From Lachnospiraceae bacterium (GTDB taxonomy: Bacteria > Bacillota > Clostridia > Lachnospirales > Lachnospiraceae), in NCBI GenBank assembly GCA_021199475.1, contig JAJQHZ010000013.1, positions 1 to 64,000 on the forward strand: a stretch of 64,000 bases of DNA, given 5' to 3'. The position numbers and the translations under genes were made by a program. Below are positions 1 through 64,000 of the stretch, piece by piece (position 1 is the stretch's first letter; the number at the start of each line of letters is the position of its first letter). A model generated the notes under the pieces. The model saw only the letters and a program-made list of their open reading frames with translations, did no database searches and had not been told where the DNA came from.

Positions 1-10
1 TTATTTACAA

Positions 11-35
11 CAAAAAAGAGAGGTACAAACCTCTC
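11..35 (-). terminator. Intrinsic terminator, minus strand
   Basis: A 7-bp stem (18-24 with 29-35) with an ACAA loop is followed on the minus strand by six T residues (12-17). It would end leftward transcription coming through the tRNA-like segment. Confidence 0.6.
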
Positions 36-49
36 CAAAGTGTTTAACT

Positions 50-145
50 GCCGGCATAATAAGAAATAGTAAGCCGTGGTTTAGGTGGATGACGCCGTAT
101 TTGCGGAGACTCCGGTTCAAATCCGGGTGCCCGCTTTATGCCGGC
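50..145 (+). pseudogene. tRNA-like remnant (possibly tRNA-Leu) inside a perfect 10-bp inverted repeat
   Basis: Positions 110-126 contain a good T-arm (stem with a TTCAAAT loop), followed by a 7-nt acceptor-like strand at 128-134. It is preceded by a short arm with CCG/CGG that could be the long variable arm of a class II tRNA, and by GTTTAGG, which resembles an anticodon loop. The 5' acceptor strand fits only with a mismatch, the anticodon stem does not pair, and no leucine-type discriminator A is present, so I call it a decayed tRNA. The outer ends, 50-59 and 136-145, are exact reverse complements. An unrelated structured element is possible. Confidence 0.3.
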
Positions 146-177
146 CGTTACGGCAAGAATATAACGGACGTGTAAAG

Positions 178-222
178 ATAATACAGCCCCGTGCTCCGAC
201 CAATAGCACAGGGCTGTATTAT
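178..222. terminator. 18-bp hairpin, possibly a bidirectional terminator
   Basis: Bases 178-195 pair with 205-222 over 18 bp with one mismatch, leaving a 9-nt loop. The flanks are AT-rich but have no long T-run, so termination is an inference from stem strength. It separates the tRNA-like remnant from the efp upstream region. Confidence 0.45.
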
Positions 223-440
223 TATGTAAAACGATGGAAAAGATTATAAACACCTGCATTATACCCGGCGCGGCTGCTCATGTCAACAGAATGGACAGCT
301 ACACGTCGCTTAGCAAACGACACGCTGCAGAGAACCACTCTTTCCCCTGACGGGGTTATACCCGCCTGCTCCCATCCTTCCCCGTCGGAGCAGGTACAGA
401 ATCCTTACCCCATTTTTACCCTTTTTTATACCCCTTTCCC

Positions 441-530
441 CATGACAAAAGATGAAACACGATAAAAGCCAAAATCCGTGAAACCCTTTATTTTCAGGCA
501 TCCATGACACGTGATGAAACATGATAAAAC
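441..530 (+). repeat. Imperfect direct repeat in the gene-free region upstream of efp
   Basis: Two near-identical segments of about 28 bp (441-468 and 503-530) share ATGACA, GATGAAACA and GATAAAA in the same order, 62 bp apart. No convincing gene is seen between 223 and 600. The repeat could be a duplicated regulatory site or decayed sequence. Confidence 0.4.
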
Positions 531-600
531 AGCGGAGCCCATTTCTTAAGGAAATATTATTTTTAAAAACTAAAAATACGATTCAAAATGAAGAAAACGG

Positions 601-629
601 TTGAAAAATAGAATCAGATAAGGTAGAAT
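601..629 (+). promoter_or_regulatory. Sigma-A-type promoter of efp
   Basis: TTGAAA (601-606) and TAGAAT (624-629) are separated by 17 bp. Transcription would start near 636, about 50 nt before the efp start codon. Confidence 0.6.
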
Positions 630-687
630 AGGGCGAAAAGGGATTCGAAGAATATTATTTCAGATGTTTTCAGGAGGAGACGACAAC

Positions 688-1245
688 ATGATTTCAGCAG
701 GTGATTTTAGAAACGGTGTTACGATTGAGATGGACGGCAATATTTATCAGATTATTGAATTCCAGCATGTAAAGCCGGGCAAAGGAGCCTCATTTGTCAG
801 AACAAAATTAAAAAATATTATCAGCGGCGGCGTAGTGGAAAAATCCTTCCGTCCGACGGAAAAATTCCCGACCGCGCGCATTGACCGCGTAGAGATGCAG
901 TATCTCTATTCCGACGGCGACCTCTTCTATTTCATGAATACGGAGACCTACGACCAGATTGGCTTGAATAAGGATACCATCGGAGATGCCCTGAAGTTCG
1001 TGAAGGAAAATGAGATGGTGAAGGTCTGCTCACACAATGGCAACGTATTTGCGGTAGAACCTCCGCTCTTCGTTGAGCTTGAAGTGACAGAGACCGAGCC
1101 GGGTCTGAAGGGCGATACCGCCACCGGCGCTTCCAAGCCGGCTACCGTAGAGACCGGAGCACTGGTGTATGTACCGCTTTTCGTCAATACGGGGGACAAG
1201 CTTAAGATCGACACCCGCACCGGTGAGTATCTCTCCCGTGTATGA
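688..1245 (+). CDS. efp: Elongation factor P
   Basis: EF-P binds ribosomes stalled on polyproline and stimulates peptide bond formation. The protein has 185 residues, the normal family length. It begins [10 protein letters not shown] and carries the loop [12 protein letters not shown] near residues 29-40; Lys32 sits at the position that is post-translationally modified in many bacteria. The C-terminal OB domain ends with the typical [11 protein letters not shown]. The start at 688 is chosen over an in-frame ATG at 664 because AGGAGG at 672-677 lies 10 nt upstream. It has its own promoter at 601-629 and is followed by a structured element and a terminator. Confidence 0.97.
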
Positions 1246-1335
1246 TTCATTTTCTTGAGAAAACCATTCGGACCGGGGCATTCTTTCCCCGCGTCCGCCG
1301 TATTTATGCCGTATGCGAATTGCTTCCGGCACAGC

Positions 1336-1430
1336 ACGAATCGGATAGTGGGAGTTCTCTCACCCTATCCGCTGTGCCAGGCGCGAGCAGCGAAGCTGCT
1401 AATTTCCTCTCGCGCCTGTGTACATAAAAA
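1336..1430 (+). ncRNA. Structured RNA motif, copy A (efp downstream region)
   Basis: A hairpin (GGATAG 1343-1348 with CTATCC 1365-1370) is followed by an 8-bp stem (1380-1387 with 1409-1416). This second stem encloses a small hairpin (1388-1391 with 1395-1398) and an unpaired TTTCCT. A tail GTGTACATAAAAA leads into an intrinsic terminator. An additional 8-bp stem, 1328-1335 with 1371-1378, can close the first hairpin in this copy. Copy B lies near 38700; it keeps the first hairpin almost identically, and keeps the second stem with different bases. It may be an independent small RNA or a processed 3' UTR product. No family name is claimed. Confidence 0.6.
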
Positions 1431-1474
1431 ACACCGCACAGGTTTCGGATAAGGACCTTGCGGTGTTTTTTTTT
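1431..1474 (+). terminator. Intrinsic terminator after efp and RNA copy A
   Basis: ACACCGCACAGGT (1431-1443) pairs with ACCTTGCGGTGT (1455-1466) with one bulge, and is followed by a run of nine T residues. Confidence 0.85.
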
Positions 1475-1534
1475 GCGCCGAATCTATTTTCTCTCTTTTA
1501 TGATTTTCTTATTCATTTCTTATGAATTTTTATC

Positions 1535-1563
1535 TTGATTTATGTGACTATAAATGTTATAGT
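1535..1563 (+). promoter_or_regulatory. Promoter of the DUF5688 gene
   Basis: TTGATT (1535-1540) and TATAGT (1558-1563) have 17-bp spacing. Because it lies downstream of the terminator, the DUF5688 gene does not carry RNA copy A in its transcript. Confidence 0.5.
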
Positions 1564-1619
1564 TAGAGTCGTCTGTTTGAAAAACAAGTCAATCTATTGT
1601 GACAGAAAGGTGGTTTTTG

Positions 1620-2516
1620 TTGAATTACAGCACGTTTTTACAACAGATTACGAAAGAGATAAAGGAACGCGTCGGGGCATCGGCGCAGGTTCAGGTCAGC
1701 CGGATTTCAAAAGTGAATCTCCCCGTGGCCGAAGGGATGACCATCCTCCTTCCCGGAGAAAATGCTTCACCGACGATTTATCTGGAACAATATTATCAGA
1801 AATATCTGGAAGGAAACAGTCTCTCCGTTATCGCGGAAGAAATTCTCACCTTCTATCAGGAGCATCGGGGAACCTGCAGCTTCGATTTCTCCTTCTATAC
1901 CGATTTTGAAAAGACAAAAGACCGGATCGTTTGCCGTCTGATCAATTATGATAAAAATCGTTCTCTTCTTCAGAGCGTTCCTCACCGGCGCTTTCTGGAT
2001 CTGGCGATTGTGTATTATTATCAGATGGATAACAGCCTCTTTGGGAAATCCAGCCTTCTGGTGCGGACCTCACACCTCGACCAATGGAGCATCGACCCGG
2101 ATCTGCTGCACGCGATAGCCCTCCGCAATACCAGACGGCTGCTTCCATTTCGCATCACGACGCTTGCCCAGCTGCTGGAGGACATTCCGGAGATCCCCCT
2201 TTTCTGGTCCGGCTGCGGGCACAACGCCATGTACATCCTTACGAATGAAGAATTGTGTTTCGGCGCAATCAACATAATTTTTGACGATATCCTGTACGCA
2301 GTCGCAAATAAGCTGGAGAGTGATTTCTATGTTCTTCCCAGCAGCATTCATGAATGCCTGCTCCTCCCCGTAACTTCCTGGGAAGGTTCAGAACCGCAGC
2401 GTTTGCAGGAAATCGTATCCGAGATCAACAAAGAATATGTCTCCTCTGAGGAAGTCCTCGGAGACCACATCTACCGCTACATGCGCGAGCGGCACGACCT
2501 GCGGCTCGAAGTGTAA
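1620..2516 (+). CDS. DUF5688 family protein
   Basis: A 298-residue soluble protein without signal peptide or membrane segment. It resembles DUF5688, a family found mostly in Lachnospiraceae and often present in many copies per genome; its function is unknown. The N-terminus MNYSTFLQQITKEI and the stretch with EQYYQKYLEG followed by EEILTFYQEH look typical. I place the start at TTG 1620 because AGGTGG (1608-1613) lies at the right distance; a GTG at 1599 would add seven residues but lacks a ribosome site. It is a single-gene unit with its own promoter. Confidence 0.75.
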   Translation: MNYSTFLQQITKEIKERVGASAQVQVSRISKVNLPVAEGMTILLPGENASPTIYLEQYYQKYLEGNSLSVIAEEILTFYQEHRGTCSFDFSFYTDFEKTKDRIVCRLINYDKNRSLLQSVPHRRFLDLAIVYYYQMDNSLFGKSSLLVRTSHLDQWSIDPDLLHAIALRNTRRLLPFRITTLAQLLEDIPEIPLFWSGCGHNAMYILTNEELCFGAINIIFDDILYAVANKLESDFYVLPSSIHECLLLPVTSWEGSEPQRLQEIVSEINKEYVSSEEVLGDHIYRYMRERHDLRLEV

Positions 2517-2524
2517 GATAATGA

Positions 2525-2562
2525 CAAAAACTCCGCCGGAATCATTCACGATTCTGGCGGAG
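2525..2562 (-). terminator. Terminator of tRNA-Arg
   Basis: An 8-bp stem, ACTCCGCC with GGCGGAGT, extended by partly paired inner bases, is followed on the minus strand by TTTTTG. It lies directly behind the tRNA. Confidence 0.75.
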
Positions 2563-2569
2563 TCAGCCG

Positions 2570-2642
2570 CGCACCTGAAGGGATTCGAACCCCTGGCACG
2601 TGGTACCGGAAACCACTGCTCTATCCCCTGAGCTACAGGTGC
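2570..2642 (-). tRNA. tRNA-Arg, anticodon CCG
   Basis: The minus strand folds into a complete 73-nt cloverleaf: acceptor GCACCTG with CAGGTGC, D-arm with AGCTC and GAGC, anticodon stem GTGGT/ACCAC around a loop with CCG, and T-loop TTCGAAT. The discriminator is G and CCA is not encoded. It reads codon CGG. Confidence 0.95.
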
Positions 2643-2670
2643 ATCACGCGCAACGCTGCACGCAAACAGT

Positions 2671-2699
2671 ATACTAACATATTTCGCTAAAAATGTAAA
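2671..2699 (-). promoter_or_regulatory. Promoter of tRNA-Arg
   Basis: On the minus strand, TTTACA (2694-2699) and TAGTAT (2671-2676) are 17 bp apart, about 30 bp upstream of the mature tRNA. Confidence 0.6.
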
Positions 2700-2718
2700 G
2701 GCAAAATTTTCATGGAGT

Positions 2719-3699
2719 TTAATCAAAAAACTTATAAATCTTCAGAACCTGATTCGACACATTATAGGTCTCCAGATTGTATCCATTTGGATTCCAGCCG
2801 GCCCAGACCCCCTCCGGGTCATAATAGTGCCCGTTGATCCGCACCCAGCTATGCTTTGTATATCCGTCCGAGGCCTGATCCCGGGATCCCGGCACACGTC
2901 CCATAATCAGATACGGCTTATATCCGACCTCTCTGGCCAGCGCCGCAAACGCGCAGGCAAAGCTCCTGCAGGAGCCGCGATGTGTCGTCAACATTGCATA
3001 CGCGCATTTCTGCCTTTGCGCCAAGGTAGATACGGATTTATTATAGGTCATATACGTCCAGTTGCTCTTTTCCGTCATATAATCCCAGCAGGCTTTCAGC
3101 TTCTGCTTTTTGGTCATTTTACTGGTCGTAATCTCATCCACGATCTCCATCGTCAGCATTTTCAGCTTCGACGCCGTATTGCTCTTCGCGTATCCCTTGC
3201 TGGTAAAGGTAATTCCATCCTTTTCCGTCGTCAACCGTTTTCCTTTGGCGTTCGCCCGATATAAATGATTGTTGACAATGAACCAGCCCGTCGACGCGCG
3301 GCCCTTTTTGCTCACATAGTAAACACTGCCGTTCACCGTCACAAACCGCGACTTCTTCCCGGTGAGCAGGTGCCCCTCCTCGTCGAAAACATAGACATAA
3401 TCGCCAATCTTACACCCGCCGACAGCTGCTCTTCCATTATCCTTAAAATAATACCGGTAATCACCGATGGTCTTCCATTTGCTTTTGAGCATCGAGCCAT
3501 CATTTTTGTAATAGTAATAATAATCGCCTTCCTGCACCAGGCCTTTCTTCACAATTGCCGATTCCGTGCTTGCGGACGAATCTCCTCCGGAGGCAAATGT
3601 CCGTAAAGGAGCTGCCCAAAGCCACAGAAAGCCCACACAGACTGCCGCCATAATTACTAACAAACACTGCCGTACATCAGTACCTTTATTTCTGCTCAA
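2719..3699 (-). CDS. Secreted transglutaminase-like protein with cell-wall-binding repeats (1)
   Basis: A 326-residue exported protein. An N-terminal signal peptide is followed by about four aromatic wall-binding repeats (residues about 55-150, with YYYYKN, YRYYFKDNG and YVFDEEGH). A transglutaminase/peptidase-like domain ends the protein. The Cys-His-Asp triad is visible as GSCRSFA, KHSWV and YYDPE. Start is TTG at 3699, with GGGAGG 8-10 nt upstream. It is the last gene of the dlt-like minus-strand run, 82 bp behind the adenylation gene. It probably cleaves or cross-links wall peptides, but the substrate is unknown. Confidence 0.85.
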   Translation of the reverse strand: MSRNKGTDVRQCLLVIMAAVCVGFLWLWAAPLRTFASGGDSSASTESAIVKKGLVQEGDYYYYYKNDGSMLKSKWKTIGDYRYYFKDNGRAAVGGCKIGDYVYVFDEEGHLLTGKKSRFVTVNGSVYYVSKKGRASTGWFIVNNHLYRANAKGKRLTTEKDGITFTSKGYAKSNTASKLKMLTMEIVDEITTSKMTKKQKLKACWDYMTEKSNWTYMTYNKSVSTLAQRQKCAYAMLTTHRGSCRSFACAFAALAREVGYKPYLIMGRVPGSRDQASDGYTKHSWVRINGHYYDPEGVWAGWNPNGYNLETYNVSNQVLKIYKFFD

Positions 3700-3781
3700 A
3701 AAATCGACCTCCCGATTCTCGCTGCAAAGACTCTCCCATGATCAGACACAGTCCGCTATGTTGGTTTAACGGATAAGATTC

Positions 3782-5311
3782 TTACATCAGTTCCTGCCGG
3801 TACGCTTTCCGGTCAAGCTTACCATTGAAGGTGCGCTTAATCTGATCAACCTGCTCATAAAACTGCGGCACCTTATACAATTCGAGTCTGGACGACAGAT
3901 ACTGCCGAAGATCCCTCTTGTCCAAAGCCATGCCCTCGCGAAGCACAACCAGCAGCTTTAATGCTTTCCCCGTAATCCGGTCTTCCACTCCCACACAGAT
4001 ACAGTCCTCCAGACCCTCGTACGTGAGCGCTGCTTCTTCCACCTCCGCCGGAGCCACCTTCAGCCCTCCGACATTAATGACATCTCCTTTACGCCCGAGA
4101 ATATATACAAACCCATTCTCATCCTTATAGCCAATGTCATTGGTATAAAACGTTCCGTCCTGGAAATACTGCGCAGTCAGCTCCGGTTCATTCACATATC
4201 CGGTCATATTGATGGGACCCCTGCAGGCAATCAGCCCCGGATGCCCGGCGGAGGATGCGATCTCTTTTCTCTCATCATCCACGATAAGAACCTGAGAATT
4301 TCTGGTCTCCCGGCCAACACAGCCAGCAAGACCCGGATGCTCCTGATAGCTGTACATACAGACTACGCCGGACTCTGAAGAACCGTAACTGTTATACAGC
4401 CGGGAGGACGGAAGCAGCCTGCAAAGCCGTTCCTTATCGGGCTCTGGAAATGGTGCGGTAGAAGACACGATAAAATCAATCTTGTCCGCATACTCTCCAA
4501 TCTTGTCCCCTGAAAGCATAAAAAGAATGCGGACATAGGGCGGCGGCAGACAGCAGCTCACCCGCTCGCAGGGATACTCCAGCGCCCCATAGAAATCCCG
4601 CATATTCATCATGCCATTCAGAATGTAACAGGCGTTCCCATTCACGAGAGAAGCGGCGACGTTGCGAATGGGATTTGCGTGATTAAGCGGACCCGGAACC
4701 AGATGAACAAACTCCTCCGGATAGGAGCATCCGTAAATCAGGTTTTCAGTCACCGCAAACAGGGAGCCATGAGAGACCTCCACTCCTTTAGAAGCGCCGG
4801 TCGTCCCGGTCGTAAAATAGATATTCCCCGGCTCTGCTTTGCCCGGAAAAGTAAAATCAAAGCCGTCACTGCCCGCCCGGAAAAGAATCGTTCCGCCATC
4901 CGCTTTCCAGACACCCGTATTGTCTCCCTCGAAGGACAGTTCCCTGCTGTCGAGGAATTGTCCGGAATACCGCTCATTCACCGAAAGGTCATCACAGATA
5001 ACCACATCCGCACCGACTGCCTGCGCCGCCTGAACAATTCCATCTGCCGATACCGTACTTTCCAGCGCAGTCACTACTCCACCGGCAAGATGAATACCCA
5101 GATTCAAAACGATATATTCAATCGTCTGACTGGATTTCACGATGACGATACTGCCCCGGTCAACTCCCTTTTTCCTGAGAAAAGCTGCGCAGCTGCTTAC
5201 CTCATCTGCCAGCCTTAAGTAGCTCACTTCCCGCTCTTTGGTGATCAGCGCGGTCTTGTCCGGCGTATCCGCAGCATGCTCAAAAACATACTCCTCTATC
5301 GATTTCCACAC
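3782..5311 (-). CDS. AMP-forming acyl-adenylating enzyme (DltA-like position)
   Basis: A 509-residue ANL-superfamily enzyme that should activate a carboxylic or amino acid as its adenylate and load it on a carrier protein. Visible motifs: TTGTTGASKGVEVSH (A3 loop), YNSYGSSESG (A5), TNDIGY with LGRKGDVINVGG (A7/A8), and the catalytic lysine near the end in NGKLDRKAY (A10). It lies in one run with carrier protein, MBOAT and SGNH genes, the role DltA plays in D-alanylation. I cannot tell the substrate; the pocket is not obviously that of DltA. Start is GTG at 5311 with GAGGAA immediately upstream, an unusually tight spacing. Confidence 0.85.
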   Translation of the reverse strand: MWKSIEEYVFEHAADTPDKTALITKEREVSYLRLADEVSSCAAFLRKKGVDRGSIVIVKSSQTIEYIVLNLGIHLAGGVVTALESTVSADGIVQAAQAVGADVVICDDLSVNERYSGQFLDSRELSFEGDNTGVWKADGGTILFRAGSDGFDFTFPGKAEPGNIYFTTGTTGASKGVEVSHGSLFAVTENLIYGCSYPEEFVHLVPGPLNHANPIRNVAASLVNGNACYILNGMMNMRDFYGALEYPCERVSCCLPPPYVRILFMLSGDKIGEYADKIDFIVSSTAPFPEPDKERLCRLLPSSRLYNSYGSSESGVVCMYSYQEHPGLAGCVGRETRNSQVLIVDDERKEIASSAGHPGLIACRGPINMTGYVNEPELTAQYFQDGTFYTNDIGYKDENGFVYILGRKGDVINVGGLKVAPAEVEEAALTYEGLEDCICVGVEDRITGKALKLLVVLREGMALDKRDLRQYLSSRLELYKVPQFYEQVDQIKRTFNGKLDRKAYRQELM

Positions 5312-5347
5312 TTCCTCTAGCCTTCTTTCTATATGGATTTCAACAAT

Positions 5348-6769
5348 TTATATGGTACTAAAAGCAGGCCAGTATTTCAGCAGCAAAAAGCATACCGCCG
5401 TCATCAGCAAAACGATCATCACTGTCATTTTCCAGCCTTCCTTCAGCATGTATCCGGGCTCCAGCCCATAGCCGACCGGAATTGCACGGATTGAAGTCGG
5501 CAGCATATACGACAGGTTTACCCCGACGGAAGCAATATAGACATACGGAATCGGGTTGCGGTCGATTCCCTGAATAATTGAAATTACAATGGGAATCGCT
5601 ACCGCCGCGGTCGCCGTGTTGGATGTGACATCTGAGAGCAAAATCGTCAGCGCAACAATCACAAAGACCGTGACCAGTCCGCCGGTCAGCCCCAGACCTG
5701 CGACCAGCTCGCCAATGATCTGTGCCACCCCTGAATCATTGATCAGGGTTCCCGCAGCAAGCCCTCCGGCAAACACATAAATCAATTCCCAAACAATTTT
5801 TGTCTGGACAGATTTCCAGACCATCACTCGCGAGCCGTCCTTTCGCGTAATCAGAAAAGAAATCACTGCGCAGATGATAAACGAATAGGCCGGTTTCAGT
5901 CCCGGAAGCAAGGTCTGATACAACTGCCTGGTAAAGGACAGAACCGTTGCGGCCAGAAAGAGAACCAGCACACACTTCTCTTCGAAGCTCATTTTCTCCA
6001 GCTTCCTGTATTCCATCCGGAAATACTCCCGCGACCCTCCCAGGCTGTCCGTTTTGCTCACATTTCGCAGCATAAAAAGAAGATTGCTGACGATCAGGAT
6101 CAGCATAATGGGAAGAAAATGAGCCACCCAGGAAACATACAGATACTCTTCCCCGGTCAGCTGCTCCAGATATTCGACGGTAACCAGATTCATAGCGCCG
6201 CCGAGCGGAGAAGCCAGACCGCCGATCCCGACTCCGTACGCAATGTAAAGCAGCAGCTTGGAGCCGAAGCGGCTCTTCGAAATATCACCTTCCCCGACAT
6301 ATTTCAGCATGGATACCGCGATCGGCGTTACTGTAGCGCACACCACCGCATTCGGCAGTACCGTAGAGAGAAGGGTAGACAGAAGAAACCAGAAAACAAG
6401 CTGCGCCCGGAAATTATCTCCCACAAAGCCCAGAAAACCGGCTGCAATCCGCTTATCCAGCCCGGTCTCTTCCCACGAAACTGTCAGGATCGACGCGCCA
6501 AGCAAAAGAAGAATGGTCTCCGATGCATAATTCGCAATGACACTCGACATGGTGCACATCGGTATGATGGCATTGACTGCAATCGGCAGAAACGCTGTGA
6601 CCGCATAATCAACCGCGGAAGTAACCCACCAGAACGCCATCCATACGACCGTCCCGATGGCTGCCCGCTCCGCCAGTGCGGGGAACACGGATGCCGGAAG
6701 GCATACACAGCAAATCAAAAACAGAAGCGGACCTCCTGCCACAAATATCATCCTGTTATTGCGTTTCAT
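5348..6769 (-). CDS. SLC13/DASS-type anion transporter
   Basis: A 473-residue membrane protein with about 11-12 hydrophobic segments. Two repeat motifs mark the SLC13 (divalent anion:sodium symporter) family: GGLASPLGGAMN in the first half and SDVTSNTATAAVAIPI in the second, where the Ser-Asn-Thr binds sodium and carboxylate in known members. Those members import succinate, citrate or sulfate. It lies between the adenylation gene and the carrier protein gene (36 and 48 bp gaps). It may supply the acid that is activated, which is inference; such a gene is not part of ordinary dlt operons. Confidence 0.8.
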   Translation of the reverse strand: MKRNNRMIFVAGGPLLFLICCVCLPASVFPALAERAAIGTVVWMAFWWVTSAVDYAVTAFLPIAVNAIIPMCTMSSVIANYASETILLLLGASILTVSWEETGLDKRIAAGFLGFVGDNFRAQLVFWFLLSTLLSTVLPNAVVCATVTPIAVSMLKYVGEGDISKSRFGSKLLLYIAYGVGIGGLASPLGGAMNLVTVEYLEQLTGEEYLYVSWVAHFLPIMLILIVSNLLFMLRNVSKTDSLGGSREYFRMEYRKLEKMSFEEKCVLVLFLAATVLSFTRQLYQTLLPGLKPAYSFIICAVISFLITRKDGSRVMVWKSVQTKIVWELIYVFAGGLAAGTLINDSGVAQIIGELVAGLGLTGGLVTVFVIVALTILLSDVTSNTATAAVAIPIVISIIQGIDRNPIPYVYIASVGVNLSYMLPTSIRAIPVGYGLEPGYMLKEGWKMTVMIVLLMTAVCFLLLKYWPAFSTI

Positions 6770-6817
6770 ACTGACACCTCCCGCTATTCAAACTGGCGCA
6801 TATTTCCCCTCGTCCCT

Positions 6818-7054
6818 TTATTTCTTTTCTTCCAGCAGACGACTGACCAGCCGAGCCATACCAGCAATGGAATTGAAATTATCTTCGATGATATCCACAT
6901 ACGTAATCACAATATCGAACTCTGAATTCAGGGTCTCGATAATGCCGATCAGTGTCACCGAATCCAGGATTTTGTCATCCCAGAGCGCATTAGAGGATTC
7001 AAAATCAATCCACGGAAATTCCTCATTCAGTACCGCTAAAACCTTCTGTTCCAT
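6818..7054 (-). CDS. Acyl carrier protein (DltC-like)
   Basis: A 78-residue acidic protein with the phosphopantetheine attachment motif ILDSVTLIGII; the serine in DSV is the attachment site. The length and four-helix pattern fit acyl/peptidyl carrier proteins and DltC. It would receive the acyl group from the adenylating enzyme encoded two genes downstream and hand it to the MBOAT/SGNH pair encoded upstream. Start ATG 7054. Confidence 0.85.
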   Translation of the reverse strand: MEQKVLAVLNEEFPWIDFESSNALWDDKILDSVTLIGIIETLNSEFDIVITYVDIIEDNFNSIAGMARLVSRLLEEKK

Positions 7055-7146
7055 TTTTTCTTTTCCTTTCTGAATGTAATTGTATTTCCCTGCTAAAGCA
7101 GGCGCCTGATTAAAAAGCAGCTATATAGTATGCCGGCTTTGCCTTC

Positions 7147-8214
7147 CTACAAAAGGTTTGCCAGCACTTTAGAAAACTCTCTGGCCGCATCCCCATTCAT
7201 ATGGCCGTCATAATCCGTATAATCCTCAATTTCATGAGAAAACTCAAAATAATAATCTGTATTGAAGTTCAGGCAGGCGACTCCTTTTTCTGCAAAAAAC
7301 GATTCCAGATAATCATACGCTTCCATATAATTATCCCACCAGGTACCAAGAGCTGCCGCCGGAATCGGTGTAATCACCGCTACAAACTCAATCTCATTCT
7401 CCGCACAGAGATCAATGGTTTTTTCAATATATTCCATATTCTCATCCACCACCGCGGATTCGGTGAAGACTGCCGTGTCCTCGCTAAGCTGGAGCGTGGA
7501 AGTATCCACCGGATAGCGCTCAATAAATCCGCTCTCATGGTATTCCTGCGAATCGCTCTTCAGGCTTTCCACACTGTAATCACCCGTAAGCTTGCGCGTC
7601 AGCGTCTCAGCGACCATGGGCAGTTCATAAGAGAGCGAATACTCATACCACGGAAACAGCAGCGTGCGGAAATTCGTTTCCGCAATGGCGTCAAAAAAGT
7701 ACTCAACTTTGGCCAGCGACAGCGGAAACTCATGGTAAAACAGAAGATAATTATTTCCCTCTTCCTTTTCCGTCACGATATAACCCGGTGAAACCTCATA
7801 GATAATTCTTGTTGGATTCTGCTTCTCTATCGCCAGGCGTGTCATATAGTAAACATCAATCGCATACTCTCCTCCGACACAGGCATTGTGCGCACTTCTC
7901 CCGGTAATCCCCTCCATCGAATCCGGGTCAATTCCCATCTTTCCGTGAGAGGTTCCTACGATAATATCGTCGTACTGTGTGGTACTGATCGCATGGATGT
8001 CATTGCGCATAAATGTACAGGGATACAGGGCAAGATCCAACCCGCACAAAAGCAGCACAAAGACCGCTGCGGTAAGCAGGATTTTCCACCATGTCAGGCG
8101 ACGCCCGGCCGCCTGATTCTCTTTCGTCTCTGAATCCCGGGGAAGCTTCGTCACAGCAGCCTCCTGCGTCCCCCCGCTCCCGGTTTTCTTCTGATTTTCT
8201 TCAAAACTGAGCAT
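7147..8214 (-). CDS. Membrane-anchored SGNH-like protein (DltD-like position)
   Basis: About 355 residues: a charged N-terminal tail, one membrane segment (KILLTAAVFVLLLCGLDL), then an extracytoplasmic domain. GTSHGKMGIDP resembles the Gly-x-Ser nucleophile block of SGNH/DltD/DHHW proteins, and DYDGHMNGDAAREF near the end resembles the Asp-x-x-His block. Start at 8214 is chosen because GAAAGG precedes it; the reading frame is open to 8274, but this start overlaps the MBOAT stop by only 14 bp, suggesting translational coupling. It likely takes the last step of acyl transfer to an envelope polymer. Sequence similarity to true DltD is limited. Confidence 0.7.
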   Translation of the reverse strand: MLSFEENQKKTGSGGTQEAAVTKLPRDSETKENQAAGRRLTWWKILLTAAVFVLLLCGLDLALYPCTFMRNDIHAISTTQYDDIIVGTSHGKMGIDPDSMEGITGRSAHNACVGGEYAIDVYYMTRLAIEKQNPTRIIYEVSPGYIVTEKEEGNNYLLFYHEFPLSLAKVEYFFDAIAETNFRTLLFPWYEYSLSYELPMVAETLTRKLTGDYSVESLKSDSQEYHESGFIERYPVDTSTLQLSEDTAVFTESAVVDENMEYIEKTIDLCAENEIEFVAVITPIPAAALGTWWDNYMEAYDYLESFFAEKGVACLNFNTDYYFEFSHEIEDYTDYDGHMNGDAAREFSKVLANLL

Positions 8215-9715
8215 AGATAAAACCTTTCGTAGCGGCTGTTGAGCCAAATAACCCGATGGCCAGCAGTAACGCAAAATAAACTGCAGCTGTAGCCGGAAGC
8301 GGAAGCTTCGCCAGAGATTCTCTGATTTTCACACCCCGCTCCTGCAAAACCTCAACTGTAAACAATACCATGCATCCGCACACAAGAATCACAAGCGCAT
8401 ACGGCGTAAAAGACAGTCCGTCTCTCCCCGCCGGTATTGTCAGCAGAAGTCCCGGCCGGAAGCTGGTAAGCGAGTATCGAATCATCTGGAACGCCTGTCC
8501 AATGGTATCCGCACGATTAAAAAACATACGGCTGATTGTGATAAGCAGGGTGCGCGCAATCATAAATCCATGATACCAGGGCTCCCTTCCGGTAATATGC
8601 AGCGCCCCCTTCCACTTTCGGTACTGAACCCCCAGCAGCTCGCTGACCGCAATGATCAGGCCATTGTAAAAGCCAAAGAAAACAAACTTTGCCTCTGCGC
8701 CATGCCAGACACCTACCGCCAGAAATACAATCATATCTGCTATGGCAATCGGAACCATCCTGCCCGTCTGCTTCCCAAACCGTTTCCTGGACCACGAGGA
8801 AATCTTTGACATCCATCTTGAAAGTGTTACCGGAAAGAACAGGTAGTCCTTCATCCATGTCCCGAGCGTAATGTGCCAGCGGTGCCAGAAATCGGCCACA
8901 GAGGTCGCAAAAAGCGGTCTCTGAAAATTCTCGTCCAGTGTAATTCCAAACATCTGTGCAAGGCCGATCACAATATCCATGGCACCGGAAAAATCGGTAT
9001 ATAGCTGAATCAGGTATAACAGTGCGCCAAAAAACGCCAGACCCCGATACTGTTCCGGAGCCTCAAAAATCGCATCCACAAACACCATTGCCCAGTCGGA
9101 AATCACCATCTTTTTGAAGAATCCCCACAGCATACGCTGTGCTCCCCGGATGATATTCTCCCGTTTCAGGGTGTGAGGCTCAAAAAGCTGATTGGCCAGC
9201 CGGCTGTAGCGTCCGATCGGTCCCTGCATAAGTTGCGGAAAAAACGAGACAAACAAGGCATAGTGCAGTGGCCTCTTTTCCGCATGAACTCGTTTCAGGT
9301 AAACATCCAGAAGATACCCGGAGGACTGAAATGTATAAAAGGAAATTCCCAGTGGGAGTGCCAGATCCATCCCGCGCAGATTCATGTTGAAAAGCGCATT
9401 CACTCCATCCAGAAGCGTATCTGCGTACTTCGTCATACACAGCATGGCAAAATTCAAAAGCAGAGCCAGAATCAGAATCCACCGAACCTGCTTTGGCTGG
9501 CGCCCTTTTTCATACAGGTATCCGATGATTCTTCCTGCAGCAAAAGTCACAATGGTAGAAAACAAAAGAAATCCAACCAGCCGCACTCCGCTGGTCAGGT
9601 AGTAGATATAGCTGAACGCCAGTAATACTATCCAGCGAAATCTGGCGGGAGCCAGATAGTATACGACTACACTTGCTCCCGCAAATATAAGAAAAGTATT
9701 CGATACGAGTGACAT
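8201..9715 (-). CDS. MBOAT O-acyltransferase (AlgI/DltB family)
   Basis: A 504-residue polytopic membrane protein with the MBOAT signature. DFWHRWHITLGTWMKDYLFF and GVWHGAEAKFVFFGFYNG contain the two conserved histidines (the second is the catalytic candidate), and PLGISFYTFQ is typical of AlgI/DltB. These enzymes move an acyl group across the membrane onto a polysaccharide or teichoic acid. It lies 6 bp after the SH3-protein gene and overlaps the SGNH-like gene, so all three are probably cotranscribed. Whether it uses the carrier protein as donor, as DltB does, is inferred from the operon. Confidence 0.88.
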   Translation of the reverse strand: MSLVSNTFLIFAGASVVVYYLAPARFRWIVLLAFSYIYYLTSGVRLVGFLLFSTIVTFAAGRIIGYLYEKGRQPKQVRWILILALLLNFAMLCMTKYADTLLDGVNALFNMNLRGMDLALPLGISFYTFQSSGYLLDVYLKRVHAEKRPLHYALFVSFFPQLMQGPIGRYSRLANQLFEPHTLKRENIIRGAQRMLWGFFKKMVISDWAMVFVDAIFEAPEQYRGLAFFGALLYLIQLYTDFSGAMDIVIGLAQMFGITLDENFQRPLFATSVADFWHRWHITLGTWMKDYLFFPVTLSRWMSKISSWSRKRFGKQTGRMVPIAIADMIVFLAVGVWHGAEAKFVFFGFYNGLIIAVSELLGVQYRKWKGALHITGREPWYHGFMIARTLLITISRMFFNRADTIGQAFQMIRYSLTSFRPGLLLTIPAGRDGLSFTPYALVILVCGCMVLFTVEVLQERGVKIRESLAKLPLPATAAVYFALLLAIGLFGSTAATKGFIYAQF

Positions 9716-9721
9716 AGTCTT

Positions 9722-10567
9722 CTAGTTTAAAACCCCTCCGGTGAGACATGCGTCATCCGATGAGGATGACCCTGACTGGGAACTGGAACTGCTGCTCTGT
9801 GCGGCCGCCGCTGCTGCCGCTGCCGCGGCGGCTGCTGCCCGTGCATTTTCTTCTTCTGCCACTGCTGACTGTGCCTCAGACTCATCCGTTGTCAGAAAGC
9901 GCGCCGCCACATAGCCCGTCAGATCGCCCTGCGAAATCAGGAACCAGGAGGACGTGCCGCCAAGCACCTCTACCTCACTTCCGCGGTCCGCATATCCCAC
10001 GGCATCCGAAGAGCCATCCGCGCTCTCACGAACCGTCACCTGTCCTGTCGTATACATGGTCACTGCTTCGTCCAGCGTAATCTCATCCGCTGCCTCGTAA
10101 TAGTATTTCTCGTCTCCGCCTGCTTCCGTTCCGGAAAGGAAAAGAAACCCAATATTTTCCGAAAGCTCCATGTCAGAAAGCCCCGCCAGCGCAGTCACAT
10201 CCGCAACCGCAAACGTATGCGTCGTGCCATCCTCCATCTCTAAAAGAAGCGATGCGGCCTCAGCTGAATCCTCTTCTGTGTCTTCTTCCGTTTCTTCCTC
10301 CGTACTCTCCGAAGCATTTTCCAGAGAAACGCTTTCCACCGCAATCCCAGTCGTATTTGAAACCGTCAGAGTTATCTCCGTATCCAGAGCAATGTCAAAC
10401 TCCGTGATCGTGATTTCCTCAGCTTCCTCCGCGGCGGTTTCCTCCTCCGTAACCGCTTCGGTCTCCTCCTCCGCTAAAACAAACACACTGGTTCCCGCGA
10501 TACCGGACACGCCCAGAAGAGCCGCCATCAAAATACCTCCCGCCCGTTTTGCCGCTTTCATTTTCAT
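9722..10567 (-). CDS. Secreted SH3-domain protein
   Basis: About 281 residues. A signal peptide ends near FVLAEEE, followed by a very acidic Glu/Thr-rich stretch. The middle domain has no recognised family. A bacterial SH3 domain follows (VTVRESADGSSDAVGYAD to YVAARFLTTD), and an Ala-run then a Ser/Gln-rich tail end the protein. SH3 domains of this kind bind cell-wall peptides. Start at ATG 10567 follows AGGAAAGGA by 9 nt. It appears to be the first gene of the dlt-like run. Function unknown; a role in organising the acylation machinery is only a guess. Confidence 0.7.
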   Translation of the reverse strand: MKMKAAKRAGGILMAALLGVSGIAGTSVFVLAEEETEAVTEEETAAEEAEEITITEFDIALDTEITLTVSNTTGIAVESVSLENASESTEEETEEDTEEDSAEAASLLLEMEDGTTHTFAVADVTALAGLSDMELSENIGFLFLSGTEAGGDEKYYYEAADEITLDEAVTMYTTGQVTVRESADGSSDAVGYADRGSEVEVLGGTSSWFLISQGDLTGYVAARFLTTDESEAQSAVAEEENARAAAAAAAAAAAAAQSSSSSSQSGSSSSDDACLTGGVLN

Positions 10568-10620
10568 AACCAAACATCCTTTCCTGTTTATATCTTATTT
10601 TCTTCTAAAACATCTTCTGA

Positions 10621-10833
10621 TAATGTAACTTATCGGAAGGAGAGGACGCTTGCGTACTCTCACCCGATAAGTTAACGACAGAATCGTCAGATTCTGGAGA
10701 TTATGAGAAGCGGTTTTCTTCTCATAATGTAATTTATCGGAAGGGCTCTGGACATCCAGTGGATGTCCGTTTAGAGCCGACCGAAGCGGAGCGGAGACAC
10801 GCGCTTGCGGGTTTTCACCCGATAAGTTAACAA
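10621..10833. repeat. Two tandem MITE-like inverted-repeat elements with a hairpin between
   Basis: Element 1 (10621-10680) and element 2 (10727-10833) share the left end TAATGTAAYTTATCGGAAGG and a right end TCACCCGATAAGTTAAC followed by RAYAGAATCG. Within each element TTATCGG/CCGATAA pair. Element 2 also holds an inner hairpin (GGCTCT, GGACATCC with GGATGTCC, AGAGCC). Between the elements, 10700-10710 pairs perfectly with 10718-10728. They fill the 280-bp gap between two minus-strand genes and might act as terminators or be small mobile repeats. Confidence 0.6.
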
Positions 10834-10847
10834 TAGAATCGCCATTT

Positions 10848-11588
10848 TTATTTTAACAGCTTCTTTTTCGACGAATAATAGACATACTGCTTTTTCGAAC
10901 CGGTCTTTGTGTACGTCATCTTGTATCCGCTGTGTGCCGACGTATTGTTGCTGAGCGTATGCTGCACATAAGCGAAGTTCGGGTCGTACACATAGGTTGT
11001 TCCGCTGATCTTAATCGTCACCCACGCATGACTGGCAAGGATGGGACTGCCGTCGGAATTATAGCCGGAGACAATATAGCCTCTGACCAGCTTCGCGTTG
11101 TAGCCAAGGACCTTCGCCATCTGATAAAAGGTCGCGGCCATCACAACACAATCGCCTTTTTTATTTTTAAATCCATAAATGGAGTAATAGGCCGCATCCG
11201 ACTGCCCGGAGGACGGGGAACCGCAGTTTGTCTTATAGGTAATCTTCGTTGAACACCATTTAAACGCCTTTTTCAGGGTCTTGCTATTTGAGCTCGCGCG
11301 GCCGATCTTCTCAAGCTGAACCCCCGCCCGGCCGGCTGCCTCGCTGACCTTTTTGCAGACGCCCTTTTTCGAGATTTTATAATAACTCTTTCCGATCTTG
11401 ATGCCGAGCTTATCTGTTACCAGCTTTCCATTCTTATAATAATACAGCTTGCCATTCTCCTCGACCAGACCATTCTGTGTCGAAGAAGAGCTCGTATCCG
11501 ATGCCGCAAACGTAACCATCCCGGCGGCGCCAAATGATACCAGTAAAATTGCAAGTGTCAGCAAACATAAATTTTTCAACCGTTTCAT
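10848..11588 (-). CDS. Secreted transglutaminase-like protein with wall-binding repeats (2)
   Basis: A 246-residue exported protein: signal peptide (ending near VTFAASD), one or two short wall-binding repeats (LYYYKNGKLV, SYYKISKKGV), then a transglutaminase-like domain. The triad is GDCVVMAA, SHAWVTI and VYDPNF. Start at 11588 is preferred to ATG 11600 because the ribosome site GGATGGAGG lies between them. It is the smallest of four paralogues in this window and lacks the long repeat region of copies 1 and 3. Confidence 0.82.
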   Translation of the reverse strand: MKRLKNLCLLTLAILLVSFGAAGMVTFAASDTSSSSTQNGLVEENGKLYYYKNGKLVTDKLGIKIGKSYYKISKKGVCKKVSEAAGRAGVQLEKIGRASSNSKTLKKAFKWCSTKITYKTNCGSPSSGQSDAAYYSIYGFKNKKGDCVVMAATFYQMAKVLGYNAKLVRGYIVSGYNSDGSPILASHAWVTIKISGTTYVYDPNFAYVQHTLSNNTSAHSGYKMTYTKTGSKKQYVYYSSKKKLLK

Positions 11589-11719
11589 GCCATCCTCCAT
11601 CCTTCTTTCACCCGGATTCTTCCCAAATGCTTCTGCTGCCGACCGTTATCCCGACCTTTCACTCCTGGTATCGTATCGCGATCCGGGCAGCAAAAAGCTA
11701 TGAAACCGCAGACCTCCCT

Positions 11720-11775
11720 GCATTTTTGCATTTTGCATTTTTGCATTTTTGCACTTTTGCATTTTCATTTTTGTG
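11720..11775. repeat. Short tandem repeat, CATTTTTG units
   Basis: About seven imperfect units of 6-8 bp (variants of CATTTTTG). It lies just downstream of the minus-strand gene at 11806-12474 and upstream of transglutaminase-like gene 2. Confidence 0.7.
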
Positions 11776-11805
11776 TTATAACGTTTTTGCTTTTACATCC
11801 CGTCA

Positions 11806-12474
11806 TTAATTCGGATATACATAATAGACCGTCTCTACCGTGCTGTCCGGCTCGCGCAGCCCGCAGACTGTAAAATGTTCGTACTCCAATGTAATGAAAA
11901 TATACATGGTGTCTGAGTCGCCGACCGGCAGGCAGCTGGTCGACTCCGTCCTGGATCCCCGCTCTCCGATCATAGACTCGAGCAGGCTCTCCAGCACGGC
12001 CAGATCCGCGCCCTCTGTGGCAGCCGCGCGCAGTGTCTTCGACTTTGCCGCATTGTACACACCCTTCGAATTGAAATAATAAAACTTCAGGTTGTTCTCA
12101 TTCACATAAATCCCGCTCACGAGACGTGCCTTCGTATCAAACCCATATTTCTTTCCCTTAATCGTTTTCAGCTTGATATTGTAAGTGGCGTTGGTTGTCG
12201 ACTTCGCCATCACAGCAACGCCGTTGGAACCGAAGTAATACTTATTCTTCGTCTTTTTGCCGCTTTTGGACGTCGTGGTGACGGTCTTCCAGGTATTTGT
12301 AACCTTCTTCCCGTTCTTGTAATAATAGTACTTCCCGTTTTTCTTCACCAAACCGCTTTTGGTCGCCGCCTGTGCCGTAATAGTCGTTCCCCCGACGACA
12401 TTCGAGACAGCCGGACTCAGAGCCAGTGTCAGGCAAAGGGCAAACAGGAACAGTTTTTGTAACATTTTTTTCAT
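11806..12474 (-). CDS. Secreted cell-wall-binding-repeat protein without transglutaminase domain
   Basis: A 222-residue protein with a signal peptide (ending near TAQAATK) and wall-binding repeats (KYYYYKNGKKV, KYYFGSNGVAV, KFYYFNSKGVY). The C-terminal part of about 70 residues (ESLLESMIGERGSR to TVYYVYPN) has no family I recognise and no Cys-His-Asp triad. AAGGAGG precedes ATG 12474. It sits between two transglutaminase-like paralogues and may share the same wall target through its repeats. Confidence 0.75.
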   Translation of the reverse strand: MKKMLQKLFLFALCLTLALSPAVSNVVGGTTITAQAATKSGLVKKNGKYYYYKNGKKVTNTWKTVTTTSKSGKKTKNKYYFGSNGVAVMAKSTTNATYNIKLKTIKGKKYGFDTKARLVSGIYVNENNLKFYYFNSKGVYNAAKSKTLRAAATEGADLAVLESLLESMIGERGSRTESTSCLPVGDSDTMYIFITLEYEHFTVCGLREPDSTVETVYYVYPN

Positions 12475-12622
12475 GGTGGAATCCTCCTTGGATTATGATT
12501 TAATTTTAGCTGAAGTTTTTCAGCCTGATATCCGGTGTGACTGTGAGCTTCCTTTTGCTCCTGCTCTGACAGCCCATAGCATAAATTCATGTGCACTCCG
12601 CACAAGTTCTTACGATACGGTC

Positions 12623-13561
12623 CTAGATCCAGCTCAGAATCTTTTCATGAAGAACCGGGGTCTGTATATAATACGTGCTGTAATTTGCCGCATAGTATTT
12701 CGAATAATTCTTCGCCTGAGCAAACAGCGGGTCATAGACTTTACCGTTAATCTCACACCACCCGTGCGCGCCAGTCTTCGCGCTGTCCGTGCAGGCATAT
12801 ACCTCGTCATACCCGATGGCCTTTGCCAGATATGCGAGGGCACAGGCATCCGCATGGCAGGTCCCCTTTCCATAAAGGAAATGATCGTTCGCATAATCCG
12901 CGGTCCAGCCCGGATAATTAATGCCCGTCGTCATAAACGCATAATTCTTGGACATGACCCAGTCAAAGCACACCTTCAGCTTCTGCGCCTTGCTCATCTT
13001 CGAGGTCGTAATATCATCCACGATGGATTTCGCGCGCAGGTATGTCTTAAATTCCTTCTTATCTACAGCGCTCATCCGTTTTCCATTCGATTTATAGTAT
13101 TTGCTTCCGATTTTCCACGCGTACAGCACACCCTTACTGTCCGCATAATAGGTATTCTTTCCGTCCTTCTTCGTACCGGTCTTCAGAATTCCGTTTTTGT
13201 TAAAATAATAATATTTTTTCTTAATCTTCTGAAGGCCGATAACCCGCTCGCCTTTTTTATTAAACCAGGATTTCCCCTTTTTAAAAGTCACCCACTTCTG
13301 CGTGACCATCGCCCCGTTAGACGGATTGAAATAGTAGGTCTTCGAATCAATCGTCTTCAGGCCGGTGACTTTGACACCGTCTATGTAGTAAAAGGTCTTC
13401 CCGCTCCCATTCGTCACCCAGCCATTCAGAGACGCTTCTGTCTGTTCCGCCACGGTTGCTTCCGCCGCAAATACCATGCTTTTCATTGAAAATGACAGCA
13501 TGATTGCCAAAAACATACAGAGCATCGCTGTACAGACTCTGCCGCCAGCCTCTTTCTTCAT
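12623..13561 (-). CDS. Secreted transglutaminase-like protein with wall-binding repeats (3)
   Basis: A 312-residue exported protein: signal peptide (to about residue 33), about five wall-binding repeats (KTFYYIDGV, KTYYFNPSNG, KYYYFNKNG, NTYYADSKG, KYYKSNGKRM), then a transglutaminase-like domain with triad GTCHADACAL, AHGWCEI and VYDPLF. AAGGAGG lies just upstream of ATG 13561. Its own promoter is at 13691-13719. Confidence 0.85.
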   Translation of the reverse strand: MKKEAGGRVCTAMLCMFLAIMLSFSMKSMVFAAEATVAEQTEASLNGWVTNGSGKTFYYIDGVKVTGLKTIDSKTYYFNPSNGAMVTQKWVTFKKGKSWFNKKGERVIGLQKIKKKYYYFNKNGILKTGTKKDGKNTYYADSKGVLYAWKIGSKYYKSNGKRMSAVDKKEFKTYLRAKSIVDDITTSKMSKAQKLKVCFDWVMSKNYAFMTTGINYPGWTADYANDHFLYGKGTCHADACALAYLAKAIGYDEVYACTDSAKTGAHGWCEINGKVYDPLFAQAKNYSKYYAANYSTYYIQTPVLHEKILSWI

Positions 13562-13611
13562 ACCTCATCCTCCTTATTCATATTGTCCATCCTTTGGTAC
13601 AAATGATTGGA

Positions 13612-13659
13612 CACAGGCCGCGCCTTGCACAAATTGCACTTTCAAATGGCGCAGCTCTC
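13612..13659 (-). repeat. REP-like element, diverged copy
   Basis: Read on the minus strand it starts GAGAGCTGCGCC, has AATTTG in the middle and ends GGCGCGGCCTGT. This matches the REP-like units at 38426-38466 and 44514-44663, with outer GC-rich arms flanking an ATTG-type centre. It lies in the 5' region of transglutaminase-like gene 3. Confidence 0.45.
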
Positions 13660-13690
13660 TTTCACGAAATGCATAATTGCCTCTATACGC

Positions 13691-13719
13691 ATTATAGTAA
13701 AATGGCCCGAAAAACACAA
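13691..13719 (-). promoter_or_regulatory. Promoter of transglutaminase-like gene 3
   Basis: On the minus strand, TTGTGT (13714-13719) and TATAAT (13691-13696) are separated by 17 bp. The predicted leader is about 120 nt. Confidence 0.6.
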
Positions 13720-13843
13720 TATCTTTTTTAATTTCGCTTTTTTTCTTAAGAATTTTTGATGATTTTCTTCATTTTCCCTGTCAGACCGGATCACTTCTGC
13801 CGTTCCAAAGCGGTTCGAGACAATATACCTGTAAATTTTTCAG

Positions 13844-13872
13844 TTGCGAAACCATACCGTGTCATTTATAAT
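13844..13872 (+). promoter_or_regulatory. Promoter of pyrC
   Basis: TTGCGA (13844-13849) and TATAAT (13867-13872) are separated by 17 bp. The leader to pyrC is about 145 nt; I see no clear attenuator or PyrR-type hairpin in it. Confidence 0.65.
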
Positions 13873-14024
13873 CATTCCAAAGCGGAAAACAAACCGACAT
13901 TATACGATCTGCGCCTGCTCTGATCTATCCGTGAATTGCGGTAAAAGGTCATGGAACGCAGGTTAAATTCGTTGCAGAACTATAATTCTTTACAGAACTA
14001 TGCAGACAAGAAATGGAGTTCATT

Positions 14025-15422
14025 ATGATTATAAAAAACGGAACTATCCTCTCCCCCGGAACCGGAGAGCAATATCAGGCAGATTTAAGAATTGCAGACG
14101 GAAGGATCACTGAAATCGGCGCATACGGCTCTTTTTCTGTTGAAAACGAAAAGGAGGAAGTCATTGACGCATCGTCCTGCGTCGTCGCTCCCGGTCTTGT
14201 CGATGTACATGTGCATTTCCGCGACCCGGGATATACATGGAAAGAGGATCTGCACACGGGTGCGCGCGCGGCGGCAGCCGGAGGCTTTACAACCGTTTTC
14301 TGTATGGCCAATACTAAACCGCCTGTGGACAATCCCGATACCCTCTGTGATCTGCTTCATCGCGCGGAATCAGAATCCGTTCGGATCCGTTTTACGGCCG
14401 CCGTCACAAAAGGGCTTCACGGGACCGAGCTCACCGATTTTGAAACACTTGCGTCCCTTGGTGCCTGTGGCTTTACCGACGACGGCATCCCCCTGACAGA
14501 CGCGAAGCTGACAGCATCCGCCATGCGCCGTGCAGACGCACTCGGGCTTCCTCTCTCTTTCCATGAAGAGGACCCTGCTTTTATCGAAAAATCCGGAACC
14601 AACCAGACCGCCCCTGCGGTCGCGGAGGACCTGCTGGTCGCCCGTGACTGTATGCTTGCCAGGTACACCGGCGCGGTGATTGACATCCAGCACATCAGCT
14701 CCGCAGCCTCCGTCGCGCTCGTGCGCACGGCGAAGACACTTGGCGCGCCCGTTTTTGCCGAAGCCACCCCTCACCATTTTTCTCTTACCGAGGATGCGGT
14801 ACAGACATTCGGAACCTATGCGAAAATGAATCCGCCGCTCCGCACGGAGGCGGACCGGCAGGCCATTATCGAAGGGTTAAAAGACGGAACCATCGACATC
14901 ATTGCGACTGACCACGCGCCACACAGCACGGAGGAAAAAAAACGTGATTATTTTTTCGATGCTCCGAGCGGCATCATCGGCCTGGAGACCTCACTGGGGC
15001 TGGGCATCACCAATCTGGTGCGCCCCGGTCATCTCACCCTGCTTCAGCTTCTGGAAAAAATGACCGTGAATCCGGCCAGGCTGTATCGAATGGATCCGAC
15101 TGCCGCGCCGGGAAACGTGCCCGAACGAAAAATATCCGATCGAAAAATGTCTGATCGCTCATCGTCTGAACCAGTATCCGGCAAGGCATCCAGACAAGGC
15201 CCGACTGGTCATGGCAAGCAGATTACGGAAGGGCAAAGGACAGGCTACTACGGCTCCATCCGCCCGGGCTGCGCTGCAGACCTTGTGATTTTCAACCCGG
15301 ACGATACCTTTGTTGCCGGCAATTACCAGTCCAAATCCGAAAATACTCCATTCACCGGGATGCAGTTGTATGGCAAAATTCATTACACCGTCTGCGGCGG
15401 CGAAATCGTATGGCGCGCTTAA
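14025..15422 (+). CDS. pyrC: Dihydroorotase
   Basis: Catalyses closure of carbamoyl-aspartate to dihydroorotate in pyrimidine synthesis. The 465-residue protein has the metal-binding VHVHFRDPG near residue 62, ATPHHFSL near 247 and TDHAPHS near 295, as in zinc amidohydrolases of the class I dihydroorotase type. Start at ATG 14025 is preferred over ATG 14013 because TGGAG lies 6 nt upstream. Residues about 362-407 are a hydrophilic insert (rich in Ser, Arg, Lys, Gly) absent from usual family members of about 425 residues. It is a single plus-strand gene among minus-strand envelope genes. Confidence 0.93.
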   Translation: MIIKNGTILSPGTGEQYQADLRIADGRITEIGAYGSFSVENEKEEVIDASSCVVAPGLVDVHVHFRDPGYTWKEDLHTGARAAAAGGFTTVFCMANTKPPVDNPDTLCDLLHRAESESVRIRFTAAVTKGLHGTELTDFETLASLGACGFTDDGIPLTDAKLTASAMRRADALGLPLSFHEEDPAFIEKSGTNQTAPAVAEDLLVARDCMLARYTGAVIDIQHISSAASVALVRTAKTLGAPVFAEATPHHFSLTEDAVQTFGTYAKMNPPLRTEADRQAIIEGLKDGTIDIIATDHAPHSTEEKKRDYFFDAPSGIIGLETSLGLGITNLVRPGHLTLLQLLEKMTVNPARLYRMDPTAAPGNVPERKISDRKMSDRSSSEPVSGKASRQGPTGHGKQITEGQRTGYYGSIRPGCAADLVIFNPDDTFVAGNYQSKSENTPFTGMQLYGKIHYTVCGGEIVWRA

Positions 15423-15434
15423 CCGGAGTTTTTA

Positions 15435-16337
15435 TCATATCGTTATCACATAAACCCGGGCGCTTGCGTAGTTTGGCACATTCGTTCCGGTCGTGCCATA
15501 CGGCATGCCAAAATAATTATGCGTTTTATCCGTCAGGGACCAGCTTGGGTCATAGACATAATTACCGATTTCCGCCCAACCATGTCCGCCGGAGGACACT
15601 GCGTTTACGTTATAGCCCACCGCGTTCGCCAGATAAGCAAATATCACGCCGTAATTATGGCAGTCCGCAGTGAGCGTACCTTTCACAAAGCTGCGCTCCC
15701 CATAATAGAGATCCCAGTTTTCTCCTCCTGCAAACCCGCCAATGTAGGAATATTTGTAGTGGGTTTTCGCATACTCAAACACCTTTTTCAGCTTCTGCTT
15801 TTTCGTATCACTGTTTTTCGTAACCTTACGCATAACGACATTCGCCTTATACAAAATGGGCAGTTTCCGTTCGCTGTAGGAAGTCATCTTCGCTTTTCCA
15901 TTCTTCTTCAGCGTAATACCATTGACCGTCTTTGAAGTCACCATATAGCCGTTCTTGCGCTTCGCAATCCGAAAATAGTAGTACGAGCTGCCAATTTTCT
16001 GCCAGCCGGTCCGCTGAATTCCCTTTGAGTCAAAGTAATAATAGTTCCCATTGATCTCATATTTTCCGCTCTTCAGCTTCTTGCCGTTCTCGTCATAATA
16101 ATAGATATTCCCGGACTTCGCGGTATACCAGGTACTCACCTTGCCGGATTTTGCCGCGGCAGCCGTCTCTGTCGTCTCCGTCTGTGCGGTCGCGGAAGCC
16201 TCTGCCGTCTCCGCCTGCGCGCTATCCTCCGATGCCATCACACGCACCGGGTGAAGACAAGCACAAGCCATTCCTAAAACCAGTACGCCCAGCAAAAGCA
16301 ATCCGCGGAACACGCTCCAAAAATTTCTCGTCCTCAT
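15435..16337 (-). CDS. Secreted transglutaminase-like protein with wall-binding repeats (4)
   Basis: A 300-residue exported protein. A signal peptide ends near RVMASED, followed by an Ala/Thr/Glu-rich linker. Three wall-binding repeats come next (NIYYYDENGK, NYYYFDSKG, SYYYFRIAK). The transglutaminase-like domain has the triad ADCHNYGVIF, GHGWAEI and VYDPSW. The short form of the catalytic domain resembles copy 3. The stop codon is 12 bp from that of pyrC, transcribed in the opposite direction. Confidence 0.85.
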   Translation of the reverse strand: MRTRNFWSVFRGLLLLGVLVLGMACACLHPVRVMASEDSAQAETAEASATAQTETTETAAAAKSGKVSTWYTAKSGNIYYYDENGKKLKSGKYEINGNYYYFDSKGIQRTGWQKIGSSYYYFRIAKRKNGYMVTSKTVNGITLKKNGKAKMTSYSERKLPILYKANVVMRKVTKNSDTKKQKLKKVFEYAKTHYKYSYIGGFAGGENWDLYYGERSFVKGTLTADCHNYGVIFAYLANAVGYNVNAVSSGGHGWAEIGNYVYDPSWSLTDKTHNYFGMPYGTTGTNVPNYASARVYVITI

Positions 16338-16395
16338 AACCTCTTTTCCCTTTCCGTTGAAAAATGTGAAGATAAAAGCTATTTATATTTCTATT

Positions 16396-16905
16396 TTATT
16401 TATGCTGCTTTCTTTGCTGTCTTCGGTAAAAATACAGCACCACCCTCTCCAGACGCCGTTTCAGCACAATCTGAATCTCTTCCTTTGGGTGAATCGGCTT
16501 TGTAAGGATCGAATACAGGCCCGTCCGTCTGGCCCCGTACACATCCGTAAACAGCTGATCGCCCACAAACAGCGTCGTCGAACGCGTCGTCCCCATCGCT
16601 TCCATCGCCCGCTCGTAGCCTTTGCGCGAGGGCTTGTGTGCATCCTCTACAAAATGCACACCAATGTCACGGTTAAACATCTCCACCCGCTCCCGCTGAT
16701 TATTCGACAACAGGCAGCACGCAAACCCCAGCGAGTCCAGATACGAAAACAGAGACCGCGCCCGCGCATCCGCCGGAGCGCCATGCGGCACCAGCGTATT
16801 ATCAATATCAAAAATAATCCCCCGATACCCCTGCCGATAAAAGTCAGCATAGTCGACATCATACGCCGAATTTAAATATTCATCCGGGTAAAATATATCA
16901 AGCAT
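16396..16905 (-). CDS. yqeG: YqeG family HAD phosphatase
   Basis: About 169 residues. HAD motifs: IIFDIDNTLV (I), LLSNN (II), KPSRKGYE (III) and FVGDQLFTDV (IV). This is the pattern of the YqeG/GEP4 group (HAD subfamily IIIA), whose characterised members dephosphorylate phosphatidylglycerophosphate; substrate here is inferred. Start at ATG 16905 is chosen because homologues begin close to the MLDIFYPDEYL segment and a GGAG lies upstream. An upstream in-frame ATG at 16944 is less likely. Confidence 0.85.
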   Translation of the reverse strand: MLDIFYPDEYLNSAYDVDYADFYRQGYRGIIFDIDNTLVPHGAPADARARSLFSYLDSLGFACCLLSNNQRERVEMFNRDIGVHFVEDAHKPSRKGYERAMEAMGTTRSTTLFVGDQLFTDVYGARRTGLYSILTKPIHPKEEIQIVLKRRLERVVLYFYRRQQRKQHK

Positions 16906-17064
16906 ACTCTTACTACTCCATACACTGAAAACATAATATAGCAAAAGCTATCGTCCTTAGCAAAATATATTCTATCTATTTTTATCCTGCGACAACATTC
17001 ATACCGTGTACCTTTCATCTCATGAACTGTAAATCGCCTGTGCCGACACCGGTGCTTTTTAACA

Positions 17065-20000
17065 TCACGACACCATATCAAAAATCGACAGCTGGTTCGT
17101 CTCGGGCAGCCCGTCCAGGATCCGCAGGTCCACCAGCAGGTCCGTCATTGTCTTGCCCACCTTCGCCCGTGTCATGAAATCATCCTTCGAAAGGAACGGT
17201 CCGTCCTTGCAGGCATCCACGATGGAGGCCGCCGCCTTCTCGCCGAGGCCAGAGATGGAGCTTAAGGATGGCATGATGTCATTGCCGACGATCTGGAAGC
17301 GGGTCGCCTGCGCCTTGTAAATATCGATCGGTACAAAATTCAGGCCGCGCGCGTACATCTCCAACACACTCTTCATATCCTTGTAGGTATCCTGCTCCTT
17401 TTTGCTCAGCGTATCCGAGCGCTTTTCAAAATCCGCCATGTGATAGAGCAGCCGCTCCTTCCCCTGGCACATGAGCTCGTAGTCAAAGCCCGACGCGCGG
17501 ATACTGAAATACGCCGCATAATATGCCTGCGGATAGTTGATCTTGCAGTAGGCGATGCGCCACGCCATCATCACATACGCCGCCGCGTGCGCTTTCGGGA
17601 ACATGTATTTGATTTTCTTGCAGGACCAGATGTACCAGTCCGGCACGCCGTGGGCGATCATTTCGGTCTCCCACTCCGGCTTCAGGCCCTTGCCCTTGCG
17701 GACACTCTCCATAATGGTAAAGGACAGCTCGCTGTCGAGCCCTTTTCCGATCAGGTAAATCATAATATCATCACGTGTACAGATGGCCGTGGAAATCGTC
17801 GCCTTCCCTTCCTGAATCAGGGTCTGTGCGTTGCCGAGCCATACGTCCGTGCCGTGCGCCAGGCCGGCGATCCGCACCAGATCGGAAAAGTGCGTCGGCT
17901 TCGTGTCAATCAGCATCTGCATCGCGAATTCCGTGCCAAATTCAGGGATTCCCAGTGAACCCAGCGGCACACCGCCGATGTCGTCCGGCGTAATGCCCAG
18001 CGCCTCTGTACTCGTAAACAGCGACATGACGCCCGGGTCGTCCAGCGGAATCTCCTTCGGGTCCAGGCCGGTCAGATCCTGCAGCATACGGATCATCGTC
18101 GGATCATCGTGTCCGAGAATATCAAGCTTCAGCAGGTTGTGATCGATCGAGTGATAATCAAAATGGGTCGTAACAATGTCGGTCGTCATATCATTTGCGG
18201 GGTGCTGTACCGGCGTAAACGAGTAGATCTCGTCTCCGATGGGCAAAACAATGATGCCGCCCGGATGCTGGCCGGTCGTCCGCCGCACCCCGACACAGCC
18301 CTGCACAATGCGGTCGATCTCGCAGTTTCGCTTATGGATGCTGCGGTCCTCATAATAATTTTTCACATACCCAAATGCGGTCTTATCGGCCAGTGTGCCG
18401 ATTGTCCCGGCGCGGAAGGTCTGCCCCGCGCCAAAAATTACTTCCGTGTACTTGTGCGCCTTGCTCTGGTACTCACCCGAAAAATTCAGATCGATATCCG
18501 GCTCTTTATTTCCCTTGAACCCCAGAAAGGTCTCAAACGGAATATCAAACCCTTCCTTGCGCAGCTTTGTGCCGCAGTTCGGACAGAGCTTGTCCGGCAT
18601 GTCGCAGCCGGCCATTCCGGCATATTTTTTTACGTCCTCTGAGTCAAAATCGCTGTAGTGACAGTTCGGACAGATGTAGTGCGGACTGAGCGGATTCACT
18701 TCCGTGATTCCCGACATCGTCGCGACAAACGATGAGCCGACCGACCCGCGCGAGCCGACCAGATAGCCGTCCGCGTTGGACTTCCACACCAGCTTCTGTG
18801 CGATAATGTACATGACGGCGAAACCGTTGGAAATGATTGAATTCAGCTCCCGCTCCAGCCGTTCCTCCACGATCTCCGGCAGCGTTTCTCCATAAATCTC
18901 ATGTGCCTTTTCATAGCAGAGGTTTCGAAGGATCTGATCTGAATTTTCAATGACCGGCGGACATTTATCCGGCCGCACCGGGGCAATCCGCTCGCACATA
19001 TCGGCGATTTTATTCGTATTGGTCACCACGACCTCATACGCCTTTTCCTCACCCAGATATGCAAATTCCTCCAGCATTTCCCCAGTCGTGCGCAAATAGA
19101 GCGGCGCCTGCTCGTCCGCGTCCGCAAACCCGCGGCTTCCCATGATGATGCGCCGGTAAATCTCATCCTGCGGGTCGAGAAAATGCACGTCGCAGGTCGC
19201 CACGACTGGCTTGTGGTACTGCTCGCCCAGCTTTACGATCTCCCGGTTATATTCCCGGAGCTCTTCCTCCGTCTTGCGGTCCTCATAATCCTCGCGCGTC
19301 ATGAACAGATTGTTGCCAATCGGCTGGATTTCCAGGTAATCATAAAAATCCACCAGACGCTTGATCTCCGGCGCGGAAGCTCCCCGCACAAGCGCCCGGA
19401 ACAGCTCGCCCGCCTCGCAGGCAGAGCCGAGCAGCAGCCCCTCGCGGTACTGCGCAAGGACACTTTTCGGCACGCGCGGCCGCCGGTTGTAATAATCAAT
19501 GTGTGACCAGGACACCAGCCGGTAGAGATTCGTCCGGCCCACCTCGTTCGTTGCCAGAATGATGGCATGATAGGTCGGCAGCTTTTTAATCTGGTCCTTC
19601 GAAGAGCGGCCGAGCGCGTTCAGCTGCGCGAGCGTCGTGATCTCCTGCCTTTTCAGCATGACCAGAAACTTCTCAAAAATCTCTGCCGTGCATCCGGCAT
19701 CGTCCACCGCACGGTGGTGATGTCCCAGAGGGACTCCGACTGCCTTGGCTACCGTATCCAGCTTGAACCGGTTCAGTGCCGGGAGCAAAACGCGCGCCAT
19801 CGCGACGGTATCCACCGCTGTCCGATCACAGGGAATCGACAGTCTGCGGCAATTCTCCTCGATAAAGCTCATATCAAACGAGGCATTGTGCGCCACCATC
19901 ACGCATCCCTCGCAAAATGCCATAAACTCCGGAAGGATCGTCTCGATCGTCGGCGCGTCCATCACCATATTGTCATTGATGCTGGTCAGCTCCTCGATAC

Positions 20001-21777
20001 GGAACGGAATCGGCACCTCCGGGTTGACAAAGGTGCTGAATTTATCCGTAATTTTCCCATTCTGTACCTTGACCGCGCCTATCTCGATGATGCGGTTGTT
20101 CTGCGGCGAAAACCCGGTCGTCTCCAGGTCGAACACCACAAAATCCGCGTCCAGGCTCTGTCCCTTTTCATTCACGGCAATCTCTTTAAGGTCGTCAACG
20201 ATGTAGGCCTCCATGCCGTAAATCACCTTGAACTCACTGTCCGGAGGCACCGCGTGGTTCGCATCCGGAAACGCCTGCACCGCCCCATGATCCGTGATGG
20301 CGAGCGCCTGATGCCCCCAGCTCATCGCCCGTGCGAGGATATCCTTCACATCCGAGACGCCGTCCATGTCGCTCATCTTCGTATGGCAGTGGAGCTCCAC
20401 ACGCTTGACGGCGGCCGTATCCTCACGTTTTACGCGAAAATCCGCACATTTTTTAATGCCTTGCACATTTCCGAGCGTCAGCTGGCTGTCAAACCGGTCA
20501 ATCGTCGTCACGCCATTGACCAGCAGGAACGCCTTGGGCTTCACTGCGGCGGCAACCTCCTCGACCTGCTCCGGTTTCAGAAACATTTTTACTACGATGG
20601 TGTCTGTAAAATCTGTAATAGCAAAAATAAACAGTGTCTTCTCAATTCGAAGTTCCCGCTGCTCCACCGACAACACCTGGCCGCGCAGGATCACATTGCC
20701 AATCTCCCCGGTAATCGTCTCAATCGCGACCGGCTCGCCCTCAAAATCCCTGCCGTAGAGCACATCCGGATTGTCTGAACGCCGGTAGCTGTTCGAGTAA
20801 TCTCTCGAAAACGAACGACGCTTCTGGAATCCGTCCTTTCGCCCTGATTTGCTATCCGAGCCAAATCGGCCGGACTGGCCCCCATTTCCGGAATTTCCGT
20901 TTTTCCCGGCAGCGCCGCTCGCTGATTCTTTCGCTGCGTTCTGAGATAATCCGGTTTGTGAAACGTTCGCATTTCCGATACCTGCCAACGGATCGCCGAC
21001 ATTCCCGTATCCCCCGGAACCATTTTCCGGCGCAGCCGCCGCGTTCCCATAGGATCCGCCATCCCTTCCGGCAGTTCCGCCTCCTCCCGATGCATTCTGC
21101 TGTTTCGCGCCAAAAGCACCCGTATGTATCTCTGCTGCGTTTCCGCCCCCGGCTGCGCCGCCATCGCCATCCGCACCAGTTCCATTCTGGCTCGCCCGCG
21201 CATAGTTTCGTGAAATTGCCGCGACCTCCTGCTCCAGCTCGAGGTCCGCCTGCTCCCGCTTGCGGTTTTTGACCGGCTCCGTGCGCTTTGCACTCACATG
21301 AAAATCCATCCCGCAGCGCTCGCAGAAAATCTTTTCCAGAATTTCCAGCAGTTCCCTTTCTTTGCCGTCCGCCACGACCGAATCCGGAATCAGAAGCTGC
21401 ATCGTATTCTCATCTGAGAACTCTTTTTTCGCCTGATGAAACAGACTGTACAGCAGCGCGTTATACGACTTCAGTTCCAGATTGATGCTCTCCTCGTACA
21501 GCGGCATGAGCTTTTTCGGCGTATACTGCTTCGAAAGATGAAATTTCTCAATCAGCTTCACCGTCAGATAGCCTTCCGGAAACAACTGCTTCTTAATCGC
21601 GTCCTCCAGCGCCACCACATTCTTTTTGAAAATAAGCCGGTCGCTCGCAATATAGACATGCATAAGATCGCGCCGACGATTCATCGTCACGCGGTCCACC
21701 GTCACATATTCCAAAAGCCCCGCAAGAGGTTCATTCACCTCCAGCGACGGAAACACCTCTGAAAACGACTTGCCCAT
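17065..21777 (-). CDS. polC: DNA polymerase III, PolC-type alpha subunit
   Basis: The main replicative polymerase of low-GC Gram-positive bacteria, with built-in 3'-5' exonuclease. 1570 residues. Order: N-terminal domain (1-190), low-complexity linker (about 193-315), OB domain (about 350-445), PHP domain (ELHCHTKMSDMDG near 461, ITDHGAV near 494), exonuclease (FDLETTGFS near 549 with Asp550 and Glu552), then the polymerase core with a zinc-type CPNC pair and catalytic PDIDLNFSGEYQ. AGGAGG lies 8-10 nt before ATG 21777. The linker, about 120 residues rich in Gly, Ala, Asn and Ser, is unusually long. It follows ispG by 19 bp. Confidence 0.97.
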   Translation of the reverse strand: MGKSFSEVFPSLEVNEPLAGLLEYVTVDRVTMNRRRDLMHVYIASDRLIFKKNVVALEDAIKKQLFPEGYLTVKLIEKFHLSKQYTPKKLMPLYEESINLELKSYNALLYSLFHQAKKEFSDENTMQLLIPDSVVADGKERELLEILEKIFCERCGMDFHVSAKRTEPVKNRKREQADLELEQEVAAISRNYARASQNGTGADGDGGAAGGGNAAEIHTGAFGAKQQNASGGGGTAGRDGGSYGNAAAAPENGSGGYGNVGDPLAGIGNANVSQTGLSQNAAKESASGAAGKNGNSGNGGQSGRFGSDSKSGRKDGFQKRRSFSRDYSNSYRRSDNPDVLYGRDFEGEPVAIETITGEIGNVILRGQVLSVEQRELRIEKTLFIFAITDFTDTIVVKMFLKPEQVEEVAAAVKPKAFLLVNGVTTIDRFDSQLTLGNVQGIKKCADFRVKREDTAAVKRVELHCHTKMSDMDGVSDVKDILARAMSWGHQALAITDHGAVQAFPDANHAVPPDSEFKVIYGMEAYIVDDLKEIAVNEKGQSLDADFVVFDLETTGFSPQNNRIIEIGAVKVQNGKITDKFSTFVNPEVPIPFRIEELTSINDNMVMDAPTIETILPEFMAFCEGCVMVAHNASFDMSFIEENCRRLSIPCDRTAVDTVAMARVLLPALNRFKLDTVAKAVGVPLGHHHRAVDDAGCTAEIFEKFLVMLKRQEITTLAQLNALGRSSKDQIKKLPTYHAIILATNEVGRTNLYRLVSWSHIDYYNRRPRVPKSVLAQYREGLLLGSACEAGELFRALVRGASAPEIKRLVDFYDYLEIQPIGNNLFMTREDYEDRKTEEELREYNREIVKLGEQYHKPVVATCDVHFLDPQDEIYRRIIMGSRGFADADEQAPLYLRTTGEMLEEFAYLGEEKAYEVVVTNTNKIADMCERIAPVRPDKCPPVIENSDQILRNLCYEKAHEIYGETLPEIVEERLERELNSIISNGFAVMYIIAQKLVWKSNADGYLVGSRGSVGSSFVATMSGITEVNPLSPHYICPNCHYSDFDSEDVKKYAGMAGCDMPDKLCPNCGTKLRKEGFDIPFETFLGFKGNKEPDIDLNFSGEYQSKAHKYTEVIFGAGQTFRAGTIGTLADKTAFGYVKNYYEDRSIHKRNCEIDRIVQGCVGVRRTTGQHPGGIIVLPIGDEIYSFTPVQHPANDMTTDIVTTHFDYHSIDHNLLKLDILGHDDPTMIRMLQDLTGLDPKEIPLDDPGVMSLFTSTEALGITPDDIGGVPLGSLGIPEFGTEFAMQMLIDTKPTHFSDLVRIAGLAHGTDVWLGNAQTLIQEGKATISTAICTRDDIMIYLIGKGLDSELSFTIMESVRKGKGLKPEWETEMIAHGVPDWYIWSCKKIKYMFPKAHAAAYVMMAWRIAYCKINYPQAYYAAYFSIRASGFDYELMCQGKERLLYHMADFEKRSDTLSKKEQDTYKDMKSVLEMYARGLNFVPIDIYKAQATRFQIVGNDIMPSLSSISGLGEKAAASIVDACKDGPFLSKDDFMTRAKVGKTMTDLLVDLRILDGLPETNQLSIFDMVS

Positions 21778-21796
21778 GCAAACTGCCTCCTGTGTC

Positions 21797-22855
21797 TTAC
21801 GCTTCCCAGTGCTCCAGCTCTTCCCGCAGCACGGAAAGCAGCTCCGCCTCCGGCAATTTCCGGACGACCTCGCCTTTCTTAATCAGCAGTCCGACACCCT
21901 TGCCACCGGCAATTCCGATGTCCGCTTCCTTCGCCTCACCCGGGCCGTTCACAACACAGCCCATCACAGCGACCTTGATGTCAAGCGGAAACTCCTCTAC
22001 CATTTTTTCCACCTGATTGGCCAGACCGATCAGATCAATCTGTGTGCGTCCACAGGTCGGGCAGGAGACCACCTCGATCCCGCCCTTTCGAAGGCCAAGT
22101 GTCCGCAGGATCAGCTTCGCGGTCCGCACCTCTTCGAGCGGGTCACCGGTGAGCGATACGCGGATGGTATCGCCGATTCCCTCCGACAAAATAATCCCCA
22201 GACCTACGGAGGATTTGATGTTTCCGGAATACAAAGTACCCGCCTCTGTGATTCCTACATGCAGCGGATGCCGGGTTTTCTGCACCAGCAGGCGATGCGC
22301 CTGCACACAGAACATCACATCGGAAGCCTTAATGCTGATGACCAGATTGTCATAGCCCATATCCTCAATCACGGCCGTCTGGCGCAGGGCGCTCTCCACG
22401 ATTCCCTCCGGGGTCACGCCGCCGTCCCGCTCGACAATCTCTTTTTCCAGCGAGCCGCTGTTCACCCCGACACGGATCGGAGTACCACGCTCCTTCGCGG
22501 CAGAGACCACCGCGCGGACACGGTCGGTATCGCCGATGTTGCCCGGGTTGATCCGGATTTTATCCGCCCCCGCCTCAATCGCGGCGATTGCCAGCCGGTA
22601 ATCGAAATGAATGTCCGCCACAAGCGGAATCGAAATCTGCTTTTTAATCTCCGAAAGTGCGGACGCCGCCTCCATCGTCGGCACGGCACAGCGAATGATG
22701 TCGCAGCCGGCCGCTGTCAGCGCCTGAATCTGCGTGACGGTCGCCGCCACATCCTCCGTCTTCGTATTTGTCATCGACTGAATCAGAATCGGATGACCGC
22801 CGCCAATCACCCGGTCGCCGATGCGGACCGTATCTGTTTTTTCTCTGTACAACAT
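21797..22855 (-). CDS. ispG: 4-hydroxy-3-methylbut-2-en-1-yl diphosphate synthase
   Basis: IspG (GcpE) carries out the reductive opening of methylerythritol cyclodiphosphate in the MEP isoprenoid pathway using a 4Fe-4S cluster. 352 residues, normal for the short bacterial form. Cluster ligands are visible in SCPTCGRTQIDL and GCVVNGPGEAKEAD, and PILIQSMTNTKT marks the N-terminal barrel. It lies directly upstream of polC on the minus strand, a common clostridial arrangement. Confidence 0.97.
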   Translation of the reverse strand: MLYREKTDTVRIGDRVIGGGHPILIQSMTNTKTEDVAATVTQIQALTAAGCDIIRCAVPTMEAASALSEIKKQISIPLVADIHFDYRLAIAAIEAGADKIRINPGNIGDTDRVRAVVSAAKERGTPIRVGVNSGSLEKEIVERDGGVTPEGIVESALRQTAVIEDMGYDNLVISIKASDVMFCVQAHRLLVQKTRHPLHVGITEAGTLYSGNIKSSVGLGIILSEGIGDTIRVSLTGDPLEEVRTAKLILRTLGLRKGGIEVVSCPTCGRTQIDLIGLANQVEKMVEEFPLDIKVAVMGCVVNGPGEAKEADIGIAGGKGVGLLIKKGEVVRKLPEAELLSVLREELEHWEA

Positions 22856-23022
22856 AAAGACTCCTCTACGCCTTCTCTAACCAGACAGCTACACTTCTAT
22901 ATCTTTACTTCCGCTGTCGACCGGCGATACTCTTCTCCTCAATTCTTCCTCCATCCAAATCCATCTGAACGGATACACACCGGCAGCTGTACTGCCGTTA
23001 TCGATTGAGAGTGCTTTACTAT

Positions 23023-25257
23023 TTACTCTTCCTCCGGCTGCGCGGGCACGAACCGCCGTGTCTTTACCGGATCGTTTGCTTCCTCATTCGCCTTTTTGGC
23101 CTCCTGCGCCGCACGCAGGGCTTCCTCGCAGAAGGTCTCCTGCGCACAGATCAGTTCCTTGCCGCGCCGGTCAATCCGCTCATAATGGCCGTCCGGCTGC
23201 AGCACCTGCGCCTTTACATTGTCGTCAAGCTGAACCTGCAGGATATGGCGAACCTTCTCACGGATGGCCGGGTCTTCGACCGGGAACAGAATCTCAACGC
23301 GCTTATCCAGGTTGCGCGGCATCCAGTCCGCGCTCTCCATATAAAATTCCTCGTCCTCGTCATTCAGGAAGTAGCAAATACGTGCATGCTCGAGGAAGGT
23401 GCCGACGATCGAGCGGACATGAATGGTCTCGCTGACGCCCGGAATGCCGGTCTTCAGGCAGCAGATGCCGCGCACGATCAGATCAATCTGCACGCCAGCC
23501 GCTGACGCCTCATAGAGCGCCTCGATAACCTCCTTGTCGCAAAGGGAATTCATCTTCGCGATGATTCTGGCCGGCAGCCCGTTCCTCGCGTGCTGCGCCT
23601 CCCGGCGGATCAGGTACAGGAACCGGTCGCGCATCCAGATAGGTGCGAGCGCCAGACGATTCCAGTGCTTCGGCTCGGAATAGCCGGAAAGCATATTAAA
23701 CACCGCGGTCGCGTCCTCGCCGATGGCCTCCTGACAGGTCATAATGCCGCAGTCTGTGTACTGCTTCGCCGTCGAATCGTTGTAGTTTCCGGTACCAAGA
23801 TGTACGTAGCGGCGGATGCCATCCTCCTCGCGGCGCACCACGAGCGTGATTTTGCAGTGCGTCTTTAATCCGACCAGACCGTAAATCACATGGCAGCCCG
23901 CTTTTTCAAGCATCTGCGCCCAGTTAATATTATTTTCCTCATCAAAACGCGCCTTCAGCTCCACGAGCACAGACACCTGCTTGCCATTCTCCGCCGCCTG
24001 TGCAAGTGCAATGACAATCGGAGAATTTCCGCTGACGCGGTACAGCGTCTGCTTGATGGCAAGCACATCCGGGTCTACAGCCGCCTGCTTTACAAACTGC
24101 ACGACCGGGTCAAAGGTCATATACGGATGATGCAGGAAAATATCGCCATTGCGAATCTGCGTAAAAATATCCTCCGCCTCGCCCTTGCGGCCATTGTTTT
24201 CTGAATGATCAGCATCCTCAGCCCCGGAGCGCACCTGAGAGGGTCTGGCCAGCTCCTTCATCCCCGGCACCGGCTGCGGCTGCCACGGCTTCTGCTTATA
24301 CGCCTCCAGCCCCTCGATCCCATAAAGCTTCATCAGGAAGGTCAGGTCAAGCGGCCCGTTGATTTTGTAAATATCATCACTTTTGACATCCAGCTCCTGC
24401 TTCAGTATTTTCAGCAGCTTCGGGTCCATGCGGTCCTCAATCTCCAGACGGATGACCTCGCCCCACTGGCGTTTTTTCAGCTGCTTCTGAATCTCCTTGA
24501 GCAGGTCGGACGCGTCGTCCTCATCAATCGTCAGATCCGCATTCCGCATGATCCGGTACGGATGCGCGCAGACCACATGATAATTCGAAAACAGCTGGTC
24601 GATGTTCCGCTCAATCAGCTCCTCAAGCAGAATCACACACTTCGTCCCGTCCGCATTATCCGGCAGCCGCACGATCCGCGGCAGCACGGAAGGCACCTGC
24701 ACCGTCGCGAACTCCGTTTTCGACTTCTGCCCCTTCTCATCCTTTCTGGAAATCAGCGCACCAATATTAAGCGCCTTGTTCCGAATCAGCGGAAACGGGC
24801 GCGACGAATCCATCGCCATCGGCGTCAGCACCGGATAGACATTTTCCTCAAAATAGCGGTCCGCCGCCTCCGCCTGCTTCTTCGTCAGTTTCTCATGCTC
24901 CGTCACGACCTCCAGTGAGCACTGCTTCATCAGCGGCAGCAGAGACCGGTTGTAGGTCGAATACTGCTGCTTCACCAGCTCATGCGCTTCTTTCGAGATC
25001 ATGTCCAGCTGCTCCTGCGCCGTCATCCCGGAGATGTCCTTTTTTGTATATTTCGCGTGTACCATATCCTTGAGCGACGCCACACGGATCATGAAAAACT
25101 CATCCAGATTCGACGCAGTGATGCTCAAGAATTTCAGCCGCTCCATCGGCGGATTTTCCTTATCCCGCGCCTCGCCCAGCACACGCGCATTAAATTTCAG
25201 CCAGCTGCTCTCCCTGTTTGTAAAATACTCCGGTTTGTCAAACACCGTACCTGCCAT
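23023..25257 (-). CDS. ppk1: Polyphosphate kinase 1
   Basis: Makes polyphosphate from ATP. About 744 residues. N-terminal RESSWLKFNARVL and ITASNLDEFFMIR, and the catalytic-half VHLGTGNYND (histidine-loop region) and LEHARICYF are diagnostic of PPK1. A short hydrophilic insert (about residues 330-352) is present. Start at ATG 25257 follows GGAGAGAGG. It is 121 bp behind ppx in the same direction, so synthesis and breakdown of polyphosphate are encoded together. Confidence 0.95.
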   Translation of the reverse strand: MAGTVFDKPEYFTNRESSWLKFNARVLGEARDKENPPMERLKFLSITASNLDEFFMIRVASLKDMVHAKYTKKDISGMTAQEQLDMISKEAHELVKQQYSTYNRSLLPLMKQCSLEVVTEHEKLTKKQAEAADRYFEENVYPVLTPMAMDSSRPFPLIRNKALNIGALISRKDEKGQKSKTEFATVQVPSVLPRIVRLPDNADGTKCVILLEELIERNIDQLFSNYHVVCAHPYRIMRNADLTIDEDDASDLLKEIQKQLKKRQWGEVIRLEIEDRMDPKLLKILKQELDVKSDDIYKINGPLDLTFLMKLYGIEGLEAYKQKPWQPQPVPGMKELARPSQVRSGAEDADHSENNGRKGEAEDIFTQIRNGDIFLHHPYMTFDPVVQFVKQAAVDPDVLAIKQTLYRVSGNSPIVIALAQAAENGKQVSVLVELKARFDEENNINWAQMLEKAGCHVIYGLVGLKTHCKITLVVRREEDGIRRYVHLGTGNYNDSTAKQYTDCGIMTCQEAIGEDATAVFNMLSGYSEPKHWNRLALAPIWMRDRFLYLIRREAQHARNGLPARIIAKMNSLCDKEVIEALYEASAAGVQIDLIVRGICCLKTGIPGVSETIHVRSIVGTFLEHARICYFLNDEDEEFYMESADWMPRNLDKRVEILFPVEDPAIREKVRHILQVQLDDNVKAQVLQPDGHYERIDRRGKELICAQETFCEEALRAAQEAKKANEEANDPVKTRRFVPAQPEEE

Positions 25258-25378
25258 TTCCCGCACCTCTCTCCTTGCCTAACTCCTGATAGCCAAATAT
25301 CCTCAATCTACCTGATTTACCTGTAAACCCGGCTGTACACAAATTCGTTCCATTATTTCCGTCCGCACAAAAATCCCG

Positions 25379-27169
25379 TCAAAACGTCTTCTTCTGCTTC
25401 AGCACCGGCCGCACATTGAACACTTCCTCGAAAAAGTCCACCTTTTCCTCAAACGCGCCCCGCTCCAGCGTCAGGTCCTCCTGACTCGCCACGGCAATTT
25501 TCAGTTCATGCTCCTTCAGCGTCACCGTCACATTGCTGCATTTCTGTTTGTGCGTGCGGTCCAGCGAATTCGCGATGCGCAGGATTGCCGTCAGCTTCGC
25601 CACCGTCATATATTCCTTCTCATCGAGATCCGTCCTTGTCTCCAACTCATCGTAATAGATAAAACGGCTCGTATTGTACTTCACCGTATAGGCCACGATC
25701 GCCCGGTCCTCCTGCGACAGACCGATGATCTCCGTGGCAAGAATGATATTGTACGCGCAGTCCGAGACGTCTGTCAGGCTGATAAACTTCCCGCAGCTGT
25801 GCAGAATCACCGCAATCTGCAGCAGAAGCCGCTCGTGCGCTCCGAGGCCGTGTACTTTTTTCATGTGATCAAAAATCTCCACCGCGATATCCCCGATATT
25901 CCGGATATGCGCCTGGCCGGTCTTATAGCGCTTCGAAATGCTGCGCGCCGCAGCGAGAATATCCTCGTCAAAGCTGTGACGGCGGGTGATCAGCCCCATC
26001 CGCACACCGTAATCATAGGCGACACCATCATTTAAGGAAAATCCCGGCATCCACACCACATCCACGCCAAAGCTCTCAATCAGGCTGCGGCAAATCACCG
26101 CCGACGGAATGATCGCATCGGTCATGTCAGACGGCAGCTCGTACTTCTTCGCGATCTCGTCCGATGTGTGCATGATTAAGTCAGCATAGACCAGCTCAAA
26201 CTGTTCCCTGGTCAGCGACGGAATCTTTTTCCCTTCTGCAGAAGTTTTCCCCGATCCTGCCTCCTTTCCTTCTGCGGAGGCCTTCTTCCCCAGTTCCGCT
26301 TTTTCCTCTGCGGCGCCTTTCTTCGAGGCTCCGGTCTTTGCCGGATTATTTTCTGCCGCTTTGTCCTTCCGAAGCTCCGCGCCCGGCATGGAATCCCTTT
26401 TGCTTTCCGCAAATTCCTTCAGCAGCTCCTCCGGGCTTCTTCCGCTCTGCTCCCTTTTTTGCAGCAGCTCAGCCAGCTCCTCGCGGTCTCTCATGGAAAA
26501 CATCTCATTCAGACCGCCGCCCAGCACAATCAGGTTGCGGATTTTCCGGTCCTTCTGATAAATCTTGGTAAATCCGGATAATTCGTAATCCATCAGCTCC
26601 CGGACCAGTTTCTCAAAATGCTCGCCATTTTTTGCCAGAGGCAGAAGATTCTCGCGCGTCGTAATATTACCGACCCGGATATTCTGCGTCGTAATCAGCT
26701 TATCCTTATCAAACAGGGAAATCTGCGTACTGCTGCCGCTCAAATCCACAATCGCAGTCGCATTCGCGATGATCCGCTCAAACTCCGCCGACACGGAGGC
26801 AATCGCCTGATAATCCACAAACCGCTGCTCCGCATTCGTAAACACGTCAATATCCAGTCCGGTCTGCTTCTCAATATAATCGCAGAGGAACCGTTTGTTC
26901 CGCGACTCCCGGAACGCGCTCGTCGCAAAGACCCGGTAAGCCGCCACCTTATAGCCGGACATCGTGCACTTAAAATCATTCAGCACCGCGCAAAGCTCAT
27001 CCACATGCTCCCGGCTGATTCTGCCCTGCTCGTACACATCCAGGCCGAGGTTGATCCGGGTGGAAACACACTCCACCTCCCGCATAACCCTCCTCTGGGT
27101 AAACTCGAAAATCTTCATTTCCGTCACGGCCGAGCCAATGCTCACCGCCGCGAATGTTTTCACCGCCAT
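25379..27169 (-). CDS. ppx: Ppx/GppA family exopolyphosphatase with HD domain
   Basis: Hydrolyses terminal phosphates of polyphosphate or pppGpp. 596 residues: the actin-like ASKHA fold (VSIGSAVTEMKIFE, FATSAFRESRN, VDLSGSSTQIS, VLGGGLNEM) is followed by an HD-type helical domain near residue 400 (HSFDED, LHSCGKFI). Residues about 240-318 form an insert rich in Lys, Glu, Ala and Gly that interrupts the phosphatase domain and is not usual for the family. GGGAGG lies just upstream of ATG 27169. The neighbour ppk1 supports polyphosphate as substrate. Confidence 0.9.
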   Translation of the reverse strand: MAVKTFAAVSIGSAVTEMKIFEFTQRRVMREVECVSTRINLGLDVYEQGRISREHVDELCAVLNDFKCTMSGYKVAAYRVFATSAFRESRNKRFLCDYIEKQTGLDIDVFTNAEQRFVDYQAIASVSAEFERIIANATAIVDLSGSSTQISLFDKDKLITTQNIRVGNITTRENLLPLAKNGEHFEKLVRELMDYELSGFTKIYQKDRKIRNLIVLGGGLNEMFSMRDREELAELLQKREQSGRSPEELLKEFAESKRDSMPGAELRKDKAAENNPAKTGASKKGAAEEKAELGKKASAEGKEAGSGKTSAEGKKIPSLTREQFELVYADLIMHTSDEIAKKYELPSDMTDAIIPSAVICRSLIESFGVDVVWMPGFSLNDGVAYDYGVRMGLITRRHSFDEDILAAARSISKRYKTGQAHIRNIGDIAVEIFDHMKKVHGLGAHERLLLQIAVILHSCGKFISLTDVSDCAYNIILATEIIGLSQEDRAIVAYTVKYNTSRFIYYDELETRTDLDEKEYMTVAKLTAILRIANSLDRTHKQKCSNVTVTLKEHELKIAVASQEDLTLERGAFEEKVDFFEEVFNVRPVLKQKKTF

Positions 27170-27214
27170 AAAAGCCTCCCTTAACTGATAAATCTGTCCA
27201 TGTCTGTCTTCCTG

Positions 27215-28717
27215 CTACTGCATAGCAGCAATGTAGTCTATGAACTGAGTAGCCGTTCTCCCCGACAGGCCGCCATGTGCAAGCTCCCACTTATTCGCTT
27301 CCAGAAGCAGCTCCTCCTCGGGCATCGTAATGCCGTAACGCGCAGCCAGAGTGCGCACGATATTCTGGAACTGCTTTTTATCCGGCGATCCGAAATAGAT
27401 TGTGACGCCGAACCTCGACGAGAGCGAAAGCTTCTCCTGCACCGTATCCGAGACGTGCAGGTCGCCCCCGTGCGTCGCGTGAATTTCGGCCGGTTTGCCG
27501 ATGTCGCCCTCCATATTGTCTCCAAACTGCTCGCGGATCAGGTGACGGCGGTTCGATGTCGCGTAAATCAGCACATTTTCCGGTTTCCGCTCAAGGCCGC
27601 CCTCAATCACCGCCTTCAGGTATTTGTATTCAATCTCAAACTCCTCAAAGGAAAGATCATCCATATAAATAATAAACTTGTAATTACGGTTTTTAACCTG
27701 CTCGATGACCGCGTTCAAATCCTTGAACTGGTGCTTATAAATCTCAATCATGCGCAGCCCGCGGTCATAGTACTGGTTCAGGATTCCCTTGATGCTCGAG
27801 GATTTTCCGGTGCCGGCGTCGCCAAAAAGCAGACAATTGTTCGCCGTCTTCCCCTGAACGAACGCCTCTGTATTGTCAATCAGCTTTTTCTTCTGAATCT
27901 CATAGCCAACCAGGTCATCCAGCTTCACATGAGCGATATTCGTAATCGGAAGAATCTGCACGCCCCTGTCGTCATGCGCAACGCGGAACGCCTTGTGCAG
28001 CCCGAATTTCCCGACACCGAACTCCTGATAAAAGCGAATCATGTGTGCGGTGAACTGCTCCACCCCGGCAGAACTCCGTCCAGTAGAATTCCATCCATTG
28101 GAATGCGAGTCATTCGATTTCCACTCATCGGAATTCCATCCAGCCCGGCCTCCCTCATCAAGGCCGGATCCCTTAAAATCCGGGCAGACCGAATTCGATC
28201 CACTTGAACCTGATTCATTCAAACCCGGTTCCATGAAGCTGTCCCCGGCGAGCTGTGCACTCAGCTCACAGATGCGGTCGCGAATGCGCCGGTTAAACAC
28301 CCTTCCCTCGACATCGCCTCTTCGGTAATGCAAAATTTCCTCAAAAAATCCGACATTCAGCTTCTCCTCCAGCCCGGAAAAATCCAGAGCAAACAGCTTC
28401 ATAAAAATCGCGAAATCATGCTTCGCAAGTGTCAGAAGACTGCCGTCCGTCAGGCCTCGAATCTCGCACGAGGTGCTGAACACATTCTCATGGTTCACCA
28501 GCAAAAGAGTCAGATAATTATGCCAGAGATTTCCCTCAAATCCATACGTGCCCGCCAGATCCGTCAGAGCATGCATGGCAGAAAAAAAGCGCTTCCGAAC
28601 CTCCTTCTGCTCCTCCTTCTGATCCATGTGCCCCAGCACCCATTTCATATCCTGCAAAATCTGTCCGTTTTCAAAATTCCGATACAGTATCAGTTCCTCT
28701 AAGTCCAAGTCCGTCAT
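27215..28717 (-). CDS. DUF815 AAA+ ATPase
   Basis: A 500-residue cytosolic protein. The C-terminal two thirds match the DUF815 (COG2607) AAA+ family: Walker A GDAGTGKSSSIK near residue 299, Walker B-like FIIYMDDLSFEEFE, and YATSNRRHLIREQF sensor region. The N-terminal half is helical. A Ser/Gly/Asn-rich insert occupies about residues 160-218 (28064-28240). Function is not established; the family is widespread in clostridia. It lies 45 bp upstream of ppx in the same direction. Confidence 0.82.
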   Translation of the reverse strand: MTDLDLEELILYRNFENGQILQDMKWVLGHMDQKEEQKEVRKRFFSAMHALTDLAGTYGFEGNLWHNYLTLLLVNHENVFSTSCEIRGLTDGSLLTLAKHDFAIFMKLFALDFSGLEEKLNVGFFEEILHYRRGDVEGRVFNRRIRDRICELSAQLAGDSFMEPGLNESGSSGSNSVCPDFKGSGLDEGGRAGWNSDEWKSNDSHSNGWNSTGRSSAGVEQFTAHMIRFYQEFGVGKFGLHKAFRVAHDDRGVQILPITNIAHVKLDDLVGYEIQKKKLIDNTEAFVQGKTANNCLLFGDAGTGKSSSIKGILNQYYDRGLRMIEIYKHQFKDLNAVIEQVKNRNYKFIIYMDDLSFEEFEIEYKYLKAVIEGGLERKPENVLIYATSNRRHLIREQFGDNMEGDIGKPAEIHATHGGDLHVSDTVQEKLSLSSRFGVTIYFGSPDKKQFQNIVRTLAARYGITMPEEELLLEANKWELAHGGLSGRTATQFIDYIAAMQ

Positions 28718-28842
28718 CTTACGTCACTCCATCCCGGACATTCCCCGGAATTATCCTTTCCTGTACACCGTATTTCTATTTATGGTGAAAAATGAATTAT
28801 TTTTTATTTAACATCTTACCGCGCTTTCCCGAATTTGTCCAC

Positions 28843-28875
28843 TGAAAAAGGTCCCGTTTTTGCGGAACCCTTTTA
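28843..28875 (-). terminator. Terminator of pheA
   Basis: On the minus strand a stem of about 10 bp including two G-T pairs (AAGGGTTCCG with CGGGACCTTT) is followed by TTTTTC, 30 bp behind the pheA stop. Confidence 0.7.
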
Positions 28876-28907
28876 TCCTGTATCAATCAATCTTCCATAT
28901 TTTCCAA

Positions 28908-30038
28908 TCAGTAATTGCCCAGAATCTTCATATTGATGGCTTCCTCACGGATGCCGCGCAGCGCATTCTTGACGGCACTGTCCATCAGGTTGCCGTCAAA
29001 GTCGACAAAGAATCGGTATTCCCAGTTCTTCCCGGGGATGGGCCGTGACTCGATCTTCGTCATATTCACATTGTTGTAAATAATATGTGAAAGAATATTG
29101 TACAGGGAACCGCTGTAATGCGGTACCTCGAAGCAGATGCTGATTTTCTTCGCGTCCCGGCGGAAGATCCGCTGGTTCGTGACCACAATAAACCGGGTCG
29201 AATTGGCCTGGTTGTAATAAATGTTTTCCTCGAGCACCTCCAGACCGAAATACTCCGCCGCGAACCGGCTGCCCACGGCCGCCTGCGTCCGGTCGCCATC
29301 CTCCGCCACCTTCTTAGCGGCCCGCGCCGTATTGTCAAATGGAATCAGCTGCCATTCGGGATGGCGGTACAGATATTCCTCACACTGGGAGAGCGCCTGC
29401 TGATGGGAGTATACACGCTTGATGTCCTTCAGGCTGGTCCCGGGCAGGCCGAGCAGTGCATGCTCGCATTTCACAATCTGCTCCCCCACGATGTAGTTTT
29501 CAAAATTCACCAGCAGGTCGTAATTGTCCGCCACAATCCCCGCCGACGAATTCTCAATCGGCAGCACCGCATAATCCGCAGAGCCTTCCGCAATCGCCTC
29601 CATCGCATCGCGGAACTTTCTCACATGGAAGCAATTGACATCCTTGCCAAAATATTCCCGCATTGCCGCGTGGCTGTACGCGCCTTCCACTCCCTGGTAA
29701 ACGACGCGAATGTTTTCCCGGTCGATGTCATCCACCTCGATGAACGGCAGCCTTCCGGTCACACCATTCTCTTCCAGAAGCTGATACTGGAGCTTCCGGC
29801 TCATCGACATCATCTGAGAAAAAAGCTCCTGTATGCCATGGCGGTTGAAATCGTTATGAGCCATCGAGCCCAGCGTATCAAGCTTGCTTCTCTCCCGTTC
29901 CTTATCAAAGACCTTTTTCCCATTTGCAATCTTGTAGCGGGCAACCTCCTCGCAGATCTCCATTCTCCGCTCGAACAGCTGCGCTATCTGCTCGTCCACG
30001 CGGTCGATCTCCACTCTCAGTTCCTGTAAATCCTTCAT
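28908..30038 (-). CDS. pheA: Bifunctional chorismate mutase / prephenate dehydratase
   Basis: Converts chorismate to phenylpyruvate in phenylalanine synthesis. 376 residues: AroQ-type chorismate mutase (1-85, LRVEIDRVDEQIAQLFERRM), prephenate dehydratase (about 108-290, VYQGVEGAYSH, ENSSAGIV, STRFIVV with the catalytic Thr-Arg-Phe), and a C-terminal ACT domain with IESRPI, the phenylalanine feedback site. Start at ATG 30038 follows AGAGGACA; the frame is open further upstream but lacks homology there. Confidence 0.96.
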   Translation of the reverse strand: MKDLQELRVEIDRVDEQIAQLFERRMEICEEVARYKIANGKKVFDKERERSKLDTLGSMAHNDFNRHGIQELFSQMMSMSRKLQYQLLEENGVTGRLPFIEVDDIDRENIRVVYQGVEGAYSHAAMREYFGKDVNCFHVRKFRDAMEAIAEGSADYAVLPIENSSAGIVADNYDLLVNFENYIVGEQIVKCEHALLGLPGTSLKDIKRVYSHQQALSQCEEYLYRHPEWQLIPFDNTARAAKKVAEDGDRTQAAVGSRFAAEYFGLEVLEENIYYNQANSTRFIVVTNQRIFRRDAKKISICFEVPHYSGSLYNILSHIIYNNVNMTKIESRPIPGKNWEYRFFVDFDGNLMDSAVKNALRGIREEAINMKILGNY

Positions 30039-30133
30039 AATCTGTCCTCTTCTACTATGAGCCCCGCACAGGCGGGGCCCCTTTTCCCTCACCGTCGGGA
30101 ATCGGACGGTGTTATGTAACATATTATGTCTTA

Positions 30134-30712
30134 TTATGCCTTCGCTTCGCGGCCGGCTGCTCCGACTCTCGAAGAGTTCAGAACAAATGACGTCAGCGGG
30201 CTTAAGTACAAAAGCGAGCTGAGGATGCAGTAAATCGGCATCATGATCGCCCACTGTACCAGGCGGCCCGGAAGCAACGCCATAAAACTAACCACGAATT
30301 TTCCTCCATTATAAACGGCCAGTCCGGTCGTCGTGAGCCCCAGTGTCGAGCAGACGGATGCCAGAAATACACCGACGCATACGAAAAGCACTTTTCTTTT
30401 CTTCGTACCATTCAGAAGCGGACGGAACAGCGCCGGCACGATCCCCCACATCATCGCGGCAAGCGTGATAAACGGATTCACCGCATAGCCCTTCAGCATA
30501 CAGCCAAGCAGATCCGCGACCATGCCGCACAGCCCGCCGGCCAGCGGGCCAAACCATAATCCCGACAAAATCGTGCATACCACACCGACTGTGATCCGGT
30601 ATGAGCCAAGCTCAATCACCAGAATGCGGGTCAGGACGATGTGCATAGCGACCAGAAGTCCCATGAACACCAGAGTATGGGTATCCCATACCGTTTTCTT
30701 GTTTTTTTGCAT
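30134..30712 (-). CDS. folT: ECF transporter S component, folate type
   Basis: A 192-residue membrane protein with about six hydrophobic segments, the substrate-binding subunit of an energy-coupling-factor vitamin importer. THTLVFMGLLVAMHIVLTRIL and SYRITVGVVCTILSGLWFGP match the folate-family S components of Firmicutes. The shared ATPase/T subunits (EcfA, EcfT) are not in this window. The gene has a long leader with possible structure. Substrate assignment is from family resemblance only. Confidence 0.82.
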   Translation of the reverse strand: MQKNKKTVWDTHTLVFMGLLVAMHIVLTRILVIELGSYRITVGVVCTILSGLWFGPLAGGLCGMVADLLGCMLKGYAVNPFITLAAMMWGIVPALFRPLLNGTKKRKVLFVCVGVFLASVCSTLGLTTTGLAVYNGGKFVVSFMALLPGRLVQWAIMMPIYCILSSLLYLSPLTSFVLNSSRVGAAGREAKA

Positions 30713-30738
30713 AAAAATACCTCCATAATGTGCACCAG

Positions 30739-30906
30739 GCAGCCTGGAACAAGCATTCCCAGATACCGGGCAAGGCGGAAAACATATCGCTGCAAGAGCC
30801 GTTTGCCACCCTGCAGACGGTCTGCGTCAGATGCTCCGGGCACCTCAACAACAGGCTGCTTTCATCATAAATAATATGCCCACCACATTATGAGAGGTCT
30901 CATAAT
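30739..30906 (-). promoter_or_regulatory. Possible structured leader of the folate transporter gene
   Basis: Within the 400-bp gene-free stretch before folT, GCAGCCTG at 30852-30859 (minus strand) can pair with CAGGCTGC at 30739-30746, closing a GC-rich region of about 105 nt just before the ribosome site. Further upstream, ATTATGAGA and TCTCATAAT (887-895 and 898-906 of 30000) form a near-perfect palindrome, an operator-like site. I looked for the tetrahydrofolate riboswitch core and did not find it. Confidence 0.3.
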
Positions 30907-31113
30907 TGTAGCAACGGGTGCGGAAAATATATCGTAAATCTCTTCCTTCCGGATGCGCCCGGGAATTGACGCATCGGAGGTCGGATTTTTCGTTTCACGG
31001 CGACTCCCCATCCAATGAACACTTCACGCATAGATTCCTACTTCGCTATTATTTACTTGCAATCGATTATAGCACAGTATAATGAATATGCAAGTATATT
31101 TTTATTAAATTTG

Positions 31114-32298
31114 CTACTCTTCAAACGTTTCTTTCAGCTTCTCCATGAAGCCTTTTTTCTTTTTCTCCTGCGTATTTTTCGGTGTCTCGCCGGCCTTGTT
31201 CAGGCTTCCCCCGGTCGCCTCATCGAACTCACGCAGCGCCTGCTTCGCCGCCTCGTTGAGCTTCGTAGGCACTTCTACAACCAATGTGACGTAATGATCG
31301 CCGCGCTGATTTTTGTTGCGCAGAGACGGAACGCCTTTCCCTTTGAAGCGAACCTTCGTGTCAGTCTGCGTGCCGGGCTTTACAGTATAGACGATATCGC
31401 CGTCAACTGTGCTGATGCGTACATCTCCGCCGAGTGCCGCCTGCGCAAAGGTGATCGGCACCTCCGAATAGATGTTCATATCCTGGCGCGTAAAGGTCGC
31501 GTGACGGCCGACAATGACTTCAACCAGCAGATCGCCGCGCGGTCCGCCGTTGCTCCCGGGCTCGCCCTTTTCGCGGATACGGATGCTCTGCCCGTTGTCA
31601 ATGCCCGCAGGAATGGTGACCTTGATCTTTTTCTTCCTGGATGTATAACCGGTACCGTAGCAGTTCGGACATTTATCCCGGATGATTTTTCCGGTGCCGT
31701 GGCACTCCGGGCAGGTCTGCACGTTCTGCACCGTGCCAAACAGGGACTGCTGCGAGAATACCACCTGGCCTCTGCCGCCGCACTTCGAGCAGGTCTCCGG
31801 AGAGGTCCCCGGCTTCGCACCCGTGCCCTGGCAGGTAGGGCATTCATCTTTCAGATTCAGCTCAAGCTCTTTTTCGCAGCCGAATACTGCCTCTTCAAAC
31901 GTGATACGGACGCTGGTGCGTACATTCGCCCCCTGCATCGGACCCTGCGAGCCGCCGCGTCTGCGGCTGCCGCCGCCAAAGAAATCCCCAAACAAATCTC
32001 CGAAGATATCGCCCATATCCCCGAAGTTAAAATTATCAAAATCAAATCCGCCCCCGCCGGCTCCGCCTTCAAATGCGGCATGACCGAACTGGTCATACTG
32101 ACGGCGCTTCTCCGGATCGCTCAGAACCGCGTAAGCCTCGGACGCTTCCTTGAACTTTTTCTCTGCTTCCGCGTCGCCCGGATTCATATCCGGATGATAT
32201 TTTTTCGCCAGAGCACGGTACGCCTTTTTCAGCTCCGCGTCAGACGCGCTTTTATCTACACCCAGGACCTCATAATAATCCCGTTTATTTTCTGCCAT
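31114..32298 (-). CDS. dnaJ: Chaperone protein DnaJ
   Basis: Co-chaperone that stimulates DnaK ATPase and delivers unfolded clients. 394 residues: J domain (1-70, DYYEVLGV and HPD in [10 protein letters not shown]), Gly/Phe-rich linker, zinc-finger domain with four CxxCxGxG units ([32 protein letters not shown]), then the client-binding C-terminal domain. Start at ATG 32298 follows GAGGAG. It is separated from dnaK by about 350 bp rather than following directly. Confidence 0.97.
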
Positions 32299-32645
32299 AA
32301 TCATTACTCCTCATGATTGAACCAGGTTCGTTTTTTCTGCACATCATGGCAATGCCCCTGAGGCAGCTATAAGGAACTATCAGAATAACATTGCATATGC
32401 ACAGGTTATCTCATAACAGCTCCTAATCCTGATTCTCAGGGGTATCCCACGGTCGTTGCCCGACCAGCCTGTATTCTCAACGGGGGGCGCACCCCTGATG
32501 CCACAAATTGCTCTGTACTTTACATCTATACTGCGCACCGCTTCCATTGGCGCTGCGCAATCCCAAATCATCATATGTTTTCAGGAAACGGTAAGCTGCC
32601 GTTTCCTGAAACTCACTGCCTGTATCTCTTTGCCGTCAGACTCTT
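32299..32645. other. dnaK-dnaJ intergenic region with 12-bp inverted repeat
   Basis: No gene is seen in this 347-bp stretch. TTCAGGAAACGG (32580-32591) and CCGTTTCCTGAA (32599-32610) form a perfect 12-bp stem with a 7-nt loop. It lies 36 bp behind the dnaK stop and has no T-run; it may stabilise the dnaK message end. A weaker repeat, TCAGGGGT with ACCCCTGA, lies near 32435-32500. Confidence 0.5.
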
Positions 32646-34562
<1,917 letters not shown>

Positions 34563-34587
34563 CTATAAAATAATTATGATAATACCC

Positions 34588-35319
34588 TCAGTTCGCTACC
34601 TTCACCATGCTGTGCCGCAGCACGCTGTCACGGTAAAGGTACCCCTTCTGAAATTCCTCAACAACCACATTTTCACCGGCTTCCTCATCCTCCACATGCA
34701 TCACAGCATTGTGGAAATTCGGATCAAACGGCTGACCGACTGCCTCGATTGGCTTCACACCGATCCCATCCAGCGCGGTAAGCAGCTGCCGGTAAACCTT
34801 TTCCATACCCTGTGCGAAGGCATCCTGCTTCTGCTCCTCATCCAGATTCGCAAATCCGCGCTCGAAATTATCGACGGTCGGAAGAATTTTCTCCAGAACA
34901 CTCTTTGCGCCAACCTCAAACATCGAGGCCTTTTCTTTCTCGGAGCGCTTGCGGAAGTTGTCAAACTCTGCCATCTGCCGCTGCACCCGGTCTGTCAGCT
35001 CTTCAATCTGCTGATCGCGCTTATCCTTTTCCTTTTTCTTCTTACCAAAAAAGCCTTTCTTTTCGGTAGCGGAGGCTTCCTCCGCATTTTCTCCGGAAGA
35101 AGAATCCCGATCGGATGTCCCTGCGTTTCCTTTTTCCTCCGGGGAACCGTTTCCGGCAGCATCCGCTCCGGATGAATCCTGCCCGCCGGGCTGTTCTGCC
35201 TCCGGGTTCTCCCCGGTCTGGCCGGCTGTTTTCCCTGCCATGCTGTCGGAAGCATCCGCCGCGTTCTTCTCATCCGCAGCAGCCTCATCCGGAACCTTTT
35301 CGTTCCTGATATCTTCCAT
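34588..35319 (-). CDS. grpE: Nucleotide exchange factor GrpE
   Basis: Releases ADP from DnaK. 243 residues from ATG 35319 (AAGGTGGAG upstream). The first 100 residues are acidic and low-complexity (Glu, Ala, Gly, Ser). Then come the dimerisation coiled coil (IEELTDRVQRQMAEFDNFRKR), and the beta domain with LPTVDNFERGF and VGQPFDPNFHNAV. The tail longer than usual echoes the low-complexity inserts in other genes here. Confidence 0.96.
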   Translation of the reverse strand: MEDIRNEKVPDEAAADEKNAADASDSMAGKTAGQTGENPEAEQPGGQDSSGADAAGNGSPEEKGNAGTSDRDSSSGENAEEASATEKKGFFGKKKKEKDKRDQQIEELTDRVQRQMAEFDNFRKRSEKEKASMFEVGAKSVLEKILPTVDNFERGFANLDEEQKQDAFAQGMEKVYRQLLTALDGIGVKPIEAVGQPFDPNFHNAVMHVEDEEAGENVVVEEFQKGYLYRDSVLRHSMVKVAN

Positions 35320-35435
35320 TGGCTTCTCCACCTTTCTTCTATAAATACTGTTATCCGGCGCTTTGCCGTCCTACCAGAGTCTCGTCTTCAGATCCTCCCG
35401 GCTGTCCCCGGCCTCAGTATCTGAAAGACCTCCTA

Positions 35436-36491
35436 TTAATCGTTTTCTTTATCGTTTTCTTTATCCTTTTTATAAATCTGATCCAGCTGCGAGGTCAGGG
35501 TTTTCAGCGTACCGACAACCTTATCGTAATCCATCCGCTTCGGGCCAACCACACCGATCCGCCCGTACATCCCGTCTCCCAGCTCATACGTGGCAGTCAC
35601 TACACTGCAGTCACGCATGGACTCGATCGGCGTCTCCTGGCCGATATACACCTGAATCCCGGTCTCCTGCCCGGAATCATCCGATGCGATCAGACCCGCG
35701 AGGTTCCGTTTGTCTTCAAACGCGTCAATCAGCTCGCTCGCCTTCTCGCTTGTGGAGAGCTCCGGATATCGGAAAATATTCGTCGCCCCGCTGGTATAAA
35801 TCTCTACTTCATTGTCAGACTGAATCGCCTCCGCAACCGCATCCAGAACCCGGTTCACCACATCGCTGTGCTCTCCGGCTTCCTGCTTTAATTTGGAAAT
35901 CGTAGCGAGATTAATCTGCTCCAGCGTCAGTCCATTCAGTGCCGTGTTCAGAAGGACATTCAGATTCAATATCGTCTCATGATCCAGATCATGCTCCATA
36001 TTGATCATCTTATTCCTGACCACATTGGTCTCGGTCACAACGGTCGCGAGAATCTGCGACTCCGAAACAATCGAGAGCTGTATGAACTTCAGCTTCGTCT
36101 GGTGGATCTGCGGGCCGGAAATCATGGCTGCGTAATTCGTATTCGACGCCAGGATCTTTGCCATCTGCCGCAGGATCAGCTCCATCTTATCCTGCCGCTG
36201 GAAAACGATCTCCTTCATCTCCGTGACTTCGCGGTCCTTCTCCTCCATCATGCGGTCCACATAATAGCGATAACCCGCGTCCGAGGGGATCCGCCCCGCT
36301 GAAGTGTACGGCTGAAGAATCAGTCCCATATCCTCCAGGTCAGACATCTCATTACGTATCGTGGCGGAACTCAGATTCAGATCAGCATATTTCGAAATCG
36401 TGCGGGAGCCGACCGGCTCGCCCGTCTCGAGGTAAGTCTTAATAATCGCTTTCAGAATCGTCCATTTTCTTTCATCCAGCTCCTGCTGCAT
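35436..36491 (-). CDS. hrcA: Heat-inducible transcription repressor HrcA
   Basis: Represses class I heat-shock genes by binding CIRCE. 351 residues with an N-terminal winged helix (WTILKAIIKTYLETGEPVGSRTI, SSATIRNEMSDLEDMGLI) and the family C-terminal domain (YVGPK-like IGVVGPKRMDYDKV). The end is a charged KENDKEND repeat. AGGAGG precedes ATG 36491. It is the first gene of the operon and is autoregulated through the CIRCE site just upstream. Confidence 0.97.
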   Translation of the reverse strand: MQQELDERKWTILKAIIKTYLETGEPVGSRTISKYADLNLSSATIRNEMSDLEDMGLILQPYTSAGRIPSDAGYRYYVDRMMEEKDREVTEMKEIVFQRQDKMELILRQMAKILASNTNYAAMISGPQIHQTKLKFIQLSIVSESQILATVVTETNVVRNKMINMEHDLDHETILNLNVLLNTALNGLTLEQINLATISKLKQEAGEHSDVVNRVLDAVAEAIQSDNEVEIYTSGATNIFRYPELSTSEKASELIDAFEDKRNLAGLIASDDSGQETGIQVYIGQETPIESMRDCSVVTATYELGDGMYGRIGVVGPKRMDYDKVVGTLKTLTSQLDQIYKKDKENDKEND

Positions 36492-36516
36492 CCAGGTTCC
36501 TCCTCTTCTTTTGTTG

Positions 36517-36543
36517 TTAGCACTCTTTCAATTTGAGTGCTAA
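36517..36543. promoter_or_regulatory. CIRCE operator (HrcA binding site)
   Basis: A perfect TTAGCACTC-N9-GAGTGCTAA inverted repeat, the consensus CIRCE element, between the hrcA promoter and its ribosome site. Confidence 0.98.
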
Positions 36544-36558
36544 CACCTTACGTTGCTT

Positions 36559-36587
36559 ACTATAATACGCGATTCCGGGTTTGTCAA
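36559..36587 (-). promoter_or_regulatory. Sigma-A promoter of the hrcA operon
   Basis: On the minus strand TTGACA (36582-36587) and TATAGT (36559-36564) are 17 bp apart, ending 15 bp before CIRCE. Confidence 0.9.
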
Positions 36588-36608
36588 TAGCTTTTTTTGA
36601 CTTTTTTA

Positions 36609-38246
36609 TCAGTTTAAGTAGTTATAGACGGTCCGCGATATGTTCACGATCCCGGACACGCCCACACTGCTGTTTCTGGAGAAGACACAGATCACATAGT
36701 CGGTCTTCGCCCCGTACACAATCGCGATGTCATGATTGGTTGTCGAAGTCTCGCCGGTCTTATTTGCGACCTTGATGCCGGACGGAATGCCCGCCGGGAT
36801 CTTGCTTCTCCTCTGCTGGGAAAGCATCAGATTCAGCATTTTTTTCGAGTACGCTTTGGAGACGCAGGTTCCTTTATAAATCCTCTCCAGAAGCTTGCCG
36901 CAGTCCTTGGCCGAGGAGGTATTGCTGCCGCCGTCGGACACCCGGGTAGTAGACGCCGGATGCAGCGTATGATGCACGCTTGTGCTGGAATATCCATTTT
37001 CCTTCAGATAATTGTTCACTACAGCCGCGCCCGACAAAAACCCGGACGAGCCCTGCACTGTGACGAGGGAATTATAGGCCTCGTTGCTGCTGACGGTGAT
37101 CATGGACGTCAGCAGGCTTTTGATCTGTGAGGTTTCCGACAAATGCCCCTGTTTGATTTCATTATAGAGAGAGGCCATGACGAATGCCTTTATTGTGCTG
37201 GCCGGATACATGGCGGTATCGTTAATACTCAGGACATCCCCGGTCTCCAGATTTTTCACATACACCGACCAGGTGCCGCTGTACCCGCTGATCATTGATT
37301 TCAGTGTCTTTTTCAGGCTGCTCAGCGCCACCTCGTTCTTTGCGCATTTGTGCCCGTCGCAATCGACATAAGAGCCGTCGGCCACCTTCTGGCTTTTGGC
37401 AATCTTCCCGCTCGAGAGCAGATAATAGCCATCCTTCCAGCAATTCGTCAGCACCTTGCCCTTTGCGTTGATGTAATACTTGTTCCCTTTATAGGTAATC
37501 CATCCGGCACTTTGCACCAGCACTCCATTTTTTCCTCCGAAATAGTATTTCCCGCTAAATGTCCTGCTGCCGACCGTCTGATTTACCTTGCGGAACTTTT
37601 TGGCTGTACTCAGCTTCCCGGCAGCGGTAAAATAATAATACCCGTGAAACACCACGCCGCCGACCTTTGTTCTGGAAATCTTTCGCACCTGCGCATCCGC
37701 CGACAGCTTTCCGTATTCCTGCAGATAATAATATCCGCTGAAGGTCTTCGACGTTTCCTTGCAGGTCAGCTTTGAAAGCTTCACAAGCCCCCGCGCCGTC
37801 TCCGGAAAGCGCCCGTTTTTGTTCGTATAGTAATACCCCTTAAATTCCCGCTCATTCACTGTCGTATCCAGATAATAAACCGCCTTCTGGGCAAGAAGCT
37901 TCCCCTTGCTGTCAAACATATAAAACCCGGAATTCAGCGAATCCGTCTTCGCAATGGCAAGATACTGAATCCCCGCCAGAGCCTGCCCGGCGGCGTCCTT
38001 CAGATACCAGCTCTTACCCTTTTTCATAAGATAGCTTCCACTCTCATCCGTAAAAACCACCGCGCCCGCCGGAGCCGTGGATGCAACAGCCTGCGTTTCT
38101 GACGCCGCAGACGCAACCGTCTGAGTTTCTGCCGCCGCGGATGCAACAACCTGCGTTTCTGACGCCGCGGCCGGATGGCACACGCAAAGCCAGCAGAAAA
38201 GTAAAAGACACATTCCGTTAAACGAAGCTCTCCTGATATGATTCAT
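36609..38246 (-). CDS. Secreted wall-binding beta-lactamase-fold serine hydrolase
   Basis: 545 residues from ATG 38246 (AAGGAGG upstream). A signal peptide is followed by an Ala/Thr/Glu repeat linker (TQVVASAA-type units) and about ten wall-binding repeats (SYLMKKGKSW, YYYTNKNGRF, YYYFTAAGKL and similar). The C-terminal domain (from about residue 300) has the penicillin-binding/class A beta-lactamase fold: STIK (Ser-x-x-Lys), SSN (Ser-x-Asn) and KTG. It could be a D,D-peptidase or a beta-lactamase-related hydrolase tethered to the wall; activity on antibiotics cannot be read from sequence. Confidence 0.85.
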   Translation of the reverse strand: MNHIRRASFNGMCLLLFCWLCVCHPAAASETQVVASAAAETQTVASAASETQAVASTAPAGAVVFTDESGSYLMKKGKSWYLKDAAGQALAGIQYLAIAKTDSLNSGFYMFDSKGKLLAQKAVYYLDTTVNEREFKGYYYTNKNGRFPETARGLVKLSKLTCKETSKTFSGYYYLQEYGKLSADAQVRKISRTKVGGVVFHGYYYFTAAGKLSTAKKFRKVNQTVGSRTFSGKYYFGGKNGVLVQSAGWITYKGNKYYINAKGKVLTNCWKDGYYLLSSGKIAKSQKVADGSYVDCDGHKCAKNEVALSSLKKTLKSMISGYSGTWSVYVKNLETGDVLSINDTAMYPASTIKAFVMASLYNEIKQGHLSETSQIKSLLTSMITVSSNEAYNSLVTVQGSSGFLSGAAVVNNYLKENGYSSTSVHHTLHPASTTRVSDGGSNTSSAKDCGKLLERIYKGTCVSKAYSKKMLNLMLSQQRRSKIPAGIPSGIKVANKTGETSTTNHDIAIVYGAKTDYVICVFSRNSSVGVSGIVNISRTVYNYLN

Positions 38247-38345
38247 TCTCAATCCTCCTTGCCGGAATCGGCTCCCGCCGACTCTCTTTATTTCCGCGAA
38301 GCAGCGTGCCAGGCAGCCAGAGTCATAATGGCACTCGTTAAGTGC

Positions 38346-38466
38346 CGACCGGAGCGAAGCGTAGATCCGACGGCATAGCCGACTCCTTATGACATAGCTT
38401 GCACGGGCATTTAGCAACTGCCGCGAGGCCGCGCCTTTGCGAAGCAATTTTAAATGCGCGGGTTTC
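38346..38466. repeat. Dispersed repeats upstream of the serine hydrolase gene
   Basis: CGACCGGAGCGAAGCGTAGA (38346-38365) matches 20-mers at 10778-10797 and, reversed, 52882-52901 with few changes. At 38426-38466 a minus-strand REP-like unit (GCGCAT, AATTGCTTCGCAA, GGCGCGGCCT) matches those near 44514-44663. No gene is seen between 38247 and 38830. Confidence 0.55.
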
Positions 38467-38575
38467 CTTTCTTCTGACAAAAAGTATATCCTAATTTGGG
38501 CAGGCAGGCAAGAACTATCAGGTAATAAAATGGTCATTCGTTTTCCCATTACTTAGCATGTCAACAAAAATCCGG

Positions 38576-38604
38576 TCGACAATTTGCAGTTTGTGTATTA
38601 TACT
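38576..38604 (+). promoter_or_regulatory. Promoter of the aroF leader
   Basis: TCGACA (38576-38581) and TATACT (38599-38604) are 17 bp apart. The transcript would contain RNA copy B and then aroF, with a leader of about 220 nt. Confidence 0.55.
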
Positions 38605-38671
38605 GTTGAGGTCGCCCGGAACACCCCATACTTTTTTTGCAAAGCACCGGCCCGTTTCCGGCTTTTCAATT

Positions 38672-38767
38672 CAATCGGATAGGGGGAGTCCTCTCACCCT
38701 ATCCGCCCGCGCTGGCCGCATCCGGCTTTAGCCGGAATATTTCCTTATGCGGCCGTGTGCATAAAAA
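38672..38767 (+). ncRNA. Structured RNA motif, copy B (aroF leader)
   Basis: GGATAG (38677-38682) pairs with CTATCC (38699-38704). The 33-nt segment around this hairpin differs from copy A at about two positions. The second stem, 38714-38721 with 38747-38754, is 8 bp as in copy A but of different sequence. It encloses CCGGC/GCCGG (38722-38726 with 38731-38735) and the conserved unpaired TTTCCT, then the tail GTGTGCATAAAAA. Change of bases with kept pairing argues for a functional RNA. No terminator lies between this copy and aroF. Confidence 0.6.
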
Positions 38768-38830
38768 CCATGCTGTCCGGAGCGAAAACCAGATGGCGGT
38801 TCAAAATAGTCCCAAAGAGAGGTATGCACT

Positions 38831-39865
38831 ATGTCTATGAATTTTGTAAAAAAACTTTTAATCCCGGCAGAGGTGAAAAAGCAGTATCCGCTTCCGCAGA
38901 AGGTCGTGGACGTCAAGCAGCAGCGAGACGCCCAGATCCGTGATGTCATCACCGGGAAATCGGATAAATTTCTGGTCATCATCGGACCGTGCTCCGCAGA
39001 CGCTCCGGAGCCTGTGCTTGACTACGTGCACCGGCTTGCACGCGTGCAGGACAAGGTTGGCGACCGTCTGATTCTGATCCCGCGCATCTATACAAACAAG
39101 CCGCGCACGACCGGCGAGGGCTACAAGGGCATGATCCATCAGCCGGATCCGGAAAAACAGCCGGACGTATTCGCCGGACTCGTGGCCGTGCGCTCGCTCC
39201 ACACCCGTGTGATCGAGGAGACAGGCCTGACATCGGCGGATGAGATGCTCTACCCGGAGAATTACCGCTATCTGGACGATCTGCTCTCCTATGTGGCCAT
39301 CGGAGCGCGCTCAGTCGAGGATCAGCACCACCGCATGACGGTCAGCGGCATGGATGTCCCGGCCGGAATGAAAAATCCGACCAGCGGCGATCTGTCCGTG
39401 CTTTTGAATTCCGTCGTAGCGGCACACGCACAGCATACCTTCATCTACCGCGGGTGGGAGGTCAACACGACCGGCAATCCGCTGGCCCACGTCGTCCTGC
39501 GCGGCGCAACCAACAAGCACGGCAATTCCATCCCGAACTACCACTATGAGGATCTGATTCTGCTGCATGAGATGTACGAGAAGCGTGACCTGGCGAACCC
39601 TGCGGTCATCATCGACACAAACCACTCCAACTCCGGAAAAAAATATCTGGAGCAGATTCGCATTGTGAAAGAAGTGCTGCACAGCCGCAGCTACTGCCCG
39701 GATTTGAAAAAGCTGATCAAGGGCTTTATGATCGAGAGCTACATCGAGGACGGCGCGCAGAAAATCGGCAGCGAGCCCCATATCTATGGGAAATCGATTA
39801 CCGATCCCTGTCTTGGATGGGAAAAATCCGAAGCGCTGATCTATGAGATTTATAACAAATGCTGA
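38831..39865 (+). CDS. aroF: 3-deoxy-7-phosphoheptulonate synthase (DAHP synthase), class I
   Basis: First enzyme of the shikimate pathway, joining phosphoenolpyruvate and erythrose-4-phosphate. 344 residues of the AroF/G/H type: IIGPCSADAPEPVLDY, RIYTNKPRTTGEGYKG, VVLRGATNKHGNS and GFMIESYIEDGAQ. The stop is followed by a terminator. GAGAGG lies 8 nt before ATG 38831. The product feeds pheA at 28908. Which of AroF, AroG or AroH it equals in feedback control cannot be told. Confidence 0.95.
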   Translation: MSMNFVKKLLIPAEVKKQYPLPQKVVDVKQQRDAQIRDVITGKSDKFLVIIGPCSADAPEPVLDYVHRLARVQDKVGDRLILIPRIYTNKPRTTGEGYKGMIHQPDPEKQPDVFAGLVAVRSLHTRVIEETGLTSADEMLYPENYRYLDDLLSYVAIGARSVEDQHHRMTVSGMDVPAGMKNPTSGDLSVLLNSVVAAHAQHTFIYRGWEVNTTGNPLAHVVLRGATNKHGNSIPNYHYEDLILLHEMYEKRDLANPAVIIDTNHSNSGKKYLEQIRIVKEVLHSRSYCPDLKKLIKGFMIESYIEDGAQKIGSEPHIYGKSITDPCLGWEKSEALIYEIYNKC

Positions 39866-39878
39866 TTAGGCTGCAAGA

Positions 39879-39915
39879 GAAGCCCTGTGCACATTCACAC
39901 AGGGCTTCCTTTTTT
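39879..39915 (+). terminator. Terminator of aroF
   Basis: Perfect 11-bp stem (39879-39889 with 39898-39908) followed by CTTTTTT. It separates aroF from the convergent thiC. Confidence 0.93.
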
Positions 39916-39971
39916 CCAAGTCAAATATCCGTGCAAGCACGGCTACCTGGCTCGTTGCTTCGCGGGAATAA

Positions 39972-41279
39972 CTACAAAATATCGATATGTTCCCCGTTTA
40001 ATGCCTTATTCATACTGCGGACCGCGCAGAACTTTCCGCACATCGAGCAGGTATCATCGTGCTCCGGAGACCGGTCCGCGAGGATGGCCTTCGCCGTCTC
40101 CGGATCAATCGCGCACTCCCACTGCGCCTCCCAGTCCAGCCTGCGGCGGGCGTCCGCCATGCGGTCATCCATATCCCGCGCGCCGGGGATTCCCTTCGCG
40201 ATATCCGCGGCGTGCGCCGCGATTTTACTCGCGATAATGCCCTGCTTCACATCCTCCACGTTCGGAAGCGCCAGATGCTCGGCCGGAGTCACATAGCAGA
40301 GGAACGCCGCACCGTTCATCGCTGCAATCGCGCCTCCGATCGCGGACGTAATGTGGTCATAGCCGGGCGCGATATCCGTCACTAGAGGCCCGAGCACATA
40401 GAACGGCGCTCCCATACAGATGGTCTGCTGTACCTTCATATTTGCCGCGATCTGATCCATCGGCACATGGCCCGGACCCTCTACCATGACCTGCACATCC
40501 TTCTCCCATGCGCGCTTCGTCAGCTCGCCCAGCCGGACCAGCTCCTCGATCTGGCAGACATCGGTCGCGTCCGCCAGACATCCCGGGCGGCATGCGTCGC
40601 CAAGGGAAATCGTCACATCATACTCCCGGCAGATGTCCAGAATCTCGTCATAATACTCGTAAAACGGGTTCTCATTTCCGGTCATGCTCATCCACGCAAA
40701 CACCAGAGAGCCTCCGCGGGAAACAATGTTCATCTTGCGCTTATGCTTCCGGATCTGGTCAATCGTCTTGCGCGTAATCCCGCAGTGCAGGGTGACAAAA
40801 TCCACGCCCTCCTGTGCATGCAGCCGCACCACCTCAATAAAATCCTGCGCGGTCAGCGAATCCAGGTCGCGCTGATAATGAATCACACTGTCGTAGACCG
40901 GAACCGTGCCGATCATCGCCGGACATTCCTTCGTCAGCTTGCGGCGAAACGGACTCGTATTCCCATGGCTGGAAAGATCCATGATCGCTTCCGCTCCCAT
41001 CTCAACCGCAGACATGACCTTCTGCATCTCAATGCCATAATCCTTGCAGTCCCGGCTGACCCCCAGATTCACGTTGATTTTCGTGCGGAGCATCGAACCG
41101 ACGCCCTCCGGATTCAGGCATTTATGATTGATATTTGCCGGAATAACGACCTTTCCGCTGGCAACCAGCTCCATCAGTTTTTCCAGCGGCATCTGTTCCT
41201 TTTTCGCTACCGTCTCCATCTGAGGCGTAACAAGGCCGCGCCGCGCGGCATCCATCTGTGTGGTATAATTTCGTTCCAT
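39972..41279 (-). CDS. thiC: Phosphomethylpyrimidine synthase ThiC
   Basis: Radical-SAM-type enzyme that turns aminoimidazole ribotide into hydroxymethylpyrimidine phosphate for thiamine. 435 residues, a short clostridial form. The C-terminal cluster motif CSMCGKFC and [12 protein letters not shown] are visible. Start at ATG 41279 follows CAGGAGAG. Reading further upstream would translate the tandem repeat as Lys-Lys-His units, which is not credible. Last gene of the TPP-riboswitch operon. Confidence 0.96.
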
Positions 41280-41293
41280 AAGTACTCTCCTGA

Positions 41294-41362
41294 GCTTTTT
41301 ATGCTTTTTATGCTTTTTATGCTTTTTATGCTTTTTATGCTTTTTTGCTTTTTTTGCTTTTT
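41294..41362. repeat. 10-bp tandem repeat between thiE and thiC
   Basis: About six units of TTTTTATGCT followed by degenerate TTTTTTGC units. It fills the 87-bp spacer directly before the thiC ribosome site. Confidence 0.9.
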
Positions 41363-41365
41363 GCC

Positions 41366-41986
41366 CTATCGTCCCGTCATCTCCCGGGAAAGGCGCAACA
41401 GCTCCTCCGACGCAGCCCGCACGTCCTTTGTCGCAAATATGGCTGACACCACAGCAACACCGCTGACACCGCTCCCTGCCAGAGAGGGCAGGTTCGACCG
41501 CGTGATGCCGCCGATAGCGACCACGGGAATCTGCACAGAGGCACAAATCTCCTGCAGGGTCTCATACGGCAAAGCAACGGTATTCGACTTCGTTCCGGTC
41601 TGAAACACCGCTCCTGCACCGAGATAATCCGCGCCGCGCTTTTGCGCCTCCACTGCTTCCTCCACGGTATGGGCTGTCACGCCAATGATCATCCCGTCTC
41701 CGACGCGTCTTCGAACCTCGTCCGCCCGCATATCATCCTGTCCGACATGCACGCCATCCGCCCCGCTCTTCAGCGCGACATCCAGATTATCATTGATGAT
41801 AAAAGGAACGCCATATTGCCTGCAAAGCCCCGCGAGTTCAATCGCTTCCTTTCGAAACTCCTCTTCGGAAAGATTTTTTTCGCGCAGCTGCACACAGGTC
41901 GCGCCTCCTTCCAGAGCAGCCTCCACCTGCTCATACAGGGTGTGTCCGTTCAGCCAGGTCCGGTCGGTGACCGCATATAACTGCAT
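41366..41986 (-). CDS. thiE: Thiamine phosphate synthase
   Basis: Joins hydroxymethylpyrimidine diphosphate and thiazole phosphate. 206 residues of the normal TIM-barrel size. Starts [12 protein letters not shown]; motifs [38 protein letters not shown] and PVVAIGGI fit ThiE. Start at ATG 41986 follows GAGAGGAAAA. It lies between thiM and thiC in the operon. Confidence 0.95.
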
Positions 41987-42047
41987 CGTTTTCCTCTCAC
42001 ATCTCATCAACGTTCCATACCTCCTGCCGCAGCTTTTTTCTGCACAG

Positions 42048-42247
42048 TGAAAATTCTTGTCTGCTCGTTCCTCTCGTCGCACGTGAAGCTCTCGCCCGCT
42101 CGTTCCGCCCACCGCGCAGCAAGCTCTCACCCGTTCGTTCCGCCCACCGCGCAGGAAGCTCTCGCCCGCTCGTTCCGCTCACCGCGCAGGAAACTCTCAC
42201 CCGTTCGTTCCACCCACCGCGCAGGAAGCTCTCGCCCGCTCGTTCCT
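42048..42247. repeat. 35-bp tandem repeat between thiM and thiE
   Basis: Five to six imperfect units of about 35 bp built from AAGCTCTCGCCCGCTCGTTC and CGCCCACCGCGCAGG. No spacers are present, so it is a minisatellite, not a CRISPR array. Confidence 0.88.
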
Positions 42248-42248
42248 G

Positions 42249-43262
42249 TCATCGGATTTCGGCCTTCGCTTCCTGCTCCAGACATCCCGGAGTCAGCCGA
42301 AACATGGCATCTATGATGTAGTTCCGATACGTCGCATTTCCATCGAGTCCGGTCAGACGATCATATGCCCGTTCGCCGCATAGGCCCATCGCGCACACCG
42401 CCGCAGCTGCTGCAAACAGCCGTCTGTCAAAATTTCTATCATCATCTTTGCCATAATTCCAATTCCGGTTACTGTTGAAGCTTTCGTCTGTACGTTTAGC
42501 GCTGCCGCAGTCCAACCGGAGACCTTCATCAGCCATCGAGAGTCCAGACTCCTCTGCGGCAGACGGCTGCCTGTCTCCATTGTTAGCTGCCAGAAAAGCC
42601 GCGGTCACTGCGGAAAGCTGGCACCCGGTTCCCGTGACCCGGCTCATCATGGGGTGACCATTCCGGATCAGAACCGCCGTCCCCCCATCCGCCACAATGT
42701 CAATCGCCCCGGTCATCGCCGTCACCGCGCCGGTCTGCTTCGAAAAAGCTTTCTCAAACGCCACGCTGTTATCCAGATTTTCATCTGTGACCCGGTCAGA
42801 TACATCCGCATCTACGCCGCTCGCACTGTGAGAAGCGCCACTTGAGCGTTCATACAACTTCCATTCTTGCTCACATGCTGCAGATAATGCGCGAAGCTCC
42901 GAAGCATTTCCGCGGATACAGGCAAACCGAATCTCCTCCATCAGCCGAAGCGCCGTCTCCGTCCGGAAATCAGAAGCCCCGGCGCCAACCGGGTCCAGAA
43001 CCACCGGGCGCCCGAGCGCATTGGCCCGCTTTCCGGCCGCCAGCATCGCCGGAACCGCCTCTCTACGCAGCGTGCCCATATTAATCACCAGTCCGTCACA
43101 CTGTGCCGCAATCTCGGCAGTCTCCGCCTCATCAAACGCCATAATCGGCGAAGCCCCGCATGCCAGCAGCATATTTGCGCAGTCGTTCATCGTCACAAAA
43201 TTCGTAATGCAATGAATCCGCGGCGCCCGTTTCCGCACATTTTCCAGAATTCCCTCAAACAT
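42249..43262 (-). CDS. thiM: Hydroxyethylthiazole kinase
   Basis: Phosphorylates the thiazole alcohol for thiamine salvage. 337 residues from ATG 43262, against about 270 for usual ThiM. RIHCITNFVTMNDCANMLLA, VVLDPVGAGAS and VTGTGCQLSAV (catalytic Cys about 214) are clear. Two hydrophilic inserts, about residues 133-167 and 228-279 (Ser, Asp, Asn, Arg-rich), account for the extra length. They lie between conserved blocks, so the enzyme may still work. Confidence 0.9.
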   Translation of the reverse strand: MFEGILENVRKRAPRIHCITNFVTMNDCANMLLACGASPIMAFDEAETAEIAAQCDGLVINMGTLRREAVPAMLAAGKRANALGRPVVLDPVGAGASDFRTETALRLMEEIRFACIRGNASELRALSAACEQEWKLYERSSGASHSASGVDADVSDRVTDENLDNSVAFEKAFSKQTGAVTAMTGAIDIVADGGTAVLIRNGHPMMSRVTGTGCQLSAVTAAFLAANNGDRQPSAAEESGLSMADEGLRLDCGSAKRTDESFNSNRNWNYGKDDDRNFDRRLFAAAAAVCAMGLCGERAYDRLTGLDGNATYRNYIIDAMFRLTPGCLEQEAKAEIR

Positions 43263-43334
43263 AAACGGCTGCTCCCTCCCGTCTCCGGTTTTCTGCACTT
43301 GATTCTCTGCGTCCAGTTCTCAACATTCAATCTT

Positions 43335-43430
43335 CCGCGTTCGATTTCCCGCATTCGGTTTCCCGCATTCGATTTCCCGCGTTCGATTTCCCGCGTTCGA
43401 TTTCCCGCATTCGATTCTCCACAGTATTGA
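43335..43430. repeat. 15-bp tandem repeat between thiW and thiM
   Basis: About six units of TTCCCGCRTTCGATT. Behind it, near 43450-43465, CGTATCA and TGATACG form a short palindrome. No gene between 43263 and 43550. Confidence 0.85.
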
Positions 43431-43550
43431 GAGTATTGTCATCCTCAGGCTACGTATCAAGTGATACGAGACGCATCCTTCTTTCATTTCAAATCAAAAG
43501 CATAAAAGTCAGGATCTGTCTGTCATTGACTGTCTGTCATTGACGATCCG

Positions 43551-44072
43551 TCACTGATTCATCTGCGCCTGCACCTTTGTGAGCACACCGGCACCCTGCA
43601 TCGAGTAAATCACAACCGCCGAGAGAATCGCTCCGCCGGCCGTAGAAATCAAAAACGGAATCACATACGCATAAAAGGCAACCGCACCGGCATCCACTCC
43701 CATCAGAAGAACTGCTACCGGATACGCGCATAAGCCCCCCAGAACGGCGGTGCCAAACACCTCTGCCAGCAGCGTCGGCAGAATTTTGCGTGTCTTCCAG
43801 TACATCAGTCCGCAGAAAAGTGCGCCAATCATGCTGCCCGGAAACGCCATCAGACTGCCCAGCCCGAACAGATTGCGCAGAAGGCTCGCGCAAAACGCCA
43901 CGCACACACCATACCCCGGACCAAGCACGACCGCGCAGATGATGTTGACCATATGCTGAATCGGCGCACACTTGCTTCCCAGCACCGGGAATGAAAACAT
44001 GCTTCCGACCACTGCAACAGCAGTGAGCAAAGCAGCAGTTACCAGTTTCTGAACATTGGTTGTTTTTTTCAT
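43551..44072 (-). CDS. thiW: ThiW, thiamine-precursor ECF transporter S component
   Basis: A 173-residue membrane protein with about five to six hydrophobic segments. GSKCAPIQHMVNIICAVVLGP and LRNLFGLGSLMAFPGSMIGA are characteristic of ThiW, predicted to import the thiazole precursor that ThiM phosphorylates. GGAGGA precedes ATG 44072. First coding gene after the TPP riboswitch, but about 600 bp away from it. Confidence 0.9.
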   Translation of the reverse strand: MKKTTNVQKLVTAALLTAVAVVGSMFSFPVLGSKCAPIQHMVNIICAVVLGPGYGVCVAFCASLLRNLFGLGSLMAFPGSMIGALFCGLMYWKTRKILPTLLAEVFGTAVLGGLCAYPVAVLLMGVDAGAVAFYAYVIPFLISTAGGAILSAVVIYSMQGAGVLTKVQAQMNQ

Positions 44073-44513
44073 CGTTTTTCTCCTCCGAATAAAAGTATGG
44101 CAGCCGCAAATGACCGAGCGTCTCAGTTATTTACGGCAGCACCGGAGAAACGGCAGATCACAGCGTCGCTTCTCCATGGTATCTGTATCCACAGCCAGTA
44201 TCCTTACGATCCAAATCGCCTCGCGCACATTCCGCCGATTTGCAAGCATACAAGACATCCACCGAATTGCATGTCCATCCTCTGTTTCAACGGATTTGTC
44301 CGCACACCTGATTTGCAGTCAATCATTGATACCTTCTGTCAGATACACCACGGTCCGAAAAGGCAAACACCTTTCTGGAACGTTCGGTCGGAACTCACTG
44401 GTCCCCTCTCACGCCGGAACACGGCTTCCCATCGCTGTGATACAAGGCCACAGGGCGCTCCCCCTCTGGCCCGCACGGATATCCGTGATACTGTTCTCCG
44501 CCCTCAATTCCAG
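44073..44513. other. Long leader between the TPP riboswitch and thiW: no gene recognised
   Basis: About 440 bp plus the repeat units to the right. Neither strand has an open frame with a credible start and composition; the minus-strand frame at 44395-44589 overlaps the repeats and has no recognisable product. It may be degraded sequence inserted into the thi leader. Confidence 0.4.
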
Positions 44514-44663
44514 GGAGAGCCGCGCATCCAAATTGCTTCGCAATGGCGCGGCCTGCATCCATCTTTCTTCTGAATAATGGACATTTCAAGGAGAGCCGCG
44601 CATCCCAAATTGCCTCGCAGTGGCGCGGCCTGCGTCCACTATTTCTTCTATATAATGGACATT
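44514..44663 (+). repeat. REP-like unit, tandem pair
   Basis: Two direct copies (44514-44586 and 44590-44663, period 76 bp). Each has GGAGAGCCGCGCATC, then AATTGC-TTC-GCAAT-type inner pairing, GCGCGGCCTGC and a shared tail ending ATAATGGACATT. GCCGCGC and GCGCGGC form the outer stem. Related single units lie at 38426-38466 and 13612-13659 on the other strand. Confidence 0.8.
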
Positions 44664-44669
44664 GAAAGA

Positions 44670-44704
44670 CAGAAAAAGAAAAAGAGATACCTGAGCGGTA
44701 TCTC
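44670..44704 (-). terminator. Riboswitch terminator of the thi operon
   Basis: GAGATACC (44684-44691) pairs with GGTATCTC (44697-44704). On the minus strand it is followed by TTTTTCTTTTTC. It lies just behind the TPP aptamer, so thiamine pyrophosphate would end transcription here. Confidence 0.88.
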
Positions 44705-44722
44705 CGAAAAAAGCGACTGGCA

Positions 44723-44806
44723 ACTTCCTACGGCGGCATTATCCGCATCAGGTCAAGGGTCGAAGTTCGATTACTTCCTCTCAGCCTGCCGCACAAGCTC
44801 CCCTGT
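44723..44806 (-). promoter_or_regulatory. TPP riboswitch aptamer
   Basis: The minus strand carries the conserved THI-box blocks: GGGGAGCTTG, GGCTGAGAGG, CGACCCTTGACCTGATGCGG, ATAATGCCG and CGTAGGAAG, in the proper order and spacing. It controls thiW-thiM-thiE-thiC by premature termination. Confidence 0.96.
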
Positions 44807-44816
44807 CTTTTGTGCC

Positions 44817-44845
44817 ATTATAGTACGTTTCATAAAAAAGTGCAA
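44817..44845 (-). promoter_or_regulatory. Promoter of the thi operon
   Basis: On the minus strand TTGCAC (44840-44845) and TATAAT (44817-44822) are 17 bp apart, a few bases upstream of the riboswitch. Confidence 0.85.
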
Positions 44846-44873
44846 CCAGAAAATCTGCTTATCAGCTTTAATC

Positions 44874-46457
44874 CTAAACAACTGCTTCGACCAGGGTTCT
44901 CTCTCCCAGTCTCAGCTGCTTGATACCCGTCTGTTTCTTTTTGTTAAAGTTAAAACTTAGCATATATCCTTTTTGTAAATGGTAGTAATCCATATATTCC
45001 AGCAGCTGTTTTTCACCTCGCCTGTTATACTCCTGACCATGCCAGATTTTCATCTCCAAAACCTCCTGAACACCTTTGTAATCAATAATAACATCTGTTC
45101 TTCTCATATTTCTGGTTCTGGATTCAATATAGTAATTCCCGCTTCCATTGATAATTGGCTTCAGAAAAATCAGAAAAATACGTCTTCCATTCTCTTCGAT
45201 AAACCGTTCATCCGCGTCTGCGTAAATATCTTCAAAATATTCACAGAATTTTTTCAAAACCAGTTCCATTTGAAGATGGCCGCCACGGACAAATTGATTT
45301 TTCTCCATCTCAGCAGTTGTAAACATTCTGGCATCCGTCTCTTCCTCAGAAAGGAAAAGATTATACAACTTCATCTCAAAAATACGATTAGAAACGCAGA
45401 CCATCCCGTCTTTTTCTTTCAGGAATCCAAACATTTCCCCAATGCGAATCTTCTCATTCTCCGCCTCATAAGAATATTTTCTTCCCTGAAAGAGAATGCC
45501 GTAAATCATTTCCTTCAGTTTGGGATAATCCGCGAGTTTCTTACTCATATCATCAAAAAGCGTATTCGGAGTCTTTAATATTACCCTCACAGCTCTCTGG
45601 AATGCTTCCTCATCCCAGCATCCCTTTCCTTCCGGCTTTCTGCTGCCTTCCTTCACATCCTTGTCCATAATCTGGCATAATCTCGAGACAAGAAACGGAT
45701 ACCCCATTGTATAATCATAGAGCAGCTGACTGATCCTGTCCATATCCATTCCAATGTTCCAGTCATCATCATATTGCGTAAGCATAGAACTGATATCTTT
45801 CGGTGAAAAGCTCATGTCAACCGTAAAATCTACCGCAATATTCCAGGGACTATTGTATCTGGATTCCGCTTCCGGATGAATTTTCTGTTTTAAGTTTTTT
45901 ATGTCATAAACTCCGGCCAGAATCACAGACTGAAATGTCGCAACACCCGGCCTTTTCAGATAATAAAATCGAAGCTGAGCAAGAAAATCCAGAAACACCT
46001 GATTATTCGAGGCAGAGTCCACTTCATCAATCAATAAGACTACATTTTTGGGGGATTTCCTGCATAAACCAGTCAATAAGAAAAAAAACTTTGAAAGGGA
46101 TACACCTTTCATACATTCATCCGCATACTGCTCCAGTTCACGTTCCACGTCCGCGGACAGTTCATCCCTTGCCACCAGCAAAATCTGCCTGGAAACAGCT
46201 GCCACAAAATGCTCCTCCGACTCGAAATCAGTAAAAGACAAACCCTGAAAGTCCAGACTGATCACAGAATAGTAAGGCCTAAGATAATCTGTCAGCGCAT
46301 GCAAAATCGTGGTTTTGCCATACTGCCTCGCACGATTGATTGTAAAATAGTCCCCTGCATCTACCATAGTCTTAACTATAGCCAGCCGAGAATTCAAATC
46401 AACCATATAATGCCTGTCAGGCAAACATACTCCATTCGTATTAAAGGTCTTAGTCAT
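44874..46457 (-). CDS. AAA-ATPase-like / PD-(D/E)XK nuclease domain protein
   Basis: 527 residues. N-terminal AAA-ATPase-like domain (PF09820 type) with NRARQYGKTTILHAL as Walker A and VVLLIDEVDSAS as Walker B. The C-terminal PD-(D/E)XK domain (PDDEXK_9 type) has DVIIDYKG and LEMKIWHGQEYNRRGEKQL. The family is numerous in Bacteroidetes and Lachnospiraceae; its role is unknown and has been linked only by guess to mobile elements or defence. Start at ATG 46457 follows GGGAGG. Single gene between the thi operon and the pilus locus. Confidence 0.85.
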   Translation of the reverse strand: MTKTFNTNGVCLPDRHYMVDLNSRLAIVKTMVDAGDYFTINRARQYGKTTILHALTDYLRPYYSVISLDFQGLSFTDFESEEHFVAAVSRQILLVARDELSADVERELEQYADECMKGVSLSKFFFLLTGLCRKSPKNVVLLIDEVDSASNNQVFLDFLAQLRFYYLKRPGVATFQSVILAGVYDIKNLKQKIHPEAESRYNSPWNIAVDFTVDMSFSPKDISSMLTQYDDDWNIGMDMDRISQLLYDYTMGYPFLVSRLCQIMDKDVKEGSRKPEGKGCWDEEAFQRAVRVILKTPNTLFDDMSKKLADYPKLKEMIYGILFQGRKYSYEAENEKIRIGEMFGFLKEKDGMVCVSNRIFEMKLYNLFLSEEETDARMFTTAEMEKNQFVRGGHLQMELVLKKFCEYFEDIYADADERFIEENGRRIFLIFLKPIINGSGNYYIESRTRNMRRTDVIIDYKGVQEVLEMKIWHGQEYNRRGEKQLLEYMDYYHLQKGYMLSFNFNKKKQTGIKQLRLGERTLVEAVV

Positions 46458-46700
46458 CTGACAGCCTCCCATTCTTTTAGAAACATATCGATGTTTCAAG
46501 TCATGCCCCCGTAGGGGCAACTACCCTACCCTGGATCTATGTATTTACATTTGACGCCTTTTTTTAAAGATCGCCCCTATAGCAGGCAAACTCCAAATAC
46601 TATTCGATATCTATTTTGCTTCTCCATTTTCCGTAACGCTTTTTAAGCTTCTTACACTTCTACGCGGACATTGGTCGTATCAACCAGTTATTATCTGTCT

Positions 46701-48911
46701 CTATTCCCTTCTTTTCCGCCATACCGCTCCCGCCGCAAGCAAGATTACCACCGCCGCGAGCATCACCGCCAGATAACGTCCGAGCGGTGTCTCGTCGCCG
46801 GTCTGTACGGAGGTCGCCGTTGTCTCGTCTGTGCCGCCGGAGCTGCTGCCGGAGGTCGTGGTGCCGTTTTCTTCGGTTTCATCCGGCTCAAACGTATTCG
46901 TAATCGTTACGGTCTTCTCGGTGTTTGTCTGGGACAGCTTCACGGATTCCTTATCGATGGAAATCGTGAAGTCATGCGCAGAGGTATTCGTCAGCGGAGT
47001 ACCGCTGCTGTCAGTCTCAGCCACGTAATAGGTCGCGCTGGTGCCGGAGCCTGTACCGGCATTCAGCTCAACGGTATAGCTGAAGCTGCTGTTTCCGCCC
47101 ATAGCAAGCTCAATGACGTCGCTTGCCGGCTCGTTAAGCGCGGAATCAGAGAAAACTCTTGCATAGAATGTGTCGTCCGTGTCATAAGCCTCGCTGCCGC
47201 GGATGGTTTTCTTCGTGATGGTCAGGTAGCCGACGTAGTAGTACCCGCTCGGAAGCTCGTAAAATACATTCTTAAACGTAATGGTACCGTCCGCGTTCTT
47301 TTTGGACAGCTTCACCGAGGCCCCATCCGGATAATCCGGCGCGTAGACAACGCCGTCCGACGTCATCCCGCTTGTAAGCACCTCGCCATACTCGTCCGTC
47401 TCCGCAACATAATAGCTCGTTTCGAGATCCAGATGCTCAAATGTCACAGAGCTGCTTCCGGTATTGGTAAATGTAATGGTCTTCACGCCGGAAACACGGG
47501 TCGCGCACGTCTCATCGGAGAACAGCGCGACGTAGAAACTCGCGCTCTCAGCCATCGCCGCAGAACCGTTCTGAAGCTTAAGCTCCTTCGAGACTGTAAG
47601 CGAGCCCTCGTCTGCCGCTGAATCAGAGCTGTCCTTTGCCGTATCCGTCGGAACGGCCGGATCCACCATCGTCACAGTATTCTGCGTGCCTTCCGCCTCA
47701 CTCACGGTAAACATCACATCCGCCGTATATTTGTAGCCGTCCGGCTCAGTCACCTCATCCAGATAATATGTCCCGGCCGGAAGTCCATACAAAATATCCG
47801 TCCCCGCAGTCGTCGTCAGACCATATTTTGCCGTCCCGTCCTCCTTGTGAATCACATTGCCGTCCGCATCCTTGATTACCAGCTTCGCACCGGCCACCGC
47901 CGCACCGGCCTCGTCCACCTTGTTGATGGTCACCTGTGTGCGCGGATTCACTGCCGATACCGTCTGTACATCCCCGGAAGCCGCCGAATAAACGCCGTTT
48001 GCCTCCGCCACCGTACCGGCCGCGCTGATGGTAAACGTCACCACGGCATAGCTGTCTACATAGCCTTCCGGGTTCTCTGTCTCCACCAGACGAAATTCCC
48101 CAGTCGGAAGCCCTGTCACTACCACCTGGCCATATGCACTTGTCTTTAAATCCTTTGCAAATTCCTTCCAGTAATAAAACCCCGTGTCATCCGTCCCGGA
48201 CTCCGCATCCAAAGGCACCTCTGACTCACTGTCCGCATAAACCTTTTGCTGCAGGACAAAGACCGCGCCCTCGATCAAATCCCCGGCGTCGTCCGTTTTG
48301 GTCAGGATCACCGCGCCGCCCGGGAAAGAATACTTCAGCGCAATTGTCACATCATAAATCCAGCCCTGCCCGCTGTCTGCACCGCTGTACGGCAGCGGAA
48401 TCAGCGTCGGCTGTGCCTCCAGATATTCCGTGCCGCCCGTCTGCGCGATCAGGTAAAGCCCCAGAGGAAGACTGTCAAACTTCACCGAGCCGCTCGCATC
48501 CGCAGTGACTGTGCTGATAATATAATTCTGAGCAGAACCACCTGACGTGCTGCCCGCAGAAGCGCTGCCGCCGGAGCTCAGTGTCTCCGCGTAAGCCGCA
48601 AGTGCCTGCGCCGCCGTCTGTGCCTCAGAGGAATTGTTCAGGTCGGAAATCTCCACCCCGCTCTGTGCAAAGATGTCCGTGAAAATAAAGCTGCCATTTT
48701 CATAATCACCCACCTTGTAAAGTGTCAGCTCAATCCCAGACGCGCTATCCGACAGCTGAATCTCCACCTTACCCGTCGTCTGCTCCGCGGACGCATGAAC
48801 CGGCGCCGCCGCCCCGGCAAGCACCAGGACAGAAAGCATCAGAGCAAAAAGCACCAGCATTCCTGCAGAAGCAAACAACGGTTTTAAACGCCAACACACC
48901 TTCCTCTTCAC
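46701..48911 (-). CDS. Sortase-anchored surface protein with SpaA/Cna_B-type domains
   Basis: 736 residues from GTG 48911 (AAAGGAGAGG 7 nt upstream). Signal peptide ending VHASAEQ, then several isopeptide-type Ig domains: an N-terminal pilin-like domain (KVEIQLSDSASGIELTLYKV), SpaA-like units (GAVFVLQQ, GEFRLVETENPEGYV; GAKLVIKD, GTYYLDEVTEPDGY) and two repeats with KELKLQNG and VFYELPSGYYY. The C-terminal sorting signal is SVQTGDETPL, a hydrophobic segment and RKRRE, not LPXTG. It lies 79 bp behind the sortase gene and may be a minor or anchoring pilus subunit. Confidence 0.85.
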   Translation of the reverse strand: MKRKVCWRLKPLFASAGMLVLFALMLSVLVLAGAAAPVHASAEQTTGKVEIQLSDSASGIELTLYKVGDYENGSFIFTDIFAQSGVEISDLNNSSEAQTAAQALAAYAETLSSGGSASAGSTSGGSAQNYIISTVTADASGSVKFDSLPLGLYLIAQTGGTEYLEAQPTLIPLPYSGADSGQGWIYDVTIALKYSFPGGAVILTKTDDAGDLIEGAVFVLQQKVYADSESEVPLDAESGTDDTGFYYWKEFAKDLKTSAYGQVVVTGLPTGEFRLVETENPEGYVDSYAVVTFTISAAGTVAEANGVYSAASGDVQTVSAVNPRTQVTINKVDEAGAAVAGAKLVIKDADGNVIHKEDGTAKYGLTTTAGTDILYGLPAGTYYLDEVTEPDGYKYTADVMFTVSEAEGTQNTVTMVDPAVPTDTAKDSSDSAADEGSLTVSKELKLQNGSAAMAESASFYVALFSDETCATRVSGVKTITFTNTGSSSVTFEHLDLETSYYVAETDEYGEVLTSGMTSDGVVYAPDYPDGASVKLSKKNADGTITFKNVFYELPSGYYYVGYLTITKKTIRGSEAYDTDDTFYARVFSDSALNEPASDVIELAMGGNSSFSYTVELNAGTGSGTSATYYVAETDSSGTPLTNTSAHDFTISIDKESVKLSQTNTEKTVTITNTFEPDETEENGTTTSGSSSGGTDETTATSVQTGDETPLGRYLAVMLAAVVILLAAGAVWRKRRE

Positions 48912-48990
48912 GGCAAAACCTCTCCTTTCCAAAATCCCCCTAATGAATCATCAACCAAATGGCCAAATATCCGCTATCCTTGATGACAGC

Positions 48991-49875
48991 TCATCGTTTA
49001 TTTCTCTTTCTCCTGCGTTCCGGCAGGAACAGGATCAGTAAAACAATAATCATCAGCACAATCCCGACCGCTACCGTCCCGTACCAGAGAATCTTTTCCA
49101 CCGGAATCTTCTGCTTCGTCTCCGTATCCGCCGGTGCCTGAACCGAAACGACCTCCGGAGAAAATTCCACACGGGTACCGCGCACCAGCAGCCGATGCGA
49201 ATTCACGCCGTAAGGTGTGCACGTCAGCAGCGTCACATAATCCTCACCCTCGACAATCCGGATATCGTCCGTCTCGTCCGGAAGCACCACCTTAATCTGA
49301 GCCACCTCATATGCCAGAATCCGGTTCAGCACATGGATGTAAAACATATCGCCCTCTTCCAGCTGGTCCAGATCGGTAAACAGCTTCGCCGCCGGAAGGC
49401 CCGTATGTCCGGAGAGAACCGCATGCGTCGATTCGCCTCCCACCGGAAGCGAGGTCTCCGGCATATGCCCGATGCCCTTTTGCAGGACCTCATCCTCCAC
49501 GCCATGGTAAATCGGCAGATACACGCCAATTTTCGGAATCTCCACATATCCGATTGCGTCCGTCAGGGCAAGCAGACTCTCATAATCCGCCACCGAATCC
49601 GAATCTCCGTTGCCGCTCAACGCAGCGTTGTATTCCGACGCCGCCTCCAGCATCGCATCCAGCTCCGAAGTATCCTGCTCCTCCAGCGCCGAATTGTAGC
49701 TGGCAATCTCCACACTCGCCGTGTATTCACAAATCCAGTTGCTCAGGAGCGGATATCCCATCGTCCCCACTCCCGCTGCCAGTATCAGAAAAATAACCAA
49801 CAGCGGAAGCCTGTCCCGGATCCTGTGATGCCGCTTTTTCTTTGTCTGCGCCTGCCCTGTCTCATTCTCACTCAT
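48991..49875 (-). CDS. Class C sortase (1)
   Basis: 294 residues with membrane segments at both ends, as in pilus-polymerising sortases. Catalytic residues: His in SGHTGLPAAKLF, Cys in VTLLTCTPYG and Arg in NSHRLLVRG. The N-terminal segment before the catalytic core may hold the lid typical of class C. It would join pilin lysines to the cleaved sorting motif. Second of two sortases in a row. Confidence 0.93.
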   Translation of the reverse strand: MSENETGQAQTKKKRHHRIRDRLPLLVIFLILAAGVGTMGYPLLSNWICEYTASVEIASYNSALEEQDTSELDAMLEAASEYNAALSGNGDSDSVADYESLLALTDAIGYVEIPKIGVYLPIYHGVEDEVLQKGIGHMPETSLPVGGESTHAVLSGHTGLPAAKLFTDLDQLEEGDMFYIHVLNRILAYEVAQIKVVLPDETDDIRIVEGEDYVTLLTCTPYGVNSHRLLVRGTRVEFSPEVVSVQAPADTETKQKIPVEKILWYGTVAVGIVLMIIVLLILFLPERRRKRNKR

Positions 49876-50024
49876 CTGTTCCCTGTCCTGTCTGCTCCTG
49901 CCCGATCCGCTTCCGTTCGATCCATCTGCTCCTGTACCCGACTGTTCTGATGAGGGGCGGCCTTCATTCGATCCGCTTATCCAATCCGATTCCGCCCGGC
50001 TCTTCTGTGTTTCATCCGTTTCCG

Positions 50025-50915
50025 TCAGATTCTTTTTTCCGCCTGATCCGTTTTCACTGGGTTTGCTTCCGCCGGATTCACCGGATTCCCCGCATATTTT
50101 TCCTGCATCCTGCGATGATAAATATAAGCAATGATCACAGCCAGAATCGCCGCCAGTACAATCACCGCGATCACCAGCAGCTGCCGCTTCATCGCTGCGG
50201 ACAGGCCCCTCGTCACCGTCTGCGGGCCGACCGACTCATCGTCATCCTCCTCGGGGATGTATTCCGTCCGTTCTCCGCGCACCAGCAGCCGGTGGCTGTT
50301 AATTCCATACGGCGTACAGGTCACTAGCGTCACCAGATCCCGCCCCGGCTCAATCTCCAGCAAAGACGCATCGTCCGGCTCGACCACCTCGACATCCGCC
50401 ACCTCATACGCCAGAATCTCTCCCAGCACATGAATGTAAAACAGATCACCGATCTCCATCTGGTCCAGATTCGAGAGCAGCTCCGCCCCCGGCAGGCCTG
50501 TATGCCCGGAAATCCCGCTGTTCGTATTCTCCCCGCCCACCGGCAGAGATGTATTTTCAATATATCCGCAGCCCTTCTGCAGCACCTCATCCGAAGTCCC
50601 GTAATAGACCGGCAGATACACGCTGATAGACGGAATATCCAGATAGCAGATCACCCCGTCATTCACATTCAGGCACTTATCCTCATCCTCAGCATTCGTC
50701 CCGTAATACAAATGCAGGTTAAACTGCCGCGCCATCTCCAGACGCTCACTCGCGTCCGGCTCCATCGTCTCATCCGCGACCTGCGCCTCATAATCCGCAA
50801 TCGTCACCGACGCCGTATTCAGCGTCACATAATTTCCAATCGAGGGATACAGGATAAACCCAACCCCAATCACAAAGATGAGGAAAATCACCCCCATCGG
50901 ATATAATTTCTTCAT
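50025..50915 (-). CDS. Class C sortase (2)
   Basis: 296 residues, N-terminal membrane segment (VIFLIFVIGVGFILYPSI), catalytic SGHTGLPGAELL, VTLVTCTPYG and NSHRLLVRG, C-terminal membrane segment, then a hydrophilic tail rich in Asn, Pro and Glu. It starts 8 bp after the stop of the Mrr-like nuclease gene. The two sortases are clearly paralogous but diverged, which suggests different substrates. Confidence 0.93.
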   Translation of the reverse strand: MKKLYPMGVIFLIFVIGVGFILYPSIGNYVTLNTASVTIADYEAQVADETMEPDASERLEMARQFNLHLYYGTNAEDEDKCLNVNDGVICYLDIPSISVYLPVYYGTSDEVLQKGCGYIENTSLPVGGENTNSGISGHTGLPGAELLSNLDQMEIGDLFYIHVLGEILAYEVADVEVVEPDDASLLEIEPGRDLVTLVTCTPYGINSHRLLVRGERTEYIPEEDDDESVGPQTVTRGLSAAMKRQLLVIAVIVLAAILAVIIAYIYHRRMQEKYAGNPVNPAEANPVKTDQAEKRI

Positions 50916-50922
50916 AATTTCT

Positions 50923-51834
50923 TCATGATTTCATCCTGCCAGATGTTTGCACCCTTCCAGTCAAAGCAATCTCAATGCGATTCTCATAGCACTTCCATGT
51001 CGTGTTGCAAGGCAGGTAAGTTCCATCCTCTCGAATCAGGCAAGCAGTCCGATATAACCCTGTGACACCGGATAAATAACATCTGCCCGCATCAATCCTC
51101 AGCATTCTTTCCGGCTGCCCGTCAAAACTGACTTTCAGCGATTCACACTCCGTTCCCACGATCTCCAGAACTGCTCCCGGAATCCGCAAAATTCGCGCAC
51201 GGATATCATTTGCTGTAATTTTACTATTCACTTCCAGAAGAACTTGATCCACGCCTGCCGCAACAGCTGCATCCCCATTTCCATTGTCTTCACTTCCGTC
51301 ATCCAGCCGCCCAGAAACATTCGCAGCTGCCGTCAAAGCATCCATTTCCCTTTTGCTAAATACTGGGTCAAAGACAAAGCCAATCCCTTTATCGATACAA
51401 CTTTCTACCAGCTTCTTCCCATCAATCAACACAATGGGGCGGGTTGGAGCTCCCCTTTCAGCAAAAGCTTTCGTATCCCCGGAAAACTTCCCCGTTGTAA
51501 TAAACATCCCTCTGCTTCCAGATGTCATAACGCCTCTGAGTGCTCTGACATCCGCTATTTTATTCGTGACATCCGGATTGCGAAGCTTTGCCTGCACATA
51601 ATATTCCAAAGCATCTGTCCCATTTGAGCCATCTACCCCATATCGAACCGCTTTCAGATCAATGCCTCCATCTCCCGATTTCTTCGTGACAACCACCTCA
51701 TCCAGCCCTAGTTTCTCCAGATACGGTTTCAGAAAATCTTCAAATGCATAACCATTCTCAAAATAATGATAGAACTCATTAACATAAGCAGCCAACTGCT
51801 CGTCCGTCAATTCCCGGATTTTTCCGTCTGTCAT
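50923..51834 (-). CDS. Mrr-like restriction endonuclease domain protein
   Basis: 303 residues. The N-terminal half has the PD-(D/E)XK core of the Mrr_cat family: GDGGIDLKAV and YYVQAKLRNP (Asp and Gln-x-Lys), then RGMFITTGKFSGDTKAFAE and IVLIDGKKLVE. The C-terminal half is unrecognised. Such enzymes cut modified or foreign DNA. It sits unexpectedly inside the pilus locus, between decayed sequence and the sortases, with a start context overlapping the sortase leader. Confidence 0.8.
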   Translation of the reverse strand: MTDGKIRELTDEQLAAYVNEFYHYFENGYAFEDFLKPYLEKLGLDEVVVTKKSGDGGIDLKAVRYGVDGSNGTDALEYYVQAKLRNPDVTNKIADVRALRGVMTSGSRGMFITTGKFSGDTKAFAERGAPTRPIVLIDGKKLVESCIDKGIGFVFDPVFSKREMDALTAAANVSGRLDDGSEDNGNGDAAVAAGVDQVLLEVNSKITANDIRARILRIPGAVLEIVGTECESLKVSFDGQPERMLRIDAGRCYLSGVTGLYRTACLIREDGTYLPCNTTWKCYENRIEIALTGRVQTSGRMKS

Positions 51835-51857
51835 AAATCAGTATCCTCCATGGGCTG

Positions 51858-52313
51858 TCAGGCACTTTCATTTCTTTTACTTTTAAACCAGCCCTCCACT
51901 ATCTCAACACTGACATTCACTGCCTGGGCAATCTGATTCTCATCCATCCCCATCGTGCGAAGATTAAACGCAGTTTCCATTGCTTTCTTCTGTTCTCCTT
52001 CTGCCTTCCCCTGCTCATAAATTCCTTCACTCAAATTGCACATAACATCCATCTCCTCTCTGAATTCCATCTCTGCGGCGATGTGATATTCATTCTCCAA
52101 AATATCGATCCGTTCATTCGGCGTCAGCTGATTAGAAAACAACGCACTCAAAAGCCGATGCAACTCATATTGTTCTCCCCGCTTCGGAAGCTTATTCGGA
52201 ATACCAAGAAGCAGAATGTTTAAAAGATCAAGCTTCCCTTTCCATTTGTGATCGCCCAGGATGGAGTCGTCCGTAAGGTGAACGTAATCCCAAATACACT
52301 CATCCATATTCAT
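51858..52313 (-). pseudogene. C-terminal remnant of an Rpn/PD-(D/E)XK transposase-like protein
   Basis: 151 residues matching only the C-terminal part of Rpn-family proteins: helical segments with RGEQYELHRLLSALFSNQ, and the SEGIYEQGKAEGEQKKA repeat-like stretch before a terminal helix-turn-helix-like segment (MDENQIAQAVNVSVEIVEGW). The N-terminal nuclease core is missing, so the gene is probably truncated. Upstream, no matching frame is seen. Confidence 0.65.
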
Positions 52314-53217
52314 ACAAACCCAGATAGAGTAAACGCGCTTTAAGTCATTGAAGTTCTTTCCTGTAAAGTCACTCTTTGAGCTTTTCTGTCTCCTGACAGG
52401 CAGATATCCTGAACTCTATACTGATAGATTTACTTTATCACAGGATTTTCCCTGCCACAAGTACAAAGTATCCGAATTTCTTCCTGTCATACGGGCATAT
52501 TACCATATAAAAGATTTTATCGCAACATTTTATTTATTATTATTTTATTAAAATAGTTTAATCCTTATATTGTATTTATCAGTTCTAAAAATGCCTCAAT
52601 CTCTTCACAACCCGGGTCTCTACATGTGGTCTGACCCCCGGCCTCTTAGAATCAATCCGCTAATTTTCAAAAAACAGCTTGTAATATCGGAAAATCCGTG
52701 TTATAGTCGAGTTATAAAAAAGTGCTACCCGTACAGCATGACGGTTAGCTCCCTATTGTTTGGTAAATAAAAATAACCGCACTAGTTGGTGGCTAGGCGG
52801 TTATTTTTGTGTCTTGTTGCTACCAATCGTGTAGCCAAGTCCAAATGAGGAATCTCTATATGTAATCAGAGGATCTCAGGGTCTCCGCTTTGCTTCGGTC
52901 GTTGCTAAGCGAGCGCCACTGGCGCTCAGCAACCCTGTTGTCAGGAAAATAACCGCCACTACCGCCTGAGTAGCGCCACCATAATTCTACAATTTAAGCC
53001 ATAATATGTCCACTGTTTCTTTACATAATATATTTTTCTCTATGCATATTTACCATTTTTCACAATGGCACCGAGCACCTGCTTCCACAAGTGCTCAGCA
53101 GATGTTCTAATGCCCTGCCAAATGAAGATTGTTAACCATAATTCGCCCTATACTCATAAAAGTGTCCGGCATCCGTTTTCCATGTCAGGAGGGCCATTAT
53201 ATTCTTATCTTTTCCAA
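52314..53217. other. Gene-poor region with decayed elements
   Basis: About 900 bp without a credible full gene. It contains a promoter-peptide-terminator unit at 52680-52810, a strong hairpin at 52901-52933 (GTTGCT, GAGCGCC with GGCGCTC, AGCAAC), and the 20-mer repeat at 52882-52901 on the minus strand. AAAATAACCGCCACT, an echo of the terminator stem, occurs at about 52946. It looks like a junk yard of former mobile sequences. Confidence 0.6.
52679..52810 (+). other. Promoter, 10-codon reading frame and terminator: possible small-toxin remnant
   Basis: TTGTAA and TATAGT with 17-bp spacing (about 52679-52707) are followed by ATG ACG GTT AGC and a stop after ten codons (MTVSSLLFGK). A bidirectional terminator then pairs AAAAATAACCGC with GCGGTTATTTTT (about 52767-52808). 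Promoter, tiny hydrophobic frame and shared terminator resemble TxpA-like type I toxin units, but the peptide is too short to be active. It could equally be a small RNA. Confidence 0.35.
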
Positions 53218-53916
53218 TCACTTTAAAGTAATTACAACCGATTCCTTCTGTCCGGTTGTATCATTGATTACGGGGATTTCAATAGCAAAACCAGGGCCTC
53301 CTTTAATAGTAACCTTCTTCCCATTTTTTAAAAATTCGAATTTCAACCAGCCCGCTCTTCCATAATACAGGTAATTCTCATAAGGCTCCTCTCCAATCGT
53401 CCAGCCATCTTTGAGCACTACCTTAATCTTCGATTTCTTACCGCTGAATTTCGAGTATTTAAGCGTAACAGATGCCCTTGTTTTAAACTTTGAAGCAGAC
53501 ACGGATACGCTTCCAATTTTAAAAGAAGAAATCGGATTCGTATATTTTTTCACAGTAACCGTTGTCGTATAAGTCGTTCCTTTATACTTGAATGAGACAT
53601 TCGCCTCGCCCGCTTTTTTCGCGATAAGATACAACTGCGTAATGGTTGATCCACCGCCAGTTGTTACGCTTTTGGAAGGCTTCACAATAGACTCATCGCT
53701 GGATTTTAAATTCGTAATTTTCCCATTGATTGTTGTGAACCATTGTTTATTAAAGCTGGTTCCGGTAATATCGCTTTTATCCTTGGCTGAATATTTTGTA
53801 ATCGTAACCGTACTCGGAATATCCAGTGCGGCAGCCGAAGCCGAAGCAGGCAAAATATTAAGCGTGACTACAAGAGCAATCACGAATGATACTAACTTCT
53901 CACAAATTCTTTTCAT
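53218..53916 (-). CDS. Secreted Ig-like protein
   Basis: 232 residues with a signal peptide (MKRICEKLVSFVIALVV, cleavage near SASAAAL). The first half resembles a bacterial Ig-like fold (ITNLKSSDESIVKPSK, GEANVSFKYKGTTYTTTVTV). The second half is beta-rich without a family I know, ending abruptly at VVITLK with no sorting signal. It follows the two pilin genes on the same strand and could be a secreted accessory protein of the surface. Confidence 0.7.
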   Translation of the reverse strand: MKRICEKLVSFVIALVVTLNILPASASAAALDIPSTVTITKYSAKDKSDITGTSFNKQWFTTINGKITNLKSSDESIVKPSKSVTTGGGSTITQLYLIAKKAGEANVSFKYKGTTYTTTVTVKKYTNPISSFKIGSVSVSASKFKTRASVTLKYSKFSGKKSKIKVVLKDGWTIGEEPYENYLYYGRAGWLKFEFLKNGKKVTIKGGPGFAIEIPVINDTTGQKESVVITLK

Positions 53917-53979
53917 TTGAAACCTCCCACCATTCGAACCGTTCCGCCATTTCTAAATGAGCTTCCTATTCGATGCTCG

Positions 53980-54023
53980 GCAAGCCGCACGATGCTGTAT
54001 CACACGGCATCCATGCGGCTTGC
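53980..54023 (-). terminator. Hairpin behind pilin 2
   Basis: GCAAGCCGCA (53980-53989) pairs with TGCGGCTTGC (54014-54023), with GATGC/GCATC inside. No long T-run follows; probable message-end stem. Confidence 0.5.
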
Positions 54024-54153
54024 GGTTGTTATTTACGTTAAGGAGTGCTTAATAAAATCTTCTCTTTCTCTACATGGGCCTGATCCAGAGACTCTGCAGC
54101 TTCTGATTAAAACCCGTTTTGCATTATTCTTTCTTTTTCATCCCGCCAACAGC

Positions 54154-55668
54154 TTACGCCTGTCTTCTCTGCTTCTTCGTGTAAGCGATGAACATGAACG
54201 CCGCAAGGATGACCAGAGCAAGGCCGCCTAAGGTGAAGAGCGTCGTACCAATGCCACCGGTTCCAGGAAGAATAGTTCCCGCCTTGTTCGTAATAGTTTT
54301 TGCCCCTTCGTTACCGCCTATTTTCCAGGTAACCTTATAAGAATCCTTAGTATCACTATTTCCATTCGTTGTTATCTGATCCCCAGATGATTCCAAGGTA
54401 ATAGAACTGCTGGATTCTACAGTCAAGTCTAACAGCAAAGGTGTCGCGTCAATACTATAGCCTGTAGGAGCCACAGTCTCGACTGCATAATAAATTCCCT
54501 CATCCAATCCTGTCAATTTTCCAGAACCATCAGCTCCTGTAGTAATTGTTCCAACAGATATTACATTGATGTTTACACCATCTACTTCAATTGTAGTAGA
54601 ACCGGTTGCTGCTTCATCCAATTTTTTATAAATAGTAAACTGTGCACCGGAAAGTGTTGTGGTTACATCTCCTTCCTTTGCCTTTAAAATCTCGATAACA
54701 CCAGAATACGTGATTACAGAATCTTCTTTCGTGTCAGAGGTAGATCCTGTATCCCAGTTATTTGTATACTTAAGTGTAGCAGAGTTCGGATTACCATCTG
54801 AGCCAATACTAGCAGAATCATTCAATTCAGCGGTTAAAACTACAACAACCGCATCGCCCATATGTGCTTTAATAAATAATCCAGTAAATGAAATAGTGAC
54901 TACTCCATCTTTTTCTTCAACCGAATAGGTATCTGCAGCTTCACTATATGTTGTCCCACCTACTTTCACACTGGTTATTGATCCATAAGTCAAGCCAGAA
55001 GACATGGTATCAGTTATAGTAAATGTCAACTTGTCTGCATTAGCATCACTTGAATAGGTTGGGATAGCTGTGTCAAGTTGATAGGTAATTGTATCTCCAA
55101 CAGCAGCGACGTTTGCATCAACTAATGTATCCGTCGTCCCTTCAAGAATAATCTTTTTGGTAAGGTCAGGGGTTGAATTTTTCAGATTAACTGCCACATC
55201 TTTATCCTCTACATTAATTAAGCAATATTTTGTCGCCGTAGATGGATCAGAATCGTCATGTGCGGTTTCAACAAGGAGATAATATCCCGATGGAACATTT
55301 GAAACACTCCCAGATGTAACACCACTCGCAAACGGACTATCGCTTCCAGTCAAAGCTTTTAATGAAACGGCCAAAGCAGCTGCTTCATCTGTATTACTAC
55401 CATAAGCAACTATCGTTGCCAGTGTCGAATCATTAATTACAGAAGAATAAGCACTATTAACTTTTATATTAGTATAAACTGTTTGGCCATTCAAAGTAGA
55501 AACATCATAAGTAGCAATCTGATATAAGCTGTAAGTGTTCTTCTCTCCACCGTTAATTGTTATTGTGTATTCAGCTGCCATTACCGTCGTCGTCATCGCG
55601 AATACCATAATCGCCGTCATTGCAAGTGCCAGCCATCTTCCGACTGACTTTCTGATATTGTTTTTCAT
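54154..55668 (-). CDS. LPGTG pilin subunit (2), isopeptide fimbrial type
   Basis: 504 residues from ATG 55668. Signal peptide (NIRKSVGRWLALAMTAIMVF, cleavage near TVMAAE), an N-terminal domain with TYSLYQIATYDV, then a D2-type isopeptide domain (TPDLTKKIILEG as candidate pilin lysine region, TITDTMSSGLTYGS). A Cna_B/SpaA domain (GAQFTIYKK, GIYYAVETVAPTGYS with an E-box glutamate) follows, then ILPGTGGIGTTLF, a hydrophobic segment and KKQRRQA. This is the layout of a pilus backbone subunit polymerised by class C sortase. Confidence 0.92.
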   Translation of the reverse strand: MKNNIRKSVGRWLALAMTAIMVFAMTTTVMAAEYTITINGGEKNTYSLYQIATYDVSTLNGQTVYTNIKVNSAYSSVINDSTLATIVAYGSNTDEAAALAVSLKALTGSDSPFASGVTSGSVSNVPSGYYLLVETAHDDSDPSTATKYCLINVEDKDVAVNLKNSTPDLTKKIILEGTTDTLVDANVAAVGDTITYQLDTAIPTYSSDANADKLTFTITDTMSSGLTYGSITSVKVGGTTYSEAADTYSVEEKDGVVTISFTGLFIKAHMGDAVVVVLTAELNDSASIGSDGNPNSATLKYTNNWDTGSTSDTKEDSVITYSGVIEILKAKEGDVTTTLSGAQFTIYKKLDEAATGSTTIEVDGVNINVISVGTITTGADGSGKLTGLDEGIYYAVETVAPTGYSIDATPLLLDLTVESSSSITLESSGDQITTNGNSDTKDSYKVTWKIGGNEGAKTITNKAGTILPGTGGIGTTLFTLGGLALVILAAFMFIAYTKKQRRQA

Positions 55669-55948
55669 GCTCTTTTCCTCGCTTTCAAAATGCCATTTTA
55701 ATAAGTTTTGTTTTCCGTTCGTCCTGTGCCGGTTTCTCACAATGGTACTGTTCAATCGTGTCTGCACGTCAGAAACTTTTATCGCCGACCGTTCCAGTTT
55801 GAATCTTTCGTTCTTCATCTGGTTCGATTGACTTTCGGAAAACAAACCGTTCAATGCCATTTTGCCTCACTCCCGGCCCGGATTAGCGAGCCGGGAAGTG
55901 AACTGTATGAAATGCTTCAGAATCGAGCATTTTGATATAGCATTTTCT

Positions 55949-57620
55949 TTATGCCTGTTTTCTCTGTTTCTTTGTGTAAACGATGAACATTGCCGCTGCA
56001 AGCATTACCAGCGCAAGTCCGCCAAAGGTGAAAAGTGTGGTACCAATACCACCGGTACCCGGAAGATTGGTTCCCTTTTTATTGATAATCGTCTTCTGAG
56101 TTCCATCAGCTGTTTTCCAGGTAACTTTATAGCTGCCTGAGATTGAGGTATTCGCCGCAGCACCATCAGTTGCAGTTGAAGCTTCCGCTACGGAATTTCC
56201 ATCGCCTTTTGTATCAAGCGTCAGGCCGGCACTTTTGGAATCATCAGATGTTGCAATCGTCAGAGACACATCAAACTGTTCTGTTGCAAGGCTGTATCCA
56301 TCCGGCGCATCCGTCTCTTCTGCATAGTAAGTACCCACATCAAGACCGACGACTTTAATTTCACCATTTTTATCAGTCACAAGATCTTGCGTAGCGCCTG
56401 TCACAGTCGAATCTTTTGTATATCTGTAGCTTCCGTCTGTCTGTAATACAAAATAAAGTGAATCGCCTGTTTGACTCCCTTTTCTGATTACAAAGGTTGC
56501 TCCCGGAAGATTCTCATTTGAATCGCTTATTTTCAGGATGTTTAACTCACCAGTGTACGTAATTACTGTGTCTTCGGGTGTCTTATAAGAAGTGCCTTCA
56601 CCATAGTAATCATTTTCGTATTCCAGATGTACAGAGTTCGGGTTACCCGTATCGCCGGTGCTGGCATTTTCATTTAAAGTAGCAACCAAAGTTACCTGAA
56701 CAGATTTGTACGCTTTCACACTTGCCGTTGAAAGTGTAATGGTAATAACCTGGCCACTCTGAGCCACTGCATATTGCCCAGCCGCAGCGGTCTTATCAGT
56801 AGTAATATCTATTGCGGTGGTATTTTGGGATCCGTCCACAGTATAGTTTTCTCCATCCGTCGAAAACTTCACCGATACACTTTTATAATCAAGTCCACTA
56901 CTTAACGTATCAACAATCTGATAAGTAATTGCCTCTGCATCTTCATCATAGTTCGGAATACCGGAAACAATCCGATAGGTTACATCATCTCCGATCGCTA
57001 CTGTATCTGCATCCTCCAGAATCGTATTATCATCAGTACTATGCTCACTCACAATCTTCTTCGTAATCGTCGCCTCAGATGTCTTAATCTCAACAGTTTT
57101 GTCTGCATTTTCCAGCGGCACCAGAAGGTATTGTGTCGACACATACGCATTATTTGTTCCATGGCTTACCTCAACGATCAAATAATAACCAGAAACCAAA
57201 CCTGTACTGATCTTTCCATTCGTCACAGTCGCTACCGACTGAATCGAATTCGTAGAAACCAACTTAACGGCAGATTCTGCTAAAGAAACCGCTGTAGCAT
57301 CAGTAGCATTCAAAATGTCATCTTCCAAATCCGAAAAATCAGATTCTACTTCCATGTTCGTGTATACCGTTTCTGTAGTTTCTTCACCACCCACTTGCGT
57401 GGTTATTGTTTCTACATCGAACGTAGCGAGCCGATATACATTATACGTATTACTGGATATTTCGGCTGTAGATTCACTACTTGAACCTGTCAGAGTGATG
57501 GTATACGTGCTAGAGGAATTACCCCCCCCTCGGATCATCAGCAAGCGCTGTTGTGGCCATTCCAAGCGCCATGATTGCAGCTGACGCCAGTGCGGCTAAT
57601 TTCTTCCATGTTCTTTTCAT
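55949..57620 (-). pseudogene. LPGTG pilin subunit (1), out of frame at a G8 tract; probable phase-variable gene
   Basis: From ATG 57620 (AGGAAAAGGTG upstream) the frame encodes a normal signal peptide, MKRTWKKLAALASA to TTALADD, then Pro-Arg-Gly-Gly and a stop immediately after eight G residues (57522-57529 on the plus strand as C). The remaining pilin, NSSSTYTITLTG onward, lies in the neighbouring frame for about 520 residues. It carries the same domain order as pilin 2 (ATITKKIVSE, GATFVIRKGS, GTYYAEETDAPDGYS, NLPGTGGIGTTLF). Loss of one G, or gain of two, joins both parts. Either a switched-off contingency gene or a homopolymer sequencing error. Confidence 0.88.
57522..57529 (-). repeat. 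Poly-G tract (G8) in the pilin 1 gene
   Basis: Eight consecutive G residues (coding strand) between signal peptide and mature pilin. Tract length decides the frame: seven or ten keep the gene open; eight, as here, stops it. Confidence 0.9.
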
Positions 57621-57656
57621 ACTTTTCACCTTTTCCTCTCTAAAGATTTCCCGGTC

Positions 57657-57805
57657 GCTGCCGGGGTGTTGCTCTGCCCGATGATTTCATTCGTCGGATT
57701 GTTGCTCTGCCCGATTTGTTCTTTCAACGAGATATTGCTCAACCCGATCTTTTCCCTCATCGGGGTATTGCTTCTCCCAGTCTTTTCATTTGCCGGGGTA
57801 TTGCC
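57657..57805. repeat. Tandem repeat of about 35 bp between adhesin and pilin 1 genes
   Basis: Four imperfect units containing TTGCTCTGCCCGAT, a T/C-rich stretch with TTTC and a CGTCGG or ATCGGGG end; several units fold as CCCGAT/ATCGGG hairpins. The rest of 57621-57996 has no gene. Confidence 0.75.
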
Positions 57806-57996
57806 TTAGCCGGGCTCTGGAACTGCCCTTATGCTGTCTGTCGGACGGTAGATTATCGTCCTCTGTCTAATGCGCATCTTTTGCATTCAGCTGCAGGTTC
57901 CGGGAACTATTTTCTGTGAGTAGTTCCTGACACAACTGTTTTCAGTTATTTGCAGCCTTTTGCACTTGTCACGCGATGTCTGGCAGCTCCATAGGA

Positions 57997-60900
57997 TTAA
58001 GAACTGTCTGCCGTTTCTCCTCCTTTCCCAGCGTATTTGTATTTCTTTTTCTTTTTAAAGGCGTAGAGCATCCATGTCGTTGATACCGTCAGGAATGTCA
58101 GCCCTAAGCCATAAAAGACGAGTGGATATTTCGAACCGGTGCCGGGCATTGTAATGCCCTGGCTCTGTTTCGAATTTGTTATTGTGATAGTTCCCGCTTC
58201 AGAAACCGTAACATTTGAGTATGTGCTGCTTATATTGCCTCCATAACTATACTGCACAGAATAATTCTTCACATCCTCATAGCTGTCATAAGTACCGTCA
58301 TTGTTCGTGTCGGTTCCAGCCTGTACAGACACTTCTTCGACAGAATAACTGCCGCCTTTCTCTACCTTCCAATAACAGGTCCAACCATTGTCACTGCTTA
58401 ATACAGTTTCAGAGCCCGTCACCTCGGTGCCGTTATTGTAGAGCTTTACTGTAACCACGTAATCGGCATATTCATCTGCGTCGAAGCTGCTGTCCCACTC
58501 TTTTTTTGCCCGGACCTTTACAATTTCTATTGAATTGGTTACGGTCACTTTCTGAATCATTCCGGATGTTGCATCTGTTTCATATTCATAGGATGCCGAA
58601 TACCCCTCCTTGCCGGATGTTTCAACCACATAGTAATAATATTGGTTCCCTGACGAGTCATACAAATCAAGGTTTGACCACGTATATGACCAGAAGCCGG
58701 TACCGCCAGATGAGGAATTGCCCAGCTTCACAGAGCAGCCATCCACTGCTTCTCCATTCGCTGATAATCTGATTCCACTTCCGGTCTGCATATCCGCTGT
58801 ACTAACTCCGTCCGTGTAAGTAACACTTGATCCTGCGCTCGTTCCTGTACCCGAATAGCCTGATGCGTACGTAACCTTTAATCCGATCTCAATATTTCCC
58901 GCGAGGACTACTGTTTTAGAGCCGCCTGTTGTTCCGTCGCTGAACTCCACACTACTCAGTGCATCTCCCCACGCCGAGAACTGGACATAATAAGTTTTCC
59001 CTAGAATCACATCACTAAATGTATAAGTCCAATCATTGTCTACTGCCAGATTGACCGACTCTAACATATCCCAATCTTCATCGTATAATCCCAGCCAGAT
59101 TCCGCCGTCCCATGTTGTCAGCGGTGCTGACGAGCCACCAGAAGAGTCCAGCCATTCTTTTACATCCACGGTAATACTTCCAGATGCCGGAGCTACCGTA
59201 GAACGGTACAGCTGCATTGTTACGGTGTCATCCGTGTGGCTGCCTGCATCATCCCCCCATTTTTTCTCTACCGATATCTCCGTCGTCTTCTTTGTGTTTG
59301 TGACCGTAATCTCGCCATCATCGCTAAGTGTGCTGTATGTCACATCAAACGTACTCGTGATATCCGTCTCGCTTCCATTTGTAACAGCTGTCTCTACTAC
59401 CGAATAGGTATAGCCAGCTTCGAGATCAGTCCATGATGCCGTCCAGCTGTTATTAGAATCCAAGGTTTTAACAGATCCTGTCTCCGCGCCGTCTTTGCAC
59501 AAAGCCACGCTGACTGCATAATCTGCATATTCACTCTCTGATGAAAATCCGCTCCACTTCTTTTTTACAGTAACTGCTGATGTTTGCTCTGTTGAGTTTT
59601 TAATCTTTATCGACTGTATCGTTCCGCCACTGTAAACGTAAGAGTAATATGCCGTGTATCCATCCGGAACTGCTGTCTCAACAACATAGTAATAATACAG
59701 ATTACCATCCGCATCGTACTTATCCAGGTTACTCCAGGTATTGCTCCAGGAGCCACTTTCATTCAGCGTTACCACATCGCCAACCTTCACCCCGTCTGTC
59801 GCATAGCGTAATCCGCTGCTTGCAGCGAGTACCTCACTGTCGATGCCCGTCGCAGAACCTGTCAAAAGAGGCTCCGCAATTTCATTTGCACTGGCTGCAG
59901 CTGTCTGCACAGAAAATTCCACTGTGGTTCCTGCCACGGTCGAGGTCGCTTCAATCGTCCCTGACTCCAGGTAGGAATCACTATCTTTCACTTTTGCCAG
60001 AGCAGTTTCATTCAGATTAGTAGATATACAGGTATATCCAATCGTATAAGTCTGGTTCGCTGTCAGATTCTCGAATGTGTAACTCCATCCATTTGATTTT
60101 GACAAAGCAGCTGAACCAACTGCATTTCCGTTCCCTGATTCATACAGCGTAAAAACAAAGCTTGCATAGCTGCTGACATTACTGGGAACCAATGGATTTC
60201 CGCTATCATCCACCCATTCAGAAATGTCTACAGTAATGCTTCCCATTACCTTTGGTGCAGTCGTCGAGCGATACAGCTGCACAGTTACTTCCGTAGGTCG
60301 AGTTGCAGAGCCTCCGTCGCTCCACGTTTTGGTAACTGTAATTTCCGTATCCGCCTTCTTGTTTGTGATGATATAATCGCCGCCATCAGTTGCTGCCTGA
60401 CATGCACTTGAATACTCAGTACCGTCGGCCTCATTTTGATAAACAGTAGTATACAGGCCGTCCGTCACCAGTTCTTCTACATAATAGTAACCAACCGGCA
60501 AATCCGTCCACTCATATGACCAGTTATTCGCAGAAGATAAAGTAACTGTCGTCGCCTCATAAGGAGAGCCTGTATCTCCGTTTTCGCTGCCTGTATATAG
60601 CTGTACGATCAGACTTTCTGGGCAATCTGATAATTCCTGTCCGGATGCATCCAGCCACTTCTTTGTGACGGTAATTGATGTCGTCTTCGTATTCGTAATA
60701 ATTAACGATCCATCCACTCCGGTGCTATAGGATATCAGATAACTACTGTCAATGTCAGTTCCGCCCGAATCTGATGTCTTCACAGACAGTTCTTTTACCG
60801 TATAAGTATATCCGCCCTCCAAATCACTCCAGGTATAGCTCCACCCGTCCGCTCCATACGAACCGTCGCTATCTGTCTTATCTTTGTAAGTAGAGTTCAG

Positions 60901-63900
60901 TATGACGGTTTTTCCGGTCGCTTCACCATCTCTGTACAATTCTACTGTTACGTAGTAATCATCATATTCATAAGTGGTATCTCCGCCCTGATTGACCGTA
61001 CTGCTCCAGTCTACCCATTCCTTCGTTACCGTGATGCTTACCGCGTCAGCTTTTCGGTTCGTTACAGTTACAGACTTAATAATACCAGTTTCCGAAATGT
61101 TTCCCCCGGCATCCGTCTCCGTCTCGACTTCATATTCATAAGAAGAAGTATATCCGGGAACATTCTTTTCCACAAAATAGTAATAATACAGATTCCCATT
61201 CGAATCATACTTATCCAGGTTATCCCATGTGTAGGACCATCCGTTCGAATCATACCCATCTTCTGTGCCATAATTCGAGCCAAGGGTTACCGTTCCAAGT
61301 GATGTTGCATCCCATGTATCTCGCATACCATTCGAAACCGACGGCTCATCATTGGAAGAAGTCGTCAATATACTGGTATTCTCTACCAGATTCGCTGTCA
61401 TAGTTCCTTCAAGCAAAGCCGAATTAAGAGAAGCTGTGGTAACCGGATAATCGGAATACGAATAATAACCGATAAAGTCATACGATGCCACATTTCCGCT
61501 GACAGTCACAACTTGATCCATTTCAAGAGAAATACTCAAGCCACTTCCGCTCATAGAATAGCCGTTATAATATGCAAACACATCGCCCTGTGATGTTGGA
61601 ATATCAATATACCCTACCCATCCGCTGGAATAATCAAACTGAATTGAAAATGCATTCCAGGTTGTAAAGCTATAAATAGTAAAATATACAATTAAGCTTT
61701 CATTTGTAAGCGGGACACTTCCTGATGCAGAATTATAATCCCATGCATTCGAACCATCTCTCCATTCTGTGATTCGCATATAAACACGATTATACCCATC
61801 CGCCGGTGCTTCTAAATCTGAGCTCTCTTCCGCCTTTTCTACCAGAGTCGCACTGAAAGCAAATCCATACGCTTCCTGATCTCCTGACACGATTTCGGAT
61901 CCGCTGGTCAATTCTATCGACTGAATTGTATTAGTAGCAGTCGAATCACTTGATGACAATGCCTCGCTGTATATAATCTTATAATACTTTGTTTCCTGAT
62001 TTTTTACGCCTGGCAGGGTAACTGTATATTTCCAGTCATTATCCGCCGACAAGGTTACTTCTGTCTCAGTTCCGCCACTAACCTCGACACCGCTCTGGTC
62101 GCATTCGACCAGTTTAGCCGTCATCCAGCCTCCGTCCGCATCATCGGCCGTGGTATACACTCCTTCACTGGTTTTCCATCTGGAAACCTCGACAGTAATG
62201 TCAATATCCGAATCCGGTATTGTCGGAACATCTTCTGTCAGAACTGCGCTCAATGACAGTACATTTTCAGTGTCTGAAACTCCGGTTACTGTATAGATAT
62301 CACCAGACTTCGAAATGGTTGTCTTATCACCATTCGCAGTCAAGGTATTAATGTCATCACTGTGACTGTAGAGGATTGTATAGGTCTGCTCCGCTCCGTC
62401 GGCCTTATTCGGCACGTACGCTGTCCAGGACATATTAGAGGATGTCAGTGTAGCAGAATCAACCACCTGCCCCCCACTGAAAATTGCCACCCACACCCAG
62501 CTGTCGTCGGCAGCAGCTGAACCGTCCGTCTGACCATCGCTGTAAAACCAGTCGGAAATCTCTACGGTTATCGGATTATAATATCTCTCCGTCAAAACAG
62601 CTGTAAGATCTATCTCCACATCTGTACCGCCGGATGTATCTACCGTAGTAAAAATCTGTGTGTATCCATTCGAGACCGAACTATAGGAAGAGCCGTTTAC
62701 TACACCATCTGTTATACTGTCAATACTGTAAAGCTTCCCCCATCCTGAACCAACCGTATAGAAAACCACATAAGACTGTGAAACACCGGAAGAAGATACT
62801 AATTCAGCATCATCCCATGTAAATGTCCAATTATTTTCAAGGGTCAGAGTATCTCCTTGCTGTGACCAGCCACTGTTTGTATTATTTGCCAATCCAATCC
62901 AGATTCCCGTACCGGTATCAGTTGGCGCCTCCGCTTTTACACCGTCACTATAAACCCAATCAGTAATCTTGACTGTAATCGAGCCTGTTTGAGCCTCATC
63001 CACTGTTGATTTTGAGGAAAGTGTCGCGGTAAGAGATACTGTTTCTCCCGCCCCCGCAGTCGGCCATGTACTGACAAAATCTGCGCTGTCGGTCTGCAAA
63101 GAAGCGATTCCGCCCCAGCACGACGCGTTTATAATATAGCTGCGTGTCTCACCGTTTACTTCTTTTAATACCTCCGATGTCTCCCATGTCCATCCGGTTT
63201 CAGAAGTCAGAATCGTTGATTCAATAAAGTTCCAGTTGCTGTCGTAAATCGCTATCCACATCTGTCCAGTGCCGACATCATTCTCACTGGCCGTCTCTCC
63301 GTCGCTAAAAAGCCAGGTGCTTACATCAACGGTGACGCTTCCATAGGTCGGCTCTGTTTCAGAAGGTACTTCCGTGGTACGGTAAAGCTCCATCACCACA
63401 GTCTCCGGCGTTGTTTCACCTGCTTCTGTCTCCCAGATTTTCTCAACAGTGATCTCCGTAGAATCTTTTTTATTAACGATTGTAATCGTACCTTCAGTAA
63501 CAGAAGCATCCGCAGGATCACTTTCCCCCCAAGATGTCACCAAAGATGTATCTGCATTCTTATAATAAGCCGTATACCCGCTCACGGTCACGTAATCTTC
63601 TTCAACGTAATATGTCCCTGATGGCAAATATGTCCATGTGTAGGACCAGCCGTCCGCAGAATAATATCCCGTATCAGTAGACACGCCTGCATTCGCAGTT
63701 CCTAAAGCGATTTTTTCTGTGTAATATAAGTTCCCTGTCGTAACTTCTGTACCATTTGGATCGGTCACTGTTTCCAGCCGGTAGAGGTTCATATATGCCT
63801 TCACAGAATCCGAAGTAATCTGCTCGGTCTCACCAGCGGCATCCAGCCATTCCTTAGTCACGGAAATGTCTGTCGTAGTTACTGAATTAAGAATCACTTC

Positions 63901-64000
63901 CGATGTACCGCTTACGCTGGAGCGTGTAATCGTATAAGCTGCATTGATGGAATCAGCCTCAGTAATCACTGATCCGACTGTTGTCTCTATCTCTTTAACA
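57997..64000 (-). CDS. Large sortase-anchored adhesin, 5' end beyond the window
   Basis: At least 2000 residues; the frame stays open to position 64000, so start and signal peptide are missing. It consists of many Cna_B-like units (ITVTKEWLD, MELYRTT, WSYTWTYLPSGTYYVEE, ITIVNKK and variants). A second module occurs seven times, beginning near 63340, 62985, 62580, 62200, 61795, 60243 and 59183, with the pattern ITVxVxxW-x-SDG. The C-terminus has the sorting signal TMPGTGSKYP, a hydrophobic segment and KKKKKYKY. It is probably the tip adhesin or a long surface fibre of this pilus locus. Ligand unknown. Confidence 0.9.
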   Translation of the reverse strand, partial: VKEIETTVGSVITEADSINAAYTITRSSVSGTSEVILNSVTTTDISVTKEWLDAAGETEQITSDSVKAYMNLYRLETVTDPNGTEVTTGNLYYTEKIALGTANAGVSTDTGYYSADGWSYTWTYLPSGTYYVEEDYVTVSGYTAYYKNADTSLVTSWGESDPADASVTEGTITIVNKKDSTEITVEKIWETEAGETTPETVVMELYRTTEVPSETEPTYGSVTVDVSTWLFSDGETASENDVGTGQMWIAIYDSNWNFIESTILTSETGWTWETSEVLKEVNGETRSYIINASCWGGIASLQTDSADFVSTWPTAGAGETVSLTATLSSKSTVDEAQTGSITVKITDWVYSDGVKAEAPTDTGTGIWIGLANNTNSGWSQQGDTLTLENNWTFTWDDAELVSSSGVSQSYVVFYTVGSGWGKLYSIDSITDGVVNGSSYSSVSNGYTQIFTTVDTSGGTDVEIDLTAVLTERYYNPITVEISDWFYSDGQTDGSAAADDSWVWVAIFSGGQVVDSATLTSSNMSWTAYVPNKADGAEQTYTILYSHSDDINTLTANGDKTTISKSGDIYTVTGVSDTENVLSLSAVLTEDVPTIPDSDIDITVEVSRWKTSEGVYTTADDADGGWMTAKLVECDQSGVEVSGGTETEVTLSADNDWKYTVTLPGVKNQETKYYKIIYSEALSSSDSTATNTIQSIELTSGSEIVSGDQEAYGFAFSATLVEKAEESSDLEAPADGYNRVYMRITEWRDGSNAWDYNSASGSVPLTNESLIVYFTIYSFTTWNAFSIQFDYSSGWVGYIDIPTSQGDVFAYYNGYSMSGSGLSISLEMDQVVTVSGNVASYDFIGYYSYSDYPVTTASLNSALLEGTMTANLVENTSILTTSSNDEPSVSNGMRDTWDATSLGTVTLGSNYGTEDGYDSNGWSYTWDNLDKYDSNGNLYYYYFVEKNVPGYTSSYEYEVETETDAGGNISETGIIKSVTVTNRKADAVSITVTKEWVDWSSTVNQGGDTTYEYDDYYVTVELYRDGEATGKTVILNSTYKDKTDSDGSYGADGWSYTWSDLEGGYTYTVKELSVKTSDSGGTDIDSSYLISYSTGVDGSLIITNTKTTSITVTKKWLDASGQELSDCPESLIVQLYTGSENGDTGSPYEATTVTLSSANNWSYEWTDLPVGYYYVEELVTDGLYTTVYQNEADGTEYSSACQAATDGGDYIITNKKADTEITVTKTWSDGGSATRPTEVTVQLYRSTTAPKVMGSITVDISEWVDDSGNPLVPSNVSSYASFVFTLYESGNGNAVGSAALSKSNGWSYTFENLTANQTYTIGYTCISTNLNETALAKVKDSDSYLESGTIEATSTVAGTTVEFSVQTAAASANEIAEPLLTGSATGIDSEVLAASSGLRYATDGVKVGDVVTLNESGSWSNTWSNLDKYDADGNLYYYYVVETAVPDGYTAYYSYVYSGGTIQSIKIKNSTEQTSAVTVKKKWSGFSSESEYADYAVSVALCKDGAETGSVKTLDSNNSWTASWTDLEAGYTYSVVETAVTNGSETDITSTFDVTYSTLSDDGEITVTNTKKTTEISVEKKWGDDAGSHTDDTVTMQLYRSTVAPASGSITVDVKEWLDSSGGSSAPLTTWDGGIWLGLYDEDWDMLESVNLAVDNDWTYTFSDVILGKTYYVQFSAWGDALSSVEFSDGTTGGSKTVVLAGNIEIGLKVTYASGYSGTGTSAGSSVTYTDGVSTADMQTGSGIRLSANGEAVDGCSVKLGNSSSGGTGFWSYTWSNLDLYDSSGNQYYYYVVETSGKEGYSASYEYETDATSGMIQKVTVTNSIEIVKVRAKKEWDSSFDADEYADYVVTVKLYNNGTEVTGSETVLSSDNGWTCYWKVEKGGSYSVEEVSVQAGTDTNNDGTYDSYEDVKNYSVQYSYGGNISSTYSNVTVSEAGTITITNSKQSQGITMPGTGSKYPLVFYGLGLTFLTVSTTWMLYAFKKKKKYKYAGKGGETADSS

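Follow-up and report, generated by a model that had tools for sequence, protein, structure and literature searches.

The first shaft pilin of a sortase pilus locus in a Lachnospiraceae genome is very probably a phase-variable (contingency) gene that switches through replication slippage in a run of eight guanines, as judged from its sequence and those of its relatives. Its signal peptide and mature part lie in different frames on the two sides of this G8 run. The run is conserved among orthologues, both frame states occur among species, and the frames downstream of the run are intact. Because relatives keep the run, with some of them in frame and some out of frame, the on/off switch is most likely reversible. 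Lachnospiraceae are common gut commensals, and the source organism is presumably one of them; to our knowledge, the surface variation of Lachnospiraceae has been little studied. The window referred to below is the whole stretch of DNA analysed, comprising the initial 64,000 bases of contig C129 from a genome of 3.80 Mb in 165 contigs.

Structure of the split pilin gene

The gene is read from the minus strand and consists of the following elements.

57621..57641, minus strand: AGAGAGGAAAAGG upstream of the pilin ATG, which we take to be a Shine-Dalgarno-like motif (by eye); relatives have a similar one
57519..57620, minus strand: ORF of 33 codons encoding the signal peptide of the first pilin, with its stop directly past the run
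57522..57529, minus strand: G8 run (C8 on the plus strand) at the boundary of signal peptide and mature pilin
55949..57565, minus strand: mature first pilin in a frame that differs from that of the signal peptide; SpaH/EbpB major pilin with isopeptide D2, SpaA, and LPXTG anchor

The minus-strand ATG at 57620 is the start of MKRTWKKLAALASAAIMALGMATTALADDPRGG, and the signal peptide, which is typical in kind, ends ...TTALADDPRGG. The G8 begins 91 nt past the ATG and is abutted by a TAA at 57521-57519. The mature-pilin frame spans 538 residues when counted from a TTG and 548 residues from stop to stop, the initial residues of the TTG frame being an out-of-frame artefact. These ORFs, together with the 523 open codons past the G8, confirm the preliminary description, which had placed an intact signal peptide and an intact LPGTG pilin in separate frames with the G8 between them. 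Its frame arithmetic was also correct, since eight G's bring the frame to the TAA right after the tract and seven or ten read through; the length of the homopolymer thus determines the reading frame of the first pilin.

The mature part scored 95.7 bits against the SpaH/EbpB major pilin family of NCBIfam (NF033902), a marginal match at a cut-off of 95, and its further Pfam and NCBIfam matches are an isopeptide D2 domain and a SpaA domain. The C terminus consists of LPGTGG, a membrane helix, and the basic tail KKQRKQA. This anchor was recognized by TIGR01167 with 20.0 bits (cut-off 15.9), and its Pfam score (PF00746, 19.7) was slightly below the cut-off of 20. Among solved structures, the closest by sequence are those of Clostridium perfringens CppA (5xcc) and major pilin (6ixy). 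The structure model of the first pilin was modest (mean pLDDT 62.1, pTM 0.52) and was used for a fold search only, in which C. perfringens pilins came out on top with TM-scores of 0.30-0.50. What the window pilin has in common with the SpaH/EbpB major pilins, CppA, and 6ixy is family and fold.

Four 33-nt repeats stand head-to-tail in the gap upstream of the gene (57662-57793), three of them being 70-76% similar to the reference copy. Similar sequence was seen by eye directly upstream of several orthologues.

Organization of the pilus locus

The remaining features of the locus within the window are listed below.

57997..64000, minus strand: giant surface protein with Cna_B repeats, 3' part only, whose frame extends past the window
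54154..55668, minus strand: second pilin of the same family, run-less, with an in-frame signal peptide
50025..50915, minus strand: class C (pilus) sortase
48991..49875, minus strand: class C (pilus) sortase
46701..48932, minus strand: SpaA-domain surface protein, below the NF033902 cut-off

In the order of transcription, the giant Cna_B protein is followed by the first pilin with its run, the run-less second pilin, a small protein whose start is signal-like, two ORFs, the two class C sortases, and the SpaA protein. The sortases scored 226.5 and 262.7 bits against a cut-off of 160. The giant Cna_B-repeat protein is probably the tip adhesin and the SpaA-domain protein probably a minor pilin. An Rfam search of 45000-64000 returned no match.

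The second pilin matches NF033902 with 117.4 bits (cut-off 95) and has its own Shine-Dalgarno-like site (by eye) and signal peptide. As the preliminary description had stated for this paralogue, it lacks a tract: the signal peptide is in frame and contains neither a G-run nor a C-run of at least six.

We propose that DNA polymerase would slip within the run of the first pilin in a strain and thereby gain or lose G's. With signal peptide and mature part in one shared frame, the first pilin would be expressed, exported, and then assembled into a polymer by the class C sortases; with the frames apart, translation would end within a few codons of the run. Off cells would probably still form a shaft from the second pilin unless polarity silences it. 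Since this second pilin lacks a run and has a start region of its own, the probable outcome of switching would be a pilus of changed shaft composition.

The run in orthologues of the first pilin

We searched 47 genomes of the genus, the source genome included, with the compared genomes being one per species; the 13 related titled loci are all metagenome assemblies. Orthologues (family A) were defined by the top profile score together with a signal peptide like MKRTLKKLAALAS, and adjacent second pilins and weaker matches were set apart. Nine orthologues were found in 7 of the 47 genomes, one each in the source genome, G013, G012, G032, and G456 and two each in G026 and G458. The seven public ones share 44-53% protein identity with the window's pilin, and pairwise dS within the family ranges from 1.09 to saturation, with dN of 0.16-0.61.

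All nine orthologues keep the run where the signal peptide ends, as G8 in six, G7 in two, and G6 followed by CGG in one. The preliminary description had proposed to count tract lengths in related strains or metagenomes; both length and frame vary among related species. Five orthologues are in frame and four are out, with the frame from the ATG staying open for 523-556 codons in five and for 32-38 in four. The offsets between the two frames are 0 in five, +1 in two, and +2 in two, so that shifts in both directions are represented. The mature frame is without a stop in all eight orthologues tested (the ninth ends at a contig end), and dN is lower than dS for the off alleles also. Outside the run, GGG makes up 27 of 346 glycine codons in these eight genes, and a pure G-run is therefore not explained by codon habit.

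The run is thus kept while its surroundings drift, and the off alleles still look constrained. As these alleles may have been on recently, which is what switching predicts, the constraint cannot date the off state. On and off alleles both occur in nature, with the coding part intact when off, in a comparison drawn between species only. The variation in length and frame among species and the intact mature frame in the eight tested orthologues support the phase variation of the pilin that had been put forward in the preliminary description.

Homologues without a run

Second pilins lying beside family A were all run-less with the signal peptide in frame (7 of 7 examined out of eight found, G032:C6:16194 being left out). 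A wider homologue search listed 47 non-own places, of which 29 were examined, 28 in other genera and one in the same genus. None of these 29 has a run at the signal peptide, and in all of them a signal-like stretch, recognized by a crude pattern, is in frame; in L083 a G8 occurs deeper within the gene, and in L098 a G6 lies far downstream. Likewise, 23 of 24 other same-genus homologues are in frame without a run of at least six G's at the start. The exception, L060 (G007:C47:25250-26281), is broken at a mid-gene G6 run, with its first half sitting upstream in another frame. This break may reflect faulty assembly, a mutation, or a further switch. Since it falls at an ordinary mid-gene G6, G-runs can break frames in these assemblies without a switch design, and a frame broken at a G-run is accordingly a weaker argument for design.

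In all, 7 of 13 pilins with a run (family A and family B, the latter described below) are out of frame, as compared with 1 of the 66 homologues whose signal region lacks a run. L060 was counted as off in this control set, and two loci were not double counted. Fisher's test gave p = 4e-6, or about 2e-4 without the source genome, values that serve as a guide only because the sequences are related. The table behind the second value counted 60 genes in frame, as against 59 on recount. The 65 run-less homologues in frame, along with the occurrence of on and off runs in another pilin and in a giant adhesin, lend further support to phase variation.

Runs in a second pilus locus

Contig C37 carries a second pilus locus, whose first pilin defines family B; this pilin is followed by a run-less one and later, past other genes, by a sortase. 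The source-genome member (L123) scored 69.6 against NF033902, below the cut-off of 95, and has SpaA and anchor domains. Among the 12 genes of this family (E <= 1e-20), four carry a run inside the signal peptide, and the other eight are run-less and in frame. The run is G9 and off in the source genome, G460, and G456, and G7 and on in G457. The three off alleles are all at offset +1, a pattern that by itself is also compatible with a fixed frameshift.

Family C is the giant adhesin gene directly upstream of the family B pilin. It comprises eight genes, seven of which are readable, the unreadable gene of G027 standing outside the seven. Six of the seven have a run between a Thr/Glu-rich N terminus and the first conserved domain; four are off (G9 in the source genome, G8 in G026 and G460, and G6 in G013) and two are on (G7 in G457 and in G456, where the start lies past the contig end). 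The gene of G007 is run-less and in frame. Families B and C were found via out-of-frame runs of the source genome, and their off counts are biased for this reason; without the source genome, the off counts are 3 of 8 for family A, 2 of 3 for family B, and 3 of 5 for family C.

On balance, we lean toward the view that the genus carries a poly-G "phasome" in which two pilus loci, a giant tip adhesin, and possibly other large surface proteins would switch independently. In both pilus loci of the source genome, a switching pilin would be paired with a locked-on neighbour, so that shaft composition would vary and not only piliation. The run lies past the signal peptide in family A and inside it in family B, whereas in family C it separates the N-terminal spacer from the first conserved domain. 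Under the phasome reading, these differing positions imply a repeated origin, separate from bifidobacteria.

Number and position of G-runs in the genome

The source genome contains 12 distinct runs of at least eight G's, and 10-19 are expected from window-trained Markov models of order 2 to 5 (69 at order 1). An excess of G-runs was accordingly rejected as evidence. For runs of at least nine G's, eight distinct ones were found versus 1.7-3.8 expected at order 2-5 and 16.7 at order 1. What goes beyond chance is the position and conservation of the run and not the number of runs of at least eight G's. Five of the 12, including the window's, disrupt the reading frame in the N-terminal region of large genes whose start is signal-like. 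Assuming that such places make up 1-5% of both strands, the chance of finding five of 12 runs in them is 7e-8 to 2e-4.

A family-wide pattern, ATGAAA-N48..78-G8, occurred in 55 of 394 genomes, with about 40 for the reversed control (hand count), which is little difference. As the pattern misses the window's own gene, it is a poor probe, and the family-wide claim was dropped. A MutS match was present in 45 of the 47 genus genomes, with 1019 bits in the source genome when neighbouring pieces were included (cut-off 641.7). Runs of 6-9 are short for hypermutability, and with MutS present, slippage may be slow. A scan of viral_contigs found no relative.

Alternative explanations

The preliminary description had named sequencing error as the main alternative, according to which the G-run is misread or misassembled and the gene is actually on in the organism. 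Homopolymers are prone to error, the titled relatives are metagenome assemblies, and the break of L060 at an ordinary G6 is possibly such an error. However, an error of this kind leaves unexplained why a G-run stands at one point in all nine orthologues, why out-of-frame genes are so unevenly divided between pilins with and homologues without a run, and why a like pattern recurs in two further gene families. Given the conserved run and its two states, a one-off error is a poor account of the feature and we consider it improbable; the part of the concern that stands is that the G8 length in the single source assembly could be wrong. Inactivation of the first pilin as a pseudogene, with the second pilin substituted for it, would fit the out-of-frame gene of the source assembly. 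Two very large surface genes of the source genome that also carry an out-of-frame G-run have later in-frame stops mid-gene (L122 at 7364-7366, TAA; L124 at 3649-3651, TAG), most L122 orthologues being open for about 3,700-5,050 codons. With 523 more open codons in the pilin, dN below dS in the off alleles, and a break located exactly within the conserved run, a pseudogene nevertheless appears very unlikely.

G-runs can also slip in transcription or translation. Programmed recoding of this sort would yield a fixed share of full-length pilin from unchanged DNA; such slippage on G-runs is established, with work on it cited in the Bifidobacterium breve paper (PMC9187656), and the three off alleles of the second locus share the offset +1. 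Yet a fixed-direction frameshift requires a constant offset, whereas family A has 0, +1, and +2, and five of its nine orthologues require no frameshift at all. Recoding, which could coexist with DNA slippage, is thus an unlikely explanation. The slippage switch that we favour has itself a compatible version, in which the off state silences the downstream operon through polarity, so that the run governs piliation itself rather than composition. If polarity reached the second pilin, the run would be an on/off switch of the whole pilus. In B. breve, transcription ends are dispersed downstream of the premature stop (PMC9187656), and a simple scan of the minus strand found no terminator-like site in 53900-58200. 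Against it stands that a Shine-Dalgarno-like site and a signal peptide of its own were seen for the second pilin, and we regard this version as possible but doubtful.

Relation to known systems

The mechanism is already known from B. breve and appears here in a Lachnospiraceae genus, at several loci. In B. breve UCC2003, G-run slippage was measured at the sortase pilus loci bbr_0113 and bbr_1889 (PMC9187656). The bbr_0113 run in culture was 37% G11, 59% G12, and 3% G10, and the in-frame G10 was reported to be ten times more frequent in mice; in-frame constructs gave pilus-like structures, and several Bifidobacterium species have G-runs in pilus clusters (PMC9187656). The two systems are alike in that a G-run splits the first pilin of a sortase cluster, with the Sec signal in one frame and the LPXTG part in another, and that one genome holds two such loci. 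The B. breve runs are G10-G11 and their length varies within the population, whereas the Lachnospiraceae runs are G6-G9 and are compared here between species; the Lachnospiraceae system further differs in that the split pilin has a run-less neighbour and that a giant adhesin also carries a run. Pil1 of Streptococcus gallolyticus (PMC3894217) is likewise a Gram-positive pilus with a slipping repeat as its switch, but there GCAGA repeats in a leader-peptide gene, outside the pilin gene, act via transcription attenuation. Among the matches listed in the open-licence literature, poly-G switching of pili in Lachnospiraceae or Clostridia was not found, nor was the pairing with a run-less neighbour or a multi-locus set.

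If our reading is true, metagenome reads spanning G-runs could reveal cell-to-cell pilus diversity in Lachnospiraceae, and some seemingly broken genes would be switches. It would also suggest that Actinobacteria and Firmicutes independently evolved a G-run in the first pilin gene of a sortase locus, which would point to common gut selection.

Other G-runs

Two further runs were tried as conserved switches and rejected. The run on C160 (L125) has no counterpart in the G032 orthologue, which is 82% identical, nor in L179, L197, or L180. For the run on C123 (L124), 10 other loci were examined out of 13 places found, and only G020 has a run near that point (L243: G7, in frame); L251, L247, and L252 carry G-runs far upstream.

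Runs tens of bases long starting from G007:C105:11479 and G456:C59:28079 are possibly sequencing artefacts. A G10 (L126 608-617, G000:C142) and a G8 (L131 2475-2482, G000:C44) have glycosyltransferase-like neighbours by eye. Around the L126 run, the reading frames seem by eye to be broken a second time, and the frame downstream of it matched no Pfam or NCBIfam family. In L127 (6082-6092, G000:C146), a G11 lies about 480 bases upstream of a third group of pilin and sortase-like genes. A G9 in L130 (2479-2487, G000:C37:15478) stands directly upstream of TGTTATAAT, about 220 bases ahead of where a gene for a large surface protein probably starts, and could be a promoter-spacer run; a consensus scan found no promoter match overlapping this run or that at C146:6082. 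Finally, a G10 in L128 (2255-2264, G000:C20) lies between a Shine-Dalgarno-like AAGGAGG and the region ahead of a copper-ATPase-like gene, as seen by eye.
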